Shown one piece after another: positions 1-64,000 of a stretch of DNA of 64,000 nucleotides. Positions within the stretch are counted from its first letter, which is position 1, and each line of letters opens with the position of its first letter. A model generated the notes under the pieces. The model was not told the origin of the DNA and searched no databases. It saw only the letters and a list, made by a program, of their open reading frames with translations. Source of the stretch: Bacteroides fragilis NCTC 9343 (GTDB lineage: Bacteria > Bacteroidota > Bacteroidia > Bacteroidales > Bacteroidaceae). The stretch is taken from NCBI RefSeq assembly GCF_000025985.1, contig NC_003228.3:3844001-3908000 (forward strand), written 5' to 3'. Made by a program: the position numbers and the translations under genes.

Positions 1-12
1 GAATATAAAAAG

Positions 13-46
13 AATGCCGGAGAAAGATAAGATTTTCTCCGGCATT
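13..46 (-). terminator. Terminator of the leu operon
   Basis: A perfect 13-bp inverted repeat (13-25 with 34-46) encloses an 8-nt loop. On the minus strand it is followed by a short T-run (complement of bases 7-11). It lies 30 bp beyond the leuB stop and fits a rho-independent terminator. Confidence 0.85.
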
Positions 47-76
47 GTTATCTGTTTTATAAATCTGAAAACTAAA

Positions 77-1138
77 TCATGCTTTCCGGATGTAATCAAC
101 AATCCATGCCCCTACTTCTTTCGTACCAAATTTTTCACCACCTTCCACTTGAATCTCGGGTGTACGTACATTAGCATCCAAAGAAGCATCAACTGCTTTG
201 CGGATCAATGCACCTTCAGCTTTACAATCGAAGTATTCGAACAGCATGGCCACCGAAAGAATTTGCGCCAGCGGATTAGCGATATTCAAGCCTTTTGCTT
301 GCGGCCACGAACCGTGAATCGGCTCGAACACCGGAGTACTCTCACCTGTAGAAGCAGACGGAAGCAACCCCATAGAGCCACTGATGACAGACCCTTCATC
401 GGTAAGAATATCACCAAAGGTATTCTCCGTCACCATCACATCAAAAAATTTAGGCTCCTGAATCATCTTCATTGCAGCATTATCCACAAACATATAATCA
501 GTGGTCACCTCCGGATACTGCGGCGCCATTTCTTGTGCAATCTGCCTCCATAGACGACTGGAAGCAAGCACATTAGCTTTATCTACAACAGTCAAGTGCT
601 TACGACGCTTCATAGCATATTCGAAACCGACTTTCAAGATACGTTCTATCTCAGGACGTGTATACATATTCGTGTCGTATGCTTTGTCATTATCCTGATA
701 TTTTTCACCAAAATACATACCTCCGGTCAATTCGCGAATACACAGAAAATCGGCTCCTTCTACTAACTCTGCACGAAGAGGAGACTTGTGCACCAAACAC
801 TTAAATGTTTGGACAGGACGGATATTGGCAAATAAGCCGAGTTTTTTACGCATAGCCAGTAGCCCCTGCTCCGGACGCACCTTGGCAGTCGGGTCATTGT
901 CAAACTTAGGATCACCTACGGCCGAAAAAAGAACTGCATCGGCATTCTTACAAACCCGGTAAGTTTCTTCCGGAAAAGGATCGCCTACTTTATCAATGGC
1001 ATCCGCACCGCAAATGGCATATTCATAGTTTACTTTATGTCCAAACTTCTCACAGACGGCACTCATTACCTCCACACCTTGTACAGAGATTTCCGGTCCG
1101 ATACCGTCACCGGCTAATACAGCAATTTTAAAATCCAT
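77..1138 (-). CDS. leuB: 3-isopropylmalate dehydrogenase
   Basis: Third step of leucine synthesis: NAD-dependent oxidation and decarboxylation of 3-isopropylmalate to 2-oxoisocaproate, in the cytoplasm. The N-terminus has the family motif GDGIGPE. Further on are DKANVL and the metal-binding stretch [14 protein letters not shown], then the NAD-side motif [15 protein letters not shown]. The length (353 aa) is normal. The reading frame opens with a TTG at 1147, but the ATG at 1138 gives the usual [12 protein letters not shown] start and is preferred. It is the last gene of the leu operon, 12 bp after the leuA2 stop, and is followed by a strong terminator. Confidence 0.95.
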
Positions 1139-1150
1139 ATTATTCAATAA

Positions 1151-2680
1151 TTAATATTCTTCTATTATATTCAGCATTTTTATGGTAGCTTTAATAGCAG
1201 CCTCTGTCTGGTCAGCATCCAACCCACGGGTACGGAACACCTTTTCACCAAAACTCCAGGTGATAACGGTTTGCACAAAAGCATCTGTTCGCCCTCCGGG
1301 AGGGATACTTACAGCATAGTTGATCAGCATAGGGAACTTACGTCCCAAAGTCACTTTATAAATCTTACGCAGAGCACGTACAAAAGCATCATACTGTCCA
1401 TCGCCGGAAGAACTTTCTTCGTAAACCTGACCGTCGATTTCGATACTCAGCGTTGCCATCGGTTTCAATCCGTGTGCTAAAGTGACAAAGTAGCTTTTCA
1501 ACTTCACTTTATTACTCATGCCATCATGCTTCAGCACGTCAGAGATGATATAAGGTAAATCCTCCTGAGTAACCAACTCTTTCTTATCACCCAATTCAAT
1601 GATCCGCTCCGTAACTTTTTTCATGGACTCTTCGTCCAACTCGAGTCCCAGGCTTTCAAGATTCTTACGGATATTGGCCTTACCGGAAGTTTTCCCCAAA
1701 GCGTATTCGCGCACACGTCCGAACCGCTCGGGAAGCAAATCATTGCAATAGAGATTACTTTTATTATCTCCGTCGGCATGTACTCCGGCCACTTGCGTAA
1801 AAACATTCTCACCGACAATCGGCTTGTTGGCTGGTATCACAATACCCGAATACGATTCGACCACGCGACTTACATCATTCAGCCGACTCTCGTCTATATT
1901 GGTAATAGCGTTGAAATGATCCTTCAAAATAGCTTGTACGCTTGCTAAAGGTGCATTACCAGCTCGTTCGCCCAAACCATTGATCGTCGTATGCAGTCCT
2001 TTGACACCACTTAGCACGGCAGCAAGTACATTACTTACAGCCAGATCGTAATCATTGTGTGCATGGAAGTCAAAATGGGTATCAGGATAACGTTTCTTCA
2101 TCTTCCGCATAAACTCAATCACTTGAAGCGGATTCAGTATTCCTAATGTATCGGGTAGCATGAATCGTTTAATGGTAGTCTCTTTCAATGCGTCCACAAT
2201 CCGGAATACATATTCGGGAGAATCCTTCATACCGTTACTCCAGTCTTCCAAATACACGTTGACTTCAATATCGAGTTCGTTAGCATAATCTACTACGGCA
2301 AGAATGTCTTCGATATGCTTTTCCGGTGTTTTCTTTAACTGACAAGTACAATGTTTCAGCGAACCTTTACACAGCAAATTAATAACACGACATCCCGTAG
2401 CATGAATCCAATCCAGTGAAGTATGTCCGTCGACAAATCCCAGTACCTCTACTTTTTGTAGCAGATTTCTGCGGGCGGCCCAGTCACATATCATCTTTAC
2501 CGCATCAAATTCTCCGTCGGACACACGTGCCGAAGCCACCTCCACACGATCTACTTTCAACTCCTCCAGCAGAAGTCGGGCAATCATTAGTTTTTCATGG
2601 GGCACAAACGATACTCCGCTGGTCTGTTCACCATCGCGGAGGGTTGTGTCCATGATTTCTATTTTGACGCCTTTTCCCAT
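1151..2680 (-). CDS. Second LeuA-family synthase (2-isopropylmalate / citramalate synthase-like)
   Basis: A 509-aa protein of the DRE-TIM metallolyase family, which condense acetyl-CoA with a 2-oxo acid. The N-terminal barrel begins with [16 protein letters not shown] and carries the metal-binding DFHAHNDYDLA. The C-terminal part resembles the LeuA allosteric domain (SSSGDGQYDAFVRAL), so feedback control by an amino acid is likely. It starts 22 bp inside the end of leuD, which suggests translational coupling. A canonical leuA heads the same operon, so this paralogue may have another substrate: citramalate synthase (pyruvate, isoleucine route) is the obvious alternative. Sequence reading alone does not settle the substrate. 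Confidence 0.85.
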   Translation of the reverse strand: MGKGVKIEIMDTTLRDGEQTSGVSFVPHEKLMIARLLLEELKVDRVEVASARVSDGEFDAVKMICDWAARRNLLQKVEVLGFVDGHTSLDWIHATGCRVINLLCKGSLKHCTCQLKKTPEKHIEDILAVVDYANELDIEVNVYLEDWSNGMKDSPEYVFRIVDALKETTIKRFMLPDTLGILNPLQVIEFMRKMKKRYPDTHFDFHAHNDYDLAVSNVLAAVLSGVKGLHTTINGLGERAGNAPLASVQAILKDHFNAITNIDESRLNDVSRVVESYSGIVIPANKPIVGENVFTQVAGVHADGDNKSNLYCNDLLPERFGRVREYALGKTSGKANIRKNLESLGLELDEESMKKVTERIIELGDKKELVTQEDLPYIISDVLKHDGMSNKVKLKSYFVTLAHGLKPMATLSIEIDGQVYEESSSGDGQYDAFVRALRKIYKVTLGRKFPMLINYAVSIPPGGRTDAFVQTVITWSFGEKVFRTRGLDADQTEAAIKATIKMLNIIEEY

Positions 2681-3249
2681 TGTTCTATTTTATCTTTATT
2701 AGTCAACAAGAAGTCTATATCGTCAAGTCCGTTCATCAGACAGTGCTTCTTGTAGGCATTGATTTCAAAATGCTCACTTTTTCCGGTGGCTTTATTCGTG
2801 ATAGTCTGTTCCGGCAAGTTCACTTCCACTTCCATCTTAGGATTTTTAAAGATAGAATCGAACAGTTCGGCTAAAAATTCTTCAGTTACCACAACCGGAA
2901 GAACGAAATTATTCAATTCGTTGTTTTTATGAATATCCGCAAAGAAGCTACTTACTACGACACGAAAACCGTAATCAGCGATAGCCCAGGCAGCATGTTC
3001 ACGACTGGATCCTGAACCAAAATTTTTTCCGGCTACGAGAATTTGTCCCCCATATGTGGGATCATTCAATACGAACGAGTCAATTTTATTCCCCTGTTTA
3101 TCATAACGCCAGTCCCGAAATAAGTTTTCTCCAAAGCCTTCCTTCGTTGTAGCTTTCAAAAAACGTGCAGGTATAATCTGGTCCGTATCTACATTCTCCA
3201 ATGGGAGAGGTACACAAGTACTTGTGAGTATATTGAATTTTGCTTTCAT
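2659..3249 (-). CDS. leuD: 3-isopropylmalate dehydratase, small subunit
   Basis: Small (swivelling-domain) subunit of isopropylmalate isomerase, which works with LeuC to turn 2- into 3-isopropylmalate. The 196-aa product shows the typical NVDTDQIIPARFL near the N-terminus and the substrate loop GSGSSREHAAWAI around residues 75-88. Length is normal. Its stop codon lies inside leuA2 (22-bp overlap). A possible 34-codon ORF fills the gap between it and leuC upstream. Confidence 0.95.
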   Translation of the reverse strand: MKAKFNILTSTCVPLPLENVDTDQIIPARFLKATTKEGFGENLFRDWRYDKQGNKIDSFVLNDPTYGGQILVAGKNFGSGSSREHAAWAIADYGFRVVVSSFFADIHKNNELNNFVLPVVVTEEFLAELFDSIFKNPKMEVEVNLPEQTITNKATGKSEHFEINAYKKHCLMNGLDDIDFLLTNKDKIEQWEKASK

Positions 3250-3257
3250 CTTTTTAT

Positions 3258-3362
3258 TTACAATTTAAACATTTGCGATTTAAATAACTTCGACTTATTA
3301 TGCAAACGATCTTTATTCACAAACTCCTTGGCCGGTAAATCTACGATCGCTACATTGACCAT
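3258..3362 (-). CDS. Possible 34-aa small ORF between leuC and leuD
   Basis: An ATG at 3362 overlaps the leuC stop by one base (TAATG arrangement). The frame runs 34 codons to a TAA at 3258, 8 bp before the leuD start. The predicted peptide begins [14 protein letters not shown] and ends in a basic, Lys-rich tail. There is no recognisable domain. The stop-start overlap and tight packing are what a translated, coupled ORF would show. It could equally be a non-coding spacer or the remnant of an old LeuC extension. Confidence 0.35.
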   Translation of the reverse strand: MVNVAIVDLPAKEFVNKDRLHNKSKLFKSQMFKL

Positions 3363-4756
3363 TACATCAGTTCCCTCGGGTCAGCTATCACTCCCGTTAT
3401 CGCAGCGGCAGCTGCCACAAGCGGACTAGCTAATAGTGTACGCGCTCCGGGTCCCTGACGTCCTTCAAAGTTACGGTTACTGGTAGAAACCGAATACTTT
3501 CCGGCAGGAATCTTATCATCATTCATAGCCAAGCAAGCCGAACATCCCGGTTGACGAATAGCAAAACCGGCATCCTCCAGAATCTTATCCAATCCTTCTT
3601 CGCGGATCTGGGCATCAACCATCCAAGAGCCCGGCACCAGCCATGCTATCACATGTTCAGCTTTCTGATGTCCTTTCACAATAGAAGCAAATGCACGGAA
3701 ATCTTCGATACGCCCATTCGTACAAGCACCCAGAAACACATAATCAATCTTCTTCCCCAACAATGCTTCCCCCGGCTGAAATCCCATATAATCCAAAGAT
3801 TTCAGGAATGAAGCTTTGGTTGTTTCATTCATTCCATCCGTTGTAGGAATATGCTGCGTAATGCCCATACCCATACCCGGATTAGTTCCATAAGTAATCA
3901 TCGGCTCAATATCCGCAGCATCAAAATGAACTTCTTTATCAAAAACCGCATCATCTTCACTCTTCAGAGTTTTCCAATACTGCACTGCCTGATCCCATTC
4001 TTCTCCCTGAGGTGCATTCTCACGGCCTTTGATATATTCGAAAGTCACTTCATCCGGTGCAATCATACCTCCACGGGCCCCCATCTCAATAGAAAGGTTA
4101 CAGAGCGTCAACCGACCTTCCATCGTAAGGCTACGGATCGCTTCACCCGCATATTCTACAAAATATCCGGTCGCACCACTCGTTGTCATTTTCGACATCA
4201 TATAGAGAGCGATGTCTTTGGCTGTTACTCCCTTGCCCAACTTACCATCCACCGTGATGCGCATGGTCTTGGGACGTGACTGCAAAATACACTGAGAAGC
4301 AAGTACCATTTCGACCTCACTTGTACCGATACCAAAAGCAACCGCTCCCATCGCGCCGTGAGTGGAAGTATGTGAATCGCCGCAAACAATGGTCATCCCA
4401 GGTAAAGTAAGTCCTCGCTCCGGACCAACCACATGGATAATACCATTCCGCTTGTCCATCATTCCATAATGAGTCAAACCAAAATCAGCTGCATTCTTAG
4501 TCAGTGTATCCACCTGAGTCTTTGAAACAGGATCTTCAATTGGTTTATCCTGATCGTGAGTCGGCGTATTATGGTCTGGCATACAATATACTTTCTCCGG
4601 ACGAAACACCTTAATCCCGCGTGCACGCAATCCGGCAAAAGCTTGAGGACTGGTTACTTCATGACAATATAATCTGTCGATATAGAGCTGTGTAGGGCCA
4701 TCTTCCACTGTAGTCACTACGTGTGCATCCCATATTTTATCAAATAATGTATTCAT
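3362..4756 (-). CDS. leuC: 3-isopropylmalate dehydratase, large subunit
   Basis: Large, aconitase-like [4Fe-4S] subunit of isopropylmalate isomerase, partner of LeuD. At 464 aa it is of normal length. The cluster ligand motifs are visible: a Cys in [13 protein letters not shown] and two in the downstream [10 protein letters not shown]. The active-site segment [13 protein letters not shown] is also present. It lies 47 bp after leuA and before leuD in the leu operon. The start at 4756 ([12 protein letters not shown]) matches the family. Confidence 0.95.
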
Positions 4757-4803
4757 CTTTTTATTTATTATTTTATGATTTACAAATTACGTTTGGAGTC
4801 ACA

Positions 4804-6300
4804 TCATTTAGTAAACTTGTTAATACAGTCGATATAAGCTTCTACCGATGCAGCGATAATATCCGTATTCGCACCAAATCCATAGTACATCTGATTATCA
4901 TATTCAACCTGCATGTGTACCTTGCCCACATCGTCACTTCCTTTACTAATGGCCTGAATTGTAAATTCCTTCAGAGTCATATGACGGTCAATAATACGCT
5001 TCAGAGCCTTGATGGCGGCATCTACCGGACCATTACCACTGGCAGCCGCTTCAAATTTCTCTCCGGCAATATTCAATCCGAGGCTGGCAACAGAACGGAC
5101 TCCTACTCCGCTGGTCACCTGAAGATATTCCAATTTGATGCGATGGTTACCACTTCTGTCTGCACCCGCCAATACCAGAATATCATCATCATGAATATCT
5201 TTCTTGCGGTCGGCAAGTTTCAGGAATTCTTCATATACTTTATCCAGTTTTTCCTGATCCAGTGTCACCCCCAGAATGGAAAGGCGATTTTTCAAGGCAG
5301 CACGTCCGCTACGGGCAGTCAACACAATAGAATTATCATCAATACCTACATCATGCGGATCAATTATTTCATAAGTCTGCACATTCTTAAGTACTCCATC
5401 CTGATGGATACCCGAAGAATGTGCAAATGCATTGCGTCCCACAATGGCCTTATTAGCCTGTACCGGCATATTCATCAGACTCGATACCATGCGGCTGGTA
5501 GGATAAATCTTCTGAGTATTGATATTCGTCTCAATATCAATCTCGTGATGGCTCTTAATAATCATTGCTATCTCTTCAAGGGCTGTATTTCCGGCACGTT
5601 CACCGATACCGTTGATGGTAACTTCTACCTGACGGGCACCGTTCAATATACCGGCCATCGTGTTGGCAGTAGCCATTCCCAAGTCATTATGACAATGGGT
5701 AGAAATAATCGCATTCTCGATACCTGCTACATGATCTACCAAATATTTAATTTTCGCTCCATACTCTGAAGGCAGACAATATCCCGTCGTATCCGGAATA
5801 TTCACTACAGTAGCTCCTGCTTTAATAACTGCCTCGATCACACGGGCCAGATATTCATTATCCGTACGTCCGGCATCCTCCGCGTAGAATTCCACATCAT
5901 CTACAAATCGACGGGCATATTTCACCGCTGCTACAGCACGTTCTATGATTTCCTCTCGAGTTGAGTTAAACTTATATTTGATATGCGAATCTGAAGTTCC
6001 GATTCCCGTATGAATACGCTTATGCTTAGCAAATTTCAAAGCATCCACAGCTACATCTATATCTTTTTGCACCGCACGTGTCAGCGCACAAATTGTAGGC
6101 CACGTCACAGCCTTTGAAATTTCAATCACAGAATTAAAGTCACCCGGACTGGAAATAGGAAAACCTGCTTCAATCACATCTACCCCCAAAACTTCCAAAG
6201 CCTTTGCCACCTGAATTTTTTCCACTGTATTCAATTGGCATCCCGGTACTTGTTCACCATCACGAAGGGTGGTATCGAAAATAAATAATCTGTCGCTCAT
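4804..6300 (-). CDS. leuA: 2-isopropylmalate synthase
   Basis: First committed step of leucine synthesis: acetyl-CoA plus 2-oxoisovalerate to 2-isopropylmalate. The 498-aa protein begins with the catalytic [13 protein letters not shown]. The barrel carries the metal-binding [13 protein letters not shown] and [13 protein letters not shown]. The C-terminal LeuA dimer/regulatory domain ([15 protein letters not shown]) binds leucine for feedback inhibition in this family. It is the first gene of the operon and lies downstream of an attenuator and leader peptide, so both enzyme activity and transcription are probably leucine-controlled. Confidence 0.95.
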
Positions 6301-6332
6301 ATTCTTTTATTTTAATCTGATTATACACCATC

Positions 6333-6369
6333 AAAAAAGCCTTTCACACAAGGAAGTGAGAAAGGCTTT
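6333..6369 (-). terminator. Attenuator terminator of the leu operon
   Basis: In the minus-strand RNA a 10-bp stem (6360-6369 with 6336-6345) carries a partly paired apical part and is followed by six U (complement of 6333-6338). The 5' arm and loop contain CTCACTTCC, an exact 9-nt complement of GGAAGTGAG inside the upstream leader-peptide gene (6404-6412). The two structures are therefore mutually exclusive. It lies 33 bp before leuA. Confidence 0.85.
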
Positions 6370-6391
6370 CGTATATTTTCATTATACACAT

Positions 6392-6475
6392 TTACGCGCG
6401 ACACTCACTTCCCCCGACCTTTGCCAGCAGAATAATAATACCACACAGTAGAATATGTATAAATGATTGATTCAT
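6392..6475 (-). CDS. leuL: leu operon leader peptide (attenuation)
   Basis: A 27-codon ORF starts about 24 nt after the predicted transcription start and ends 22 nt before the attenuator hairpin. The core IHILLCGIIILLAKV holds five Ile, four Leu and one Val codon. GGAAGTGAG, the antiterminator arm, sits at codons 22-24, just before the stop. A ribosome stalled on the Ile/Leu codons leaves this arm free to pair with CTCACTTCC and block the terminator. A ribosome reaching the stop covers it and lets the terminator form. This is the classic design; the function is inferred from sequence. Confidence 0.8.
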   Translation of the reverse strand: MNQSFIHILLCGIIILLAKVGGSECRA

Positions 6476-6505
6476 GTTAATTGTCTCTTTTAATGTTTGA
6501 CGATG

Positions 6506-6536
6506 CAAAGGTAGAGATTATTTCTTAGCCTCCAAA
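6506..6536 (-). promoter_or_regulatory. leu operon promoter
   Basis: Bacteroides-type promoter on the minus strand: -33 TTTG (6533-6536), 19-nt spacer, -7 TACCTTTG (6506-6513). The predicted start is near 6499, upstream of the leader peptide. Confidence 0.85.
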
Positions 6537-6634
6537 TAATACGTTACTTTTTTATTGATAAAAATATCATTTCATAAGAATAACACCATTATAATAACAA
6601 ATATATCACAACCAAAGTCTATAGATTCACCTAC

Positions 6635-6677
6635 AAAAAATGGGAATAAAGTACTGTCAGATACCTTATTCCCATTT
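6635..6677 (-). terminator. Terminator of the Cys-rich lipoprotein gene
   Basis: A 12-bp inverted repeat (6638-6649 with 6666-6677) is followed on the minus strand by a T-run. It lies 25 bp after the stop of the lipoprotein gene and separates it from the leu promoter. Confidence 0.8.
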
Positions 6678-6701
6678 AATTATACGGTCGCTACTTGCTG
6701 A

Positions 6702-6974
6702 TTATTTCTTATCGCAAGCTTTTTTTGCACAATCTTCTTTCTGAGGGCACTCTGTTTTCTGATCGCACGCAGCTTTATCTTTGCAACAAGCTTTTGTAGA
6801 ATCACAAGCAACAGAATCACTTTTACAGCAAGTAGCAGCAGATTCCGCTGCTTCTACAGCTACTGAAGTCGAGTCTGCTGCAGCATCTGAATTAGCTGTT
6901 TTGTTGCCACCACATGAAACCATTGCAAAAGAAAATGCCACCATTGCAGCAGCTAAAAAGAATTTTGTCTTCAT
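6702..6974 (-). CDS. Small cysteine-rich lipoprotein
   Basis: A 90-aa protein with a lipoprotein signal peptide (about 20 aa, lipobox ending VSC-GG). A short Ala/Ser/Asp-rich linker follows, then a Lys-rich tail with nine cysteines in CC and single-C spacings (residues about 48-88). The pattern recalls metal-binding or redox peptides but matches no domain I can name. It should sit in the envelope, anchored by lipid on the N-terminal Cys. It has its own promoter and terminator and is therefore monocistronic. Function unknown; metal sequestration is only a guess. Confidence 0.75.
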   Translation of the reverse strand: MKTKFFLAAAMVAFSFAMVSCGGNKTANSDAAADSTSVAVEAAESAATCCKSDSVACDSTKACCKDKAACDQKTECPQKEDCAKKACDKK

Positions 6975-7015
6975 ACTTAAAATATTTGCTTTAAACGTTT
7001 ATAAATACTCGATTG

Positions 7016-7047
7016 CAAATATAAATAAAAATAAGTAATCTACCAAA
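7016..7047 (-). promoter_or_regulatory. Promoter of the Cys-rich lipoprotein gene
   Basis: Minus strand: -33 TTTG (7044-7047), 20-nt spacer, -7 TATATTTG (7016-7023). The predicted start is about 35 nt upstream of the ATG at 6974. Confidence 0.75.
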
Positions 7048-7053
7048 AACAAG

Positions 7054-7087
7054 TCATCCCCTCCGGTCTTTCGACCGAAGGGGATGA
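7054..7087 (-). terminator. rrn operon terminator
   Basis: A long hairpin (7054-7068 with 7073-7087, one mismatch, TTTC/GAAA loop) is followed on the minus strand by TTGTTTTTGG. It lies just after 5S rRNA. The T-run overlaps the -33 box of the next promoter. Confidence 0.85.
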
Positions 7088-7102
7088 ACCATCTGAAAAA
7101 AA

Positions 7103-7212
<110 letters not shown>

Positions 7213-7300
7213 AAGGTAGACATAATGTACAAAAGTAAATTCAGCGGTCTATTATATAAATAGTGAAGCTAAACGGATATATAAACCATTGAAGGCGGAT

Positions 7301-10187
<2,887 letters not shown>

Positions 10188-10338
10188 TTTATCGCCAGAT
10201 TCATCTCCTTTTCTTAAAAAGGATCTGAACCAAATGGTTCGATATATACTTTTAGCTCTTACTAAATTTACTTTTTTCTGTACATCATGTCAAAGATCGT
10301 TTGATTACACGCAAGCCTGTTAGGTCGCGGTATCGGAG

Positions 10339-10412
10339 TGGAGAATAACGGATTCGAACCGTTGACCCTCTGCGTGCAAGGCAGATGCTCTAGCCAGCTG
10401 AGCTAATCCCCC
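10339..10412 (-). tRNA. tRNA-Ala (TGC)
   Basis: 74-nt cloverleaf in the 16S-23S spacer: acceptor GGGGGAT with ATTCTCC, anticodon TGC in the loop CTTGCAC, T-loop GGTTCGAATCC. The CCA end is not encoded. Confidence 0.95.
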
Positions 10413-10440
10413 AATCATACAAGATAAAATATCTATCTGT

Positions 10441-10517
10441 TGGTAGTCCCAGGCAGAGTTGAACTGCCGACCTCTACATTATCAGTGTAGCGCTCTAACC
10501 AACTGAGCTATAGGACT
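10441..10517 (-). tRNA. tRNA-Ile (GAT)
   Basis: 77 nt including an encoded CCA. Acceptor AGTCCTA with TGGGACT, anticodon GAT in CTGATAA, T-loop AGTTCAACTCT. It lies between 16S rRNA and tRNA-Ala, the common Bacteroides spacer order. Confidence 0.95.
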
Positions 10518-10670
10518 AGTTCAACCGTGTCCTGTTTTAGACTCGGCTTCTGTTTTTCTCTTGTTTATCTCTATCTATATTGCTATAGATGGTTGATCTA
10601 TATTCTATAAATAAACAAGTACCAGTAGTACAATTTAGAACCAATGAACGTCGTTTTCAACATCGCTCCA

Positions 10671-12200
<1,530 letters not shown>

Positions 12201-12394
12201 AAAAGTATTGTTATATATCCCATAAGGGATGATATTAGCTCTGTTCAGGATGTCGAAAATTTATTGACGGTCATTTTTACATACCTATATAATAAGTATT
12301 GACGGTTCTAAATTTGACTTGTACTACTTGTATTGTTTATCAATGTTTCAAAGAACTCTTCTTTTTAAATTCTGCTTCGTTTCAAAAGCGGGTG

Positions 12395-12426
12395 CAAAGG
12401 TAAGGGGTTTATTTTAAACTGCCAAA
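12395..12426 (-). promoter_or_regulatory. rrn promoter 1 (proximal)
   Basis: -33 TTTG (12423-12426), 20-nt spacer, -7 TACCTTTG (12395-12402) on the minus strand, about 190 nt before 16S rRNA. Confidence 0.8.
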
Positions 12427-12533
12427 TGTTTTGGGAAGTTTTTTTTCTCAATGCCCGTCTTTTATTTCCAAGCCTCTCTGTGCGAAAGGGAAAGAAAAGA
12501 CAGCCAAAGGCCCTCGCTCTGCGAATCGGACTG

Positions 12534-12566
12534 CAAAGATAACGACTTTTATAATAATGATCCAAA
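12534..12566 (-). promoter_or_regulatory. rrn promoter 2
   Basis: -33 TTTG (12563-12566), 21-nt spacer, -7 TATCTTTG (12534-12541), minus strand, 139 bp upstream of promoter 1. Confidence 0.75.
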
Positions 12567-12661
12567 TAAAAAGGAAATTATTTTTGTTATTCTGTAAGGC
12601 AGGTCCTACGCCGTTGCAACATGTCAAAATTAAATGCTGTCCGTCTCTTGGAAAGCGGATG

Positions 12662-12693
12662 CAAAAGTAAGGCATTAGGAGATAAGAGACAAA
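12662..12693 (-). promoter_or_regulatory. rrn promoter 3 (distal)
   Basis: -33 TTTG (12690-12693), 20-nt spacer, -7 TACTTTTG (12662-12669), minus strand, 128 bp upstream of promoter 2. All three boxes match the Bacteroides consensus. Confidence 0.7.
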
Positions 12694-13686
12694 TATAAAA
12701 GGGGATTTTTTTGAAAATATTTTGAATAAAAACGTAAAGAACTGAGGGAGAGGAGGATTTTAATACAGGATGATGGGGGAAGGGAAGGAAGAGAGGAAAA
12801 GGGACACATTATTATATTATATAGGGGAAATTTATCGGGGAGAGGGAAAAGGGGATTTGCCGAGAAAGGGAGAAGGAGAAGTGTTTGCGGAAGGAAAAGG
12901 GATGTTTCGAGGAAGAATATCGCGGAAGGAATTGGGATTGGGAGAGAGATAAACTGAAAAACAGGTAGGGAATTGACGGGAGTTGGACGGGAAATCAAAC
13001 GAGGGCTGAACGGAAATCAAACGAGGGCTGAACGGGAATTGAATGAAAATTGAGCAGGGATCACACAGGAATCAAACGCAAATCAAACAAGAATGGAACG
13101 GAATCCTGCGTTAACATTGTTAATGCGGTGAGAAAGACTTTTATTTCAGGGATGGAAAGAACAAAGCTTTTGCTTCTAAAAGACTTGTTCTTTGAAAACA
13201 AAAGACTTGATTTAACAGTGTGTTAAATCAAGTAATAGGAAGAGAGGAAACAAGAGGAGGAAAAGGGTTGAAGATGAAGATGATAGAGAAACGAGGGAGT
13301 ATTTTCTGGGAAAAGGGATAAGTGCCGGTCCGAAAGGGATAGTTGCGATTAAAGCAAGTATGGGGGCAATCCGGGAGAACGCATTTGCGGTCCGGGAAGC
13401 CAAGTTGCACAATATTTTCATCAGCGAAGTTCGGGGCGGAAACGGAAGAAGGCTACCTTTCAAGCCAAAGACATGTTGGTTTGAAACCAAGAGGGCGTTG
13501 ATTTAAAAGGTAAAGGGCCTTGGTTTGAAACTAAAAGGAAACAGCCGGAGCACAGTACCCCACCCGCTCCCGAAACCGGCTCCTAAAGCAAATGTCTTCC
13601 TGTTAAAATCACCCTTTCAGAAAACAAAATCCCCTACCCCATGTTACATAACCAACTTAATTTTTATAACCTAAACCAAAAGAATT
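12694..13686. other. Purine-rich non-coding region with repeats
   Basis: About 1 kb without a convincing gene. The plus strand is dominated by G and A (long GGGA/GGAA runs from 12745 to 12950). It holds a 22-bp perfect tandem repeat (12990-13033) with further degenerate copies of its AATCAAAC core up to about 13090. It also has a perfect 13-bp palindrome with a 3-nt loop (13205-13217 with 13221-13233) and a smaller one at 13476-13490. The ORFs on either strand are low-complexity and look non-coding. Confidence 0.6.
12990..13033. repeat. 22-bp perfect tandem repeat
   Basis: Two identical, directly adjacent 22-bp units (12990-13011 and 13012-13033), each starting GGAAATCAAACGAGGG. Diverged AATCAAAC-containing copies follow. 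Confidence 0.85.
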
Positions 13687-14199
13687 ATGGCTAAAGAAAG
13701 TGTAAAAATCCTGCAAGGAAAGCTCGATGTAAAAAGTTTGATTGATCAGCTGAATGCTGCATTATCTGAAGAATGGTTGGCATACTATCAATATTGGGTA
13801 GGTGCATTGGTAGTGGAAGGTGCTATGCGCGCTGATGTACAAGGGGAATTCGAAGAACATGCTGAAGAGGAGCGTCATCACGCACAATTGATTGCTGACC
13901 GAATCATAGAATTGGAAGGAGTTCCGGTACTCGATCCGAAAAAATGGTTTGAACTGGCTCGTTGTAAATACGATTCTCCAACAGCATTTGATTCTGTCAG
14001 CCTGTTAAATCAGAACGTCTCTTCCGAACGTTGCGCTATTCTCCGTTATCAGGAGATTGCTAACTTTACAAACGGTAAAGACTATACTACATGCGACATC
14101 GCAAAGCATATTTTAGCTGAAGAAGAAGAGCATGAACAAGACCTACAGGATTATCTGACTGACATTGCCAGAATGAAAGAATCGTTTCTTAAGAAATAA
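13687..14199 (+). CDS. bfr: DPS-like ferritin-superfamily protein
   Basis: A 170-aa four-helix ferritin-like protein that should store iron and use peroxide as oxidant, protecting DNA and enzymes from oxidative stress. Di-iron ligands are visible as paired Glu and ExxH motifs: SEEWLAYYQ, EEHAEEERHH and, C-terminally, EEEEHEQDL. Three cysteines (in ELARCKYD, SSERCAIL, TTCDIA) fit the thioferritin/DPS-like branch, known in Bacteroides fragilis as the bfr product. It is a single gene with a terminator 23 bp downstream and a purine-rich non-coding region upstream. I see no clear -7 box close to the ATG. Confidence 0.85.
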   Translation: MAKESVKILQGKLDVKSLIDQLNAALSEEWLAYYQYWVGALVVEGAMRADVQGEFEEHAEEERHHAQLIADRIIELEGVPVLDPKKWFELARCKYDSPTAFDSVSLLNQNVSSERCAILRYQEIANFTNGKDYTTCDIAKHILAEEEEHEQDLQDYLTDIARMKESFLKK

Positions 14200-14221
14200 A
14201 TATTAGTTTCTTCAGAAATAG

Positions 14222-14260
14222 AAAGAGGAAATACCCCACCTGAGGCTGTTTCCTCTTTTT
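14222..14260 (+). terminator. Terminator after the ferritin gene
   Basis: A 10-bp inverted repeat (14222-14231 with 14249-14258) ends in a run of T. Confidence 0.85.
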
Positions 14261-14390
14261 ATTGTTTATTTCCATACAATAACTTCTCCTTTACTCCCCG
14301 GTTATACTCAAATATTCACATTTTATATGTCGCAACCGTGACAAAACAAAAAACTATGCGACTTATGGGATGAATTTCAACTCAATTATT

Positions 14391-14398
14391 TATCTTTG
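14391..14398 (+). promoter_or_regulatory. Probable -7 box for sppA-lpxK-punA
   Basis: TATCTTTG 39 nt before the sppA start. A matching TTTG at -33 is not evident, so the promoter may be weak or activator-dependent. Confidence 0.5.
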
Positions 14399-14436
14399 TT
14401 AGCTTTAAAAGAGCTGGCATAAAAACAATATGTACA

Positions 14437-16215
14437 ATGAAAGATTTCTTTAAATTTACGCTTGCTACAGTGACCGGCATCGTGTTATCGGGCATTGTTT
14501 TATTCATTATCGGAGTCGTAACGCTTGTCGGAATCATTTCGTCATCGGATACAGAAACTGTGGTAAAGAAGAATTCTGTGATGATGCTCGACTTGAAAGG
14601 TACACTGGTTGAGCGCACTCAGGAGAGTTTAGAAGGTTTACTGGGTAAATTTACCGGTGAAACAGCCGATACATACGGACTGGACGATATACTGGCTTCA
14701 ATCAAGAAAGCTAAAGAAGATGATAACATCAAGGGCATTTATATACAAGCCTCATGGCTGGATGCTTCGTACGCTTCGCTACAGGCGATACGTAAAGCAT
14801 TGGATGACTTTAAGGAGAGTGGCAAATTTGTCGTAGCATATAGCGACAATTATACGCAAGGACTTTATTATCTTTCGAGTGTTGCCGACAAGGTGATGCT
14901 CAACCCCAAAGGCATGATCGAATGGCGCGGACTCGCTTCAGCACCTATTTTCTATAAAGATCTATTACAGAAACTGGGAATTGAGATGCAGGTATTCAAG
15001 GTAGGTACTTACAAGTCGGCAGTGGAGCCTTTCACCGCCACAGAGATGTCTCCAGCCAACCGGGAGCAGGTTACAGCTTTCATCGGTTCTATCTGGAATC
15101 AAATATTGGATGGTGTTTCCGCTTCACGTAAAATAGGAAAAGATTCACTGAATATGTATGCTGACCGCATGCTGATGTTCTATCCGTCAGACGAAAGCGT
15201 AAAATGCGGACTGGCCGACACGCTGATTTATCAAAATGACGTACGCGACTATTTGAAAACACTTGTAAAAATCGACGAGGACGATCGCCTGCCCATCTTA
15301 GGACTCGAAGAGATGGTTAACATTAAAAAGAATGTTCCTAAAGACAAGAGCGGGAATATTCTGGCTGTTTATTATGCTTCCGGTGAGATAACCGATTATG
15401 CCGGATCAGCAGCGTCTGATGAAGGTATTATAGGTAGCAAAATGATTCGTGACCTGCGTAAACTGAAAGAAGATGACGATGTAAAAGCTGTTGTATTACG
15501 CGTAAACTCTCCGGGAGGAAGTGCTTTTGCGTCCGAACAGATCTGGCATGCCGTAAAAGAGCTGAAGGCTAAGAAACCGGTCATCGTCTCGATGGGCGAC
15601 TATGCCGCGTCCGGTGGATATTATATCTCTTGTGCTGCCGACAGTATCATAGCCGAGCCAACCACTCTGACGGGTTCTATTGGAATCTTCGGCATGATTC
15701 CGAACGTTAAAGGACTAACCGAAAAAATCGGATTGACATATGACGTAGTAAAAACCAACCAATTCTCAGACTTCGGCAATCTGATGCGCCCGGTAAACAG
15801 CGATGAAAGAGCTTTGCTACAGATGATGATCGGCCAAGGATATGATTTATTTGTAAGTCGTTGTGCCGAGGGACGCCATATGTCTAAAGATAAAATTGAG
15901 AAAATAGCTGAAGGACGTGTATGGACCGGAGAGATGGCTAAAAAAATCGGATTGGTAGACGAATTGGGTGGAATAGGTAAGGCACTGGAAATAGCTGCAC
16001 AAAAAGCCGATTTAAAAGGATACACCATTATATCCTATCCTGCCAAAAAGGATATTCTGTCTACGTTGCTTGATGTCCAACCCGGTAATTATGTAGAATC
16101 CCAAGTGCTGAAAAGTCAACTGGGAGATTATTATAAAGATTTCAGCCTGCTGAAAAATATAAAAGAACGCGCCATGATTCAAGCACGCGTTCCGTTTGAA
16201 CTGAATGTGAAATAG
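14437..16215 (+). CDS. sppA: Signal peptide peptidase SppA, long form
   Basis: Inner-membrane serine protease that degrades signal peptides left after secretion. One membrane helix lies at residues about 8-35 (VTGIVLSGIVLFIIGVVTLVG). Two tandem S49 domains follow, as in the 67-kDa E. coli type. The catalytic dyad is Lys193 (in VGTYKSAVEPF) and Ser392 (in DYAASGGYYISCA). The 592-aa length is normal. It begins a plus-strand run with lpxK (8-bp gap), the phosphorylase and thiL. Confidence 0.93.
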   Translation: MKDFFKFTLATVTGIVLSGIVLFIIGVVTLVGIISSSDTETVVKKNSVMMLDLKGTLVERTQESLEGLLGKFTGETADTYGLDDILASIKKAKEDDNIKGIYIQASWLDASYASLQAIRKALDDFKESGKFVVAYSDNYTQGLYYLSSVADKVMLNPKGMIEWRGLASAPIFYKDLLQKLGIEMQVFKVGTYKSAVEPFTATEMSPANREQVTAFIGSIWNQILDGVSASRKIGKDSLNMYADRMLMFYPSDESVKCGLADTLIYQNDVRDYLKTLVKIDEDDRLPILGLEEMVNIKKNVPKDKSGNILAVYYASGEITDYAGSAASDEGIIGSKMIRDLRKLKEDDDVKAVVLRVNSPGGSAFASEQIWHAVKELKAKKPVIVSMGDYAASGGYYISCAADSIIAEPTTLTGSIGIFGMIPNVKGLTEKIGLTYDVVKTNQFSDFGNLMRPVNSDERALLQMMIGQGYDLFVSRCAEGRHMSKDKIEKIAEGRVWTGEMAKKIGLVDELGGIGKALEIAAQKADLKGYTIISYPAKKDILSTLLDVQPGNYVESQVLKSQLGDYYKDFSLLKNIKERAMIQARVPFELNVK

Positions 16216-16223
16216 CAAACTGC

Positions 16224-17354
16224 ATGGAAGAAAACTCTATCAAGATACATAAATGGCTATATCCGGCTTCATGGTTATATGGAGCAGGAGTAGCATTACG
16301 AAATAAACTCTTTGACTGGGGGAAACTTCAGTCAAAGAGTTTTAATGTTCCTATTATTTGTATCGGGAACATCGCAGTGGGCGGTACGGGTAAAACGCCG
16401 CACACAGAGTATCTGATAAAGTTGCTTCATGATGAATTCCAAGTGGCTGTATTAAGCCGGGGATACAAGCGCCATACCAAAGGATTCATACTATCAACAG
16501 CAGAAAGTGACGCCCGCAGTATTGGCGACGAGCCTTATCAAATACAATCGAAATTCTCCGATATCCGGGTAGCAGTTGACGAAGACCGCTGCCATGGCAT
16601 CGAAAGGTTACTCACACTTAAAGAGCCTCCAGTCGAAGTTATCTTATTGGACGATGCGTTTCAACATCGATACGTGAAAGCAGGACTAAATATTCTTCTG
16701 ACAGATTATCACCGTCTGTTCTGCGATGACACCTTGATGCCTGCAGGACGCTTACGGGAGCCTGCACAAGGCAAAAATCGGGCACAGATAGTCATCGTAA
16801 CCAAATGTCCGCCGGATATCAAACCTATTGACTACAATATTATTACGAAAAGGTTGAATCTGTTCCCCTACCAGCAGTTATATTTCTCGTCTTTCCGATA
16901 CGGAAACCTGCGGGCAGTCTTTCCCGATTGTGCCACTGTACAAGAGAGAAAATTATCCTCTTTACAAACAGAGGAACAGATACTGCTAATTACCGGTATT
17001 GCATCTCCCGATACGATCATCCGTGAATTGGAAATACATACACGGAACATCGACTTACTCGCTTTTAGTGATCATCATAATTTCAGCCAGCGAGACTTGG
17101 CGCAAATAAAAGAGAGATTCGGTAAATTAAGAAAAGGGCAACGCCTGATTGTCACAACCGAAAAAGACGCGACACGCCTGATATGTCATCAGGAGCTGGA
17201 TGAAGGGCTGAAACCATTTATTTATGCCCTACCCATTGAAGTAGAAATATTACAAAATCAACAAGATAATTTTAACCAACACATTATTGGCTATGTTAGA
17301 GAAAATACAAGAAACGGCAGCCTTCCTGAAAGGAAAGATGCACACAAGTCCTGA
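16224..17354 (+). CDS. lpxK: Tetraacyldisaccharide 4'-kinase (lipid A 4'-kinase)
   Basis: Phosphorylates the 4' position of the lipid A disaccharide precursor at the inner face of the inner membrane. The P-loop is GNIAVGGTGKTPH at about residues 48-60, followed by the family motifs LSRGYKR, GDEPY and LLDDAFQHR. The 376-aa length is normal. It follows sppA by 8 bp. Its last 62 bp overlap the start of the purine nucleoside phosphorylase gene in another frame, which suggests coupled translation. Confidence 0.95.
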   Translation: MEENSIKIHKWLYPASWLYGAGVALRNKLFDWGKLQSKSFNVPIICIGNIAVGGTGKTPHTEYLIKLLHDEFQVAVLSRGYKRHTKGFILSTAESDARSIGDEPYQIQSKFSDIRVAVDEDRCHGIERLLTLKEPPVEVILLDDAFQHRYVKAGLNILLTDYHRLFCDDTLMPAGRLREPAQGKNRAQIVIVTKCPPDIKPIDYNIITKRLNLFPYQQLYFSSFRYGNLRAVFPDCATVQERKLSSLQTEEQILLITGIASPDTIIRELEIHTRNIDLLAFSDHHNFSQRDLAQIKERFGKLRKGQRLIVTTEKDATRLICHQELDEGLKPFIYALPIEVEILQNQQDNFNQHIIGYVRENTRNGSLPERKDAHKS

Positions 17355-18102
17355 AACAGCAATCATTCTGGGAACCGGACTTGGCAGTCTGGCAAACGAA
17401 ATTACCGAAAAGTATGAAATAAAGTACGAAGATATCCCCAACTTTCCTGTGTCTACCGTAGAAGGGCACAGCGGTAAGCTTATTTTCGGTAAATTGGGTA
17501 ATAAAGAGATTATGGCAATGCAAGGACGCTTCCATTACTACGAAGGTTACTCTATGAAAGAAGTGACTTTCCCGGTACGCGTGATGCGTGAACTGGGTAT
17601 CAAAACATTGTTTGTGTCCAATGCCAGTGGCGGCACCAATCCTGAATTCGAAATCGGTGATCTGATGATTATCACTGATCATATCAACTATTTCCCCGAA
17701 CATCCGTTACGTGGTAAAAACATCCCGTACGGCCCCCGTTTCCCGGATATGAGTGAGGCATACGATAAGGAACTGATCCGCAAGGCAGATGCCATTGCAG
17801 CAGAAAAAGGTATTAAAGTACAGCACGGAATATACATCGGTACACAGGGACCCACATTCGAAACACCTGCAGAATACAAACTGTTCCATATCTTAGGAGC
17901 TGATGCGGTAGGAATGTCTACTGTCCCCGAAGTGATTGTAGCCAACCACTGCGGCATCAAAGTTTTCGGCATTTCCGTCGTAACAGATCTTGGGGTAGAA
18001 GGAAAGATTGTAGAAGTATCACACGAAGAAGTTCAGAAAGCAGCCGATGCTGCCCAACCGAAGATGACCACCATCATGCGCGAACTGATAAACCGTGCAT
18101 AG
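17293..18102 (+). CDS. punA: Purine nucleoside phosphorylase
   Basis: Cleaves purine (deoxy)nucleosides with phosphate to the free base and (deoxy)ribose-1-phosphate. The trimeric PNP family is recognisable by GTGLGSLANE near the N-terminus, VEGHSGKL, MQGRFHYYEGY, SNASGGTNP and the base-binding GTQGPTFETPAEY and AVGMSTVPE. A TTG at 17287 opens the frame, but the ATG at 17293 (MLEKIQET, 269 aa) is the likely start. It overlaps the end of lpxK by 62 bp. Confidence 0.93.
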   Translation: MLEKIQETAAFLKGKMHTSPETAIILGTGLGSLANEITEKYEIKYEDIPNFPVSTVEGHSGKLIFGKLGNKEIMAMQGRFHYYEGYSMKEVTFPVRVMRELGIKTLFVSNASGGTNPEFEIGDLMIITDHINYFPEHPLRGKNIPYGPRFPDMSEAYDKELIRKADAIAAEKGIKVQHGIYIGTQGPTFETPAEYKLFHILGADAVGMSTVPEVIVANHCGIKVFGISVVTDLGVEGKIVEVSHEEVQKAADAAQPKMTTIMRELINRA

Positions 18103-18129
18103 ATACTTCCTTATCATAAAATAAGATAT

Positions 18130-19164
18130 ATGAGAACAGAGATAGCAACCTTAGGTGAATTCGGACTGATCAAGCATCTCACCGAAGGAATTAAATTAGA
18201 AAATGAATCAAGCAAATATGGAGTAGGCGACGATGCAGCCGTCCTCTCCTATCCTGCCGACAAGCAAGTGTTGGTGACTACCGACCTCTTGATGGAAGGT
18301 GTACATTTCGACCTAACCTACACGCCGTTAAAGCATTTGGGATACAAATCTGCTGTGGTTAACTTCTCCGACATCTATGCGATGAATGGAACGCCCAAAC
18401 AGATTACAGTTTCACTTGCTCTCTCCAAACGCTTCAGTGTGGAAGATATGGATGAATTTTACTCCGGACTCCGTCTGGCATGCCAACAATATAAAGTCGA
18501 TATTGTAGGTGGTGACACCACCTCTTCTTTGACAGGGTTTGCCATCAGTATCACTTGTATTGGTGAAGTCGACAAAGATAAAGTAGTTTACCGTAATGGC
18601 GCCAAAGATACCGACTTGATCTGTGTCAGTGGCGACTTAGGTGCCGCCTATATGGGGCTACAACTGTTAGAACGCGAAAAAGCAGTCTTTAAAGGCGAAC
18701 AGGATGCTCAGCCGGATTTCTCCGGAAAAGAGTATTTGTTGGAACGACAGCTCAAACCGGAAGCCCGCAAAGACATTATTGAGAAACTGTCCGCCGCAAA
18801 CATCGTTCCGACTTCTATGATGGATATCTCTGACGGACTTTCTTCGGAGCTATTGCATATATGTACTCAAAGTAAAGCAGGTTGCCGTGTCTACGAAGAG
18901 CATATCCCTATCGATTATCAAACTGCAGTTATGGCAGAAGAGTTCAATATGAACCTCACCACCTGTGCCATGAACGGTGGTGAAGATTATGAACTTCTTT
19001 TCACTGTTCCCATTGCCGATCACGAAAAAGTATCGGAAATGGAAGGTGTCCGCCTGATCGGACATATTACAAAGCCCGAATTAGGCTGCGCACTGATCAC
19101 ACGCGATGGTCAGGAATTCGAGTTAAAAGCTCAGGGATGGAATCCACTACAGGAAAATAAATAA
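18130..19164 (+). CDS. thiL: Thiamine-monophosphate kinase
   Basis: ATP-dependent phosphorylation of thiamine monophosphate to the coenzyme thiamine diphosphate. The AIR-synthase-like fold is shown by GVGDDAAVL, TTDLLMEGVHFD, DIVGGDTTSS, SGDLGAAYMGL and MMDISDGLSSEL. The 344-aa length is normal. It lies 27 bp after the phosphorylase and is the last gene of the plus-strand run, ending at a strong terminator. Confidence 0.95.
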   Translation: MRTEIATLGEFGLIKHLTEGIKLENESSKYGVGDDAAVLSYPADKQVLVTTDLLMEGVHFDLTYTPLKHLGYKSAVVNFSDIYAMNGTPKQITVSLALSKRFSVEDMDEFYSGLRLACQQYKVDIVGGDTTSSLTGFAISITCIGEVDKDKVVYRNGAKDTDLICVSGDLGAAYMGLQLLEREKAVFKGEQDAQPDFSGKEYLLERQLKPEARKDIIEKLSAANIVPTSMMDISDGLSSELLHICTQSKAGCRVYEEHIPIDYQTAVMAEEFNMNLTTCAMNGGEDYELLFTVPIADHEKVSEMEGVRLIGHITKPELGCALITRDGQEFELKAQGWNPLQENK

Positions 19165-19180
19165 AAAATTCCGAAAGAAA

Positions 19181-19222
19181 AACACTGATAATAAGCAGAA
19201 TAGCTTATTATCAGTGTTTTTT
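19181..19222 (+). terminator. Terminator after thiL
   Basis: A 16-nt inverted repeat (19181-19196 with 19203-19218, loop of 6) is followed by TTTT. Confidence 0.9.
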
Positions 19223-19234
19223 ATTACCCTAAGG

Positions 19235-19265
19235 TTTGCAAAATCAAAAACTTTCACTACCTTTG
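19235..19265 (+). promoter_or_regulatory. tRNA-Phe promoter
   Basis: -33 TTTG (19235-19238), 19-nt spacer, -7 TACCTTTG (19258-19265). The tRNA begins 17 nt further on. Confidence 0.85.
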
Positions 19266-19282
19266 CAACCGCAAACAAGAAA

Positions 19283-19355
19283 GGTGCCATAGCTCAGTTG
19301 GTAGAGCAAAGGACTGAAAATCCTTGTGTCCCCGGTTCGATTCCTGGTGGCACCA
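19283..19355 (+). tRNA. tRNA-Phe (GAA)
   Basis: 73-nt cloverleaf with acceptor GGTGCCA/TGGCACC and anticodon GAA at 19316-19318. The CCA end is not encoded. Its 3' end is the integration target of the mobile element and is intact on this side, so the tRNA should be functional. Confidence 0.95.
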
Positions 19356-19358
19356 CTT
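19344..19358. repeat. attL core
   Basis: CTGGTGGCACCACTT, the T-arm/acceptor end of tRNA-Phe plus three bases. It is identical to the copy at 39972-39986. Confidence 0.9.
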
Positions 19359-19379
19359 TTAAAGAAAGAAAAACGATGT

Positions 19380-19412
19380 AAATCCCTGAATTTCAAAGAA
19401 GTTCAGGGATTT
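19380..19412 (+). terminator. Hairpin just inside the left end
   Basis: An 11-bp inverted repeat (19380-19390 with 19402-19412), 24 bp after tRNA-Phe. It may stop tRNA transcription from entering the element. The T-run is short. Confidence 0.5.
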
Positions 19413-19577
19413 CTCATTTCCAAGAATAGGTAAAATAAGTGGGATTGAAGCAGACTATACGTCCTTATTCGGGGGACAGTTTTAGAAAGCCTTGAATGTT
19501 CCACTGCACAATAGCTACTTCATTCTTTTACAGCACGCTGCGCTTTTTTACACAACAGAGTCCTCGGTTCGATTTCC

Positions 19578-19585
19578 TAACTTTG
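19578..19585 (+). promoter_or_regulatory. -7 box of the integrase gene
   Basis: TAACTTTG 21 nt before the integrase ATG at 19607. No clear -33 TTTG. Confidence 0.5.
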
Positions 19586-19606
19586 TATCATTAAAAATTG
19601 AGCTGT

Positions 19607-20823
19607 ATGGAAAGAAAAAGATTCAGTGTTTTGTTCTTCATCAAGAGAAGCAAACTGTTAAAAAACGGGGAAGCTCCCGTGCGTGTGCGTGTTACTTATG
19701 ACCGCTTGTATGTGGAACTTCAACTAAAACGAAGCGTAAAAGTCCCACTTTGGTCGCAGGACAAAGAGAAATCAATAGGCAAAGACCGCAATTCCATAGA
19801 ACTAAACCATTACATTGATGCCTTACGTGTGAAATTCTATCAAATCTATCAAGATTTAGAACTGGAGGGAAAGATTATTTCTGCCCGTGCCATAGTAAAC
19901 CGCTATCAGGGAAAGGACGAAACTTTCAAGACATTATATAATGTATTCAAGGAGCATAACGACAACTGCCGGAAGCTAATCGGAACGGATTATGCCGACA
20001 TTACCGTAAGACGTTACGATAATTGCCTTAAATATCTTATGGAACTGGTGAAACGAGATTATAAGGTAGATGATATTCTACTACGTGAAGTAAACGGGGA
20101 ATTGGTGCGTAACTTTGATTTATACCTGAAAACGGAAAAGCATTGCGCACAAAATACTGTTATCCGTTATATGAAGTGTTTCAAGAAAGTGATAAACCTT
20201 GCCATTGCAAATGAATGGATAACAAAAAATCCATTTGCCGGAATCAAGTTTCACGAGATAGAAGTAAACAAACAGTTCCTTAGCCAAGCCGAAATAAATA
20301 AGATATGGCAGAAAGAGTTCAAAATAGAACGGCTGGAACTGGTACGGGATGTATTTATCTTCTGTGTGTACACGGACTGGCGTTTATAGACGTATATAAT
20401 TTACGTCCCGAACATATTTCAGAGGATAGCAACGGCAACTTGTGGATAGTAAAAGCTCGTGAAAAGACAAACAATCTTTGTAATATTCCACTTCTGAGTA
20501 TTCCGAAACAGATACTTGACAAATACAAGGACAATCCGTATTGCCTTGACAAAGGCGTTATGTTGCCAGTTCCCTGTAATCAAAAGATGAACAGTTATTT
20601 GAAAGAAATTGCCGACCTGTGCGGAATTAGAAAAAATCTAACCACGCACACCGCCCGACACAGCTTCGCAAGCGTCATTGCACTGGCTAACAATGTATCA
20701 CTTCCAAATGTGTCTAAAATGTTGGGACATTCTTCTACGAGAATGACACAGCATTACGCAAAGGTATTAGACCTAAGTATTTTGAAAGATATGCAAAATG
20801 TTGAAAATCTATTACTACTGTAA
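19607..20823 (+). pseudogene. int: Tyrosine recombinase (integrase), frameshifted
   Basis: Bacteroides-type phage/transposon integrase that would recombine the element with the tRNA-Phe end. The N-terminal arm/SAM-like part is in one frame (19607-20389, start ATG; the frame opens earlier at a TTG, 19598). The catalytic domain continues in another frame (from about 20374 to 20823). It has TGLAFIDVYNL where box I is expected, THTARHSF (HxxR) and LGHSSTRMTQHYAKV (His and the nucleophile Tyr). One lost G in ACGG(G)ACTGG at 20374-20375 explains the break; restoring it gives a normal protein of about 405 aa. Ala instead of Arg in box I is seen in some Bacteroides integrases. It could be a true pseudogene, a sequencing error or a rare slippage site. 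Confidence 0.8.
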
Positions 20824-20828
20824 CATAT

Positions 20829-20859
20829 TAGGGAGAAGATGAAGTTCATCTTCTCCCTA
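20829..20859. terminator. Bidirectional terminator between int and the 535-aa gene
   Basis: A near-perfect 15-bp inverted repeat (20829-20843 with 20845-20859) between two convergent genes. Confidence 0.85.
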
Positions 20860-20873
20860 CAGTATAGCAATAA

Positions 20874-22481
20874 TTACAAAATAAACGAACCCAATCTCAC
20901 AAGTAAAAAAATCAATAGTCCGAATATTACTATTATTGATTTAAAAGCAAATATCATTCCAGCAAACATATTTCCAATAGGAGACAGAACTGTTACGATA
21001 ACACATAAAGTCAACAAAGAACAAATCCATAAAGCTGTATATTTTTTCTTTACCAAATCAATATATCCCATTTGTTCTTTTAGTTCTTCTCCATTTCTTA
21101 ATATTATATCAATCTCTTTAGGGATCAGTAAATCTGAATATCGTTTTTTTAAAACAACATATCGATTGCTTATGTTTTTCTTCTCTACTTCAATATCACC
21201 TCGCATCCAAAGTAAATATAAAAATGAAATAAAAAAGACGGCATAACACAATATGCAAACTTCCTTTGTAAATAAAAAATAAGACTTAGAATTACCACCT
21301 AATACTTCTAAAACGATAGTACTAAAAAAGAACGTAATACAGGCAAGAAGATTGTGTTTAAACCCTTCTAAAAAATCTTTTTTAACAGCAGAAGACAAAG
21401 AGATTATAGCATCAAGTTCTTGATAAATCTGATTTCTAATAGCAACATATTTATCTAGATTTTCTTTTAAATAGGTCTTAAATGAAGACTGAATAGAAAT
21501 AAAAACATTATCTTCAATAGCAATATTATCATTTGCAATAAAAAGGCTTAATACATTTCTTGCAATACCGATCTTATCTGTTTTATTACCTTCTCCAATA
21601 TAAATCCATCTAAATATTTTAAAATACTCGTTTTCGGTATTTTTTAGTAATGAAAATGAATTATCAATATTCAACTCTCCATTAATATTCTTATAACCAC
21701 AAAGTTTGTAAACCAGTTTTCCATCCTTTGCATTCAATGATACTATATCTAAAATAGAGCACAATGAAAAAACAGCCGATAGAACATCAAATGTTTCTTG
21801 AAATATATTTTCCACATTACTTCTTTGAGTTATATGAAAATATAGAGGGGTCAATTTGTATACATCAAGATTTCCCCAATACACATTTTCTCTAATATCC
21901 TCTAAACAATTTACTATATGAGGCTTTTCTTCCCTGTTGTGGGAGAAATAGAACCCCTCTGTTTTAAAAGAACATATATCATCCTCCAAAAGATAAAAGA
22001 CTATCCCCCTCTTCAACTCTTCTTTTGATAAAACAAATAATCGGTTTTCCCATGTCAAGTCATTCCAATAATTACATAAAGCTATAAAATCATAAATATT
22101 CAATACCCTTTCTCTAATTTCTTTTCTAATTTTTACTAGAATAGAGAAAGAGTTTACAACTTCTATATCATCAGGATCATTTAAATCTAAACTTGCAAGT
22201 TTATCACTAATATGACTTACAAAGTTTTCTACATCAGTTATACTATGCAAAGAATTAATGGTTATTTCAGAATTGCCACAATACAAAAAATCAAACTGAC
22301 AATCATCCAGTATTTGCGCATAAAATAAGTTTATATCATCAGCTATCACACAAAATGGACGAGGTAATCGAAAGCATACCTCAACTTCATTAAATGATTC
22401 TTTCAATAAGAGATCTTGTACACCAATCCCAAATGTTGTCGAAATAAGATTAATCAGTTTCATTGCGTTTAAAATAATCAT
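20874..22481 (-). CDS. Uncharacterised membrane protein, 535 aa (partner of the 343-aa gene)
   Basis: I do not recognise the family. The first 370 residues look soluble. The C-terminal third has four likely membrane helices in two pairs (about 373-392, 405-425, 483-505, 512-535) separated by a charged, helical stretch of about 55 residues. This soluble sensor plus membrane tail is common in abortive-infection effectors, but no motif proves it. It overlaps the upstream 343-aa gene by 32 bp (start at 22481, or ATG at 22463), so the two are translated together. It is AT-rich and sits at the left cargo end of the element next to the integrase, facing it. Confidence 0.75.
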   Translation of the reverse strand: MIILNAMKLINLISTTFGIGVQDLLLKESFNEVEVCFRLPRPFCVIADDINLFYAQILDDCQFDFLYCGNSEITINSLHSITDVENFVSHISDKLASLDLNDPDDIEVVNSFSILVKIRKEIRERVLNIYDFIALCNYWNDLTWENRLFVLSKEELKRGIVFYLLEDDICSFKTEGFYFSHNREEKPHIVNCLEDIRENVYWGNLDVYKLTPLYFHITQRSNVENIFQETFDVLSAVFSLCSILDIVSLNAKDGKLVYKLCGYKNINGELNIDNSFSLLKNTENEYFKIFRWIYIGEGNKTDKIGIARNVLSLFIANDNIAIEDNVFISIQSSFKTYLKENLDKYVAIRNQIYQELDAIISLSSAVKKDFLEGFKHNLLACITFFFSTIVLEVLGGNSKSYFLFTKEVCILCYAVFFISFLYLLWMRGDIEVEKKNISNRYVVLKKRYSDLLIPKEIDIILRNGEELKEQMGYIDLVKKKYTALWICSLLTLCVIVTVLSPIGNMFAGMIFAFKSIIVIFGLLIFLLVRLGSFIL

Positions 22482-23481
22482 ATCCAGAATCTGTTTTTAT
22501 CTGAATCCATTTTCCATCTTCATTCTTTAATGGAATAATAAGACTTTTCTCTTCTTGAAAACTCATATCATCTATTTGCAATTTCAACTTTGGACTTAAT
22601 GGAATATTTCTTTTAACTCTACGATTTATACTTGCAGGTATAATAGAAAAAGATGTATCGAAATTTTTATTTTCAGACATTTTGTTTACCTTATCCTTAC
22701 ACCTGTCAAGAGAGAGCCCTTCAAGAATTGGAGTATAATGCTCCCAAACATGTTGCAGATATTCAGATAAATTAAACTCCTCATGACTTCTAAAATAATA
22801 AATTGTATTGTCCCGTAGTACTCTATAATCATCTGGACTTTTCACTTTCACCGAAAAGATAATCTTATCGATCAAATGCGTCAATACTTTCTCAGTATTC
22901 TTTGCATCAGAATTACAAAGCTGTACATCCAAATATCCTTCCCACCAATATCTAGCCGAGCGTCCTGAAGGATCATAGATAAAAGCATTGATTAACTGAT
23001 TATCAACTATCTCACAAAAGAATGATTTATACGTTTTCTTATTCAATGGAATGCCTCTTCTAGTCAACAGCTCTCTCTCATCGAGAAATTTATCATGGTC
23101 AGTTTTAGTTATTATGAAATAAGTCTTACCATCGTCCTCTACCAACAAATGAAATAAACTACCTTTAGGTATTTGTGTAATAGAGCCATATAGTTCTTGA
23201 GCATCTTTTTCTTTACGAAGCAATCTTTCGGCACTAATGGTAACAGATGAATTTTGTATTTCTACAATATCATTCTCAATTCCTTCAACAATAGCACTCA
23301 AGAGTCTATTATCAGGAGGAATCAAACAAGCTCTCTTATTCTTACCTGAGAATATCTCATTTAGAATTGATTGCACTATTGGCTCAATATCACTATAATG
23401 TTCTGTTAGATCTACAGCATCGATTGTATTCAAACTTTGTTCAATATGGTGCAGAAAAGCCTTTCTAATGTTCATAAGCAT
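22450..23481 (-). CDS. Uncharacterised soluble protein, 343 aa
   Basis: No clear family. The N-terminal half has alternating helices. The middle contains a hydrophobic block with KGSLFHLLVEDDGKTYFIIT, then a Lys/Arg-rich segment and DPSGRSARYWWEGYLDVQ, which distantly recalls nucleoid-associated NdpA/YejK-like proteins; this is only an impression. The C-terminus is charged, with no membrane segment. It is the first gene of a two-gene operon with the 535-aa membrane protein (32-bp overlap). A -7 box TACATTTG lies at 23503-23510 on the minus strand. The pairing of a soluble and a membrane protein in a mobile element's cargo zone makes a defence role plausible but unproven. Confidence 0.7.
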   Translation of the reverse strand: MLMNIRKAFLHHIEQSLNTIDAVDLTEHYSDIEPIVQSILNEIFSGKNKRACLIPPDNRLLSAIVEGIENDIVEIQNSSVTISAERLLRKEKDAQELYGSITQIPKGSLFHLLVEDDGKTYFIITKTDHDKFLDERELLTRRGIPLNKKTYKSFFCEIVDNQLINAFIYDPSGRSARYWWEGYLDVQLCNSDAKNTEKVLTHLIDKIIFSVKVKSPDDYRVLRDNTIYYFRSHEEFNLSEYLQHVWEHYTPILEGLSLDRCKDKVNKMSENKNFDTSFSIIPASINRRVKRNIPLSPKLKLQIDDMSFQEEKSLIIPLKNEDGKWIQIKTDSGYDYFKRNETD

Positions 23482-23575
23482 TTATATTTAAGTAACATAA
23501 GACAAATGTAGCTCTTTTTCTGCACATAATAATCAAACTCTTTAGCCTATTTTATACGATCATAAAAGAAATGTG

Positions 23576-23863
23576 TTAATAACTTCTTCGATAATGATTT
23601 TCTAAAAGGACACAAATTTCTGATTCTTTATAAATTATCTTTCCTGGAAGCTGTACATATCCCAACAGTCCTGTATCTCTGTAATCCTGCAAAGTTCGCT
23701 TGCTGATACACAGCTTTTGACAGACTTCCTCACCTGTCAGGTAATGTTCGCCACCCAGTACCGGATGATAATTCGTTACCATGTATTCCACATTCTCCAA
23801 CATCCGGTCAAGGGATGAAAACAAGACTTGTGTTATATTGGAATCTTTCGTTATCAAATCCAT
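23576..23863 (-). CDS. Helix-turn-helix protein (excisionase-like)
   Basis: A 95-aa protein with a C-terminal MerR/excisionase-type HTH: YLTGEEVCQKLCISKRTLQD, followed by YRDTGLLGYVQLPGKIIYKESEI. Such proteins act in Bacteroides elements as recombination directionality factors or transcription regulators. It lies 5 bp after a similar 95-aa HTH gene on the same strand, and the pair forms an operon behind an array of four TGTCC repeats. Confidence 0.85.
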   Translation of the reverse strand: MDLITKDSNITQVLFSSLDRMLENVEYMVTNYHPVLGGEHYLTGEEVCQKLCISKRTLQDYRDTGLLGYVQLPGKIIYKESEICVLLENHYRRSY

Positions 23864-23868
23864 AGGTT

Positions 23869-24156
23869 CTATTTTTTAGAGTTATTCTTCACGTGATTTT
23901 GCATAAAGGTTTCCACATCCGAAACCTTATAATAAATCTTGTTATTGATTTGCGAATAAGGTAATTTACCCGTATCACGATAGGTTTGCATCGTCCGGGC
24001 AGACACGTTCAGCAAACGGCAGGTTTCGCAGTTATCCAACCACTTATCCTGTTTTCTCCGCAAAGGAATACACAGGGCATCCATACGATTGATAAAGTGG
24101 TTAAATTTTTCCTGCCAAAGCTCGAATGTTTTCTTTTCAATGGTTACTATTTCCAT
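23869..24156 (-). CDS. Helix-turn-helix protein (excisionase-like)
   Basis: A 95-aa HTH_17-type protein: CETCRLLNVSARTMQTYRDT, then GKLPYSQINNKIYYKVSDVE. It is paralogous in layout to the 95-aa gene downstream. The pairing resembles the Xis-type gene pairs of Bacteroides conjugative and mobilizable elements, so a role in excision control is likely. It is the first gene of the operon; the -7 box TATATTTG (24200-24207) and the TGTCC array lie upstream. Confidence 0.85.
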   Translation of the reverse strand: MEIVTIEKKTFELWQEKFNHFINRMDALCIPLRRKQDKWLDNCETCRLLNVSARTMQTYRDTGKLPYSQINNKIYYKVSDVETFMQNHVKNNSKK

Positions 24157-24498
24157 ATTTCATTATGTTTTGATATTACTTCTTTTTTCTTGTTTGATGC
24201 AAATATATAGCCTTGAATAATAGCTTGTTTCAGACTGTCCGCAGATGTCCTTATATGTCCTCATTTGTCCCACTTGCATAGAGAAAAGTATAAGAAAAAC
24301 CCAAAAAGGTAAGCGATATAAAGAACTTCGTTCACATTTCATTCCCTATTATAATAAGGTAAAGAACACAAGCGAACTTTCACAGTCTGATAGTATTTTG
24401 AAGCAGAGCCGAGCAAAGCAATTCCCAATGCCTGACGCTTTGTTTTTTACCATTTTTTCTTATTTTATTTGTGGTGCTAATTCAAAAAACAAAGCACC
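24157..24498. other. Divergent intergenic region with control elements
   Basis: A 342-bp region between divergent HTH genes. It holds a minus-strand -7 box TATATTTG (24200-24207) and the TGTCC array (24236-24270). A plus-strand ORF of 85 codons here (24245-24502) lacks domain signals and looks non-coding. Confidence 0.6.
24236..24270. repeat. Four TGTCC repeats at exact 10-bp spacing
   Basis: TGTCC occurs at 24236, 24246, 24256 and 24266, one per helical turn. The array sits just upstream of the -7 box for the HTH gene pair, where an activator, repressor or Xis/Int protein could bind. Confidence 0.8.
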
Positions 24499-24804
24499 AT
24501 GAACAATCCTTTTGAAGAAATTTTCAAGCAGCTGGAAAACATCGAAAAGATGATTTCCCCCATAGTCAGTTCTTCATCCAAAGAACCGGACAGCAAGCAA
24601 TCCGTTTTAGTCAAAATATCCGTAGCCAGTCGGATAACCGGATATTCAGTTAATTACCTCTACCACTTAGCCAGCAGCGGAGCAATACCATGTGTCAAAC
24701 GTGGACGCTCCTTACGTTTCGATGTGGACGAGTTGCAGCGGTGGATGCAGCAACAATATGTACCAGCTTCCAGCAAACTATCCGATGAAAGAGAAAAGGG
24801 ATAA
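24499..24804 (+). CDS. Helix-turn-helix protein of the helicase operon
   Basis: A 101-aa protein: a helical N-terminus (KQLENIEKMISPIVS) and an excisionase-type HTH at residues about 38-85 (VKISVASRITGYSVNYLYHL, then GAIPCVKRGRSLRFDVDELQRWM). It is probably a DNA-binding partner of the replication/excision functions. The downstream VapE-like gene starts 20 bp before its stop, so the two are coupled. Confidence 0.85.
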   Translation: MNNPFEEIFKQLENIEKMISPIVSSSSKEPDSKQSVLVKISVASRITGYSVNYLYHLASSGAIPCVKRGRSLRFDVDELQRWMQQQYVPASSKLSDEREKG

Positions 24805-26017
24805 CGAAGCGGAACACACCGAGGGTAGGTTATCCAAGAACGAGCGCATCGAAAGGCAGCTTAATTCCTTGTACGACTTCCGGTTTAATATTGTGAAAAG
24901 CAGGACAGAATACCGGGCTGCAAATACTTCCGGTTTGTATCAGCCAGTCACAAAGTTTGCTTTGAACTCTTTCAGGCGCAAACTGGATGTTACCGCAGGT
25001 ATTACCACCTCTGCCGAAAACATCCGTATGATATTGGAAAGCGATTTCGCAAATAAGGTGCATCCCATACGGGAATACCTTACTGCCCTACCCTTGTTGA
25101 ATCCTGCCGGACATGGATATATCAAAAAACTGTTGAACACGGTGCAAGTAGCCAATCCCGGCGAGTGGGAGGAGTATTTTACGAAATGGCTTGTCGGTGT
25201 GGTAGCTAATGCCATGAATGATACAGGCTGTCAAAACCATACTTGTTTAGTCCTTACTGGCGACAATCAGGGACAGTTCAAAACATGGTGGCTGGATAAC
25301 CTTTGCCCGTCATCGCTAAAAAATTATCTATTTACCGGGAAGATAGACCCACAAAGCAAAGATATTCTGACACTGATAGCCGAATATCTGTTTATCAACA
25401 TCGACGACCAGCTAAAGGAACTCAACAAGCAGAATGAAAACGCATTAAAGAACCTGATAACCACCCCGGCAGTTAAATACCGCAGACCGTATGATATTTA
25501 CATAGAGGAATATCCGCATTTAGCCAGCTTCATGGCTTCGGTGAACGGTAACGAGTTCTTGACAGACCCGACAGGGAACAGACGATTTCTGCCTTTTGAA
25601 GTCCTGCACATTGATAAACCGACAGCAGAAAGTATCAACATGGATAATGTCTACTCCGAAATCATGTACTTGTATCGGCAAGGTGTACGCTATTGGTTTA
25701 ATGATGCGGAGATTGAAGAACTGCACCTGACAAATGCGGAATTTGAGGTGCAAACGGTTGAGTTTGAAATGCTGATGCAGTATTTTGAGAAGCCCACAGA
25801 GGAAGAAGAAAGCCTTTTCTTTATGACAACAGCGCAAATTCTCACTTGTTTACGGGATGTCTGCCCTATGCAGTTATCTGAAAAACGGTTGGGGGAAGCA
25901 TTGCGGAAAGCCGGATTTAAACGGGTACAAAAGCGTATCAGCAACTGCAACTATTCAGTATATGGGTACAGAATAAAGCCTGTTTCCATACCCTACACCG
26001 ATAACGATTACGGTTAA
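24785..26017 (+). CDS. VapE/VirE-like helicase-type ATPase
   Basis: About 410 aa, with an open frame extending upstream to 24692. The ATG at 24785 (MKEKRDNEAEHTEG) overlaps the HTH gene by 20 bp and is the likely start. The central domain resembles the D5-like/virulence-associated E superfamily-3 helicases of Bacteroides elements: WEEYFTKWLVGVVANAM, a P-loop-like LTGDNQGQFKTWWLDNL, then FINIDDQLKELNKQN (Walker B-like) and DPTGNRRFLPFEV. The P-loop is unusual (GxxxGxxKT rather than GxxxxGKT). It probably helps replication of the excised element, together with the primase downstream. Confidence 0.8.
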   Translation: MKEKRDNEAEHTEGRLSKNERIERQLNSLYDFRFNIVKSRTEYRAANTSGLYQPVTKFALNSFRRKLDVTAGITTSAENIRMILESDFANKVHPIREYLTALPLLNPAGHGYIKKLLNTVQVANPGEWEEYFTKWLVGVVANAMNDTGCQNHTCLVLTGDNQGQFKTWWLDNLCPSSLKNYLFTGKIDPQSKDILTLIAEYLFINIDDQLKELNKQNENALKNLITTPAVKYRRPYDIYIEEYPHLASFMASVNGNEFLTDPTGNRRFLPFEVLHIDKPTAESINMDNVYSEIMYLYRQGVRYWFNDAEIEELHLTNAEFEVQTVEFEMLMQYFEKPTEEEESLFFMTTAQILTCLRDVCPMQLSEKRLGEALRKAGFKRVQKRISNCNYSVYGYRIKPVSIPYTDNDYG

Positions 26018-26352
26018 CACAGCCGTTTTATAATTGGCACAGTTACTCCCATGTAGTAACTACCGCAAAACATCTTACTGTGTTTTATTCATTGAATACC
26101 AATCATTTATACAATACGCAGTAAAGAAGTAAGATAAAACCCTGAACTTTCAGGAAATTAAAAAAAAAGAAAAGTCAGAAAACAACATAGGTAATATTTC
26201 TATCTCTTTTGTATAGAATAACTTACTTATCTTACTGCATAGAGTATAATCCGTTGAAAGAAAAAGAGATAGGTGCAAAAAGTTGACTATTTTTCTTCTT
26301 ACTCGCTTCTTACTTCATTACTGCAATTTACAAACATTCAAAAATAAAGATT
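26018..26352. other. Intergenic region with inverted repeats and TTACT motifs
   Basis: 335 bp between the helicase and primase genes. It contains AGTTACT/AGTAACT (26041-26047, 26055-26061), AGTAAGATAA/TTATCTTACT (26128-26137, 26227-26236), and CTTACT copies at 26074, 26231, 26298 and 26309, on AT-rich DNA. This is the position expected of a replication origin for an excised element, but that is inference. Confidence 0.45.
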
Positions 26353-27387
26353 ATGACTTATCAGGAAGCTAATCATATCAGTATCAAAGACTATCTGAAA
26401 TCATTGGGCATTCTGCCCGCAGTGGATAAATATTATTACGGCATGTACCATAGTCCGTTCCGTCAGGATGATACGCCCAGTTTCAAGGTGGATTACGGTG
26501 TAAACCTGTGGTGTGACTTCGGGACAGGCGAGGGTGGCTCGCTCATCGACCTTGTAATGAAGCAGCACGGGTACAACGCCTACGATGCTATCTGTCGGCT
26601 GGAACAGTATTCATCCGGAAATTCTTTTTCTTTTCAAGGAAAAGAGGTTTCAGAAAAGAATCAGCATGAAAGGAAACAACCGACCAGCCCGATAGAAATC
26701 CGTAAAATCCAGCCGTTGCAGAATCCAGCACTCATAGATTATTTGAGAAGCAGGAACATTCCACCTCAAATGGCAGTACACTATGTGCAGGAAATGTATT
26801 ACCGTATCGGCGACAAACCTTATTTTGCACTCGCTTTCAAGAACGATGCCGGAGGTTACGAGCTTCGCAATCCACGTTTCAAGGGCAGTACATCACCCAA
26901 AGACATCACACACATACGGCAGTCAGGCAAAAAGAACGATAGCTGTTTTGTTTTCGAGGGAGTTATGGACTATCTTTCTTTTATCGCCATCCGGCAGAAA
27001 ACAAATCCTACCTATCCTTGTCTTGACTGGCAGGATTATGTTATCCTGAACTCAACCACAAATGTAGATAAAGCCTTATACCCGTTAGCCGAATACGAAC
27101 ATATCCACTGCCTTTTGGATAATGACGATGCAGGGCGTAAAGCTACCCAAGCCATACAAAAAGAATATTGTTGGCATGTACGTGATTCATCACATCTGTA
27201 CAATGAATACAAGGACTTGAACGATTACCTGTGTGGGAAGAAGTTCAACCAAGCAGAGAATAGGATGCAACAGTCAACCCAACAAACGCAGTCGGAGAAA
27301 CAAAAACAGTCTGCCAAGCAACAACAGCAGGAAGATAAAAATAGACAAACTCCCGATGAAAAAAGAAAAAGGGGCAGGCGGTTGTAA
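26353..27387 (+). CDS. Toprim-domain DNA primase of the element
   Basis: A 344-aa CHC2/Toprim-type primase. The N-terminal part (residues about 1-75) resembles a CHC2 domain (SPFRQDDTPSFKVDYG, WCDFGTGEGGSLIDLVM) but lacks the usual zinc-ligand set. The Toprim domain has the catalytic Glu in CFVFEGVMDYLSF and the DxD-type motif in HCLLDNDDAGRKAT. The C-terminal 50 residues are a Gln/Lys-rich tail. It likely primes replication of the element after excision or transfer. It lies before the oriT-like region. Confidence 0.85.
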   Translation: MTYQEANHISIKDYLKSLGILPAVDKYYYGMYHSPFRQDDTPSFKVDYGVNLWCDFGTGEGGSLIDLVMKQHGYNAYDAICRLEQYSSGNSFSFQGKEVSEKNQHERKQPTSPIEIRKIQPLQNPALIDYLRSRNIPPQMAVHYVQEMYYRIGDKPYFALAFKNDAGGYELRNPRFKGSTSPKDITHIRQSGKKNDSCFVFEGVMDYLSFIAIRQKTNPTYPCLDWQDYVILNSTTNVDKALYPLAEYEHIHCLLDNDDAGRKATQAIQKEYCWHVRDSSHLYNEYKDLNDYLCGKKFNQAENRMQQSTQQTQSEKQKQSAKQQQQEDKNRQTPDEKRKRGRRL

Positions 27388-27399
27388 TTAGTAGAACAG

Positions 27400-27544
27400 G
27401 CAAAGCATACCAACGGCAAGCGGTATGATTTAGGGGAGCAAGGTTATGTTTCGGTAGACCGAAACACCTTGCTTTGCTCATCGCAAAGGGAAATTTCTCC
27501 CGTTGGTCGCAATTTCTAAGATACCACCTAAAAAGCAAAAACGT
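27400..27544. other. oriT: Putative oriT region
   Basis: Non-coding DNA directly before the mobilization genes, with two hairpins. One is CATACC/GGTATG (27406-27411, 27422-27427). The second is a 16-bp stem with a 3-nt bulge (27437-27443 with 27467-27473, inner 27447-27455 with 27458-27466). Inverted repeats beside a nick site are typical of transfer origins. The nick itself cannot be placed from sequence. Confidence 0.6.
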
Positions 27545-27928
27545 ATGACAGAGATAAGAAACAAATCAGGAGGTCGACCGGCAAAGAACCGGATAGACAA
27601 ACAAAAACGGGTAGTCAGTACGAAGCTGACAGAGTTACAGTATTACGCTATCAAGAAGCGAGCCGGAGAATCCGGTCTGCCTATTAGCGAATACGTCCGG
27701 CAAGCGATTATTTCGACAGAGGTAACACCCCGACTGAACAAGCAGGACGCAGACAGTATCCGCAAGTTAGCCGGAGAAGCCAACAACCTCAACCAGCTTG
27801 CGCACCGTGCCAATGCAGGAGGTTTTGCGCTCGTGGCAGTGGAGCTTGTGAAACTGAAAAACAGGATTATTGAAATCATAAACCAGTTATCGGATGATTG
27901 GAAAAATAAAAAAGGGAAGCGGATTTAA
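27545..27928 (+). CDS. MobC-like relaxosome accessory protein
   Basis: 127 aa from ATG 27545; a TTG frame extension to 27503 is unlikely. The basic N-terminus (GGRPAKNRIDKQKRVVSTKLT) leads into a ribbon-helix-helix-like start, then GLPISEYVRQAIIS and the MobC-type helix region LAGEANNLNQLAHRANAGGF. It should bind oriT and help the relaxase nick it. The relaxase start lies 35 bp inside its end. Confidence 0.85.
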   Translation: MTEIRNKSGGRPAKNRIDKQKRVVSTKLTELQYYAIKKRAGESGLPISEYVRQAIISTEVTPRLNKQDADSIRKLAGEANNLNQLAHRANAGGFALVAVELVKLKNRIIEIINQLSDDWKNKKGKRI

Positions 27929-28808
27929 AGGTTGTGTGAACTATGTACTCGGCAAGGAACAGGCAGCTTTGCTTCATGCGGAGGGAGTGTTAGCCGAAAG
28001 CAAGCAGGACATTATCCGTAGTTTCTGTATGCAAACAGAAATGAATCCCGGTTTGAAGAAGCCAGTCGGACATATTGCGCTAAGTTATTCGGTAGTGGAT
28101 GCCCCAAAACTAACAGACGAGAAAATGATACAGTTGGCACAAGAGTACATGCGTGAAATGAAAATCACCGATACGCAGTATATCATCGTGCGGCATCAAG
28201 ACCGGGAGCATCCGCATGTACATATCGTATTCAACCGGATAGATAATAACGGTAAAACCATTTCAGACAGTAACGATATGTTCCGGAACGAGCAAGTTTG
28301 CAAGAAGCTGAAAGAAAAACACGGATTGTATTTTGCCAAAGGGACAGAGCAGGTGAAACAGCACTGTCTAAAAGAGCCGGACAAAACGAAATACGAGATT
28401 TACACGGCTGTAAAGAATGAAATCGGGAAATCAAGGAACTGGCAGCAGTTACAGGAGCAGTTAATGGAAAAAGGTATCAGCATTCAGTTCAAACACAAAG
28501 GGCAGACGGATGAAATACAGGGCATTTTTTCCAAAGGTGAATACATGTTCAAAGGCTCGGAGATTGACCGCAGTTTCAGTTTTTCCAAATTGGATAAATA
28601 TTTCGGGGATGCAAGGTTGACAACAGCCGGAAGCAACAAGCAAACGATTACCCCACAAACACAGGAACCAGCAATAAACAAAAGTGATAATTCGCTACTG
28701 GCAGGTTTAGGTGGTTTGTTTTCCGTTTCGTCCTCTCCTGTTGATGAAACGCCTGACAATCCCGATTTGAGAAAGAAGAAGAAAAAGAAACGACAATTTA
28801 AGTTATAA
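27894..28808 (+). CDS. Relaxase / mobilization nuclease
   Basis: A 304-aa MobP-type relaxase (Relaxase/mobilization nuclease family). It nicks oriT and pilots the DNA strand during transfer by a helper's conjugation machinery. N-terminal GSGFKGCVNYVLG holds a Tyr candidate. The metal-binding histidines are in GHIALSYS (His60) and EHPHVHIVFNRID (residues 105-117). The C-terminal third is basic and ends in a Lys-rich tail. Coupled to the MobC-like gene by overlap. Confidence 0.92.
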   Translation: MIGKIKKGSGFKGCVNYVLGKEQAALLHAEGVLAESKQDIIRSFCMQTEMNPGLKKPVGHIALSYSVVDAPKLTDEKMIQLAQEYMREMKITDTQYIIVRHQDREHPHVHIVFNRIDNNGKTISDSNDMFRNEQVCKKLKEKHGLYFAKGTEQVKQHCLKEPDKTKYEIYTAVKNEIGKSRNWQQLQEQLMEKGISIQFKHKGQTDEIQGIFSKGEYMFKGSEIDRSFSFSKLDKYFGDARLTTAGSNKQTITPQTQEPAINKSDNSLLAGLGGLFSVSSSPVDETPDNPDLRKKKKKKRQFKL

Positions 28809-28812
28809 GCGT

Positions 28813-29538
28813 ATGGAAGAAAATTTGATTTTAGAGGGGCTTCTCTCTATGGTTACGGAACTGAAAGAGAAGCAGGAACAACAGGTGACACCAGCCAGCC
28901 GGGAGGAAACGATAAACCGACTGGATGTTATTGAGCAGCGTATTTTAGAATTACAGGGAAAGCCTGCCATTCTTGAAAACATAGAGCAGGAGATTTTAAG
29001 TCAAATCGCCAATATCAAGCAAGGACAGTCCGAGAACCCAAAACAAGACCTTGAAGATATAAAAGGGCTTATCGTAGCTTCACACAGGTATTTCAAGGAG
29101 AAAGTAAAGATATTGTTTCCGGCTGACACACAACAATTGGAAAAGACAGAATCCAGTTCTTGGTATGATAAATTTCTAAACTGGACTACTCTCTACCTGA
29201 AACCGAAATTCTTTCTTTTTTTAGCAGGAATACTCATTTGCCTTGTGTCGTTAGTCCTGAATATCCGTTTTGCGGAACGGATGCAGCAGTTACAGGACAA
29301 TGATATAAAATACCGTTATCTCCTGATGAAAGGAAAGGCTGACGGTAGCAGTTTAGATTTGCTGGAAATGAATTTCAGCCGGAAACGGGATAATGCTTTT
29401 ATTCAAAGCGTAACAGATACGGTTATAGATTTTGAATATCGCAGCCGTAAGCAAGCGGAAGCGTTGGAACGTGCAAGGCTGTTGGACGAGCAAGCCAAAC
29501 AGTTAAAAAAGGAAGCGGATAAGTTAGGGAAACCATAG
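28813..29538 (+). CDS. Membrane-anchored mobilization-associated protein
   Basis: 241 aa, 4 bp after the relaxase gene. Residues 1-110 are coiled-coil-rich. One membrane helix lies at about 133-151 (FFLFLAGILICLVSLVLNI). The C-terminal 90 residues are again helical and charged. The position suggests a link between the relaxosome and the membrane, but no motif proves this. I do not recognise a named family. A terminator follows at 29548-29579. Confidence 0.7.
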   Translation: MEENLILEGLLSMVTELKEKQEQQVTPASREETINRLDVIEQRILELQGKPAILENIEQEILSQIANIKQGQSENPKQDLEDIKGLIVASHRYFKEKVKILFPADTQQLEKTESSSWYDKFLNWTTLYLKPKFFLFLAGILICLVSLVLNIRFAERMQQLQDNDIKYRYLLMKGKADGSSLDLLEMNFSRKRDNAFIQSVTDTVIDFEYRSRKQAEALERARLLDEQAKQLKKEADKLGKP

Positions 29539-29547
29539 AAAAGAGAG

Positions 29548-29579
29548 AGCCGGAGCAAGTGATACCCACCACTCCGGCT
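29548..29579. terminator. Bidirectional terminator after the mob genes
   Basis: AGCCGGAG/CTCCGGCT (29548-29555 with 29572-29579) between convergent genes. Confidence 0.7.
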
Positions 29580-29587
29580 TATCTGTC

Positions 29588-29941
29588 TTACTTCTTTTCC
29601 CCGAACTGCTTTTCAAAGTTACGGAGCATGACCGCATTAAACCGTTCCTTGATAAACTCCCGGACATCCGAAGCCCGGTAATAGACTTTTCCACTAATCA
29701 ACATATAGGGTAATTTGTTTTTGCTTCGCAGTCGTTGTAAAGTCCTGATACTTACTTTGAATAACAGGCATAAATCCTGATTATCCAGCAGGTTATCATC
29801 TTCAGACAACACCTTGTCGACATTACGCAATACCCGTACATCCTTGCAAAGCTCATCCAATTTATCAAATAGCTTTTGCATCCATTCTTTGAAATCGTAG
29901 TTTTCTATATACATATTTGGTTCATTCTTCAGATTATACAT
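29588..29941 (-). CDS. Helix-turn-helix protein
   Basis: 117 aa. An N-terminal helical part (EWMQKLFDKLDELCKDVRVL) is followed by a MerR/excisionase-type HTH (LLDNQDLCLLFKVSIRTLQR, then KLPYMLISGKVYYRASDVREF). It is related in layout to the 95-aa HTH pair at 23.6-24.2 kb. Probably a regulator of the element's excision or transfer. The start is at 29941 or at the internal ATG 29914. Confidence 0.8.
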   Translation of the reverse strand: MYNLKNEPNMYIENYDFKEWMQKLFDKLDELCKDVRVLRNVDKVLSEDDNLLDNQDLCLLFKVSIRTLQRLRSKNKLPYMLISGKVYYRASDVREFIKERFNAVMLRNFEKQFGEKK

Positions 29942-30044
29942 TAATGATTGTCAATCGATTGATGAAGCAAAGTTGAGAAAACCAGCGTAAAGAAATTACG
30001 GGGTAGCACATGGAATCCCCTATAAATTAAAGTTAAGTCATTGA

Positions 30045-30660
30045 TTATCTATATCCTTTTTTATCATGTTCGTTTCGGATAAGGTCAGATAGTCCATTAA
30101 GAAATTCGGTTATTTTGCCCAGCTTGCGCTTTATTACATCCTCATGCTTTTGGTGATAGTCTTTCAGTTGGATGTTAAACACCCATTCAAAGGCTTTAGA
30201 GAAGTCAGACAAAAAAGCTGGTTTGCCATTTTTATAGACGATATGTTTGGAAAGGAATAAACTGCTGATAATTTCCATTATATCAATCAGGTTTGTTTTG
30301 TCTGCCAAATAAAGAGGAGAAAAAGGTTGTTTATTAAAGTGTGGTTTGAACTGTTCAGGGTATTTAATACGCCATTCTACAAGGCGTATTTCATTGTTCA
30401 GTAATCCTATCGCTTCATCAATGAGATACAAATAAGGCATTTTTTTCTTGCTCAAACCACACACGGTACGATTTAAGTCTATGTAATCCGAAAGAAAAAC
30501 AGCGTAGTAAAACGCTATTATCCTGTTCGTTAGTACTAAAATCAGCTAAATGGGTAGCTAATTCGTTGATAGCTTCTGATAGTTTATCCACAGAAGCTTT
30601 ACGCTGTGGATATTCCGACAATAGACGGAAAAATCTCTGTTGTAATAAGTTGCTCATCAT
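30045..30660 (-). pseudogene. RteC-like regulator, frameshifted at an A7 run
   Basis: Two overlapping frames (30418-30660, 80 aa; 30045-30464, 139 aa) together give an RteC-like protein of about 204 aa. The second part has the C-terminal pattern LADKTNLIDIMEIISSLF, then FSKAFEWVFNIQLKDY and RKLGKITEFLNGL. RteC activates excision genes in CTnDOT-type elements. The frames meet at seven A on the coding strand (30440-30446). With six A the sequence reads through as EQEKMPYLYLIDEAIG. It may be a pseudogene, a phase-variable tract or a slippage site. Confidence 0.7.
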
Positions 30661-30716
30661 AATATTTGTAATATGGAAGTTCTGCCAGAATTTGACAGAA
30701 CTTCCCGTTGAGAGGA

Positions 30717-31718
30717 CTATTTATTTACAAATTTGAAATAATGTTCATTATATCGATTACCGATATTGGGATATTTCTTTAGAAGCAATTCTATATTGGA
30801 AACATCTTCTGTTGACAAATTAACATTGGCAGCTTCTGCATTTTCTTCCAAATACTTTATCCGTTTAGTGCCCGGAATGGGGATAATATTCTCACTTTGT
30901 GCTAATAACCAAGCCAAAGCAAGCTGAGATGAGGTTATTCCTTTATTTTCTGCCATTTCTGCAAATTCAGCAGCCAGTTTCTTGTTATTTTCCCAATATA
31001 CGCCATTATAACGTGGTAAATGCTTTCGGAGGTCATTTTCTCCTAATGTGTGTACATTGATAGTATTTGTTACCAATCCTCTGCTTAATGGTGAAAATGG
31101 GACTAAAGTTACTTCCAATTCTTTTGTCAATGGTAAAATCTCTTTTTCAACGTCACGAGTTAATAAAGAATATTCACTTTGAACAGCAGATATGGGATGA
31201 ATAGCACAGGCTCTCCGCAATGATTCGGAAGAACATTCGCTTAATCCTAAATAACGTACTTTACCCTCTTTTACCAATTCTGCCATAGCACCAACGGTTT
31301 CTTCAATCGGTATTGTCGGGTCTATCCGATGTGCATAGTACAAATCTATAGTTTCAATATTCAACCTTTTCAAACTGCTTTCTACTGCTTGTTTTAGATA
31401 TTTAGGAGAAGCATCCACATAACTTTCACCACCGGCAAATACACTGCCTTGATTATTACGTAAACGGAAACCGAATTTTGTTGCAATAAAAATCTGATTT
31501 CTTTTTTCAACCAATACTTTAGATAATAATTCTTCATTTGCACCATTGCCATACACATCGGCAGTGTCCCAAAAGTTAACTCCGAGTTCCAATGCACGAT
31601 ACAATGTTTTGATACTTTCTTTTTCATCGGCTACTCCATATGCAGCACTCATACCCATACAACCTAATCCGATAGCGGACAAGCTTACTCCTGTTTTACC
31701 TAATTTTCTGTACTTCAT
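30717..31718 (-). CDS. Aldo/keto reductase
   Basis: A 333-aa NAD(P)H-dependent oxidoreductase with a (beta/alpha)8 barrel. Family motifs: [12 protein letters not shown], the catalytic Asp and Tyr in [12 protein letters not shown], Lys in IATKFGF, and YYAHRIDP. Nucleotide-binding residues are in [15 protein letters not shown]. The substrate is unknown; the closest look is to the AKR13/yakc-type reductases. It is on the minus strand downstream of an AraC regulator, a cupin lipoprotein and a Crp-type regulator, which form a cargo cassette, perhaps for response to a reactive carbonyl or other toxic compound. Confidence 0.9.
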
Positions 31719-31798
31719 AATTTATATTTTTAGTCGGTACAAAATTAAAGAAAGGCAATTGGGTGGATTGATACAATTCAAAGCATCACTTGCACAAA

Positions 31799-32704
31799 TC
31801 AAATAATTGTTCGTTCCCTGACTTCGCTTGGTGATTTGCCTGTATGCTTACGATAGAATTTACTGAAATAAGAAACTGTTTCAAATCCCAGACTATACGC
31901 TATTTCTGAAATAGAAAGATTACTGTGTAATAAGTATTGCGTACACTCTTTGATTATTCTTTCCGCTATCATTTCAGAGGTCGTTTTTCCTGTCGTATCT
32001 TTAATCACCTTATTTAAATGGTTAACGTGTACAGACAAGCGGTTTGCATAATCAGCAGGAGTACGTAAATTTAATACCGCATGCGGATAATCAATGGGAA
32101 ATTGCCTATCTAACAATTCAATGAATAATTCTGTAATACGTTGCGAAGCATTTAGATGTGACTCATACCGATTGGAATCCTGCATTTTTAAGGCTGTATG
32201 TATCAACAAATGAAGATAGCATCTTAAGACATCAAACTTATTTACATAGTCTGATTGATTTTCTTCCTGCATTTGCGTGTATATATCCAACACTTTAGCA
32301 ACTTGCGTATCATCCAAAAAGAAAACTTTATCTCCTGTTACTTTGAATAACGGAGTATTAGCTAATGAGCCGTTTTTTTCTTCCGACTGCACAAATCGTT
32401 CATTAAAAATGCAGAACACACCTTTCTGTTCTTCGCTGATTGATTCCCAAGCATAGGGAACTAAAGGATTGGAAAATAATAATGCAGGACGATTTACCAA
32501 AATCCATTTGTCTGCATAATATAACTTTCCTACACCTATAATCAATGTAACCTTATAAAATTCCCTGTAACTGAATTGTACTGTTCCAAAATTACATTGA
32601 CGGGAGAAAATATTAAAATAAGGTTTCTCCTTAGAATAGGTTGTATCCGATTGAAGGTCACAACTTTGTATTCTTTTATAGAATTGCGGAATGCTTTCAG
32701 GCAT
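31799..32704 (-). CDS. AraC-family transcription regulator
   Basis: 301 aa. An N-terminal cupin-like sensing domain is followed by a C-terminal double HTH (residues about 195-295): TPADYANRLSVHVNHLNKVI, then LSISEIAYSLGFETVSYFSKFYRKHTGKSPSE. It lies 80 bp upstream of the aldo/keto reductase on the same strand and probably controls it. Confidence 0.9.
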   Translation of the reverse strand: MPESIPQFYKRIQSCDLQSDTTYSKEKPYFNIFSRQCNFGTVQFSYREFYKVTLIIGVGKLYYADKWILVNRPALLFSNPLVPYAWESISEEQKGVFCIFNERFVQSEEKNGSLANTPLFKVTGDKVFFLDDTQVAKVLDIYTQMQEENQSDYVNKFDVLRCYLHLLIHTALKMQDSNRYESHLNASQRITELFIELLDRQFPIDYPHAVLNLRTPADYANRLSVHVNHLNKVIKDTTGKTTSEMIAERIIKECTQYLLHSNLSISEIAYSLGFETVSYFSKFYRKHTGKSPSEVRERTII

Positions 32705-32755
32705 AATACTATGGCTATTTATTGCAAAATAAACAATTATTTACCGAAGAACAGC

Positions 32756-33157
32756 TTACTTTTTAGGCAATAACACTATTAAATCCTCACACTCTTCTAT
32801 TAAATAGTATGCTATGAACACTAAAGACTCGGAATCTGATACATTATCAAAATGCAATATCGGCTTATTCTTAGGCTCATAGAATGCTTCTCCTGTTGTT
32901 AGCAATTGAGGACTTTCCCCTTCAATCTGAAATAATAAAGTTCCCGAAACAACATGACCTACAACTGGGCAAGGGTGCAAATGATACTCCGCCTTTCCGC
33001 TTTGTGGAATAACAACTCTCTTAATTTCAACTTTCGACAAACCTTGTTTTTCCTTCAATCGGACAGAAAAAAGATTGGTTCTTGCTACGTTTTTCTTTTC
33101 CATATTTGTGCAACAATTTAAAACGATTAATAAAATGAATATCGCTATCTTATTCAT
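32756..33157 (-). CDS. Cupin-domain lipoprotein
   Basis: 133 aa from ATG 33157; a TTG extension to 33178 is less likely. A lipoprotein signal (IAIFILLIVLNC-C) is followed by a single cupin barrel (AEYHLHPCPVVGHVVSGTLL with metal-type His, GEAFYEPKNKPILHFDN). The fold may bind a small molecule or metal in the periplasm. It is part of the AraC/aldo-keto reductase cassette. The exact role is unknown. Confidence 0.8.
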   Translation of the reverse strand: MNKIAIFILLIVLNCCTNMEKKNVARTNLFSVRLKEKQGLSKVEIKRVVIPQSGKAEYHLHPCPVVGHVVSGTLLFQIEGESPQLLTTGEAFYEPKNKPILHFDNVSDSESLVFIAYYLIEECEDLIVLLPKK

Positions 33158-33203
33158 GATTGATTTGTTTTGCTGCAAAGATAGAACGGAACAAGACCTT
33201 ATT

Positions 33204-33773
33204 TCATTGACCTATGTTAAGAGATTTAAGGCGGTTTAAAGATTCAGGTTTTATTCCGAGATAAGATGCAATATGATATTGCGACACATCTTGTTCTATA
33301 TTAGGATAAGTCTGTAATAGCAATTTATATCTGCCTAAAGCATTATCCATAAGTAATGATGTTTCTTTTCTACATTTTTTTATAAAGAGAGTATCTGCTA
33401 TATACTTTCCTAATTTATACCACTCATTTGACTCTTGTAGTAATTGGTCATAGTCGGATTTAGACAAACGATATATAACCGAATCTTCTAACGCTTGTAT
33501 ACTTCCTACACTTATTTCTCTCGTCAAAAAACTTCTATATGATGTGGTAAATGAACCTTCAAAATAAAAGTCACTGATATAATCATCTCCTTCCTTCTCT
33601 ATATAAGAACGTAAAACTCCCGTTTCTACAAAACCAATAAATGAACATACTTGTCCCTGATGCAATAAAAATTCTTTCTTCTTCAAAACAACTTCATCGC
33701 ATACATCCATCAATCTTCCATATGAATTGAATGATAGACCTATTTCCTTGATTATTAAGTCTTCTAATATCAT
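33204..33773 (-). CDS. Crp/Fnr-family regulator
   Basis: 189 aa from ATG 33773; the frame opens further upstream at 33827. The N-terminal cNMP-binding-like barrel (FLLHQGQVCSFIGFVETGVLRSYI) is typical of the Bacteroidetes Crp-like group. The short C-terminal HTH is DVSQYHIASYLGIKPESLNR. It stands 46 bp upstream of the cupin gene on the same strand and likely regulates this cassette. Confidence 0.85.
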   Translation of the reverse strand: MILEDLIIKEIGLSFNSYGRLMDVCDEVVLKKKEFLLHQGQVCSFIGFVETGVLRSYIEKEGDDYISDFYFEGSFTTSYRSFLTREISVGSIQALEDSVIYRLSKSDYDQLLQESNEWYKLGKYIADTLFIKKCRKETSLLMDNALGRYKLLLQTYPNIEQDVSQYHIASYLGIKPESLNRLKSLNIGQ

Positions 33774-34106
33774 ATTTACCGTTTGAGAGTACAAAATTAC
33801 CCAAAAGATTTCAAACAGATACTCCATTTAACAAACAAAATCACTATTTTTATAGTGAGGTTTTGAAACAATGGAAATGCTAAACAGATTGAAGAAATTC
33901 TTTCGTTTCTATATCGTTACAGCTTATTCTATACACTTCGTCTAAGCACCTGTTATTCAACTGATAAAATTCTTATTTTCGTTAAGTGAAAACGTAAATT
34001 GAATTAAGGGATTCACAAATAAGCAATTAAAAGCCACAACAACAAATAAAGCTGTATTAATAAAGAGATTACCAAACAAATAGCTATTTTTGCATTATAT
34101 TTATAG

Positions 34107-34460
34107 ATGTCTATGATAAATACAGAAACCATACAATCACTCATTGATACCGGAGAAGGCTATAATGTAGAATTTAAAGTCCGTGTATCCTCAAAAGTTC
34201 GTGAACTAACAGAGGAAATTTGCGCTTTCGCCAATGCAGACGGAGGATATTTACTTATTGGGGTAGATGATAATGGACTGATTACTGGCACAAATTTGGA
34301 AAATGACAAACACTCTGCCATCCAAGGCTCTATCAGTGAAATATCTCCGACTCTTCATCGTGAGACGTATGCGGTAAGTATTGAGAATAAGACAAGTTGG
34401 ATAATTGATGTCCTATCAGGGAAAGACAAGTTTATATATTTCCCGATTTTATCCTTGTGA
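34107..34460 (+). pseudogene. Degenerate AlbA_2-domain gene copy
   Basis: 117 aa, closely similar (by eye about 75-80%) to the first 115 residues of the full AlbA_2 gene at 35431. It shares SLIDTGEGYNVEFKVRVSSK and FANADGGYLLIGVDDNG. Compared with the full copy, a 2-base loss after GKDK shifts the frame, and the sequence stops 11 codons later. Homology to the next stretch persists for a few tens of bases and then fades. A -7-like TATTTTTG lies at 34085-34092. Probably a remnant of a paralogous gene; a short stand-alone AlbA-like protein is possible. Confidence 0.7.
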
Positions 34461-34541
34461 GGGGAAGTATTTGTTCCCCAAAATATGAATAACAGAGCAT
34501 TGTCACTCAGCAATAGTCAATATTAATCAAAAACACATATT

Positions 34542-35270
34542 ATGTTCCGCTATATTATTGAAACATTACCAGATTCAAGTTCTTTCAAAAAGTATTATAA
34601 TAAGACAAGAAGAGCCAAGAATATACGTAATAAGAAAAAGTACATTCCAGAATACTTAAAAGATAATAATTTTGAGGTTGAATTAAATTACAAACTATGG
34701 GTTACGAAAGGAGCTAGATTTAAGGCAAGTGAACGATGCGAAGAATTAGATGCTAGATATAATCGTATTGTAGGATGGGTATCCTCATATTTAATTATTT
34801 TTAGTGTTTTAAATCTATGCAAAATACCATTTTTTACTCTTCCTGATAATTGCAGTACATTTATATCCATCTCACTTTCCATATTAATTTTAGTTTTTAG
34901 CCAATTTGCTTATGCAAAAAATTACTCTGTTCATGCTAAAAATTATCACGAATGCGCTTTGGAAATAGCAAAATTATATAATGAACTACGGTCATTAAAA
35001 GTAAAATCAGAACATAGTATGCAGGAAGTTCTTAAAATAAAGGGTGAATATGAAAAGATACTCGATAGATACAATAATCATTTGCCTATTGATTTAATAA
35101 TGTTCAAGTTGGAGAAAAGAGAATATTTTAATATAAGCTTATATTCTAGTTTTTTTAATCATATAAGATACTTTATATTAGTTCGTTCTGCTTACTATTT
35201 TTGTGTATTCATTCTTCCCATTTTGTATTGCTCCATTTGTATAATCAATCTAGGAACATTCCTAAAATAA
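34542..35270 (+). CDS. SLATT-like two-helix membrane protein
   Basis: 242 aa with paired hydrophobic helices at about 81-102 (VGWVSSYLIIFSVLNLCKIP) and 107-125 (ISISLSILILVFSQFAYAK), and another hydrophobic stretch near the C-terminus (YYFCVFILPILYCSICIINL). The N-terminal NYKLWVTKGARFKASERCEEL and the helix after the membrane pair (YSVHAKNYHECALEIAKLYNELRSL) match SLATT proteins, predicted pore-forming effectors of anti-phage systems; one SLATT family is known to associate with reverse transcriptases. It lies about 1.5 kb before the reverse transcriptase-nitrilase gene on the same strand. Assignment is by pattern. Confidence 0.75.
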   Translation: MFRYIIETLPDSSSFKKYYNKTRRAKNIRNKKKYIPEYLKDNNFEVELNYKLWVTKGARFKASERCEELDARYNRIVGWVSSYLIIFSVLNLCKIPFFTLPDNCSTFISISLSILILVFSQFAYAKNYSVHAKNYHECALEIAKLYNELRSLKVKSEHSMQEVLKIKGEYEKILDRYNNHLPIDLIMFKLEKREYFNISLYSSFFNHIRYFILVRSAYYFCVFILPILYCSICIINLGTFLK

Positions 35271-35430
35271 ACGGAAATTTTCATGATGAGATTTTAAAGA
35301 GCATCCTGTTTTCAGATTTTCTCAGGTCCATCATATCTAAGATAAAAGAGACTTTCATGACAAATAGGCAGGAGTTTATGAACTACTTACCCAACAAACA
35401 ATTAACTTTGTACCACTATTTCAGAAAATT

Positions 35431-36810
35431 ATGCTTTACACAGAAAACCTACAGTCACTCATTGATAGCGGAAAAGGCTATAATGTAGAATTTAAAGTTC
35501 GTGTTCCTTCAAAAGTTCGTGAACTGACAGAGGAAATATGTGCTTTCGCCAATGCAGACGGAGGATATTTGCTTATTGGAGTAGATGATAACGGGCAAGT
35601 AGTAGATACTAATTTAGAAAACGATAAACGTTCTGCCATTCAAGGTTCTATCAGCGAAATATCTCCTGCACTCCACTGTGAATTGTATTCCGTAAATGTT
35701 GGGAATAAAACTGTTTGGGTAATTGATGTTCCGTCCGGCAAGGATAAACCTTATATATTTTCCGGTTCTATCTATGTGCGTGAAGGGGCAAACTCACAGA
35801 AACTTCGCACAGCCGAAGAAATGCGTAGCTTCTTTCAGGAATGTAACAAAATCTTTTTCGACCATATACCCTGTCATTGGTTCAATATCTACACGGATGC
35901 AGACGAACAAATGATTAAAGGCTTTCGAACAGAAGCCAAACTAAGTCCGTCCACACCCGACAAACAAATATTTGAGAACTTGGAACTGTTTATTGAAAAT
36001 GGAACGGCAAAGAACGGAGCAGCGATGTTCTTCGGAAAACAACCTGAAAGAAAATTTCCACACGCTGTTACAAGATGTGTTCTTTTCAAGGGAACGAATA
36101 AAGTCTATATTATAGATGATAAAACTTTCGGAGGTTCATTGTACCAACAGTATTTACAGGCAATGTCTTGGCTGGAAAGCAAACTGCAAGTAGCTTATAA
36201 AATAGAGGGAGCAGGACCAAGAGAGGAAATTTGGGAAATACCTCTGACCGTATTTAAAGAAGCCATTATAAACGCCCTGTCGCACCGTGATTACTACGAA
36301 CAAGGCGCAAGCATTATGATAGAAATGTTTGATGACCGGGTAGAAATTTCCAATCCCGGAGGACTTCTGCCTGTTGTGGCTAAAGATTTCGGGCATAAAA
36401 GCATGACACGTAATCCGCTAATATTCGGATTATTTACCCGTATGCACTTGGTAGAAAGAGTTGCATCCGGTATTCCTCGTATGCAGGAAGCCATGAGGGA
36501 AGCAAATCTGCCCGAACCGGAATTTCATACGGAAGGGATGTTTACGGTAGTGTTCAAACGGAAAAACACTAACTCTGCCAACCGTGACATAGTAAATGGC
36601 ATAATAAATGGCATAGTAAATGAGAATGAGCAAACGATTTTAAACCTGCTTAAAGCTAAACCGGGATTAAATGCTTCGGAAGTAGCTGAAAGTCTCTCTA
36701 AAAGTTGGAGAACAACTATGCGCTACCTTAAATCTCTAAATGATAAAGGTTTGGTTGAATTCAGAGGTGCCCCAAAAACCGGAGGATATTATTTAACAAG
36801 AAACATATAA
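35431..36810 (+). CDS. AlbA_2-domain / RecG-like ATP-binding protein
   Basis: 459 aa. Residues about 1-125 form an AlbA_2 (Schlafen-like) nucleic-acid-binding domain (GYNVEFKVRVPSKVRELTEE, ANADGGYLLIGVDDNG). A helical middle is followed by a GHKL-like ATPase domain (KEAIINALSHRDYY, EISNPGGLLP, RNPLIFGLFTRMHLVER). The C-terminus is a winged HTH (GLNASEVAESLSKSWRTTMR), preceded by a repeat-like NGIINGIVNEN. Probably a transcription regulator. It ends 4 bp before the reverse transcriptase gene, so the two are co-transcribed. A -7-like box TAACTTTG lies at 35403-35410. Confidence 0.85.
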   Translation: MLYTENLQSLIDSGKGYNVEFKVRVPSKVRELTEEICAFANADGGYLLIGVDDNGQVVDTNLENDKRSAIQGSISEISPALHCELYSVNVGNKTVWVIDVPSGKDKPYIFSGSIYVREGANSQKLRTAEEMRSFFQECNKIFFDHIPCHWFNIYTDADEQMIKGFRTEAKLSPSTPDKQIFENLELFIENGTAKNGAAMFFGKQPERKFPHAVTRCVLFKGTNKVYIIDDKTFGGSLYQQYLQAMSWLESKLQVAYKIEGAGPREEIWEIPLTVFKEAIINALSHRDYYEQGASIMIEMFDDRVEISNPGGLLPVVAKDFGHKSMTRNPLIFGLFTRMHLVERVASGIPRMQEAMREANLPEPEFHTEGMFTVVFKRKNTNSANRDIVNGIINGIVNENEQTILNLLKAKPGLNASEVAESLSKSWRTTMRYLKSLNDKGLVEFRGAPKTGGYYLTRNI

Positions 36811-36814
36811 AAGT

Positions 36815-39800
36815 ATGATAGATAATAAACTATTTACATTTCAACAAATATACGAAGCTTATCGTAAATTGAAAAGCTATATTTATTATGATAATACATC
36901 TTTATTTATTAGAAAAGAATTCTCCAGTTTCGAATCTTCAATATTAGCAGGTGAGAATTTTGAAGATAATTTTAAAAAGAAGATGAAAAGTTTGTATGAC
37001 ATCTTGAATTCTGATAATTATCAAACTGATTTAGATAAACTTGTAAGCAAAATAGGTTATAAACTTGTACCTAAATCTATAAAGAAAAAAGAAAGCACAA
37101 TAGTCACCAATATACCTCATACAGGGAAAATAGAGGTAGAAAGTTATAATATATTAATAGATGCACCTATTGAAATACATATAATATCAGTATTGTGGTT
37201 AATAGTAGCAGGAAAAGAACTTTGCAAATATGTAAATGAAAACAATTATGCTTATAAGTTATTGCTATTAGATGAATCTTATCTACCAATGACAGATATT
37301 AAGATTGAGACCAATAAGGAGAACTATGTTGTTACTGGCTTGCAACTCTATGAACCTTATTTTATTGGCTATCAAAATTGGAGAGATAATGCATTAAATT
37401 CAGCCACAAAACTCTTAGATGATAACAAAGATGCCACCATTCTAAGCCTTGATATACAAAGATATTTCTACTCAGTCAGAATAGACTTGGATTCAATTAA
37501 AAACAGATGTTCACATTCCAATAAACAAATTGAGAAATGCTTTCATCTGCTTCAAATTATAAACAAAACTTATACATCAAAAATAAACAAGTTATTAGAC
37601 ATCCCACTAACAAATGATGAATTGAATGCTGGATATACAATTTTACCTATAGGCCTTCTATCCTCTGGACTATTAGGAAATTTATATTTAGAAGATTTTG
37701 ACAAAACGATAAAAGAAGAATTAAATCCCGCTTATTATGGAAGATATGTAGATGATATTCTTTTTGTATTTAGTGATCGAAAGGTCAAATTAGAGGTGAA
37801 CAATCCTATTCATGATTTTATTGATCGATATTTTATTAAAAAAAATATATTGGAAACAATACTAGATGAAAACAATATTACCTATCTCTTACCAGTTGGT
37901 TCTCATAAGTTAAAAATTCAATCTGAAAAAGTAATATTAGAGCATTTTAATCATAAAGAATCTAGAGCAGCAATTAATATATTTAAAAAAAATCTAGATA
38001 AAAATCGGAGTGAATTTCGTTTTCTTCCATATGAGGAAAACATTGATAATGAATTTGATAACGAAGCATTTTCAATGCATTATTCAGACTCTATTAATAA
38101 ACTTAGAAGTATTAAAGAGTTCAAAGAAGATAAATATGGAGCCTCCAAATTTTTAGCTCATAAAATATTTCTTTCAAAAATATCTCCTAATGAAAAAGAT
38201 TACAATAGAAAATATTTTTTTCAATCTTCGAAACAGATACTGACTTTCTTTAAAGGTTCTACTGCTCTATCTCTATATACTTTATGGGAAAAAGTAGCGA
38301 CATATTTTGTTATAAACAACGAATCCAAATGTCTAATTATTTTCTACAATCAAGTACTAAACACAATAAATAATATTAAGACAGTCAATGGTGAAAACAA
38401 AATAAAAGAGGATTTAAAAGAATTTTTATTTATCTCTATTGCAATGCCTATTTCTATGCGAATGAATATCAAAATAGATAATAACAATGACGATGTGGTA
38501 ATACATAAGCTAGCAGATGATATTAGAAAAACAAATATGTTTAGACAGAATTTATTAGGAATAAGTTGTATTAATTATACTGATTATATAGATCATATTA
38601 CAAATGACTTATTTCATATAAATATCAAAAATATAAAGGACTTAAAAATTCAAATCAATATAGCAAAATTTATATCCCCACGTTTCGTGCACTACCACGA
38701 ATTCAACATACTTAACATCTATCAAGTATTTTCCAGTATAAATAAAGAGTCCGACATTCGATTATTTGACAAAATACAGGATATCGCTTTTAATCAGTAC
38801 AAAGAATTCAATTACGATTGGAGATTTTTATATAGTAATACAGATCCAATATATCCTAAAGATTTTTTCACTTTAACACAATCAGAAAACAGTAATTGCA
38901 AAAATATAAATATATTAGAAGACAACGAAGTTGAATGCAACAAAAAAATAGGCCTTGCAAATATTGAAGTTTCAGAAAATGATATTTTATCTGCTATAAA
39001 AATGATTCCAAATATCTCAAAAGAGAGAAGAAAAAGGATTTTTGAAATAATGAATTATTCACACAAGAAACACGTAGACTTAGTAGTATTACCTGAAGTT
39101 TCTGTACCTTTTGAATGGATTGACTTTTTTGCAGAACAAAGCAAGAATAACAATATTGCATTTATTATTGGCTTAGAACATGTTGTTAGCTCATATAACT
39201 TTGCATATAATTTTACAGCAACAATTCTTCCAATAAAACAAAAAGAATTTACAACATGTTTAGTTAGAATTCGTCTTAAAAACTATTATTCACACTCTGA
39301 AAAAGAACTCCTAAAGGGATATAGACTTATAAACCCCTCAGAAATTAAACCAGAATTAAAACTATACGATTTATTTCACTGGAGAAAATCGTACTTTTCT
39401 GTATATAATTGCTTTGAACTCGCCAATATCTCAGATCGTGCATTATTTAAATCTAAATTAGATTTCATTGTTGCAACAGAGTACAATAAAGATATTAACT
39501 ATTTCTCAGATATTGCAGGTTCATGGGTTAGAGATTTACATTGCTTCTTCGTACAAGCAAACTCCTCACAATATGGAGATTCAAGAATCGTTCAACCAGC
39601 AAAAAGTGACTTTAAAAATATGATATCTGTAAAAGGAGGTAAGCACCCCGTTGTCTTGATAGATGAATTACAGATCGATAAACTAAGAGATTTCCAAAAC
39701 AAAGAATACAATTTGCAAAAAGAATTAATAGATAAAGAAAAAACACATTTAAAGCCAACACCTCCTGACTTTAATAAAGACAATGTTTTAAAAAGAATAA

Positions 39801-39817
39801 AAGATGAGCCTATATAG
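36815..39817 (+). CDS. Reverse transcriptase-nitrilase fusion (DRT type 1-like defence protein)
   Basis: 1000 aa. The reverse transcriptase part has motif A with catalytic Asp213 (LSLDIQRYF), PIGLLSSGLLGNLYLEDFD, and YVDD at residues 311-314 (GRYVDDILFVF). A long helical linker follows. Residues about 730-980 form a nitrilase-like domain with the Glu-Lys-Cys triad at Glu761 (VVLPEVSVP), Lys822 (RIRLKNYYSHSE) and Cys866 (VYNCFELAN). This architecture is that of UG1-type reverse transcriptases of defence system DRT type 1, which protect against phages. There is no maturase or endonuclease domain, so it is not a group II intron protein. It is very AT-rich, the last gene before attR, and 4 bp after the AlbA_2 gene. 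Confidence 0.9.
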   Translation: MIDNKLFTFQQIYEAYRKLKSYIYYDNTSLFIRKEFSSFESSILAGENFEDNFKKKMKSLYDILNSDNYQTDLDKLVSKIGYKLVPKSIKKKESTIVTNIPHTGKIEVESYNILIDAPIEIHIISVLWLIVAGKELCKYVNENNYAYKLLLLDESYLPMTDIKIETNKENYVVTGLQLYEPYFIGYQNWRDNALNSATKLLDDNKDATILSLDIQRYFYSVRIDLDSIKNRCSHSNKQIEKCFHLLQIINKTYTSKINKLLDIPLTNDELNAGYTILPIGLLSSGLLGNLYLEDFDKTIKEELNPAYYGRYVDDILFVFSDRKVKLEVNNPIHDFIDRYFIKKNILETILDENNITYLLPVGSHKLKIQSEKVILEHFNHKESRAAINIFKKNLDKNRSEFRFLPYEENIDNEFDNEAFSMHYSDSINKLRSIKEFKEDKYGASKFLAHKIFLSKISPNEKDYNRKYFFQSSKQILTFFKGSTALSLYTLWEKVATYFVINNESKCLIIFYNQVLNTINNIKTVNGENKIKEDLKEFLFISIAMPISMRMNIKIDNNNDDVVIHKLADDIRKTNMFRQNLLGISCINYTDYIDHITNDLFHINIKNIKDLKIQINIAKFISPRFVHYHEFNILNIYQVFSSINKESDIRLFDKIQDIAFNQYKEFNYDWRFLYSNTDPIYPKDFFTLTQSENSNCKNINILEDNEVECNKKIGLANIEVSENDILSAIKMIPNISKERRKRIFEIMNYSHKKHVDLVVLPEVSVPFEWIDFFAEQSKNNNIAFIIGLEHVVSSYNFAYNFTATILPIKQKEFTTCLVRIRLKNYYSHSEKELLKGYRLINPSEIKPELKLYDLFHWRKSYFSVYNCFELANISDRALFKSKLDFIVATEYNKDINYFSDIAGSWVRDLHCFFVQANSSQYGDSRIVQPAKSDFKNMISVKGGKHPVVLIDELQIDKLRDFQNKEYNLQKELIDKEKTHLKPTPPDFNKDNVLKRIKDEPI

Positions 39818-39828
39818 AATAATTTTAC

Positions 39829-39836
39829 TATCTTTG
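39829..39836 (+). promoter_or_regulatory. Possible -7 box after the reverse transcriptase gene
   Basis: TATCTTTG 12 nt past the stop, facing attR, with no TTTG at -33. The 150 bp up to attR hold no ORF but contain ACACAAACTTGTGT (inverted repeat), so an RNA gene or integrase-binding arm is possible. Confidence 0.35.
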
Positions 39837-39971
39837 CATTCAGAAATCGAACCTAAGACACAAACTTGTGTTGAACGGTGCAAAGCTGTGAAAACCTTAT
39901 TCAAGGGACTAACATCGTGATAAAGATATAACTTATTGAGAAATAGTGCTATACAAACTTATTTTCGGTTG

Positions 39972-39986
39972 CTGGTGGCACCACTT
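39972..39986. repeat. attR core
   Basis: CTGGTGGCACCACTT, identical to the end of tRNA-Phe (19344-19358). It marks the right junction with the chromosome. Confidence 0.9.
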
Positions 39987-39992
39987 CAAAAT

Positions 39993-40028
39993 AAAAAACG
40001 TTGTGAATCATCTTTCGCAACGTTTTTT
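39993..40028. terminator. Terminator at the right flank of the element
   Basis: An 11-bp inverted repeat (39993-40003 with 40018-40028) with A and T runs on both sides. Probably the original terminator of tRNA-Phe before the insertion; it can also end the convergent minus-strand operon. Confidence 0.85.
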
Positions 40029-40080
40029 ATTTATCTCCACAAACTATATTAGTAACCTTTTTATGGTTCAAACTAGTACT

Positions 40081-40719
40081 TCAACAAAGTAGAAAATCCC
40101 GTAATAACCGAACTGAACTAAAGACATAACCGGAATTATATTTTTCTAACTGCTCACAGTCTGTCGATGCAGCCCATGCCGCTGACAAACACTGTATCTT
40201 TACGAAATAGCATGCCTCGATATCAGAAACCGCATCTCCTACATATATCATTTCATTCGACTTAAAGCCATAATATAATAATATGTCCTTCATTGCTTCT
40301 GATTTTCTGTTCTTTTCAGAAGAGCCGGTTTCTATTCGGTCAAAACACCCATCCATACCAAATTGTTTCAATGTAATATCACAACTTCTTATACCTTTCC
40401 CCGTAATAAGAACTACTATTACATTTCTTTCATGTAATTGCCCGATCAATGTTTTCATCCCTTCAAATGGCTTGGGACATAAAATGGCATGCATTTCTTC
40501 ATAAATTACATAGAAATCATTTAATGCCTTCTCCCGACTATCACCGTAAACCACTTGATTGATCATACCTTCTTCATTTAATCCGAAGGTCCGCGCTATC
40601 TCGTCATCTGATAGTTCATGATCTACATAAGGAGTAGTCGCCTCTCTGAATGCTGCTAAACATAGCGGAATAGTATCTCCTATCGTACCATCCAGATCAA
40701 AAGCTACCAGCCGGATCAT
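40081..40719 (-). CDS. HAD-superfamily phosphatase
   Basis: 212 aa. HAD motif I is FDLDGTIGDT with the nucleophilic Asp. Motif II is in VVLITGKG, and motif IV in MIYVGDAVSDIEAC. The helical cap lies between residues 15 and 85. It resembles phosphoglycolate phosphatase-like enzymes, but the substrate is not evident. Its start overlaps the end of the acetyltransferase gene by 23 bp, so the two are coupled. Confidence 0.85.
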   Translation of the reverse strand: MIRLVAFDLDGTIGDTIPLCLAAFREATTPYVDHELSDDEIARTFGLNEEGMINQVVYGDSREKALNDFYVIYEEMHAILCPKPFEGMKTLIGQLHERNVIVVLITGKGIRSCDITLKQFGMDGCFDRIETGSSEKNRKSEAMKDILLYYGFKSNEMIYVGDAVSDIEACYFVKIQCLSAAWAASTDCEQLEKYNSGYVFSSVRLLRDFLLC

Positions 40720-41320
40720 AATTTTCAGATTTATTGATTTGACGAATCACCCTACATGGGTTTCCAACAGCCAGACTGTTTGCAGGAACATTTGTGGTAA
40801 CAACACTTCCGGCACCAATAACACTTCCCTTACCAATAGTAACCCCGGGCAATATAATAACTCCACCACCGATCCAGCAACCATCTTCAACAGTGACCGG
40901 AAGGGCAAATGTATGACGGACATATCGAACTCCCTCCGGTGCCTCAACAGGTGTTAACCGTTCATTCAAATCAATGGGATGCGTTGCCGTATAAATCTGG
41001 ACATTAGGAGCAATCAGTACATTATTACCAACTGTAATCTTATTGCAATCGACAAACACACAGCCCATATTTACCGTAACATTATCACCAATATGAATAT
41101 TACATCCATAATCGCAGAGAAAAGAATGTCCTACGGAAACCTCTGTTCCGATACTACCGAACATTTCTTTCAGAATCGCATATTTTTCTTCTTTTTGTTC
41201 ATAAGACAGTGAATTGTATCTCATCAACAAACGGTGAGTTTTTCCTTTTAGTTCTAGAAAAACCGGAGCATGGCAATCATACCATTCACCGGCCAAGCAT
41301 TTCTCCATCTCTGTTTTCAT
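40697..41320 (-). CDS. Sugar O-acetyltransferase (maltose/galactoside type)
   Basis: 207 aa. The N-terminal maltose-acetyltransferase cap (EKCLAGEWYDCHAPVFLELK) precedes a left-handed beta-helix of hexapeptide repeats (IGDNVTVNMGCVFVD, ITVGNNVLIAPNVQIYTATHP). The catalytic His is in TATHPID, and the C-terminal CoA-binding part is WIGGGVIILPGVTIGKG. It transfers acetyl from acetyl-CoA to a sugar hydroxyl. It is in an operon with the HAD phosphatase and 20 bp after the nitroreductase. Confidence 0.92.
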   Translation of the reverse strand: MKTEMEKCLAGEWYDCHAPVFLELKGKTHRLLMRYNSLSYEQKEEKYAILKEMFGSIGTEVSVGHSFLCDYGCNIHIGDNVTVNMGCVFVDCNKITVGNNVLIAPNVQIYTATHPIDLNERLTPVEAPEGVRYVRHTFALPVTVEDGCWIGGGVIILPGVTIGKGSVIGAGSVVTTNVPANSLAVGNPCRVIRQINKSENYDPAGSF

Positions 41321-41340
41321 TCGTTCCCTCCCATGCGGAT

Positions 41341-41850
41341 TTATAAGAAAGTAACAATTTCATCCTTGTCCTTTCGGGTAGTAAAATGATCAGGTTGCTC
41401 TTGGATATATCCCAATGATACAATAGCTACCGGATATCTTTCGGACGACAGCCTGAAATTAGCTTTAAACAATTCCGGATCAAAGTTGCACACCCAACAA
41501 CTTCCCAGCCCTATTTCGGCTGCGGCTAAACAGATATGCTCTGTAGCAATAGCAGCATCGATATCCGCATGATTTTTGTTATCGGATTTACGTACCCATG
41601 CTATCGATTTATCGGCACAAACAACAATGTATACCGGTGCCCGTGCGAACCATTCTCTATTATAACATTGCCGTAAATTCTGTTTTTGTTCTTCACTGAC
41701 CACCACCATGAAATGCCAAGGCTGATAATTAACTGCAGAAGGAGCTAAACGGGCACATTCAATGATATAGTCGATTTTATCCTGTTCGACCCTGTCTGAC
41801 TTATAATTTCTCACCGAGAAACGTTTTTTTGTAAGTTCTAAAAAGTTCAT
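41341..41850 (-). CDS. Nitroreductase-family FMN oxidoreductase
   Basis: 169 aa. FMN-binding features are in the N-terminal KKRFSVRNYKSD and APSAVNYQPWHFMVV, and AAAEIGLGSCWVCNF follows. Such enzymes reduce nitroaromatics or quinones with NAD(P)H; the true substrate is unknown. A -7 box TAACTTTG lies at 41877-41884 on the minus strand. It is transcribed away from the AraC gene at 41963. Confidence 0.92.
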   Translation of the reverse strand: MNFLELTKKRFSVRNYKSDRVEQDKIDYIIECARLAPSAVNYQPWHFMVVVSEEQKQNLRQCYNREWFARAPVYIVVCADKSIAWVRKSDNKNHADIDAAIATEHICLAAAEIGLGSCWVCNFDPELFKANFRLSSERYPVAIVSLGYIQEQPDHFTTRKDKDEIVTFL

Positions 41851-41962
41851 ATCCTATCAATTTTTAATATTTAAAGCAAAGTTATACCATTTTTAGGTCT
41901 ATTATTATGTATTACTTTTCGTTATATCGGTAAAATTACGTTTTTTAGACTATATTTGTCTT

Positions 41963-42802
41963 ATGAAAAGAGAAAACTTACATCAACCGTTTGAGATTAG
42001 TTTCAGTGAGTTTGACGAGTCAATGCTAAAAGAACACGACCATACTTTTTTTGAGTTGGTCTACATCTTATCGGGTACAGGTATCCAATGGATTAACAAT
42101 AATAAATTTTCTTATCACGGCGGACACCTATTTATGATAACTCCCGGAGACTCACATTCATTTGAAATACATTCCACTACTAAGTTTATCGATATTAAGT
42201 TCAATGATATCTACATTCATTCCGCTGTTTTCGGTACAGAAAACATAAAACGATTAGAATTTATCTTACAGCATGCCAACCACCAACCTGGCTGTATTTT
42301 ACGAAATCGAACAGACAAACTACTCGTAAAACCTATGATTGAAGCCATCATCAGGGAATACGTCAATAGAAACTTATATAGCAAAGAAATCATAACGCAA
42401 CTGATAAACACCATAATAATAGTCGTTGCACGCAATATCGCCATGTTTCTGCCTGAACAAGTCAATGAATGCTCCGAAGAGAAATCACTCGGTATACTGC
42501 AATATATCCAGACCTACATTTATCAATCCGAGAAAATCAAAACGAAAGCTATCAGTCAACATTTCGGCATTTCAGAGAATTATTTGGGACGTTACTTTAA
42601 AAAACACACAAACGAAACAATGCAACAGTACATACTGAATTATAAACTGAAACTGGTAGAAAACAGATTATTGCATAGTGAAATGAGAATCAGTGAGATT
42701 GTAGCAGAATTAGGCTTCACCGATGAAAGCCATTTAAATAAACTATTTAAAAAATACAGAGGTTGCAGCCCCACAAATTTCAGAAAGAATAATGCAGTAT
42801 AG
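41963..42802 (+). CDS. AraC-family transcription regulator
   Basis: 279 aa. The N-terminal cupin sensor (EHDHTFFELVYILSGTGIQW, GDSHSFEIH) is followed by a C-terminal AraC double HTH (TKAISQHFGISENYLGRYFK; MRISEIVAELGFTDESHLNK; CSPTNFRK). It is divergent from the nitroreductase operon and may control it. A -7 box TATATTTG lies at 41951-41958, so its mRNA is nearly leaderless or starts at a later codon. Confidence 0.92.
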   Translation: MKRENLHQPFEISFSEFDESMLKEHDHTFFELVYILSGTGIQWINNNKFSYHGGHLFMITPGDSHSFEIHSTTKFIDIKFNDIYIHSAVFGTENIKRLEFILQHANHQPGCILRNRTDKLLVKPMIEAIIREYVNRNLYSKEIITQLINTIIIVVARNIAMFLPEQVNECSEEKSLGILQYIQTYIYQSEKIKTKAISQHFGISENYLGRYFKKHTNETMQQYILNYKLKLVENRLLHSEMRISEIVAELGFTDESHLNKLFKKYRGCSPTNFRKNNAV

Positions 42803-42835
42803 CCCCAATAATAAGTTATACAAGTTTCAGACGCC

Positions 42836-45800
42836 CTATTCGTCTGATATCTTCTCCTTCTTTACATTTTCCTTTTGTTGCTCTCTATACTGTCGCGGAG
42901 GCATGCCATACCTTTTCGAGAACAGTTTATAGAATGTTCCGCGGTTGTTGAATCCGGTCTGGTCCATAATCTCTTCAATAGTAAGATTCTTGGCTATTAA
43001 CAGTCGTTCTGCCATTGTTAGACGGTATTCCTTAATGATATCAGCAGGAGACTGTTCGGTTATCGGTTTTAGTTTCCGGTAGAACTGGCGGGTACTATAC
43101 CCCATCTCACTACTTAGCAATTCCATTTGTAAATCGGGATTTGCAATATTCTTCTCTATAATCTCGAGCATTTTATCCAGGAACTCCTGATCTTCTTTAT
43201 GTATACAATTGCCATGTTCCATAGTGAAGGAACTGAAAATAGAGCTATAATATTCTTTCAAGTCTGCCTCCCGTTTGATGAGACGATAAACGATTTTCTC
43301 CAGATACTTCACGTTAAAAGGTTTGGTAACATAGGCTTCTGCTCCTGACTCGATGCCCTTTACCTGATCGTCTTCGTGATGTAGGGCGGAAAGGAGGATC
43401 AGTGGAATGTGACTCCATAATTTGTGTTGCTTTATCTTCTGAGCAAACGATAGTCCATCGATACCGGGCATCATGACGTCTGAAATAATTAAGTCGGGTT
43501 GCTTCTGCTCCAGACTGCTCAATGCATCTTTTGCATTATCAAAAGAGCGCACATTGTATTTGTCTGCAAAAAGTTCTGAAACGAACCATAACATGGAATT
43601 ATCATCATCAATAACCATGATGGTCCGTTTACCCGTATCAAACTCTATGGCAGTCTTTTCTAAAACAATAGGTTCCTCCGTAGCCGTATGTAATAGTCCG
43701 GTTTCATAAGTAGTTTGTGTAGTTTCCCGTTCAGTTATGGGAAGATTGGGCAAGGTAACGGTGAATGTTGTCATTTCATAGAGAACACTATTTACGCTGA
43801 TTTCCCCATTCAACTGCGTAATCATGCTCTTACAAATAGCTAATCCAAGTCCTGTACGAGAATTCTTACCGTTCATCTCAACAGAATCCAATATTTTATA
43901 ACGATCGAATATTTTGGATAAATTTTCTTTGGCTATCCCTTTTCCAGAATTGGATATACAAAAAATTAACGACTGGTTTTCCACTTTCAACTCTATTGTG
44001 ATAATTCCTTTGTCGGGCGTGTACTTAAAAGCGTTGGATATTAAATTGCTGACAATCTTATTAAAGCAACTGATATCCGTATTCCATTCAATGCCCGGAG
44101 AAATATGCAACTGATAATTCATTTCTTTATTTTCAGCCAGTTCTTCGAAAGATTCCGCTATGCTTCTAACCTTTTCCGACACGGATAACTGTTGAATAGA
44201 AAGTACTTTATTGCCGGTTTCCAATCTGCGAAATTCAAGTAACTCTAAAATCAGATTATTCAGTTTTTCAGTATTTTGTTGTATCATCTTTGCATACTTC
44301 TGAGTGTATGCGTCAATCTCCGGATTGGCAAGTATCTTCTCACAAGGACCATAAATCAAGGTCAGTGGCGTACAGAATTCATGAGTGATATTAGTGAAAA
44401 AACGCAATTTTGATTCGTAGATTTCTTCTTTCTTCTCCCGGTTCATCTTGTCCAACATACGGTGTTGTTTGCGACGGTATATATAAATGAGCCTATATAT
44501 CCCTGCAGTGCACAACAGTGCAAATAGAATGAAATATACCATATAGGCCAGCGGACTGAGATACCACGGCGGAGTGATACGGATAATGACGGACTGTGTT
44601 TGGCTTTCTTGCCCGTTTATATTGTTTTTGTATTTTACTAATAAAGAATATTCACCCGGAGCAAGATTAGAGAAAATAGCGCTGGTGGATGTTCCGTTTT
44701 CTATCCATTGGTTGCTCATTTCTTCAAGCTTATAATAAAAAGAATAGTTGTTGCCATTGATGTAATCAATAGCCATAAAATTTAGCTGAAAGAAGTTCTG
44801 ACTGTAATCCAGTTGAAGGATTGTTTTACCCTCCTTTTCATAAAGAAACTTATGAATATTGTGTTCTTTGCCAAAGATAGACAGTCCTTTCAGGGTGATT
44901 TGCGGCATATACTCTTCGGTGATACAGTCATTTGTCTGAATGGAAATAAAACCATTTGTACCTCCAAAAAACAGTGTTTCCGAAACGACATCTTTATAGA
45001 AAGCACCATCACTGAACTCGGTGATTTCCAATCCATTTCCACTGTTATAGGTTTGCCCTGTACGAGTCTCGGGGTTGAAACGTATCAATCCCTGGTTGGT
45101 ACTCAACCAAAGATCGCCTTGGTGGTCCTCTAAAACTCCGTGTACAGTGTTATTTAAAAACAAGTCCGCTTTCGTATATAAGGAATCATCTTGTTCAAGA
45201 TACAACAACCCCGAGCTAGTTCCTAACCAATAACCTTTTGCGTTTTTGTAAATAGCAAAAATGTCGTTAGCTGTCTGACTGCTTACAATACTGTCAAAAC
45301 GATGCGGAATCATTTCCCCTGTCTCTACATTCATGCGGTATGCACCGCAACCACGATTGCCAAACCAAAGTATGGAGTCGTTTTCCTGGTAAGAAGTAAA
45401 GAAATAGTTCGAAGCCATACGCCCGTTATCAATAACAGTACGGGAAGCAGATTTTACAGTAGGAGTAGCAGTAGAAGCATCAAAGATAACTTTTACAATG
45501 CCTTCACCTACCGTAGATACCCATAAGGTCGTATCATTCGGTTGTTTTATAGAATGCACATACTTCACTTTTTCTCCATTGGCAATGATAGGCAGTTCTT
45601 TTAATTGCCTGCTTAAGTACGAATAATAATTAATTCCATTTTCGGTTCCGATCCACAATTTATCTTTGCATCCGGGAGCAAAACAATAGACGGAATTATC
45701 TGCCAGCGCACTATTATATGGTGTAATCCGATCAGACGACATAGGCATACTGTTATCCGGAGTATACTTTTTAATGCGGAGTATCCCACTTCCTTTGGTT

Positions 45801-46894
45801 CCTATCCAAAGCGTTTGCTCCTGATCGTAGTAAAGAGCCCTAACCGGATTACTTATTTGATATACAGGAGTGTCTAAAAGAGTATTGGTAATAGAAAAGG
45901 TGTCATTATAATACATGTATACACCTTGTCCGTCTGTTCCTATCCATACAATATCTTGAAATTTATCTTTCATCAGACAGAAAATACCGGAATGTATTTC
46001 TGTTTTCTGTATCTGATATTTCATCTTTTGAGAGGACATATATTTTAGAACAATGAGACCACTGTTTTTGAAACCGATGTAGTAATCGTTTTTTTGCTTG
46101 ATGATGGAAGATACTTCCCCATGCACTTCAATCTGACCTCTTAGGTCAGCTATATAGTATGCTTGCCGGTTATTAAAATCATATTCGTAAAGAGCGTAGG
46201 TTTCGTCAATAAAGTAAGCCATATCTTTCTCGGCAAAGGCATGGTATAATTTACACGAATGCGTAAAAAGATTCTTACGGGTTAATATCAGCCCCTGTTT
46301 TGTATTCTCAATACGATAACTTTGAGTCTCTTCATTGGAGGTAAATATCCATAAAATATTGTTTGAATCTACAGTCATAGAGAGTACATGGCTAAATTCA
46401 AGATTGGGAATCTCCAATCTATTGAAAGATTGTGCTTCTCGCTGATAATAATAAAGATAGCCATCATCTTTCAGAATAAAAAGCATGTCATCCTTATTGT
46501 TAGCCATAAAGTATTGCCCTTTGAATTCAGTGAAACTCTGACTGGTCTGTTGCTTGGTATCTAAGCGATTCAATCCATAATTAGTCTGCACCCATAATAT
46601 ATCCTTCTCCGATTCGATGATTTGATTTATCAAGTTTCCGGAAAGTAAGGTTTTGGAAGAGTTTATTGGGGTATACAAATGTATGTCGGTTCCATCAAAG
46701 ATATTCATGCCATCGCAAGAGCCGATCCAAATGATGCCCCGATCATCCTGATGAAGAGAGAGAATAGCACTATTTGAAAGACCAGCTCTATTGGAAAATT
46801 GTCTCAAACTGTATGCATGAACCTCCAAAGGCAGGCAAAATAGTAAGCAAAGAAAATACAGTAGTGACAAGTATGTTCGATAAATGTATTTCAT
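42836..46894 (-). CDS. Hybrid two-component system regulator (HTCS) of the PUL
   Basis: 1352-aa one-protein sensor and transcription factor. A signal peptide and periplasmic Reg_prop beta-propellers fill the first 700 residues (repeated IWIGSCDGMNIFD-type motifs), then a Y_Y_Y domain and a membrane helix (PLAYMVYFILFALLCTAGIY). The histidine kinase follows: phospho-acceptor His838 in NITHEFCTPLTLIYG, then ATPase boxes ISNAFKYTPDKG and RTGLGLAICKSM. The receiver has Asp1139 in LIISDVMMPG. The C-terminus is an AraC HTH. HTCS bind a sugar in the periplasm and switch on the neighbouring susC/susD genes. The HEFCTP box differs from the usual HELRTP. Confidence 0.95.
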   Translation of the reverse strand: MKYIYRTYLSLLYFLCLLFCLPLEVHAYSLRQFSNRAGLSNSAILSLHQDDRGIIWIGSCDGMNIFDGTDIHLYTPINSSKTLLSGNLINQIIESEKDILWVQTNYGLNRLDTKQQTSQSFTEFKGQYFMANNKDDMLFILKDDGYLYYYQREAQSFNRLEIPNLEFSHVLSMTVDSNNILWIFTSNEETQSYRIENTKQGLILTRKNLFTHSCKLYHAFAEKDMAYFIDETYALYEYDFNNRQAYYIADLRGQIEVHGEVSSIIKQKNDYYIGFKNSGLIVLKYMSSQKMKYQIQKTEIHSGIFCLMKDKFQDIVWIGTDGQGVYMYYNDTFSITNTLLDTPVYQISNPVRALYYDQEQTLWIGTKGSGILRIKKYTPDNSMPMSSDRITPYNSALADNSVYCFAPGCKDKLWIGTENGINYYSYLSRQLKELPIIANGEKVKYVHSIKQPNDTTLWVSTVGEGIVKVIFDASTATPTVKSASRTVIDNGRMASNYFFTSYQENDSILWFGNRGCGAYRMNVETGEMIPHRFDSIVSSQTANDIFAIYKNAKGYWLGTSSGLLYLEQDDSLYTKADLFLNNTVHGVLEDHQGDLWLSTNQGLIRFNPETRTGQTYNSGNGLEITEFSDGAFYKDVVSETLFFGGTNGFISIQTNDCITEEYMPQITLKGLSIFGKEHNIHKFLYEKEGKTILQLDYSQNFFQLNFMAIDYINGNNYSFYYKLEEMSNQWIENGTSTSAIFSNLAPGEYSLLVKYKNNINGQESQTQSVIIRITPPWYLSPLAYMVYFILFALLCTAGIYRLIYIYRRKQHRMLDKMNREKKEEIYESKLRFFTNITHEFCTPLTLIYGPCEKILANPEIDAYTQKYAKMIQQNTEKLNNLILELLEFRRLETGNKVLSIQQLSVSEKVRSIAESFEELAENKEMNYQLHISPGIEWNTDISCFNKIVSNLISNAFKYTPDKGIITIELKVENQSLIFCISNSGKGIAKENLSKIFDRYKILDSVEMNGKNSRTGLGLAICKSMITQLNGEISVNSVLYEMTTFTVTLPNLPITERETTQTTYETGLLHTATEEPIVLEKTAIEFDTGKRTIMVIDDDNSMLWFVSELFADKYNVRSFDNAKDALSSLEQKQPDLIISDVMMPGIDGLSFAQKIKQHKLWSHIPLILLSALHHEDDQVKGIESGAEAYVTKPFNVKYLEKIVYRLIKREADLKEYYSSIFSSFTMEHGNCIHKEDQEFLDKMLEIIEKNIANPDLQMELLSSEMGYSTRQFYRKLKPITEQSPADIIKEYRLTMAERLLIAKNLTIEEIMDQTGFNNRGTFYKLFSKRYGMPPRQYREQQKENVKKEKISDE

Positions 46895-47109
46895 GTTAGA
46901 TATAATGCATTAGTGGGTTCACAAAGATAATACATGCCGGACAAATAATTCTCAAGTGCATGATAAATGTTTTCTCCCGAAGAGATTGCCATTTCTATCA
47001 AAATAGTATCCGAATCCGGACTTGCTCCACAACTTCTCCCTGCAAAGCAATATGAAAGGAGAGAAATGATGCAACCAGTCCGGATTGGATAAAGATCGAG
47101 ATAGGATTA

Positions 47110-49059
47110 TCACTCAATGACAGAGGCAAATCCTCCGTTACGTGCCAGACGCACTATTATTTTATCTCCTTTTTTAAGAGTATATTCTTTTTTTCTGTAA
47201 TCCATAGCTTGTCGGTTAGCATTAACCCCATCCTCAAAAGAAGTCATCCGATAAGATTGTCCTTCTTTCAGGAAGTCAAAATCCAATTCAAAGGTTCTCT
47301 CTTGCTGTCGGTTGTTAGTCATGCCACCGATATACCACTTATCTCCTTTACGTTTTGCCACAATCACATATTCCCCAGCCTTAGCTTTCAAAGCAATGGT
47401 TTCATCCCATGTCTGCGGGACTTGAGTAATATATCGGGTACATTCGTCATTGCGATAGTAAAGTGTAGGATTGTCCGCCATCATCTGCAACCCACTTTCG
47501 AAAATAACAAATAAAGCCATTTGGTAAGCTCGTGTACCTATACTGGCTGAATTAGGACGTTCGGAACAATAAATTTCCGGTTGCATACTAAGCATGGCAC
47601 CCGGCGTATAGTCCATTGCACCAACCGCATTTCTCATAAAAGGCAAATATATGCTGTTGTCCGGTCGACATCCACCCATTTGTTCCATTCCTCTTACGCC
47701 CTCATAAGACAATACATTCGGATACTTATATTCCAATCCGGCAGGCTTAAATGCCCCATGAAAATCGACAAACAGATGGTGCTTGGCAGCCTCTCGGGCT
47801 ACTCTTTCATAATAATTCACCATCCACTGGTCACTTCTGTCCATGAAGTCGATTTTGACTCCCTTCACACCCCATTTCTCGAAAGTCTCAAACAGCCCGA
47901 AATTGTTTTCTACAGTGAGCCATGTCAACCAAAGCACAATGCCTACATTTTTTTCTTTGCCATAACGAATGAGTTCATGCACATCTACCGCAGGATTTGG
48001 TGTATAGGGATCACGGGTACTCATAGCCCAGCCCTCGTCCATAATAATATATGGTATACCATAATTAGCAGCAAAATCAATAAAATATTTGTAAGTATCG
48101 AGATTGCATCCTGCTACAAAATTAACATCCGGTCCGTAGGGAGTAGCACCGTTCCACCATTCCCAGCTTGCCAATCCGGGCTTAATCCAGGAAGTATCTT
48201 CCAATATGTTCTTTTCGGCCAATCTATAAGACATCGTATTCTCAATGAGTTGGCTATCTTCTGTACTAATGACAAAATAGCGCCAAGGGAAATTACGCTT
48301 TCCACTGGTTTGTGCTATATAGTCGGCTTCTTTCAGTATTTTGACACTCCGATCACCGTCTTCTCCAAATTCAAGAGGTACTTTGGGAAATACAGAAACC
48401 ATACCATTGCTGCCATTACTTTTCAGAAAAACAGCCGGATAATCGGTTAGTGATGTTTCACTGATTAATATCTTACTTCCTTTTTGAGTATCAATCAGAA
48501 TTGGCAATAAAGCCATTGAGGCAGATGATTTCCATTCTTTGCTATACAAATGGGTATATTCTTCTTCATAAGCCGTTTTAAAACTTCCGGACTGTTGCAT
48601 GTGTAGCAAATAATTACCAGGGAAGTTCACTTGGAGGGTCTCATTCTTCACATTGATCATTCCTTTTTTATTGGTTATAAAACGGTAGGCAATTCCGTCA
48701 TTGAAGGCACGAAACTCTACGGAATAACCTCCTTTGAAGTCTAGAAGAAGTTGGTTGTACCGATTACTTACAGACGAAAATTTCAATGGAATAACAGGCT
48801 TTAAAGACTCGTCTATATTCTTATGGCTTACTTTAGTCATTTTAGGATTCGTTCCCAATTCCTGGTCACCGATTTCCATTGCAAGGTGACACTGCTTTAA
48901 CAATGTCTCATTCCGGCAAATGACATCGTAGTAGATTTTATCTGAAAGATTCACTGAAATCTGAATATTCCCATCCGGCGAAGCCAGCTTATGTATGTTC
49001 TGTCCCTGAACATACAAAGAAATACTGAAAATTAATAGCAGCAGTAATTGTTTTTTCAT
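47110..49059 (-). CDS. GH97 family glycoside hydrolase
   Basis: 649 aa with a signal peptide (QLLLLLIFSISLYVQGQ). The N-terminal beta-sandwich (residues about 20-290) and a (beta/alpha)8 barrel are typical of GH97. The barrel has SWEWWNGATPYGP, WGVKGVKIDFMDRSDQWMVN around Asp404/Asp407, and a Glu in VLSYEGVRG. An Asp in DFMD fits the retaining subgroup (alpha-galactosidase type) rather than the inverting SusB type; substrate is unproven. It is probably periplasmic. Its promoter carries the shared PUL motif. Confidence 0.88.
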   Translation of the reverse strand: MKKQLLLLLIFSISLYVQGQNIHKLASPDGNIQISVNLSDKIYYDVICRNETLLKQCHLAMEIGDQELGTNPKMTKVSHKNIDESLKPVIPLKFSSVSNRYNQLLLDFKGGYSVEFRAFNDGIAYRFITNKKGMINVKNETLQVNFPGNYLLHMQQSGSFKTAYEEEYTHLYSKEWKSSASMALLPILIDTQKGSKILISETSLTDYPAVFLKSNGSNGMVSVFPKVPLEFGEDGDRSVKILKEADYIAQTSGKRNFPWRYFVISTEDSQLIENTMSYRLAEKNILEDTSWIKPGLASWEWWNGATPYGPDVNFVAGCNLDTYKYFIDFAANYGIPYIIMDEGWAMSTRDPYTPNPAVDVHELIRYGKEKNVGIVLWLTWLTVENNFGLFETFEKWGVKGVKIDFMDRSDQWMVNYYERVAREAAKHHLFVDFHGAFKPAGLEYKYPNVLSYEGVRGMEQMGGCRPDNSIYLPFMRNAVGAMDYTPGAMLSMQPEIYCSERPNSASIGTRAYQMALFVIFESGLQMMADNPTLYYRNDECTRYITQVPQTWDETIALKAKAGEYVIVAKRKGDKWYIGGMTNNRQQERTFELDFDFLKEGQSYRMTSFEDGVNANRQAMDYRKKEYTLKKGDKIIVRLARNGGFASVIE

Positions 49060-49092
49060 ACTAAATGATGTGTTTTAAAGTTTTATTATTTG

Positions 49093-49159
49093 CAAAATTA
49101 GCACATAAATAGAACATTCTGTTCTGCATTTGTGACATATATGTATCCATTTATGTCAT
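49093..49159 (-). promoter_or_regulatory. GH97 promoter with PUL operator motif
   Basis: -7 box TAATTTTG (49093-49100, minus strand) without TTTG at -33. GTGACATATA lies at 49132-49141, 31 nt beyond, and TTTATGTCAT at 49150-49159. The same motif and spacing occur at the GH76 and esterase promoters. Confidence 0.65.
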
Positions 49160-49175
49160 TATGGGTTCTATATAC

Positions 49176-49225
49176 TTTAATGTCATGTATTTGGGTGCGT
49201 TTTTAAGTATAGATTTCTATCTTTG
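49176..49225 (+). promoter_or_regulatory. Sialate esterase promoter with PUL operator motif
   Basis: -7 box TATCTTTG (49218-49225), with TTTAATGTCAT (49176-49186) ending 31 nt before it. The motif is the reverse complement of the ATGACATAAA-like element at the other two PUL promoters. Confidence 0.6.
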
Positions 49226-49278
49226 TACAAATGAATAAAACTAAAATAATGTGTATATCAAAGTAAAAACTAAAGGGT

Positions 49279-51243
49279 ATGAAAAACAAATGTATGCTAG
49301 TTGTAATTTTACTGATCTTGTCAGGTACAGCATTTGCAAAAATTGTACTGCCACCTATTTTCTCTGATAATATGGTGTTGCAGCAACAAACCAATGCTCC
49401 CATTTGGGGTGAAGCGCAGCCTATGAAAACTGTAAAAGTAACCACCTCATGGGATGGGAAGACGTATGCGGTTCAGGCTGATAAAGCAGGAAAATGGAAA
49501 GTAACTGTTCACACGCCTGTTGCCGGAGGACCATACGAGATTGCCTTGACAGATGGTAAGAAAGTAAATTTAAAAAATGTGATGATTGGCGAAGTATGGA
49601 TATGTTCGGGACAATCGAATATGGAAATGCCATTAGGGGGATGGGGAAAGATTACAAATTACCAGAAAGAAATTGCAGAAGCCGGACACTCTAATATACG
49701 ACTTCTGCAAATAGAACAAATCAACAGTACCCAACCGGAAACGAATATAAAAGTCCGCAATGACAGTTGGCAGGTTTGTTCACCGATAACCATCCCTGAG
49801 TTTTCTGCTACGGCTTATTTCTTTGGCAGAGAAATCTCAGAGAAACAAAATGTTCCGGTTGGCTTGATACATACTTCTTGGGGAGGCACAAACGTTGAAT
49901 CCTGGATAAGTGGAGAAGTCTTGAAGGAGATGCCGGAATTTGTGAAAACAGTGGAGTCCATTCAGAAGATGCCGAATGATAAGAAAATACTCAAAGCAGA
50001 ATATTTAAAGGAGCTCACTGCCTGGAATAACCGTGTGGACGAAGGTTTTGCTGAAGGAAAACCGGTAAGAGCTGCTGCATCATTAGATGACAAAGATTGG
50101 GAAAGTATGAATTTCCCGGGTGAAGTGGGTCCACAATTGGCCGGCTTTGATGGAGTTATGTGGGTTAGAAAAGAAATCGAAATTCCCGCTAGTTGGGCAG
50201 GTAAAGATGTACAACTATCCCTGGGGGCTATTGATGATAATGATATTACTTATTGGAATGGAATAGAAATAGGCCGTACAGATGGGCCGACTCTTCAACG
50301 CAAATACATCATTCCGGAAAAAATGGTAAAGGCTGGAAAAGCAATATTAGCCATTCGAGTCTTGGATACAGGTGGTAACTGTGGCATTTGGGGAGACCTT
50401 TATCTTCGCTCTACAAATGATGAACAGATTAGTCTGTCCGGTAATTGGAAATATCAGGTTGCTGCGGATACTCATAAGGTAGGGGCACTTCCGGTAGACA
50501 GATCCGTAGATCCCAATTTACCGACTTCCCTTTATAATGCAATGATTCATCCACTGATATCTTATGGTATTCGAGGAGCAATTTGGTATCAGGGTGAGAA
50601 TAATTCTTCCAGAGCCTATCAGTATCGGGAACTTTTCCCATTGGTAATAGAGAATTGGCGCCGGGATTGGAAACAGGATTTTCCATTCTATTTTGTGCAA
50701 CTGGCCAATTTTATGCATGAAGTTTCCCAACCGGCAGAATCAGAGTGGGCAGAGCTTCGTGAAGCACAAATGCGTGCATTGGCAGTAGGCAATACCGGTA
50801 TGGCTGTAATAATAGACAGAGGTGACGCCAACGACATTCACCCTAAAGATAAACAAACCGTAGGACATCGACTGGCTTTGATTGCCCGTGCCAAAACATA
50901 TGGGGAAAAACTGCCTTATTCCGGCCCGATCTATCGCTCCCATCAGATTGTAGGAAATAAGATAATTCTTTCTTTTGATCATACCGATGGTGGATTGAAA
51001 AGTAGCGATGGCAAGGAGTTGAAAGGCTTTGCTATAGCCGGGCGCAATCATGAATTCCATTGGGCCAAAGCTGAGATAGACGGAGACAAAATTATAGTCA
51101 GTGCACCTGAAGCGGTACCTTATCCGGTTGCTGTGCGATATGCTTGGGCCAATAATCCGGTCTGCTATTTGTATAATGGAGCAGGACTTCCGGCTTCACC
51201 TTTCCGAACAGATGACTGGAGAGGAATTACACAAAAGGATTAA
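49279..51243 (+). CDS. Sialate O-acetylesterase-like SGNH hydrolase
   Basis: 654 aa with a signal peptide. The catalytic Ser is in WICSGQSNMEMPL (block I), and later SASA-domain motifs are SWGGTNVESW and IWYQGENNS. A beta-sandwich insertion (residues about 260-380, GPQLAGFDGVMWVRKEIEIP) is common in this family. The downstream DANDIHPKDKQTVGHRL gives the Asp-His pair. It removes acetyl groups from sialic acid or other glycans in the periplasm. It is divergent from the GH97 gene, and its own promoter carries the PUL motif. Confidence 0.88.
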   Translation: MKNKCMLVVILLILSGTAFAKIVLPPIFSDNMVLQQQTNAPIWGEAQPMKTVKVTTSWDGKTYAVQADKAGKWKVTVHTPVAGGPYEIALTDGKKVNLKNVMIGEVWICSGQSNMEMPLGGWGKITNYQKEIAEAGHSNIRLLQIEQINSTQPETNIKVRNDSWQVCSPITIPEFSATAYFFGREISEKQNVPVGLIHTSWGGTNVESWISGEVLKEMPEFVKTVESIQKMPNDKKILKAEYLKELTAWNNRVDEGFAEGKPVRAAASLDDKDWESMNFPGEVGPQLAGFDGVMWVRKEIEIPASWAGKDVQLSLGAIDDNDITYWNGIEIGRTDGPTLQRKYIIPEKMVKAGKAILAIRVLDTGGNCGIWGDLYLRSTNDEQISLSGNWKYQVAADTHKVGALPVDRSVDPNLPTSLYNAMIHPLISYGIRGAIWYQGENNSSRAYQYRELFPLVIENWRRDWKQDFPFYFVQLANFMHEVSQPAESEWAELREAQMRALAVGNTGMAVIIDRGDANDIHPKDKQTVGHRLALIARAKTYGEKLPYSGPIYRSHQIVGNKIILSFDHTDGGLKSSDGKELKGFAIAGRNHEFHWAKAEIDGDKIIVSAPEAVPYPVAVRYAWANNPVCYLYNGAGLPASPFRTDDWRGITQKD

Positions 51244-51356
51244 TTGTTCTCATAAAATACCCTCATCCTTTGTCACTGTTAAACGAAAGGTATGAGGGTA
51301 TTTTGTAAATGCTGATATATGGTCTCCAAGGGTATCCTGAATGTTACATAAATAAA

Positions 51357-52949
51357 TTACCGGATTACTACTTTCTGCACCCTTGTCGTATGGGATAAAC
51401 ATTTATCGTCCACGTAAACTATAAAACCTTTTCCCCTACCATATTTTTTCCCTTTCTTATCAAAAATAATGGTAATGGTTTTGCCTTGGCAATATACATT
51501 ATCCAAACAAAAATAGTCCCAACATCCATCAGGAACAAGAGGGTTTATGATAATACTTCCATCTTCCTGCGGACGAACTCCCATTAATCCTGAAATAATC
51601 AAATTACAAAAAGAAGAGTGGTTATAATCTTTCCCTCTTTCTACACCACCTTTAGAATCATCCCAAGTTCCGTTTTTCCATGATTTCAGGCGAGTCCTCG
51701 ATATCCAGTCTCCCGTATAGGGATTGATATTTTCATCAATCCAACAAATCGTATCGTTATTGACTGATAAAATACGATGACTATTACTGTATATGTTCAA
51801 AAGACTTAAATAATCTTTTTTAGTGATGATGGGAGAATCATAACTATTGAAATAGTTAGCCATTGCTGCCAGTGTCATGGAAGTCAAATAGGGCCAGCTG
51901 GGACCATTCCATTGACATTCGTGTCCTTCGTATGAAATCTTGAAATCAGGGCAACGCTGTTCTACAGTAGTTGGGCCATAGGCTGCTTCAAATCCCTTGG
52001 AATCAAATAGTTGTTTCCATGCTATGGAATAGTTATCCGGCGGTATATTATAGAACCAGGGAATGTATCCAAGAAGTTCACGTGCATAAGAGAATTCCAT
52101 CTTGCCATTTAGAGGTATAACCTTATAGAAATCAGCCTGTTTATCCCATAGCCTCCGGTTTATTATTCCTTTTAACTTATCAGCCTTCTTCTGATAGGTC
52201 CGGGCTTCCATGTCACGATCTACTATTGAAGCTATTTTTGCCAACGCAACAGCCTCACCGTACATATAGCTGTTAATGGTAGGACGATAACCACGTCCAC
52301 CTTCTGACAAATGTCCGGAAACAGACATCTCCATTCCATCCCTGTCGTCAACCTGCCAGAACATTCCAGTCGAATCCCGCTTTTCTTCTTCCCACTTTGC
52401 AAAGTTATCTTTTAGCTTGGGATACAAATCGGCCAGTAGCATTTTATCATTGTGAATTAAATAGTAATTGTAGATAGCGTCTGCAGCCCCAAAGCTGTAT
52501 AGCCTCGGATTCCCGCTACCAGAAAACCAGAAAGAAGCATAATCAGATAAAATTTCAGCGTTTCTCAGCCACCGGCCCTCGTAGAAATGATGGTTAGCCG
52601 CACAACTGATGGTATTATACTTTCCGGACCAAGGAACATCCGGCAAGAATTCAGTAATAACGAACCCGTCAGGAGTCTTCTTTATATGCTTTCTATAGGT
52701 CCACCATCGAAAATAATATGTTTTCTCCAACTCCTTATCCGGACACTCAAAAAATGGAATATTCTTTCTTAAAAAATCAGATGCACCACAGTTAGGGATA
52801 TCTTGTTTATACAATTCATTATCTTCACGATTGAATTGATTGACGTAAGACTCGATTACTTCCGGAGCATCTTTAATGAGGAAGTTTTGCCCCTGCATGT
52901 GCAGGGGCAAAACTATACCTAAAGCTATAAATAACTTCTTTATTTGCAT
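51357..52949 (-). CDS. MGH1-type glycoside hydrolase
   Basis: 530 aa with a signal peptide (LFIALGIVLPLHMQGQ). It looks like the (alpha/alpha)6-barrel enzymes of the mannosylglycerate-hydrolase/GH63 group: GRWLRNAEILSDYASFWF, LYSFGAADAIYNYYL, MFWQVDDRDGMEMSVSG (acid candidate), GGRGYRPTINSYMYGEA and WNGPSWPYLTSMTLAAM. It should cleave alpha-linked sugars in the periplasm, though the substrate is unknown. It is the last gene of the susC operon, 5 bp after the propeller glycosidase. Confidence 0.8.
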   Translation of the reverse strand: MQIKKLFIALGIVLPLHMQGQNFLIKDAPEVIESYVNQFNREDNELYKQDIPNCGASDFLRKNIPFFECPDKELEKTYYFRWWTYRKHIKKTPDGFVITEFLPDVPWSGKYNTISCAANHHFYEGRWLRNAEILSDYASFWFSGSGNPRLYSFGAADAIYNYYLIHNDKMLLADLYPKLKDNFAKWEEEKRDSTGMFWQVDDRDGMEMSVSGHLSEGGRGYRPTINSYMYGEAVALAKIASIVDRDMEARTYQKKADKLKGIINRRLWDKQADFYKVIPLNGKMEFSYARELLGYIPWFYNIPPDNYSIAWKQLFDSKGFEAAYGPTTVEQRCPDFKISYEGHECQWNGPSWPYLTSMTLAAMANYFNSYDSPIITKKDYLSLLNIYSNSHRILSVNNDTICWIDENINPYTGDWISRTRLKSWKNGTWDDSKGGVERGKDYNHSSFCNLIISGLMGVRPQEDGSIIINPLVPDGCWDYFCLDNVYCQGKTITIIFDKKGKKYGRGKGFIVYVDDKCLSHTTRVQKVVIR

Positions 52950-52954
52950 ATAGC

Positions 52955-53941
52955 TTAGAAATTTAAGTCATGATTGTCATAAATAGCCAAACCAATCTGT
53001 TCCAAATGTTCATTCCGCCCATTGTACCAAAGCATCCAGCAGTCTTTCTCTTGAATGGCAAATGGCTTGTAAGTGGCACTGGCATCCCACCCACCTTCCG
53101 TAGGAGAAATGATTGGGTTTTCGGAGTATCTTTCCCAATCATTGATTCCGTCTTTGGAACGTGCCATTCCTATCTGCGCAAAATTAATGTCATAGAAACC
53201 GATATAAAACATTAAATAATCATTTTCGCGTTCTATCACCTGACATGCGGTAACCTTATGCTGTTCCCAACTTTGTGCAGGATCGGCTTTAAATATCGGA
53301 TTTTTGTCCCATTTAGTCCAATGTAACCCGTCTTTACTCGTTGCATAACCGATAGCATCGGGTTCATATTGTTCTCCTCCGGAATACCACATTTTAAAAA
53401 TATTCTCGTGTTTATCCCAAATTACATGAGGACACATGACCGCAACTTTCTCCCAAGGCTGTTCCGCTGACAAGACCGGTTCTTTGCTTTGCCGTTCAAA
53501 GTTATAGCCGTCTTTACTTATAGCATATCCAATCCATGACTTACCGTCATTTTGTCCCGTATACCACATGTGATACAGTCCGTCTTTGTAAACAACAACC
53601 GGACGATTCATATCAGCCTCCCAACTACTGCCTTCAACAGGTGGCAAAACTATTTGCGGCGCACTCCAATTTTTTCCATCTTTACTTGTGGACAATGCAA
53701 TACTTTTTTGGGGGCGCCAAGAACTGTACATCTTATAAGAGTCATTATCTTTCAGTACACAAATATCGAATACCGTACCTAAATCGCCACCACCCAAGAC
53801 AGGATTATTTTCATATTTTACCCATTTTCCTGTGGCCTCCTCTTTTTGTGTTGTTTTCTTTGGGGAGGTAGTGCAACTACAAATTCCGATGATGACGGTA
53901 AGGCTAATCAATGTCTGAATTACATTTTTCTTCATGTTCAT
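52955..53941 (-). CDS. Five-bladed beta-propeller glycosidase, lipoprotein
   Basis: 328 aa with a lipoprotein signal (GICSCTTSP). Repeated blades of the kind SKDGKNW, YHMWYTGQNDGKSWIGYA and KMWYSGGEQYEPDAIGYATS are typical of the GH43/GH32/GH117/GH130-like propellers. The N-terminal NPVLGGGDLGTVFDICVL carries the first acidic residue expected. I cannot assign the exact family. Probably surface- or periplasm-anchored. It is in the susC operon between susD and the MGH1-type gene. Confidence 0.8.
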   Translation of the reverse strand: MNMKKNVIQTLISLTVIIGICSCTTSPKKTTQKEEATGKWVKYENNPVLGGGDLGTVFDICVLKDNDSYKMYSSWRPQKSIALSTSKDGKNWSAPQIVLPPVEGSSWEADMNRPVVVYKDGLYHMWYTGQNDGKSWIGYAISKDGYNFERQSKEPVLSAEQPWEKVAVMCPHVIWDKHENIFKMWYSGGEQYEPDAIGYATSKDGLHWTKWDKNPIFKADPAQSWEQHKVTACQVIERENDYLMFYIGFYDINFAQIGMARSKDGINDWERYSENPIISPTEGGWDASATYKPFAIQEKDCWMLWYNGRNEHLEQIGLAIYDNHDLNF

Positions 53942-54033
53942 TTTCTGTTTTTTACCTTTGCTTTTCCCCCTCCCTACAGACAGGGAAAAACAAAGGTATG
54001 GATATTACATTAAATTTTTAACTTTAACTATTA

Positions 54034-55899
54034 CTATTTTTCCCAGCCGGGATTTTGTTTCAAGTCAGGATTCAACACCAATTGTTCAGTAGGAATCGGC
54101 TGAAGATACGCTTTTGTTGGGTCGAAATGAAAATGTCCGTCCGGAATGTGACGTTGATAAGGTTCAAAATAACCTTCACTGTCCACCCAGTAGTTGTCCT
54201 GATTACGTTCGGGACTCCAATGCCCCACCTTTTCCATGAAATCTGCCTTATTGATTGCGGCGGGAATGTGGAAGTCGTTTTGGAAATACTTCACTAACCA
54301 ATCCAGGTTTTCAAACTGAGCAGCGTTTGCCCCCTGTATTCTATCGTGATTCCATAAGTGGTGGGCACGCCAACGCTTTAAGTCATCGTGGCGGTAACCT
54401 TCACATGCTAATTCTATACGGCGTTCACGTCGAATCTCCTGTAGCAGATTGGAAACCGGTACCCCCTCATAACCTCTTGCTGCCGTAAAGTCTCCCTTCG
54501 GATCGGTATAACCTACGGAAAGTGTGAGATGTGGCATACCTACCCTATCACGCAGTTTATTAATGGTAATGTCTAAATCATTCTGTGTGATGTTACCCAG
54601 TTCGGCTCTTGCCTCTGCATAAATCAGCAGTGCTTCAGCATAGCGAAAAATGATACTTCCTTTGATACTTCCCGAAATGGTCTCCTGTTCGTTGGCATCG
54701 GGATCAGCACCTTTGGCCAGTTCATATCCTGTGGAACACTTCTCTACACCGGAAAGGGTAATATTCGGCTTTATGAACACAACCGTTGTATCCTTCCCGT
54801 TGATAGTTCTCGGACGTCCGGGAGTAAACATTGTTTGTGCCAAGCGTGGGTCACGGTTGGCAACCACATTCAATAAATTAGTATCCCCTGCATAATTTTC
54901 GGCCAGGCTTATCGGCAATGCCTGTGTACCGTCTTCACTGATGCAGAGATAGGAATCAACCAATGCCCTGGTCAATCCTACACCGGCACCATTACGTCCG
55001 GGATTACGGTTATCATTGTGCCAAAATCCCAGTGAGCGATCAAATTTCTTCCATAGCATAATCTCCTTGCTGCTTGAATAGTCCCAACGGTTGAACAGTG
55101 TGTGATAGCCGTCTTCCACGCCCATGTTGTCCAAGTCAAACAACTGGCTGTCAATGACCAACTTCGCCATTCTGGCCGCTTCTTCCATATAAGCCTGTAC
55201 ATTTCCCTCTCCGGCGAAAGGCGTACCGGCATGATACTTTTCCCAAGTGGCTTCGAACAGGGCAATTCGTGCTTTGTATAGCATAGCTGCCTCTTTTGAG
55301 ACACGTCCGGTCTCCTGCTGACTATATGTCGGTAATCTGTCTATGGCATCATCCATGTCATTCAGAATCTTATCAGCTAACTCGTGCCGCTTCAGGCGAG
55401 GGCCGTACAATTCTCCTGATTCAAGATCCAGTGTTTTATCAATCCAGGGAGCACCGCCAAACTTCCGCAGAAACTGTTCATAGTAGAGCATAGCTCTGAA
55501 GAAGTAAGCTTCACCAATGTATTTGCGGGCTTTTTCCGGTTCGGGAGACTTGTCACAGTTATCCAACAAAAAGTTGACACTGCGTATTTTTCCCCATTCA
55601 GTAGTTCCCCAGCCTTCGCCACTGGAAGGAACCTGGTGCAAACCTTCAATCAAGTCTTTGTTATCTTGATAATTGTCACTAAGCAGGTTATCCGAACCTC
55701 GGTCAATATGATAAATATAGTTGTTAGGCGAGCCCCAAAATGAGGTATAAAACTGATTTACGTACAGTTTGCATTCATCTGCCGTATAGGTCAGATTCAC
55801 ATCCGCAATCTGATCCAGTGGGTCTCTTGCCAACCAGTCTTCACAAGAAGAGATTGCCATGCCGGTAAATAGGCAAAGTGTATAGATTAACTTTTTCAT
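54034..55899 (-). CDS. SusD/RagB-family glycan-binding lipoprotein
   Basis: 621 aa with a lipoprotein signal (AISSCEDWLARDPLDQ). SusD-like helical repeats are seen (KARKYIGEAYFFRAMLYYEQ), together with the C-terminal RRERRIELACEGYRHDDLKRW. It sits on the outer surface as the lid of its SusC partner and captures the glycan. It lies 20 bp after susC on the same strand. Confidence 0.95.
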   Translation of the reverse strand: MKKLIYTLCLFTGMAISSCEDWLARDPLDQIADVNLTYTADECKLYVNQFYTSFWGSPNNYIYHIDRGSDNLLSDNYQDNKDLIEGLHQVPSSGEGWGTTEWGKIRSVNFLLDNCDKSPEPEKARKYIGEAYFFRAMLYYEQFLRKFGGAPWIDKTLDLESGELYGPRLKRHELADKILNDMDDAIDRLPTYSQQETGRVSKEAAMLYKARIALFEATWEKYHAGTPFAGEGNVQAYMEEAARMAKLVIDSQLFDLDNMGVEDGYHTLFNRWDYSSSKEIMLWKKFDRSLGFWHNDNRNPGRNGAGVGLTRALVDSYLCISEDGTQALPISLAENYAGDTNLLNVVANRDPRLAQTMFTPGRPRTINGKDTTVVFIKPNITLSGVEKCSTGYELAKGADPDANEQETISGSIKGSIIFRYAEALLIYAEARAELGNITQNDLDITINKLRDRVGMPHLTLSVGYTDPKGDFTAARGYEGVPVSNLLQEIRRERRIELACEGYRHDDLKRWRAHHLWNHDRIQGANAAQFENLDWLVKYFQNDFHIPAAINKADFMEKVGHWSPERNQDNYWVDSEGYFEPYQRHIPDGHFHFDPTKAYLQPIPTEQLVLNPDLKQNPGWEK

Positions 55900-55919
55900 C
55901 TTTTTGTATTTTTAGAGTT

Positions 55920-58900
55920 TTAGAATGTAACGTTAACACCAAAGGAAATTGACTTGGAGATGGGATATGCACCGCCCCACGGAGCTTCGGGATCAAAGTT
56001 CTCGTTAATACCGGAGAAAGTCAGCAGGTTATCTCCACTGAAGTAAATGCGTACTTTTTCCAGCCCTACCTTATTAATAATAGCTCCCGGTAACGAATAT
56101 CCCAACTGAATGTTCTTCAGGCGGCAATAAGCACCAGTATCCATGTAACGGGTCTGTTTCTGCAAATTCTTACTGGTGCTCCACAAATAGAGTCTTGGTA
56201 ACCATGGATCCGGATTACTTCCATCCTCACGCCAGCAGTCCAGTGTGTTTTTCCATACATTGGAACCCCATTGCCCACCTCCGAGTCCAAAGGCAACAGG
56301 ACCTTCCAGCCATAAGTCACGTTTCATGGTTCCTTGTAAGAACATCGAAAAGTCGATACCGTTCCAGTCTGCATTGAAGCCAAAACCAAAATTATAGCGG
56401 GGGGTATCATTACCAATGATAGAGAGGTCTCCATGGTCTTCTAGCGTCTGATTTCCATCGTTAATGTTAGGATCATCATCCAGATTCACATACTTGATGT
56501 CACCTACAACCCAGTCACCACCAAACTTGTTCTGTACGCCAGAATCGTTAATGGCTTTCGCTTCAGCAGGATCGGTCATTATATGATCGGTGGTATATCC
56601 CCATATGGTCCCCATCTTCTTACCTACGTAGTAGTCATATATCAGCCCCTTGGGATTTGAATATTTCAAAACAGTTCCTTGGTAATCTGAAAGATTGAAC
56701 GATACACTGTAGTTGAATGATTTGGATGCCAGCGAGAACTGGTCTCTCCATCCGAGTGTCAGTTCCCAACCCTCATTACGTATATCGGCATTGTTCGTAT
56801 CAGGAGAGTTTACACCCAGCACGGCAGGCAAAGTGACACCCTTTGTAATAAGTCCGATAATATCTCTTCTGTACCAGTCGAACGACATAGTAAGCCGATT
56901 GTTCAGTGCGGCGATGTCAACGCCAAAGTCCAAAGTACGATTCTTCTCCCATGTATTATAGGCAATCATATTAGGAGCACCAAAGGCACTGATTCGTTTG
57001 TCACCCATAATATAATCGGTCGTAGCGTTATAAGGTACGGTAGAGATATATTGGTAATTTTTTCCCCGCATATTGCCCAATTCTCCCCAAGATCCTCTTA
57101 AACGTAATTCGGAAAGTATCGAAGTATAAGGTTCGAAGAAAGCTTCCTTAGCCACATTCCAACCGGCGGAAAAAGCTGGGAAAGTTCCCCACTGGTGTCC
57201 TTTGGCATAACGGGAAGAACCGTCTCTGCGCAGGTCGAACTCAAAGAGATAGCGGCTCTTGTAGTCATAGTTGAAACGACCGAAGAAACCGAGAGTAGCA
57301 TAATGATCCAGAGAATCCCAGGCCTCTATCTTTCCTGTACTGGTAGAAATGGACGGTTGGCCCGGTAATACCATCCCCATTTTATTGGCATAAAGACCGA
57401 AGTTCTTCTTATATTCCGACTGCATACCGGCCATTATCTTGAAATTGTGTCCCTTGAACTCTTTTTCATACGTAGTATATGCATTCATTGATGTGAAGTC
57501 ATCATTGTTAGATTCCTGCCATACACGCGTATCTTCAGTTCCAAATCCACCTTCAAGGTAAGGCTCGTTGCTCACCGAGTAGGAATAAATGAGACCTTTG
57601 GAGTAACTACGTTTGTTCATCCATTTGTTGTAGGTAAAGTCGGCATTGATAGTCCAACCTTTCAGTGGCTTGATGACTACGTTAGCAGTGCCCCAGAAGT
57701 TATCGGTGTATGAGGTCTGAGGATTGGCATCGGCAATGAATACCATACGTCCGGCCGGAGAGAAATGTCCATTGGGATCACGCACAGGAATAGTAGGCCA
57801 CACTACTTGTGTCCAACCAATCATATCGTTGACACTGCCACCCGGATTCATGCCGTAAGCGGGAGATACACTCTTTTCGTGTGAATAACGCACATTCAAG
57901 CCCACGGTCAGCCACTTCGTCACGTCAGTCGTAATTTTGGCCAACGCATTGTAACGTTGATAATGATCATCGTAATATCTCAGTTTGCCTTCGTCTTTCA
58001 GATATCCCAGAGACATGACGTATGTAGTCTTGTCGCTACCACCCCGAATTGAGATGTTGTGTTGTTGGTTCAGCTGGTTATTCTTAAACATAGCTTTTTG
58101 CCAGTCTTCGTTGGCATTTGAACGTCCGTCTCCCCAATCAGCCCAACGGTCCGGATTATCTCGTTGCGGCACGTTGTTGGGAATACTGGTCGGATCATAG
58201 TAATATTTTTCAATACGCTCCATCGTCTCCAGGTCAATAATACCACTACCGCCCCCATTGATGTCAGCTTCTCTAAAAAGTCTGGAAAACTCCAATGAAC
58301 CGGCTGTTTTGGGTAGTACGGTCGGACTGTTGAACGAAAAATTATTGTTATAATTGATGACAGTCTTTTCATTCTTCTTACCTGACTTAGTGGTAACCAA
58401 TATCACACCGTAGGCAGCTTGTGCTCCATAGATAGCACTTGCAGCAGCATCTTTCAATACAGTCAACGTCTCAATGTCATTGGGATTCAAATCATCGAAA
58501 TAACCGGTTACACCGTCTATGATAACCAATGGACTGTAGGTTGCGTCCAGTCCGGCATAACCTCGGATATTGAACGATGCCTTCTTACCCGGACCACCGT
58601 CTCCATTGGAGATATTCAAGTTGGCTACCTTACCCTGAAGTGCTGCGGCAGCATTAGTTACAGGACGGTCCTCAAGTTCCTTCGCCCCCACTGTGGCAAT
58701 AGCACCCGTAAGGTTGGCTTTCTTTTGTACACCGTAGCCCACTACCACTACTTCGTCTAACAATTCCGTATTGTTCTCTAATGTAATATTTAGAAAATTA
58801 CCAGTTACTTTTACTTCCTGAGATAAATAACCGATAAAAGATACCACAATAGTAGAACCTTTTACAGCGTCGATGGCAAAACTACCGTCTATACTAGTAA

Positions 58901-59075
58901 TCACTCCGGTCGTGGTCCCTTTTACAACTACATTAGCACCAATTACAGGTTCGCCAATATTGTCTACAACCTTACCTTTTACTTGTATAGCCTGCTCTAT
59001 GGCGGCCATCGCGTCCATACTTCCAAAAAGTAGCAATACCATTAGAGGTATTAGAATGTGTTTTTTTATTTTCAT
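55920..59075 (-). CDS. SusC/RagA-family TonB-dependent transporter
   Basis: 1051 aa. The signal peptide is followed by a CarboxypepD-like repeat (GKVVDNIGEPVIGANVVVKG), a TonB box-like stretch (DEVVVVGYGVQKK), a plug domain (RGYAGLDATYSPLVIIDGV) and a 22-strand barrel ending in FGVNVTF. It imports oligosaccharides through the outer membrane with SusD. It is probably co-transcribed from the GH76 promoter, as no -7 box is visible just before it. Confidence 0.95.
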   Translation of the reverse strand: MKIKKHILIPLMVLLLFGSMDAMAAIEQAIQVKGKVVDNIGEPVIGANVVVKGTTTGVITSIDGSFAIDAVKGSTIVVSFIGYLSQEVKVTGNFLNITLENNTELLDEVVVVGYGVQKKANLTGAIATVGAKELEDRPVTNAAAALQGKVANLNISNGDGGPGKKASFNIRGYAGLDATYSPLVIIDGVTGYFDDLNPNDIETLTVLKDAAASAIYGAQAAYGVILVTTKSGKKNEKTVINYNNNFSFNSPTVLPKTAGSLEFSRLFREADINGGGSGIIDLETMERIEKYYYDPTSIPNNVPQRDNPDRWADWGDGRSNANEDWQKAMFKNNQLNQQHNISIRGGSDKTTYVMSLGYLKDEGKLRYYDDHYQRYNALAKITTDVTKWLTVGLNVRYSHEKSVSPAYGMNPGGSVNDMIGWTQVVWPTIPVRDPNGHFSPAGRMVFIADANPQTSYTDNFWGTANVVIKPLKGWTINADFTYNKWMNKRSYSKGLIYSYSVSNEPYLEGGFGTEDTRVWQESNNDDFTSMNAYTTYEKEFKGHNFKIMAGMQSEYKKNFGLYANKMGMVLPGQPSISTSTGKIEAWDSLDHYATLGFFGRFNYDYKSRYLFEFDLRRDGSSRYAKGHQWGTFPAFSAGWNVAKEAFFEPYTSILSELRLRGSWGELGNMRGKNYQYISTVPYNATTDYIMGDKRISAFGAPNMIAYNTWEKNRTLDFGVDIAALNNRLTMSFDWYRRDIIGLITKGVTLPAVLGVNSPDTNNADIRNEGWELTLGWRDQFSLASKSFNYSVSFNLSDYQGTVLKYSNPKGLIYDYYVGKKMGTIWGYTTDHIMTDPAEAKAINDSGVQNKFGGDWVVGDIKYVNLDDDPNINDGNQTLEDHGDLSIIGNDTPRYNFGFGFNADWNGIDFSMFLQGTMKRDLWLEGPVAFGLGGGQWGSNVWKNTLDCWREDGSNPDPWLPRLYLWSTSKNLQKQTRYMDTGAYCRLKNIQLGYSLPGAIINKVGLEKVRIYFSGDNLLTFSGINENFDPEAPWGGAYPISKSISFGVNVTF

Positions 59076-59205
59076 AATACTAACTTTGATTAAAAAGACA
59101 TTTATTTTTCAACATCTGATAGTTCCTTGTTTATGTAAACAGGAAGAATGAGCTAGGAAGAGTTTTCTTTTGTCATACCAATTCTTTTTTAATAAGTGTT
59201 TATAT

Positions 59206-60405
59206 TTATTTAGTTACTGCTAACCGAGCATACATCTCTACCATAGCAGCTTGCGTTAACAGCCACTTGCGGTCATCATGGGTTCTTCCACTGAAATCGA
59301 TATCAAAAAGCCCCTTCTCATCACGCACATGTTCCCATGCATAATCCATGTTTTGATTGAAAGAGTTGATATATGTTTTATTATGGTCAGTTTGGTAGAG
59401 TTCAATGAACCCTCTCAGCATAACGGCAGTAAACCATACATCCCCCTTTTTAAGGAGTTTGAAAGGTTCCCCTTCTTCAGGTATAAAATTTATAAAAAAA
59501 TAGTTATAACACGCTTTTGCTATATTTTGAGCATCCTTCAAAAAATGGCTACAACCGGTAAGTTGATATAATAAAGTGGCAGCCTGCATCATTTGTCCAC
59601 TATTGTAGGCATATTTAGACTTATCAATTTTCCCATCCAAAGAGATATTGTCAAAGTATAAATAATCGGTTGAATCTTGCAGTTTTTTTTTAGTCCACTC
59701 ATATAGTTCCTGCCCTTTTATCAGGTAAGAACTATCTCGGATAGCTTTGAACATTTTTAATGCGAACACCGATGCCGGTGCGTTAGAACATGTATTTTTA
59801 GATACTTTCTTTTGCTCACACCAATAGATACCTCCGCCTAATTTGTCATCTGCTCCACTCTCTATAAATTTCCAGATAAGCTGGGCTTTCTTCAGGTATT
59901 TTTCTTCTTTTGTATTTAGATAAGCATCTGTGAAGTCAATACCCAACCAGATATTATCATCGTAGAAGCGGTCGGATTGGGAAGCCGTGTTTATGTACGA
60001 GGCATAACCGGCAGGGCTTCTGCTGATATCTAAATATTTTTCAAGTCCCCGCAATACCTTGTTATCGAGTAATGTCTTATAGCTCTCATCCCCGGTTGCT
60101 GCCCATAGTGCATTTACAGCAGAAAATGTCCCGGAATAAGGCCATAAGTAAGAATATTGATTGGGGATTTCTTTTTGTTCTTCAGAAGCCAGATACGTGG
60201 CTGTGTAATTTCCTACATTGGAAGGATAATTCTCTCTTAACAGACAGGTTCCTGATACAGAATAATTTGCATATAAAGAATCAAGTGTTTGTGTAGCCCG
60301 TATCAGAGTTAAGCCACTATCTATAGTAGTTTGTTCTTGTGTATCGCATCCGGTCACAGTCAATGCACAAATGAAGATGATGAAAAGTACTTTTTTTGAG
60401 TTCAT
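59206..60405 (-). CDS. GH76-like glycosidase lipoprotein
   Basis: 399 aa with a lipoprotein signal (IIFICALTVTGCDTQE). The (alpha/alpha)6 barrel shows FYDDNIWLGIDFTDAYL, which holds the catalytic Asp pair of GH76, then GGGIYWCEQKK and YAYNSGQMMQAATLLYQ. GH76 enzymes are alpha-1,6-mannanases; an altered specificity is possible. It is the first gene of the operon GH76-susC-susD-propeller-MGH1 and probably acts on the cell surface. Confidence 0.82.
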   Translation of the reverse strand: MNSKKVLFIIFICALTVTGCDTQEQTTIDSGLTLIRATQTLDSLYANYSVSGTCLLRENYPSNVGNYTATYLASEEQKEIPNQYSYLWPYSGTFSAVNALWAATGDESYKTLLDNKVLRGLEKYLDISRSPAGYASYINTASQSDRFYDDNIWLGIDFTDAYLNTKEEKYLKKAQLIWKFIESGADDKLGGGIYWCEQKKVSKNTCSNAPASVFALKMFKAIRDSSYLIKGQELYEWTKKKLQDSTDYLYFDNISLDGKIDKSKYAYNSGQMMQAATLLYQLTGCSHFLKDAQNIAKACYNYFFINFIPEEGEPFKLLKKGDVWFTAVMLRGFIELYQTDHNKTYINSFNQNMDYAWEHVRDEKGLFDIDFSGRTHDDRKWLLTQAAMVEMYARLAVTK

Positions 60406-60990
60406 TGTCGCTCTGTTAGATTATTATTGTGTATCATTACTTTCTTTTAAAGAGGATATTTTTAAGATATCCTCTTTTCCTTTGTTTATAAAACCTCTTT
60501 CACCTAATCAATTTCTCTAATAACTACTGAAATCTGCCTGCAAAAGTATAAGATACACTGAAAGGTGTTTTATAAATCCATGACATAAAAGTATAGCTGT
60601 ATCTTATGACATAAATTTGGATAATTATGTCCCGAAATCGTATAAGAAAAAGTGAGAAAAGAGAAAAAAAGATGATTTATGAAGAAGGAAAGAGAAAATT
60701 ATATATTATCCATCAACAACCAAAGTACAATTCCGGTCAAACTTTGACGATTGGTAGAGCATCACTTTATCTCTTCCCCCGGTAGTATAATTAAGATCCG
60801 AAAGCAATTCATGTTATTTTGATCGCATTTCTTCTTTGGTAACGGGGATTTATTACATCGATTCCTGTTTTTTTGCCTCAAATATGATTAAGCAGATAAT
60901 AAAAAATGAATAAATATCACCCATTGGAAATAAAATGCCATATTTGCACAATATTATATTCATTTTACCTAAAACAAATTATCAAATCCC
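60406..60990. other. PUL control region and intergenic DNA
   Basis: 585 bp. It holds a hairpin in the GH76 leader (60450-60459 with 60467-60476), the -7 box and operator motifs at 60541-60631, then AT-rich DNA without a gene up to the GNAT gene. Confidence 0.7.
60541..60631 (-). promoter_or_regulatory. GH76-susC-susD operon promoter with operator motifs
   Basis: -7 box TACTTTTG (60541-60548, minus strand) with no -33 TTTG. ATGACATAAA at 60580-60589 lies 31 nt away and is repeated at 60606-60615; ATTATGTC at 60624-60631 is an inverted partner. Lack of a -33 box fits HTCS-dependent activation. Confidence 0.7.
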
Positions 60991-61533
60991 ATGCATACCA
61001 CCATTTTAGAAACCGAACGTCTCCTTCTTCGTCCTTTCCGGGAAACGGATCTGCAAGAGCTCTTTGAATGTTGCCAAAACCCAAACTTAGGAAATAACGC
61101 CGGCTGGGAACCACATAAAAGTATCGAAGATTCCAAAGAGGTCTTGCATACTGTATTTATGGGAAATGAAGGAGTTTTTGCCATAATTCTCAAAGAAGAT
61201 AATTCACTGGTGGGTTCTATCGGTATTATTACTGACCCCAAACGGGAAAATACCCGGACACGTATGTTGGGATACTGGCTGAAAGAGTGCCATTGGGGAA
61301 AAGGTATGGCCTCAGAAGCGACACGAACCATATTGGATTACGGATTTAACGTACTGGGATTGCATTTGATTTCAGCGAACTGTTATCCGCATAACACCCG
61401 TTCCCGACTTTTATTGGAACGGAACGGATTTGTATACGAAGGTATACTCCATGAAGCAGAAATGACTTATGACGGACATGTATACGATCATTTATGCTTT
61501 TATCAGAAAAAAGAAAGAGTGCCCATGGACTAA
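60991..61533 (+). CDS. GNAT-family N-acetyltransferase (RimJ-like)
   Basis: 180 aa. Family motifs are LETERLLLRPFRETDLQEL at the N-terminus, the acetyl-CoA-binding LGYWLKECHWGKGMASEA (residues about 88-108), and SRLLLERNGFVYEGIL. It transfers acetyl from acetyl-CoA to an amine (protein N-terminus or small molecule); the substrate is unknown. Convergent with the MATE gene, 7 bp apart. Confidence 0.92.
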   Translation: MHTTILETERLLLRPFRETDLQELFECCQNPNLGNNAGWEPHKSIEDSKEVLHTVFMGNEGVFAIILKEDNSLVGSIGIITDPKRENTRTRMLGYWLKECHWGKGMASEATRTILDYGFNVLGLHLISANCYPHNTRSRLLLERNGFVYEGILHEAEMTYDGHVYDHLCFYQKKERVPMD

Positions 61534-61540
61534 AAAGATC

Positions 61541-62827
61541 TTACGATGATATCCGCAAATAGAGTACGGACTGAACAGCCAACAAAATCACAAAAAGATA
61601 TTCCGCTGTCAGATATACTGCCAGAGAGGCGGTATAATGACTTAGCAGATACAAATAGAACAAATAAATAACAATCGTTATCAACTGGAACCAAAAGGCA
61701 ATACGGGTTTTACCCGTACCCGTCACCGCATTAATATACACATATCCAGGCAAAGCAAACACATAATTCAGCAACATCACTGCAAAAGGGATACTTGAAA
61801 TATTAATAAGTTGAGAACTGTCCGTATAGAATCCAGTAATCTGCCGACGAAAGACCATAGCTAATACTACCAGGGGAAGCCCAATTGCATAGCCCAACTT
61901 TAAAATTTTCCTACAAAGCGGAAACAGGTATTGCCTCTCTCCTGCTCCGATCAAATTACTGACTAATGCTCCCGTAGTGGCAGCAAACGAATTGACAATC
62001 ACAAAGAAGATTGTAGAGACACTTCGAATAATATTAGAAACAGCAAGCTGAGCTTCTCCCAGTCGTTCAATAACCACGAAAAAAAGAAACCACGGAGCAA
62101 CACTGATAAAGGCATGGAGCATACTCCATACGGAGAGGTGCCATAGCTCCACTAACAAACATTTGTCAAATATAAATTTTAGTCCAAAGTCTGTTCTATC
62201 GATTTTCAGCCAAGTATAAACCATAATAATCAGAAGAGAAGCAGCTTCGGACAAAGAAGAAGCTATCGCTGCACCCGCTATTCCTCTATCAAGAACAAAA
62301 ACAAACCAATAATTACAGGGAATATTTATTAGAACGGCTGCCAGTGCCGCCCATGACAAAGCATTGGTTCGGACAATACCAATATAAAAAGAACGAAATG
62401 CCAGAAAGGGAAAAGAAAAAAGCAAACCGAAACATCTCCAATCCAGATAATCAATCACGGCACAATATATCTCAGAAGAGTGCACAAAATATCTCAAAAG
62501 AAACGGAGAAAAAAAATAAGAAGAGAGGCTAAGCAAGATAGCAAGTACACATAGAAAGACTAACCCCTGAAAGAAAGTTCTGCCTGTTCCGGTATAATGT
62601 CCCTTTCCATTGTACTGTCCAACCATCACTTGTACTCCCAAGCTAAAACCAAATCCTAACATATAAATAGCAAGATAATAAATACTGCCAAGAGCGGAAG
62701 CGCCAAGTTCCACCTCACCAACATGCCCTAGAAAAACAGCATCGGTTATATTGATTAATTGTTCCATCAGAATGCTCAACATCACAGGATAGTTGATAAG
62801 CCAAATTTGTCGATAAGTATAATTCAT
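61541..62827 (-). CDS. MATE-family efflux transporter
   Basis: 428 aa with 12 predicted membrane helices, beginning IWLINYPVMLSILMEQLINITDAVFLGHVGE. The MATE-type repeat of two six-helix bundles is visible (AISVAPWFLFF in the second half). It should export cationic drugs or metabolites with Na+ or H+. The start at 62827 (MNYTYRQIW) is fitting. Confidence 0.9.
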   Translation of the reverse strand: MNYTYRQIWLINYPVMLSILMEQLINITDAVFLGHVGEVELGASALGSIYYLAIYMLGFGFSLGVQVMVGQYNGKGHYTGTGRTFFQGLVFLCVLAILLSLSSYFFSPFLLRYFVHSSEIYCAVIDYLDWRCFGLLFSFPFLAFRSFYIGIVRTNALSWAALAAVLINIPCNYWFVFVLDRGIAGAAIASSLSEAASLLIIMVYTWLKIDRTDFGLKFIFDKCLLVELWHLSVWSMLHAFISVAPWFLFFVVIERLGEAQLAVSNIIRSVSTIFFVIVNSFAATTGALVSNLIGAGERQYLFPLCRKILKLGYAIGLPLVVLAMVFRRQITGFYTDSSQLINISSIPFAVMLLNYVFALPGYVYINAVTGTGKTRIAFWFQLITIVIYLFYLYLLSHYTASLAVYLTAEYLFVILLAVQSVLYLRISS

Positions 62828-63135
62828 TGCTCAACTTTATGAATACTGCACATTTATGACACAAGGAAGATATCCTACCCAACAGTATCAACATGTACAT
62901 AACTAATAAATAAATAGATATGAAACTCAGGGAGAGAAGCCGGGGCATCTATCCTATAGCTGAATAATTTTATTTAGAAAAAATTATTCGTCGAGCTTAG
63001 CTATATACAAAGTTTCATGTAGGAGATTAATGACTTAATGATGAATACGGAACAAAAGTATAAAAAAGAAGCGGATAAACAATTTTTTCCCTCAAACGTT
63101 TTATTCTCACATAGAATGAAAAAACAAATAAGAAT
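62828..63135. other. Intergenic region between MATE and cupin genes
   Basis: 308 bp, AT-rich. Apart from a 10-bp inverted repeat (62962-62971 with 62980-62989) I see no feature. No ORF here looks real. Confidence 0.5.
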
Positions 63136-63462
63136 ATGGAACAGTCATTCAAAAAGGGAATTGTACTCCATCTAGCCTCATTAGTAGAATATTCTGAAGG
63201 TGGAATTATCAGTAAGCAGTTAATCAAAAGCCCTGCCGGAAACATTACTTTATTCTCATTCGACAAAGGCGAAGGACTTAGCGAACACAGTGCTCCATTC
63301 GATGCTTTAGTACAGGTATTGGAAGGATCTGCGAATATTGTTGTAAATGGACAAGTTTTTACGGTAAATGCAGGAGAAAGTATTGTATTTCCGGCTAATG
63401 CGCCGCATGCATTGACAGCTATTGAAAGATTTAAAATGTTACTGACAATGATTAAAGAGTAG
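63136..63462 (+). CDS. Small cupin-domain protein
   Basis: 108-aa single cupin barrel: SFDKGEGLSEHSAPFDALVQ with cupin-1 His/Glu residues, then GEAFFNL-like turn VNAGESIVFPANAPHALTAIERF (cupin 2). Such small cytoplasmic cupins may bind metal and a small acid; function unknown. The minus-strand ORF across it is a shadow. Confidence 0.85.
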   Translation: MEQSFKKGIVLHLASLVEYSEGGIISKQLIKSPAGNITLFSFDKGEGLSEHSAPFDALVQVLEGSANIVVNGQVFTVNAGESIVFPANAPHALTAIERFKMLLTMIKE

Positions 63463-63536
63463 AATCCTCTGATACAACATTCTGGATTGAGATAGAAGAA
63501 TAATGTATTAGGTAAGTTTATTCTTGATTTTTTTAA

Positions 63537-63544
63537 TATCTTTG
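63537..63544 (+). promoter_or_regulatory. -7 box before ung
   Basis: TATCTTTG 26 nt before the ung ATG. A good -33 TTTG is not visible. Confidence 0.5.
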
Positions 63545-63570
63545 TTGAAATCAAATCTTACCTCAATACG

Positions 63571-64000
63571 ATGAATGTCAAAATAGAAAGTAGCTGGCAA
63601 CAGCGCCTGCAAGAAGAGTTCGATAAACCCTATTTCGAAAAATTAGTGAACTTTGTCAAGAATGAATACGGGAAGGCACATATACTTCCACCCGGACATC
63701 AAATTTTTCATGTATTCAATTCATGTCCTTTTCAGAATGTAAAGGTAGTCATTTTAGGTCAAGATCCATATCCTAATCCGGGACAATATTATGGTATATG
63801 TTTTTCCGTACCGGACGGTGTCGCTATTCCCGGTTCACTTTCCAACATTTTTAAAGAGATACATCAGGATCTAGGCAAGCCGCTTCCCAATTCGGGTAAT
63901 CTGGATAGGTGGGTCAAACAAGGAGTATTCCCCATGAATTCCGTACTTACCGTACGAGCTCACGAAACAGGTTCACACCGTAATATAGGATGGGAAACTT
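63571..64000 (+). CDS. ung: Uracil-DNA glycosylase, 5' part
   Basis: 143 codons, cut by the window end; family length is about 220 aa. Removes uracil from DNA. Motif A is ILGQDPYPNPGQYYGICFSV with the catalytic Asp. The VRAHETGSH stretch is in the expected place for motif region 2. The C-terminal HPSPLS-type loop is outside the window. Start ATG at 63571 (MNVKIESSWQQRL). Confidence 0.93.
   Translation, partial: MNVKIESSWQQRLQEEFDKPYFEKLVNFVKNEYGKAHILPPGHQIFHVFNSCPFQNVKVVILGQDPYPNPGQYYGICFSVPDGVAIPGSLSNIFKEIHQDLGKPLPNSGNLDRWVKQGVFPMNSVLTVRAHETGSHRNIGWET

Follow-up and report, generated by a model that had tools for sequence, protein, structure and literature searches.

Among the described systems closest to the locus studied here is DRT type 1 (DRT1; UG1, Drt1a; PDB 9yfd), a class 3 relative which unites a reverse transcriptase (RT) and a nitrilase in one protein of 1229 amino acids, protects against phages and requires both of its active sites (PMC13275509). 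According to the available sections of the same source, DRT1 and the class 3 systems DRT5S and DRT5L carry out protein-primed, template-free DNA synthesis, the priming serine S402 of DRT1 is not conserved in other class 3 DRTs, and for DRT5 only DNA synthesis in vitro is reported (PMC13275509). In complete genomes, 50% of UG5 members are recorded with a nitrilase, either fused or neighbouring, according to the available part of PMC8934634. DRT10, comprising a UG17 RT, a SLATT protein and an ncRNA, depends on its SLATT, as described in the accessible sections of PMC12632851, and varied anti-phage systems occupy one mobile-element position at the P2/P4-type hotspots of phages and satellites, as reported in PMC9122126.

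We analysed a locus of Bacteroides fragilis NCTC 9343 in a window of 64,000 nucleotides (NC_003228.3, positions 3,844,001 to 3,908,000); coordinates below refer to this window and to its plus strand unless indicated otherwise. A previous sequence-only reading had described the locus as DRT type 1-like, with an RT-nitrilase accompanied by a SLATT-like membrane protein and a possible AlbA_2 regulator. The three open reading frames are present as it placed them, encoding a SLATT_5 membrane protein of 242 aa (34542..35270), an AlbA_2/HATPase_c_4/winged-HTH protein of 459 aa (35431..36810) and the RT-nitrilase of 1000 aa (36815..39817), the last separated from the AlbA_2 stop codon by 4 nt.

The 1000-aa protein matches the UG5-nitrilase group

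In a PADLOC profile search, the 1000-aa protein matched RT_UG5-nitrilase (PDLC03780) with 771.5 bits over residues 5–991, while the next RT groups, Drt1a and UG36, scored 100.6 and 59.8 bits, respectively, and no model named UG17 was among the 14 matches. By these profile scores, the protein is a class 3 RT-nitrilase of the UG5-nitrilase group and not DRT type 1, and the earlier assignment to UG1 was dropped. With this group it shares the RT-nitrilase fusion and a near full-length profile match, and no difference in architecture was seen. The UG5-nitrilase group is probably that of DRT5S and DRT5L, as read from the name alone.

The protein consists of an RT (residues ~100–480), a helical region (~480–680; both limits set by eye), a nitrilase (705–989) and a C-terminal tail. 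RT, helical repeat and nitrilase domains are also described for DRT1 in the available sections of PMC13275509; the two proteins differ in length and in RT group by profile score, and their sequence similarity is weak but significant (E 3.6e-10). The structure was predicted with confidence and has a nitrilase fold at 705–989; DRT1 was not among the fold matches of the model in a structure library extending up to April 2026. RT motif A (Asp213), the YVDD motif (311–314) and the nitrilase triad Glu761, Lys822 and Cys866 lie where they had been located before, and none of them varies across 78 aligned sequences, our own included. The earlier view of an RT of the defence type joined to an intact nitrilase is supported. 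S402 of DRT1 falls opposite N388 in a pairwise alignment that is weak; N388 is flanked by S383, with a conservation of 90% or more, and by S399, which is the same in all 78 sequences. Since S402 is not conserved in other class 3 DRTs, the priming step would apply to the present protein by analogy.

The closest homologue beyond the protein's own cluster is 54% identical. Phage records gave no match, and plasmid matches comprised 10 records, all distant. A peptide-pattern search of the genome contigs with this single RT-nitrilase as query returned no relative, whereas the alignment search did find relatives. Across 33800–40100, which includes the stretch upstream of SLATT where DRT10 has its ncRNA, Rfam gave nothing at E values up to 1.

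A mobilizable element at tRNA-Phe carries the locus as its right-hand cargo

The whole locus sits within a mobilizable element of 20.6 kb at tRNA-Phe, a setting that the sequence-only reading had overlooked. The tRNA-Phe gene (19283..19356) is the integration target; at its 3′ end lies the attL core CTGGTGGCACCACTT (19344..19358), which returns as a direct repeat in the attR core CTGGTGGCACCACTT (39972..39986). The DRT locus forms the right-hand cargo 146 nt before the attR repeat, and the right end of the element (39819..39998), which contains attR, starts just after the RT stop codon. Between the repeats lie a tyrosine integrase (19598..20823), the replication genes (24692..27387) for a VapE-like protein (24692–26017) and a Toprim primase (26353–27387), the mobilization genes (27503..28808) for MobC (27503–27928) and a MobA-type relaxase (27894–28808), and an RteC-like gene on the minus strand (30045..30464; PF09357, E 3.5e-7). 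With att direct repeats at a tRNA and both an integrase and a relaxase between them, the region represents an integrative mobilizable element. Its integrase is not an intact frame; it is split into two overlapping frames (19598–20389 with Arm-DNA-bind_5 and Phage_int_SAM_5; 20305–20823 with Phage_integrase), while in the relative L322 it forms a single open frame. The element may be either fixed or reliant on an integrase from elsewhere. From position 39969 outward, the DNA of genome G014 is 98.4% identical; a sister genome has the same flanks enclosing different DNA with mobilization-like genes.

The right end matched in 38 of 399 genomes, with nine places at E ≤ 4.1e-39 and the other matches 21–43 nt long. 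Outside this element, right ends 81–94% similar to it were found at 8 places in 7 genomes. One place (G009:C24) was dropped because just 1 kb of contig remains to its left, leaving eight readable slots, this element included. In seven of these eight elements, AlbA_2 is the left border gene of the slot, and what lies between it and the end varies: the UG5-nitrilase (here), retron VI, AbiO/Nhi, a HEPN-like gene, unknown genes in two elements, G388 and G009, and nothing in G844. The eighth, G114, carries DarTG and has neither AlbA_2 nor mobilization genes. Strong PADLOC defence matches were obtained in 4 of the 7 occupied slots (UG5-nitrilase, 771 bits; retron RT_VI, 271, plus HTH_VI, 99; AbiO, 539, and Nhi, 538; DarT, 197, plus DarG, 384). 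Of the others, one is weakly HEPN-like and two are without a convincing family, in a scan covering the slot cargo except for a 115-aa gene of G388 and a 76-aa gene of G034. Differing defence systems at one position, together with one empty site, mark the slot as a defence hotspot. It shares the varied anti-phage content with the P2/P4-type hotspots as described in PMC9122126; in contrast to these, the carrier is a mobilizable element and a conserved regulator-like gene forms the left border. Among the CC-licensed PMC papers listed by literature searches, no title or abstract start concerned this slot.

In this element and in G009, 4 nt separate the AlbA_2 stop codon from the start of the cargo; in G831 the cargo overlaps the stop codon, and in G388, G824 and G034 the gap is 44 nt, 55 nt and 757 nt, so that read-through is less clear in these three. 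G388 has only RteC and a distant primase in common with this element. For G844 and G114, a tRNA-Phe gene was found adjoining the element; none was found in the stretches of G831 (integrase included) or G388, so that not every such right end need sit at tRNA-Phe.

AlbA_2 is the conserved border gene of the slot

The AlbA_2 and SLATT-like identities proposed earlier were borne out by Pfam. The intact AlbA_2 protein has SLFN_AlbA_2 (E 4.1e-22), HATPase_c_4 (E 1.5e-25) and a winged HTH. A search of 301 genomes found close relatives, 76–91% identical, in 8 genomes besides this one, and no RT-nitrilase was found beside them in the stretches examined. Compared with 8 relatives, dN/dS was 0.08–0.28, indicating purifying selection. 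Upstream of AlbA_2, the promoter-like sequence TAACTTTG (35403–35410) lies within an inverted repeat, ACAAA-N8-TTTGT (35394..35411). TAnnTTTG, which we take to be the Bacteroidota -7 box, occurs 22–29 nt before AlbA_2 in all seven slot elements with this gene, and the inverted repeat in three of them.

Upstream of the SLATT gene we also observed a truncated second AlbA_2 copy (34107..34460), not mentioned in the earlier description and of an allele unlike the intact one; DNA similarity to the relative L199 spans 34058–34459. AlbA_2 copy 1 is nearest to the alleles of G388 and G022 (87 and 85% DNA identity; tree support around this copy only 0.39–0.82), and copy 2 to those of G034 and G121 (92 and 91%). 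Duplication in place was rejected, as the two copies are nearest to different alleles.

Because AlbA_2 is the border gene in seven of eight elements and the cargo behind it varies, we assign the gene to the mobilizable element, not to the DRT. With a promoter-like box of its own and under purifying selection, AlbA_2 is probably a leader or regulator of whichever cargo comes next.

SLATT_5 and AlbA_2 at other RT-nitrilase loci

We surveyed 83 other RT-nitrilase loci, consisting of the 79 top-ranking hits among 547 in genomes and 4 of 80 viral loci; the remaining 76 viral loci align with the RT part only and were left out. The loci are 26–43% identical on the best segment, except for a short fragment, L080, at 55%, and the distant members may be other class 3 groups. 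At least 3 kb was present on both sides in 55 of the 83, some contigs ending earlier.

The SLATT protein matched SLATT_5 (PF18160, E 2e-42) and PADLOC RTasSLATT (129 bits), and the existence of RT-associated SLATT models in PADLOC implies that certain RTs do pair with such SLATTs. In a profile search, SLATT_5 was found at none of the 83 loci; this profile derives from 120 SLATT_5 proteins, those listed out of 137, and other SLATT families would escape it. Proteins of 219–234 aa with 3–4 hydrophobic segments, directly 3′ of the RT in L017, L021, L024 and L027, were considered as SLATT counterparts and gave no SLATT match. Only one close SLATT relative (74% identical) was found in 301 family genomes; it sits among type I restriction-like genes, identified by eye, and no RT is present there. 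In L203, type I restriction genes were spotted by eye and then used as queries. On the count of 0/83, SLATT was rejected as RT partner, and its proposed role as a system component is unsupported. Two AlbA_2 alleles flank it, one of them truncated, and it is probably cargo in its own right.

The sequence-only reading had also suggested looking for AlbA_2 at other DRT 1 loci. Among the 83 RT-nitrilase loci, an AlbA_2-type gene lies within 2 kb on the same strand in 6, at a distance of at most 200 nt in L047, L085 and L089; none was found in this range in the other 77, some of whose contigs are shorter. SLATT, AlbA_2 and RT-nitrilase hence do not co-occur recurrently (0/83 and 6/83). The density of AlbA_2-type genes within 2 kb of RT-nitrilases was 5 to 15 times that at greater distance, the factor varying with the number of far hits counted (three or one), with the six near matches entered by hand from the survey. 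This enrichment might reflect a genuine connection with the RT. Of the two roles considered for AlbA_2 earlier, that of a system component is not supported, as close relatives were not found beside an RT-nitrilase in the stretches examined and precede other cargo in sister elements; a regulatory link may exist, given the higher density.

Discussion

The family, catalytic residues, predicted fold and element ends, as well as the slot and its varied contents, are established for this locus. We consider it likely that the protein is a UG5-group class 3 RT-nitrilase working like DRT1, carried as cargo in the defence slot of a tRNA-Phe element behind AlbA_2, with SLATT as separate cargo; the 1000-aa protein is probably an anti-phage enzyme and an interchangeable cargo at the element end. 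For its chemistry, abortive infection, transcription, regulation and defence function, we infer the following course by comparison with described systems. The RT would make DNA without an external template, covalently attached to its own protein, and this synthesis would assemble and poise the nitrilase; infection would then free the nitrilase, and the cell would be stopped by abortive infection. Transcription from the promoter-like box of AlbA_2 probably reads through into the cargo, given the 4-nt gap, and AlbA_2 most likely drives and, via its winged HTH, tunes expression of the following defence gene. SLATT would represent a distinct piece of cargo, probably an older one, lodged between the two alleles of AlbA_2.

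A co-evolved three-part system, in which SLATT is the membrane effector, AlbA_2 the sensor or regulator and the RT-nitrilase the signal maker, would resemble DRT10, where an RT likewise occurs near a SLATT protein and works jointly with it and an ncRNA. The shared strand, the close order with the 4-nt gap, the RTasSLATT match and the enrichment of AlbA_2-type genes near RT-nitrilases are consistent with such a unit. We regard it as quite unlikely, however, since the RT is UG5-like by its best match and has no UG17-named model among its PADLOC matches, SLATT_5 was found at none of the 83 other RT-nitrilase loci, close relatives of SLATT and AlbA_2 occur without an RT-nitrilase, some of the latter preceding other cargo, and the promoter-like box separates SLATT from the RT. 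A two-part unit, with AlbA_2 as an RT-specific sensor or inhibitor re-used elsewhere with other partners, would account for the 4-nt spacing, the purifying selection on AlbA_2 and the three loci with AlbA_2-type genes within 200 nt. Yet in sister elements AlbA_2 genes 86–91% identical to this one are followed by AbiO/Nhi, retron VI, a HEPN-like gene or no cargo at all, so AlbA_2 is hardly RT-specific, and in 77 of the 83 loci, some on shorter contigs, none was found on the same strand within 2 kb; this arrangement seems rather unlikely to us.

That the RT-nitrilase serves the element itself, in DNA synthesis, stability or addiction, might be suggested by its position at the very end, adjoining attR. 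We consider this highly improbable: none of the other seven readable slots contains the gene, established phage-defence families occupy the same position, and the class 3 relative DRT1 is protective. More tentatively, AlbA_2 could perhaps act as a plug-in control gene for anti-phage cargo. The element family would keep one such regulator with its own promoter at the slot edge, and defence systems as different as UG5 RT-nitrilase, AbiO/Nhi, retron VI and a HEPN-like one would be exchanged behind it and share a single switch that responds to infection or stress.

Taken together, the system type is corrected, and two genes are removed from the supposed three-part defence system. The UG5-nitrilase gains a positional argument for defence, as the slots of sister elements hold retron VI, AbiO/Nhi or DarTG. 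The slot can be mined for new defence genes, with cargo of 398, 212 and 117 aa of no assigned family. If AlbA_2 indeed controls whichever gene lies behind it, such sharing of a single regulator among interchangeable defence systems would be unusual.

Identity of the RT-nitrilase

The three open frames described in the sequence-only reading, encoding a SLATT-like protein (34542-35270, 242 aa), an AlbA_2 protein (35431-36810, 459 aa), and a reverse transcriptase (RT)-nitrilase (36815-39817, 1000 aa), are present, all on the plus strand. The predicted active-site residues of the RT-nitrilase, Asp213 of motif A, YVDD at 311-314, and the triad Glu761/Lys822/Cys866, were all found and are invariant in a 78-sequence alignment that includes the window protein and was drawn from 120 listed of 800 homologues. 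Pfam gave no match up to E 0.1. A PADLOC match spans nearly the full length of the protein and places it in a known kind of enzyme, UG5-nitrilase, so that its typing as DRT1 was wrong. Matches at E <= 1e-40 occurred in 4 of 393 genomes of the order, its own included; among 201 family genomes, no other genome held an RT-nitrilase of comparable score, the next best match (115 bits) containing stops.

For the related class 3 RTs, it is reported that DRT1 makes DNA without a template on Ser402, that its dormant filaments are stacked tetramers, that both the RT and the nitrilase active sites are required, that its protection is consistent with abortive infection, and that purified DRT5S and DRT5L likewise produce protein-attached DNA (PMC13275509). 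By analogy, the same behaviour would be expected of the window enzyme. We infer two candidate priming serines: S399, invariant in the 78 sequences in the context R398-S399-E400-x-R402, and S383, conserved in at least 90% of them. A weak pairwise alignment pairs DRT1 S402 with N388, which stands 5 residues away from S383 and 11 away from S399. The C-terminal residues K980, T982-P983-P984, V991, and R994, also conserved in at least 90%, may correspond to the C-terminal lid of DRT1.

A mobile element ending at the RT-nitrilase

A mobile element ends with the RT-nitrilase locus. The 3' end of tRNA-Phe (19283-19356) is repeated at 39964-39986, 146 nt past the RT stop codon (core CTGGTGGCACCACTT, 19344-19358 and 39972-39986), and the stretch between the repeats encodes an integrase (as two overlapping frames), a VapE-like protein, a primase, MobC, a relaxase, and an RteC-like protein. 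The left flank in sister genome G014 matches the window up to 19412 (98.3% over 1412 nt; in a separate search, 94% over the last 313 nt) and its right flank from 39969 outward (98.4%). There, the same tRNA-Phe site (L145, G014:C5:512000-530000) is filled by other DNA with mobilization-like genes resembling relaxase and MobC (by eye) and weak integrase similarity.

The integrase (19598-20823) is a single open frame in a relative (L322). Near the left end, two A+T-rich genes of 535 and 343 aa (20874-23481, minus strand) matched nothing in Pfam or PADLOC and are possibly further cargo; the 535-aa product has hydrophobic stretches close to its C terminus (by eye). At the right end, a promoter-like TATCTTTG (39829-39836) points outward, so as to face the integrase if the element were circular; in six of the seven right ends compared, all but G824, a TAnnTTTG box stands at this place. 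Just outside attR, a terminator-like 19-nt inverted repeat (39989-40032; 95%, 6-nt loop) is also present in G014. A second integrase-bearing stretch of the window's own genome has an RteC/aldo-keto reductase/AraC part in common with the element (81% at the DNA level) and encodes an RT resembling that of type VI retrons (C1, about 2467.8-2468.7 kb; L157:5810-6658; RT_VI 290.5 bits).

Companions of the RT-nitrilase

SLATT and AlbA_2 had been taken as companions of the RT-nitrilase; they are not shown to be components and probably are not. The first frame is SLATT_5 (Pfam, E 2e-42), and a profile from 120 SLATT_5 proteins found none at the 83 other RT-nitrilase loci, 55 of which had at least 3 kb on each side. 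Among 301 family genomes, a close SLATT relative occurs in one other (G191, 74%), flanked by restriction-like genes (by eye) without an RT, and a weak match with stops in G136. Upstream of SLATT lies a truncated second AlbA_2 copy (34107-34460), absent from the earlier reading, whose protein similarity runs beyond its stop codon to residue 129. The AlbA_2 genes on either side of SLATT, one truncated and one intact, are of different allele types, an arrangement that resembles stacking via recombination at AlbA_2 rather than an operon built as a unit.

Across loci, neighbours vary while the RT-nitrilase persists, as would be expected for a one-gene system. Type I restriction genes lie no more than 6 kb away on the same strand at 15 of 83 loci, in 7 of these on both sides; other neighbours are Cap15 (L049) and an RT-associated transmembrane protein matching PADLOC RTasTM at 386 bits (L045). 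At L017, L021, L024, and L027, the RT is directly followed by a protein of 219-234 aa with 3-4 hydrophobic segments. None of these proteins has a Pfam match above cut-off, and two are weakly Csx27-like (26.5 bits); they could serve UG5-nitrilases of other bacteria as membrane partners.

A cargo slot bordered by AlbA_2

At the right end of the mobilizable element is a slot with a conserved border gene, AlbA_2, and exchangeable defence cargo. The right end itself consists of the 180 nt that follow the RT stop codon (39819-39998). Searched for in 399 family genomes, it matched strongly (E <= 4.1e-39) at nine places, spread over eight genomes including its own; the eight places readable at least 5 kb inward were compared. 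AlbA_2 borders the slot in seven, the six others being 82-95% identical to that of the window. Behind it lie the RT-nitrilase in the window; in G034, a retron VI of a 76-aa protein, HTH, and RT (RT_VI 270.7, HTH_VI 99.5 bits); in G824, a 483-aa protein (AbiO 538.7/Nhi 537.8 bits); in G831, a 249-aa Hypoth_ymh protein with weak matches (Aga_HEPN 35.7, PD-Lambda-3_B 33.7 bits); in G009:C7, 117- and 212-aa proteins, the former without a match and the latter with a single PADLOC match (E 0.0077); and in G388, 115- and 398-aa proteins, of which the 398-aa one alone was scanned, without a match. The G844 slot is empty, right-end similarity starting 4 nt past the AlbA_2 stop, and the G114 right end carries DarT (197 bits) and DarG (384 bits) without AlbA_2. 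Strong matches to known defence families thus occupy four of seven filled slots, the window's included. The 398-aa (L197:6492-7688, minus strand) and 212-aa (L321:516-1154, minus strand) genes, cargo without an assigned family, are candidates for new defence genes; the 212-aa product has an N-terminal hydrophobic segment (by eye).

The relaxase and other backbone genes are also present in G034, G824, G831, and G844. G388 has only RteC and a 40% identical primase in common with the window's element, the short G009:C7 contig only RteC, and G114 no backbone gene. G844 and G114 have a tRNA-Phe close to the element; in the stretches read of G034, G824, G009:C7, G831, and G388, none was found. Since the G831 stretch includes the integrase, other target sites are possible.

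The features of AlbA_2 (SLFN_AlbA_2, HATPase_c_4, and a winged helix in Pfam) are consistent with a leader or regulatory role, transcription running on from it into the cargo. TAnnTTTG lies 22-29 nt upstream of its start in 7/7 slot elements, overlapped in three by an ACAAA-N8-TTTGT inverted repeat. The gap from its stop to the cargo start measures 4 nt in the window and G009, but 44 nt in G388, 55 nt in G824, and 757 nt in G034; in G831 the two overlap. dN/dS against the window gene was 0.08-0.28 (8 relatives), with a median of 0.11 and a maximum of 0.40 over 36 pairs. As counter-evidence, AlbA_2-type genes lie within 2 kb on the same strand of six of the 83 other RT-nitrilases (L047, L054, L069, L076, L085, L089; L054 and L076 inside type I restriction operons) and are denser near RT-nitrilases than far from them (p = 0.003 if one far hit is counted and 0.02 if three are; without the two restriction-operon hits, these values become 0.03 and 0.11).

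Other close AlbA_2 copies (76-88%) occur in G121, G194, G235, G022 (adjoining tRNA-Phe), and G180 (one internal stop), and a broken one in G091. No slot-type right end was found in the stretches around these six, bar an att-like match of 49 nt on the G121 contig, which stops 1.1 kb past AlbA_2. Searching CC-licensed papers by title and abstract start, we found no description of the slot. The slot with its AlbA_2 border is what the present analysis adds to a known kind of enzyme.
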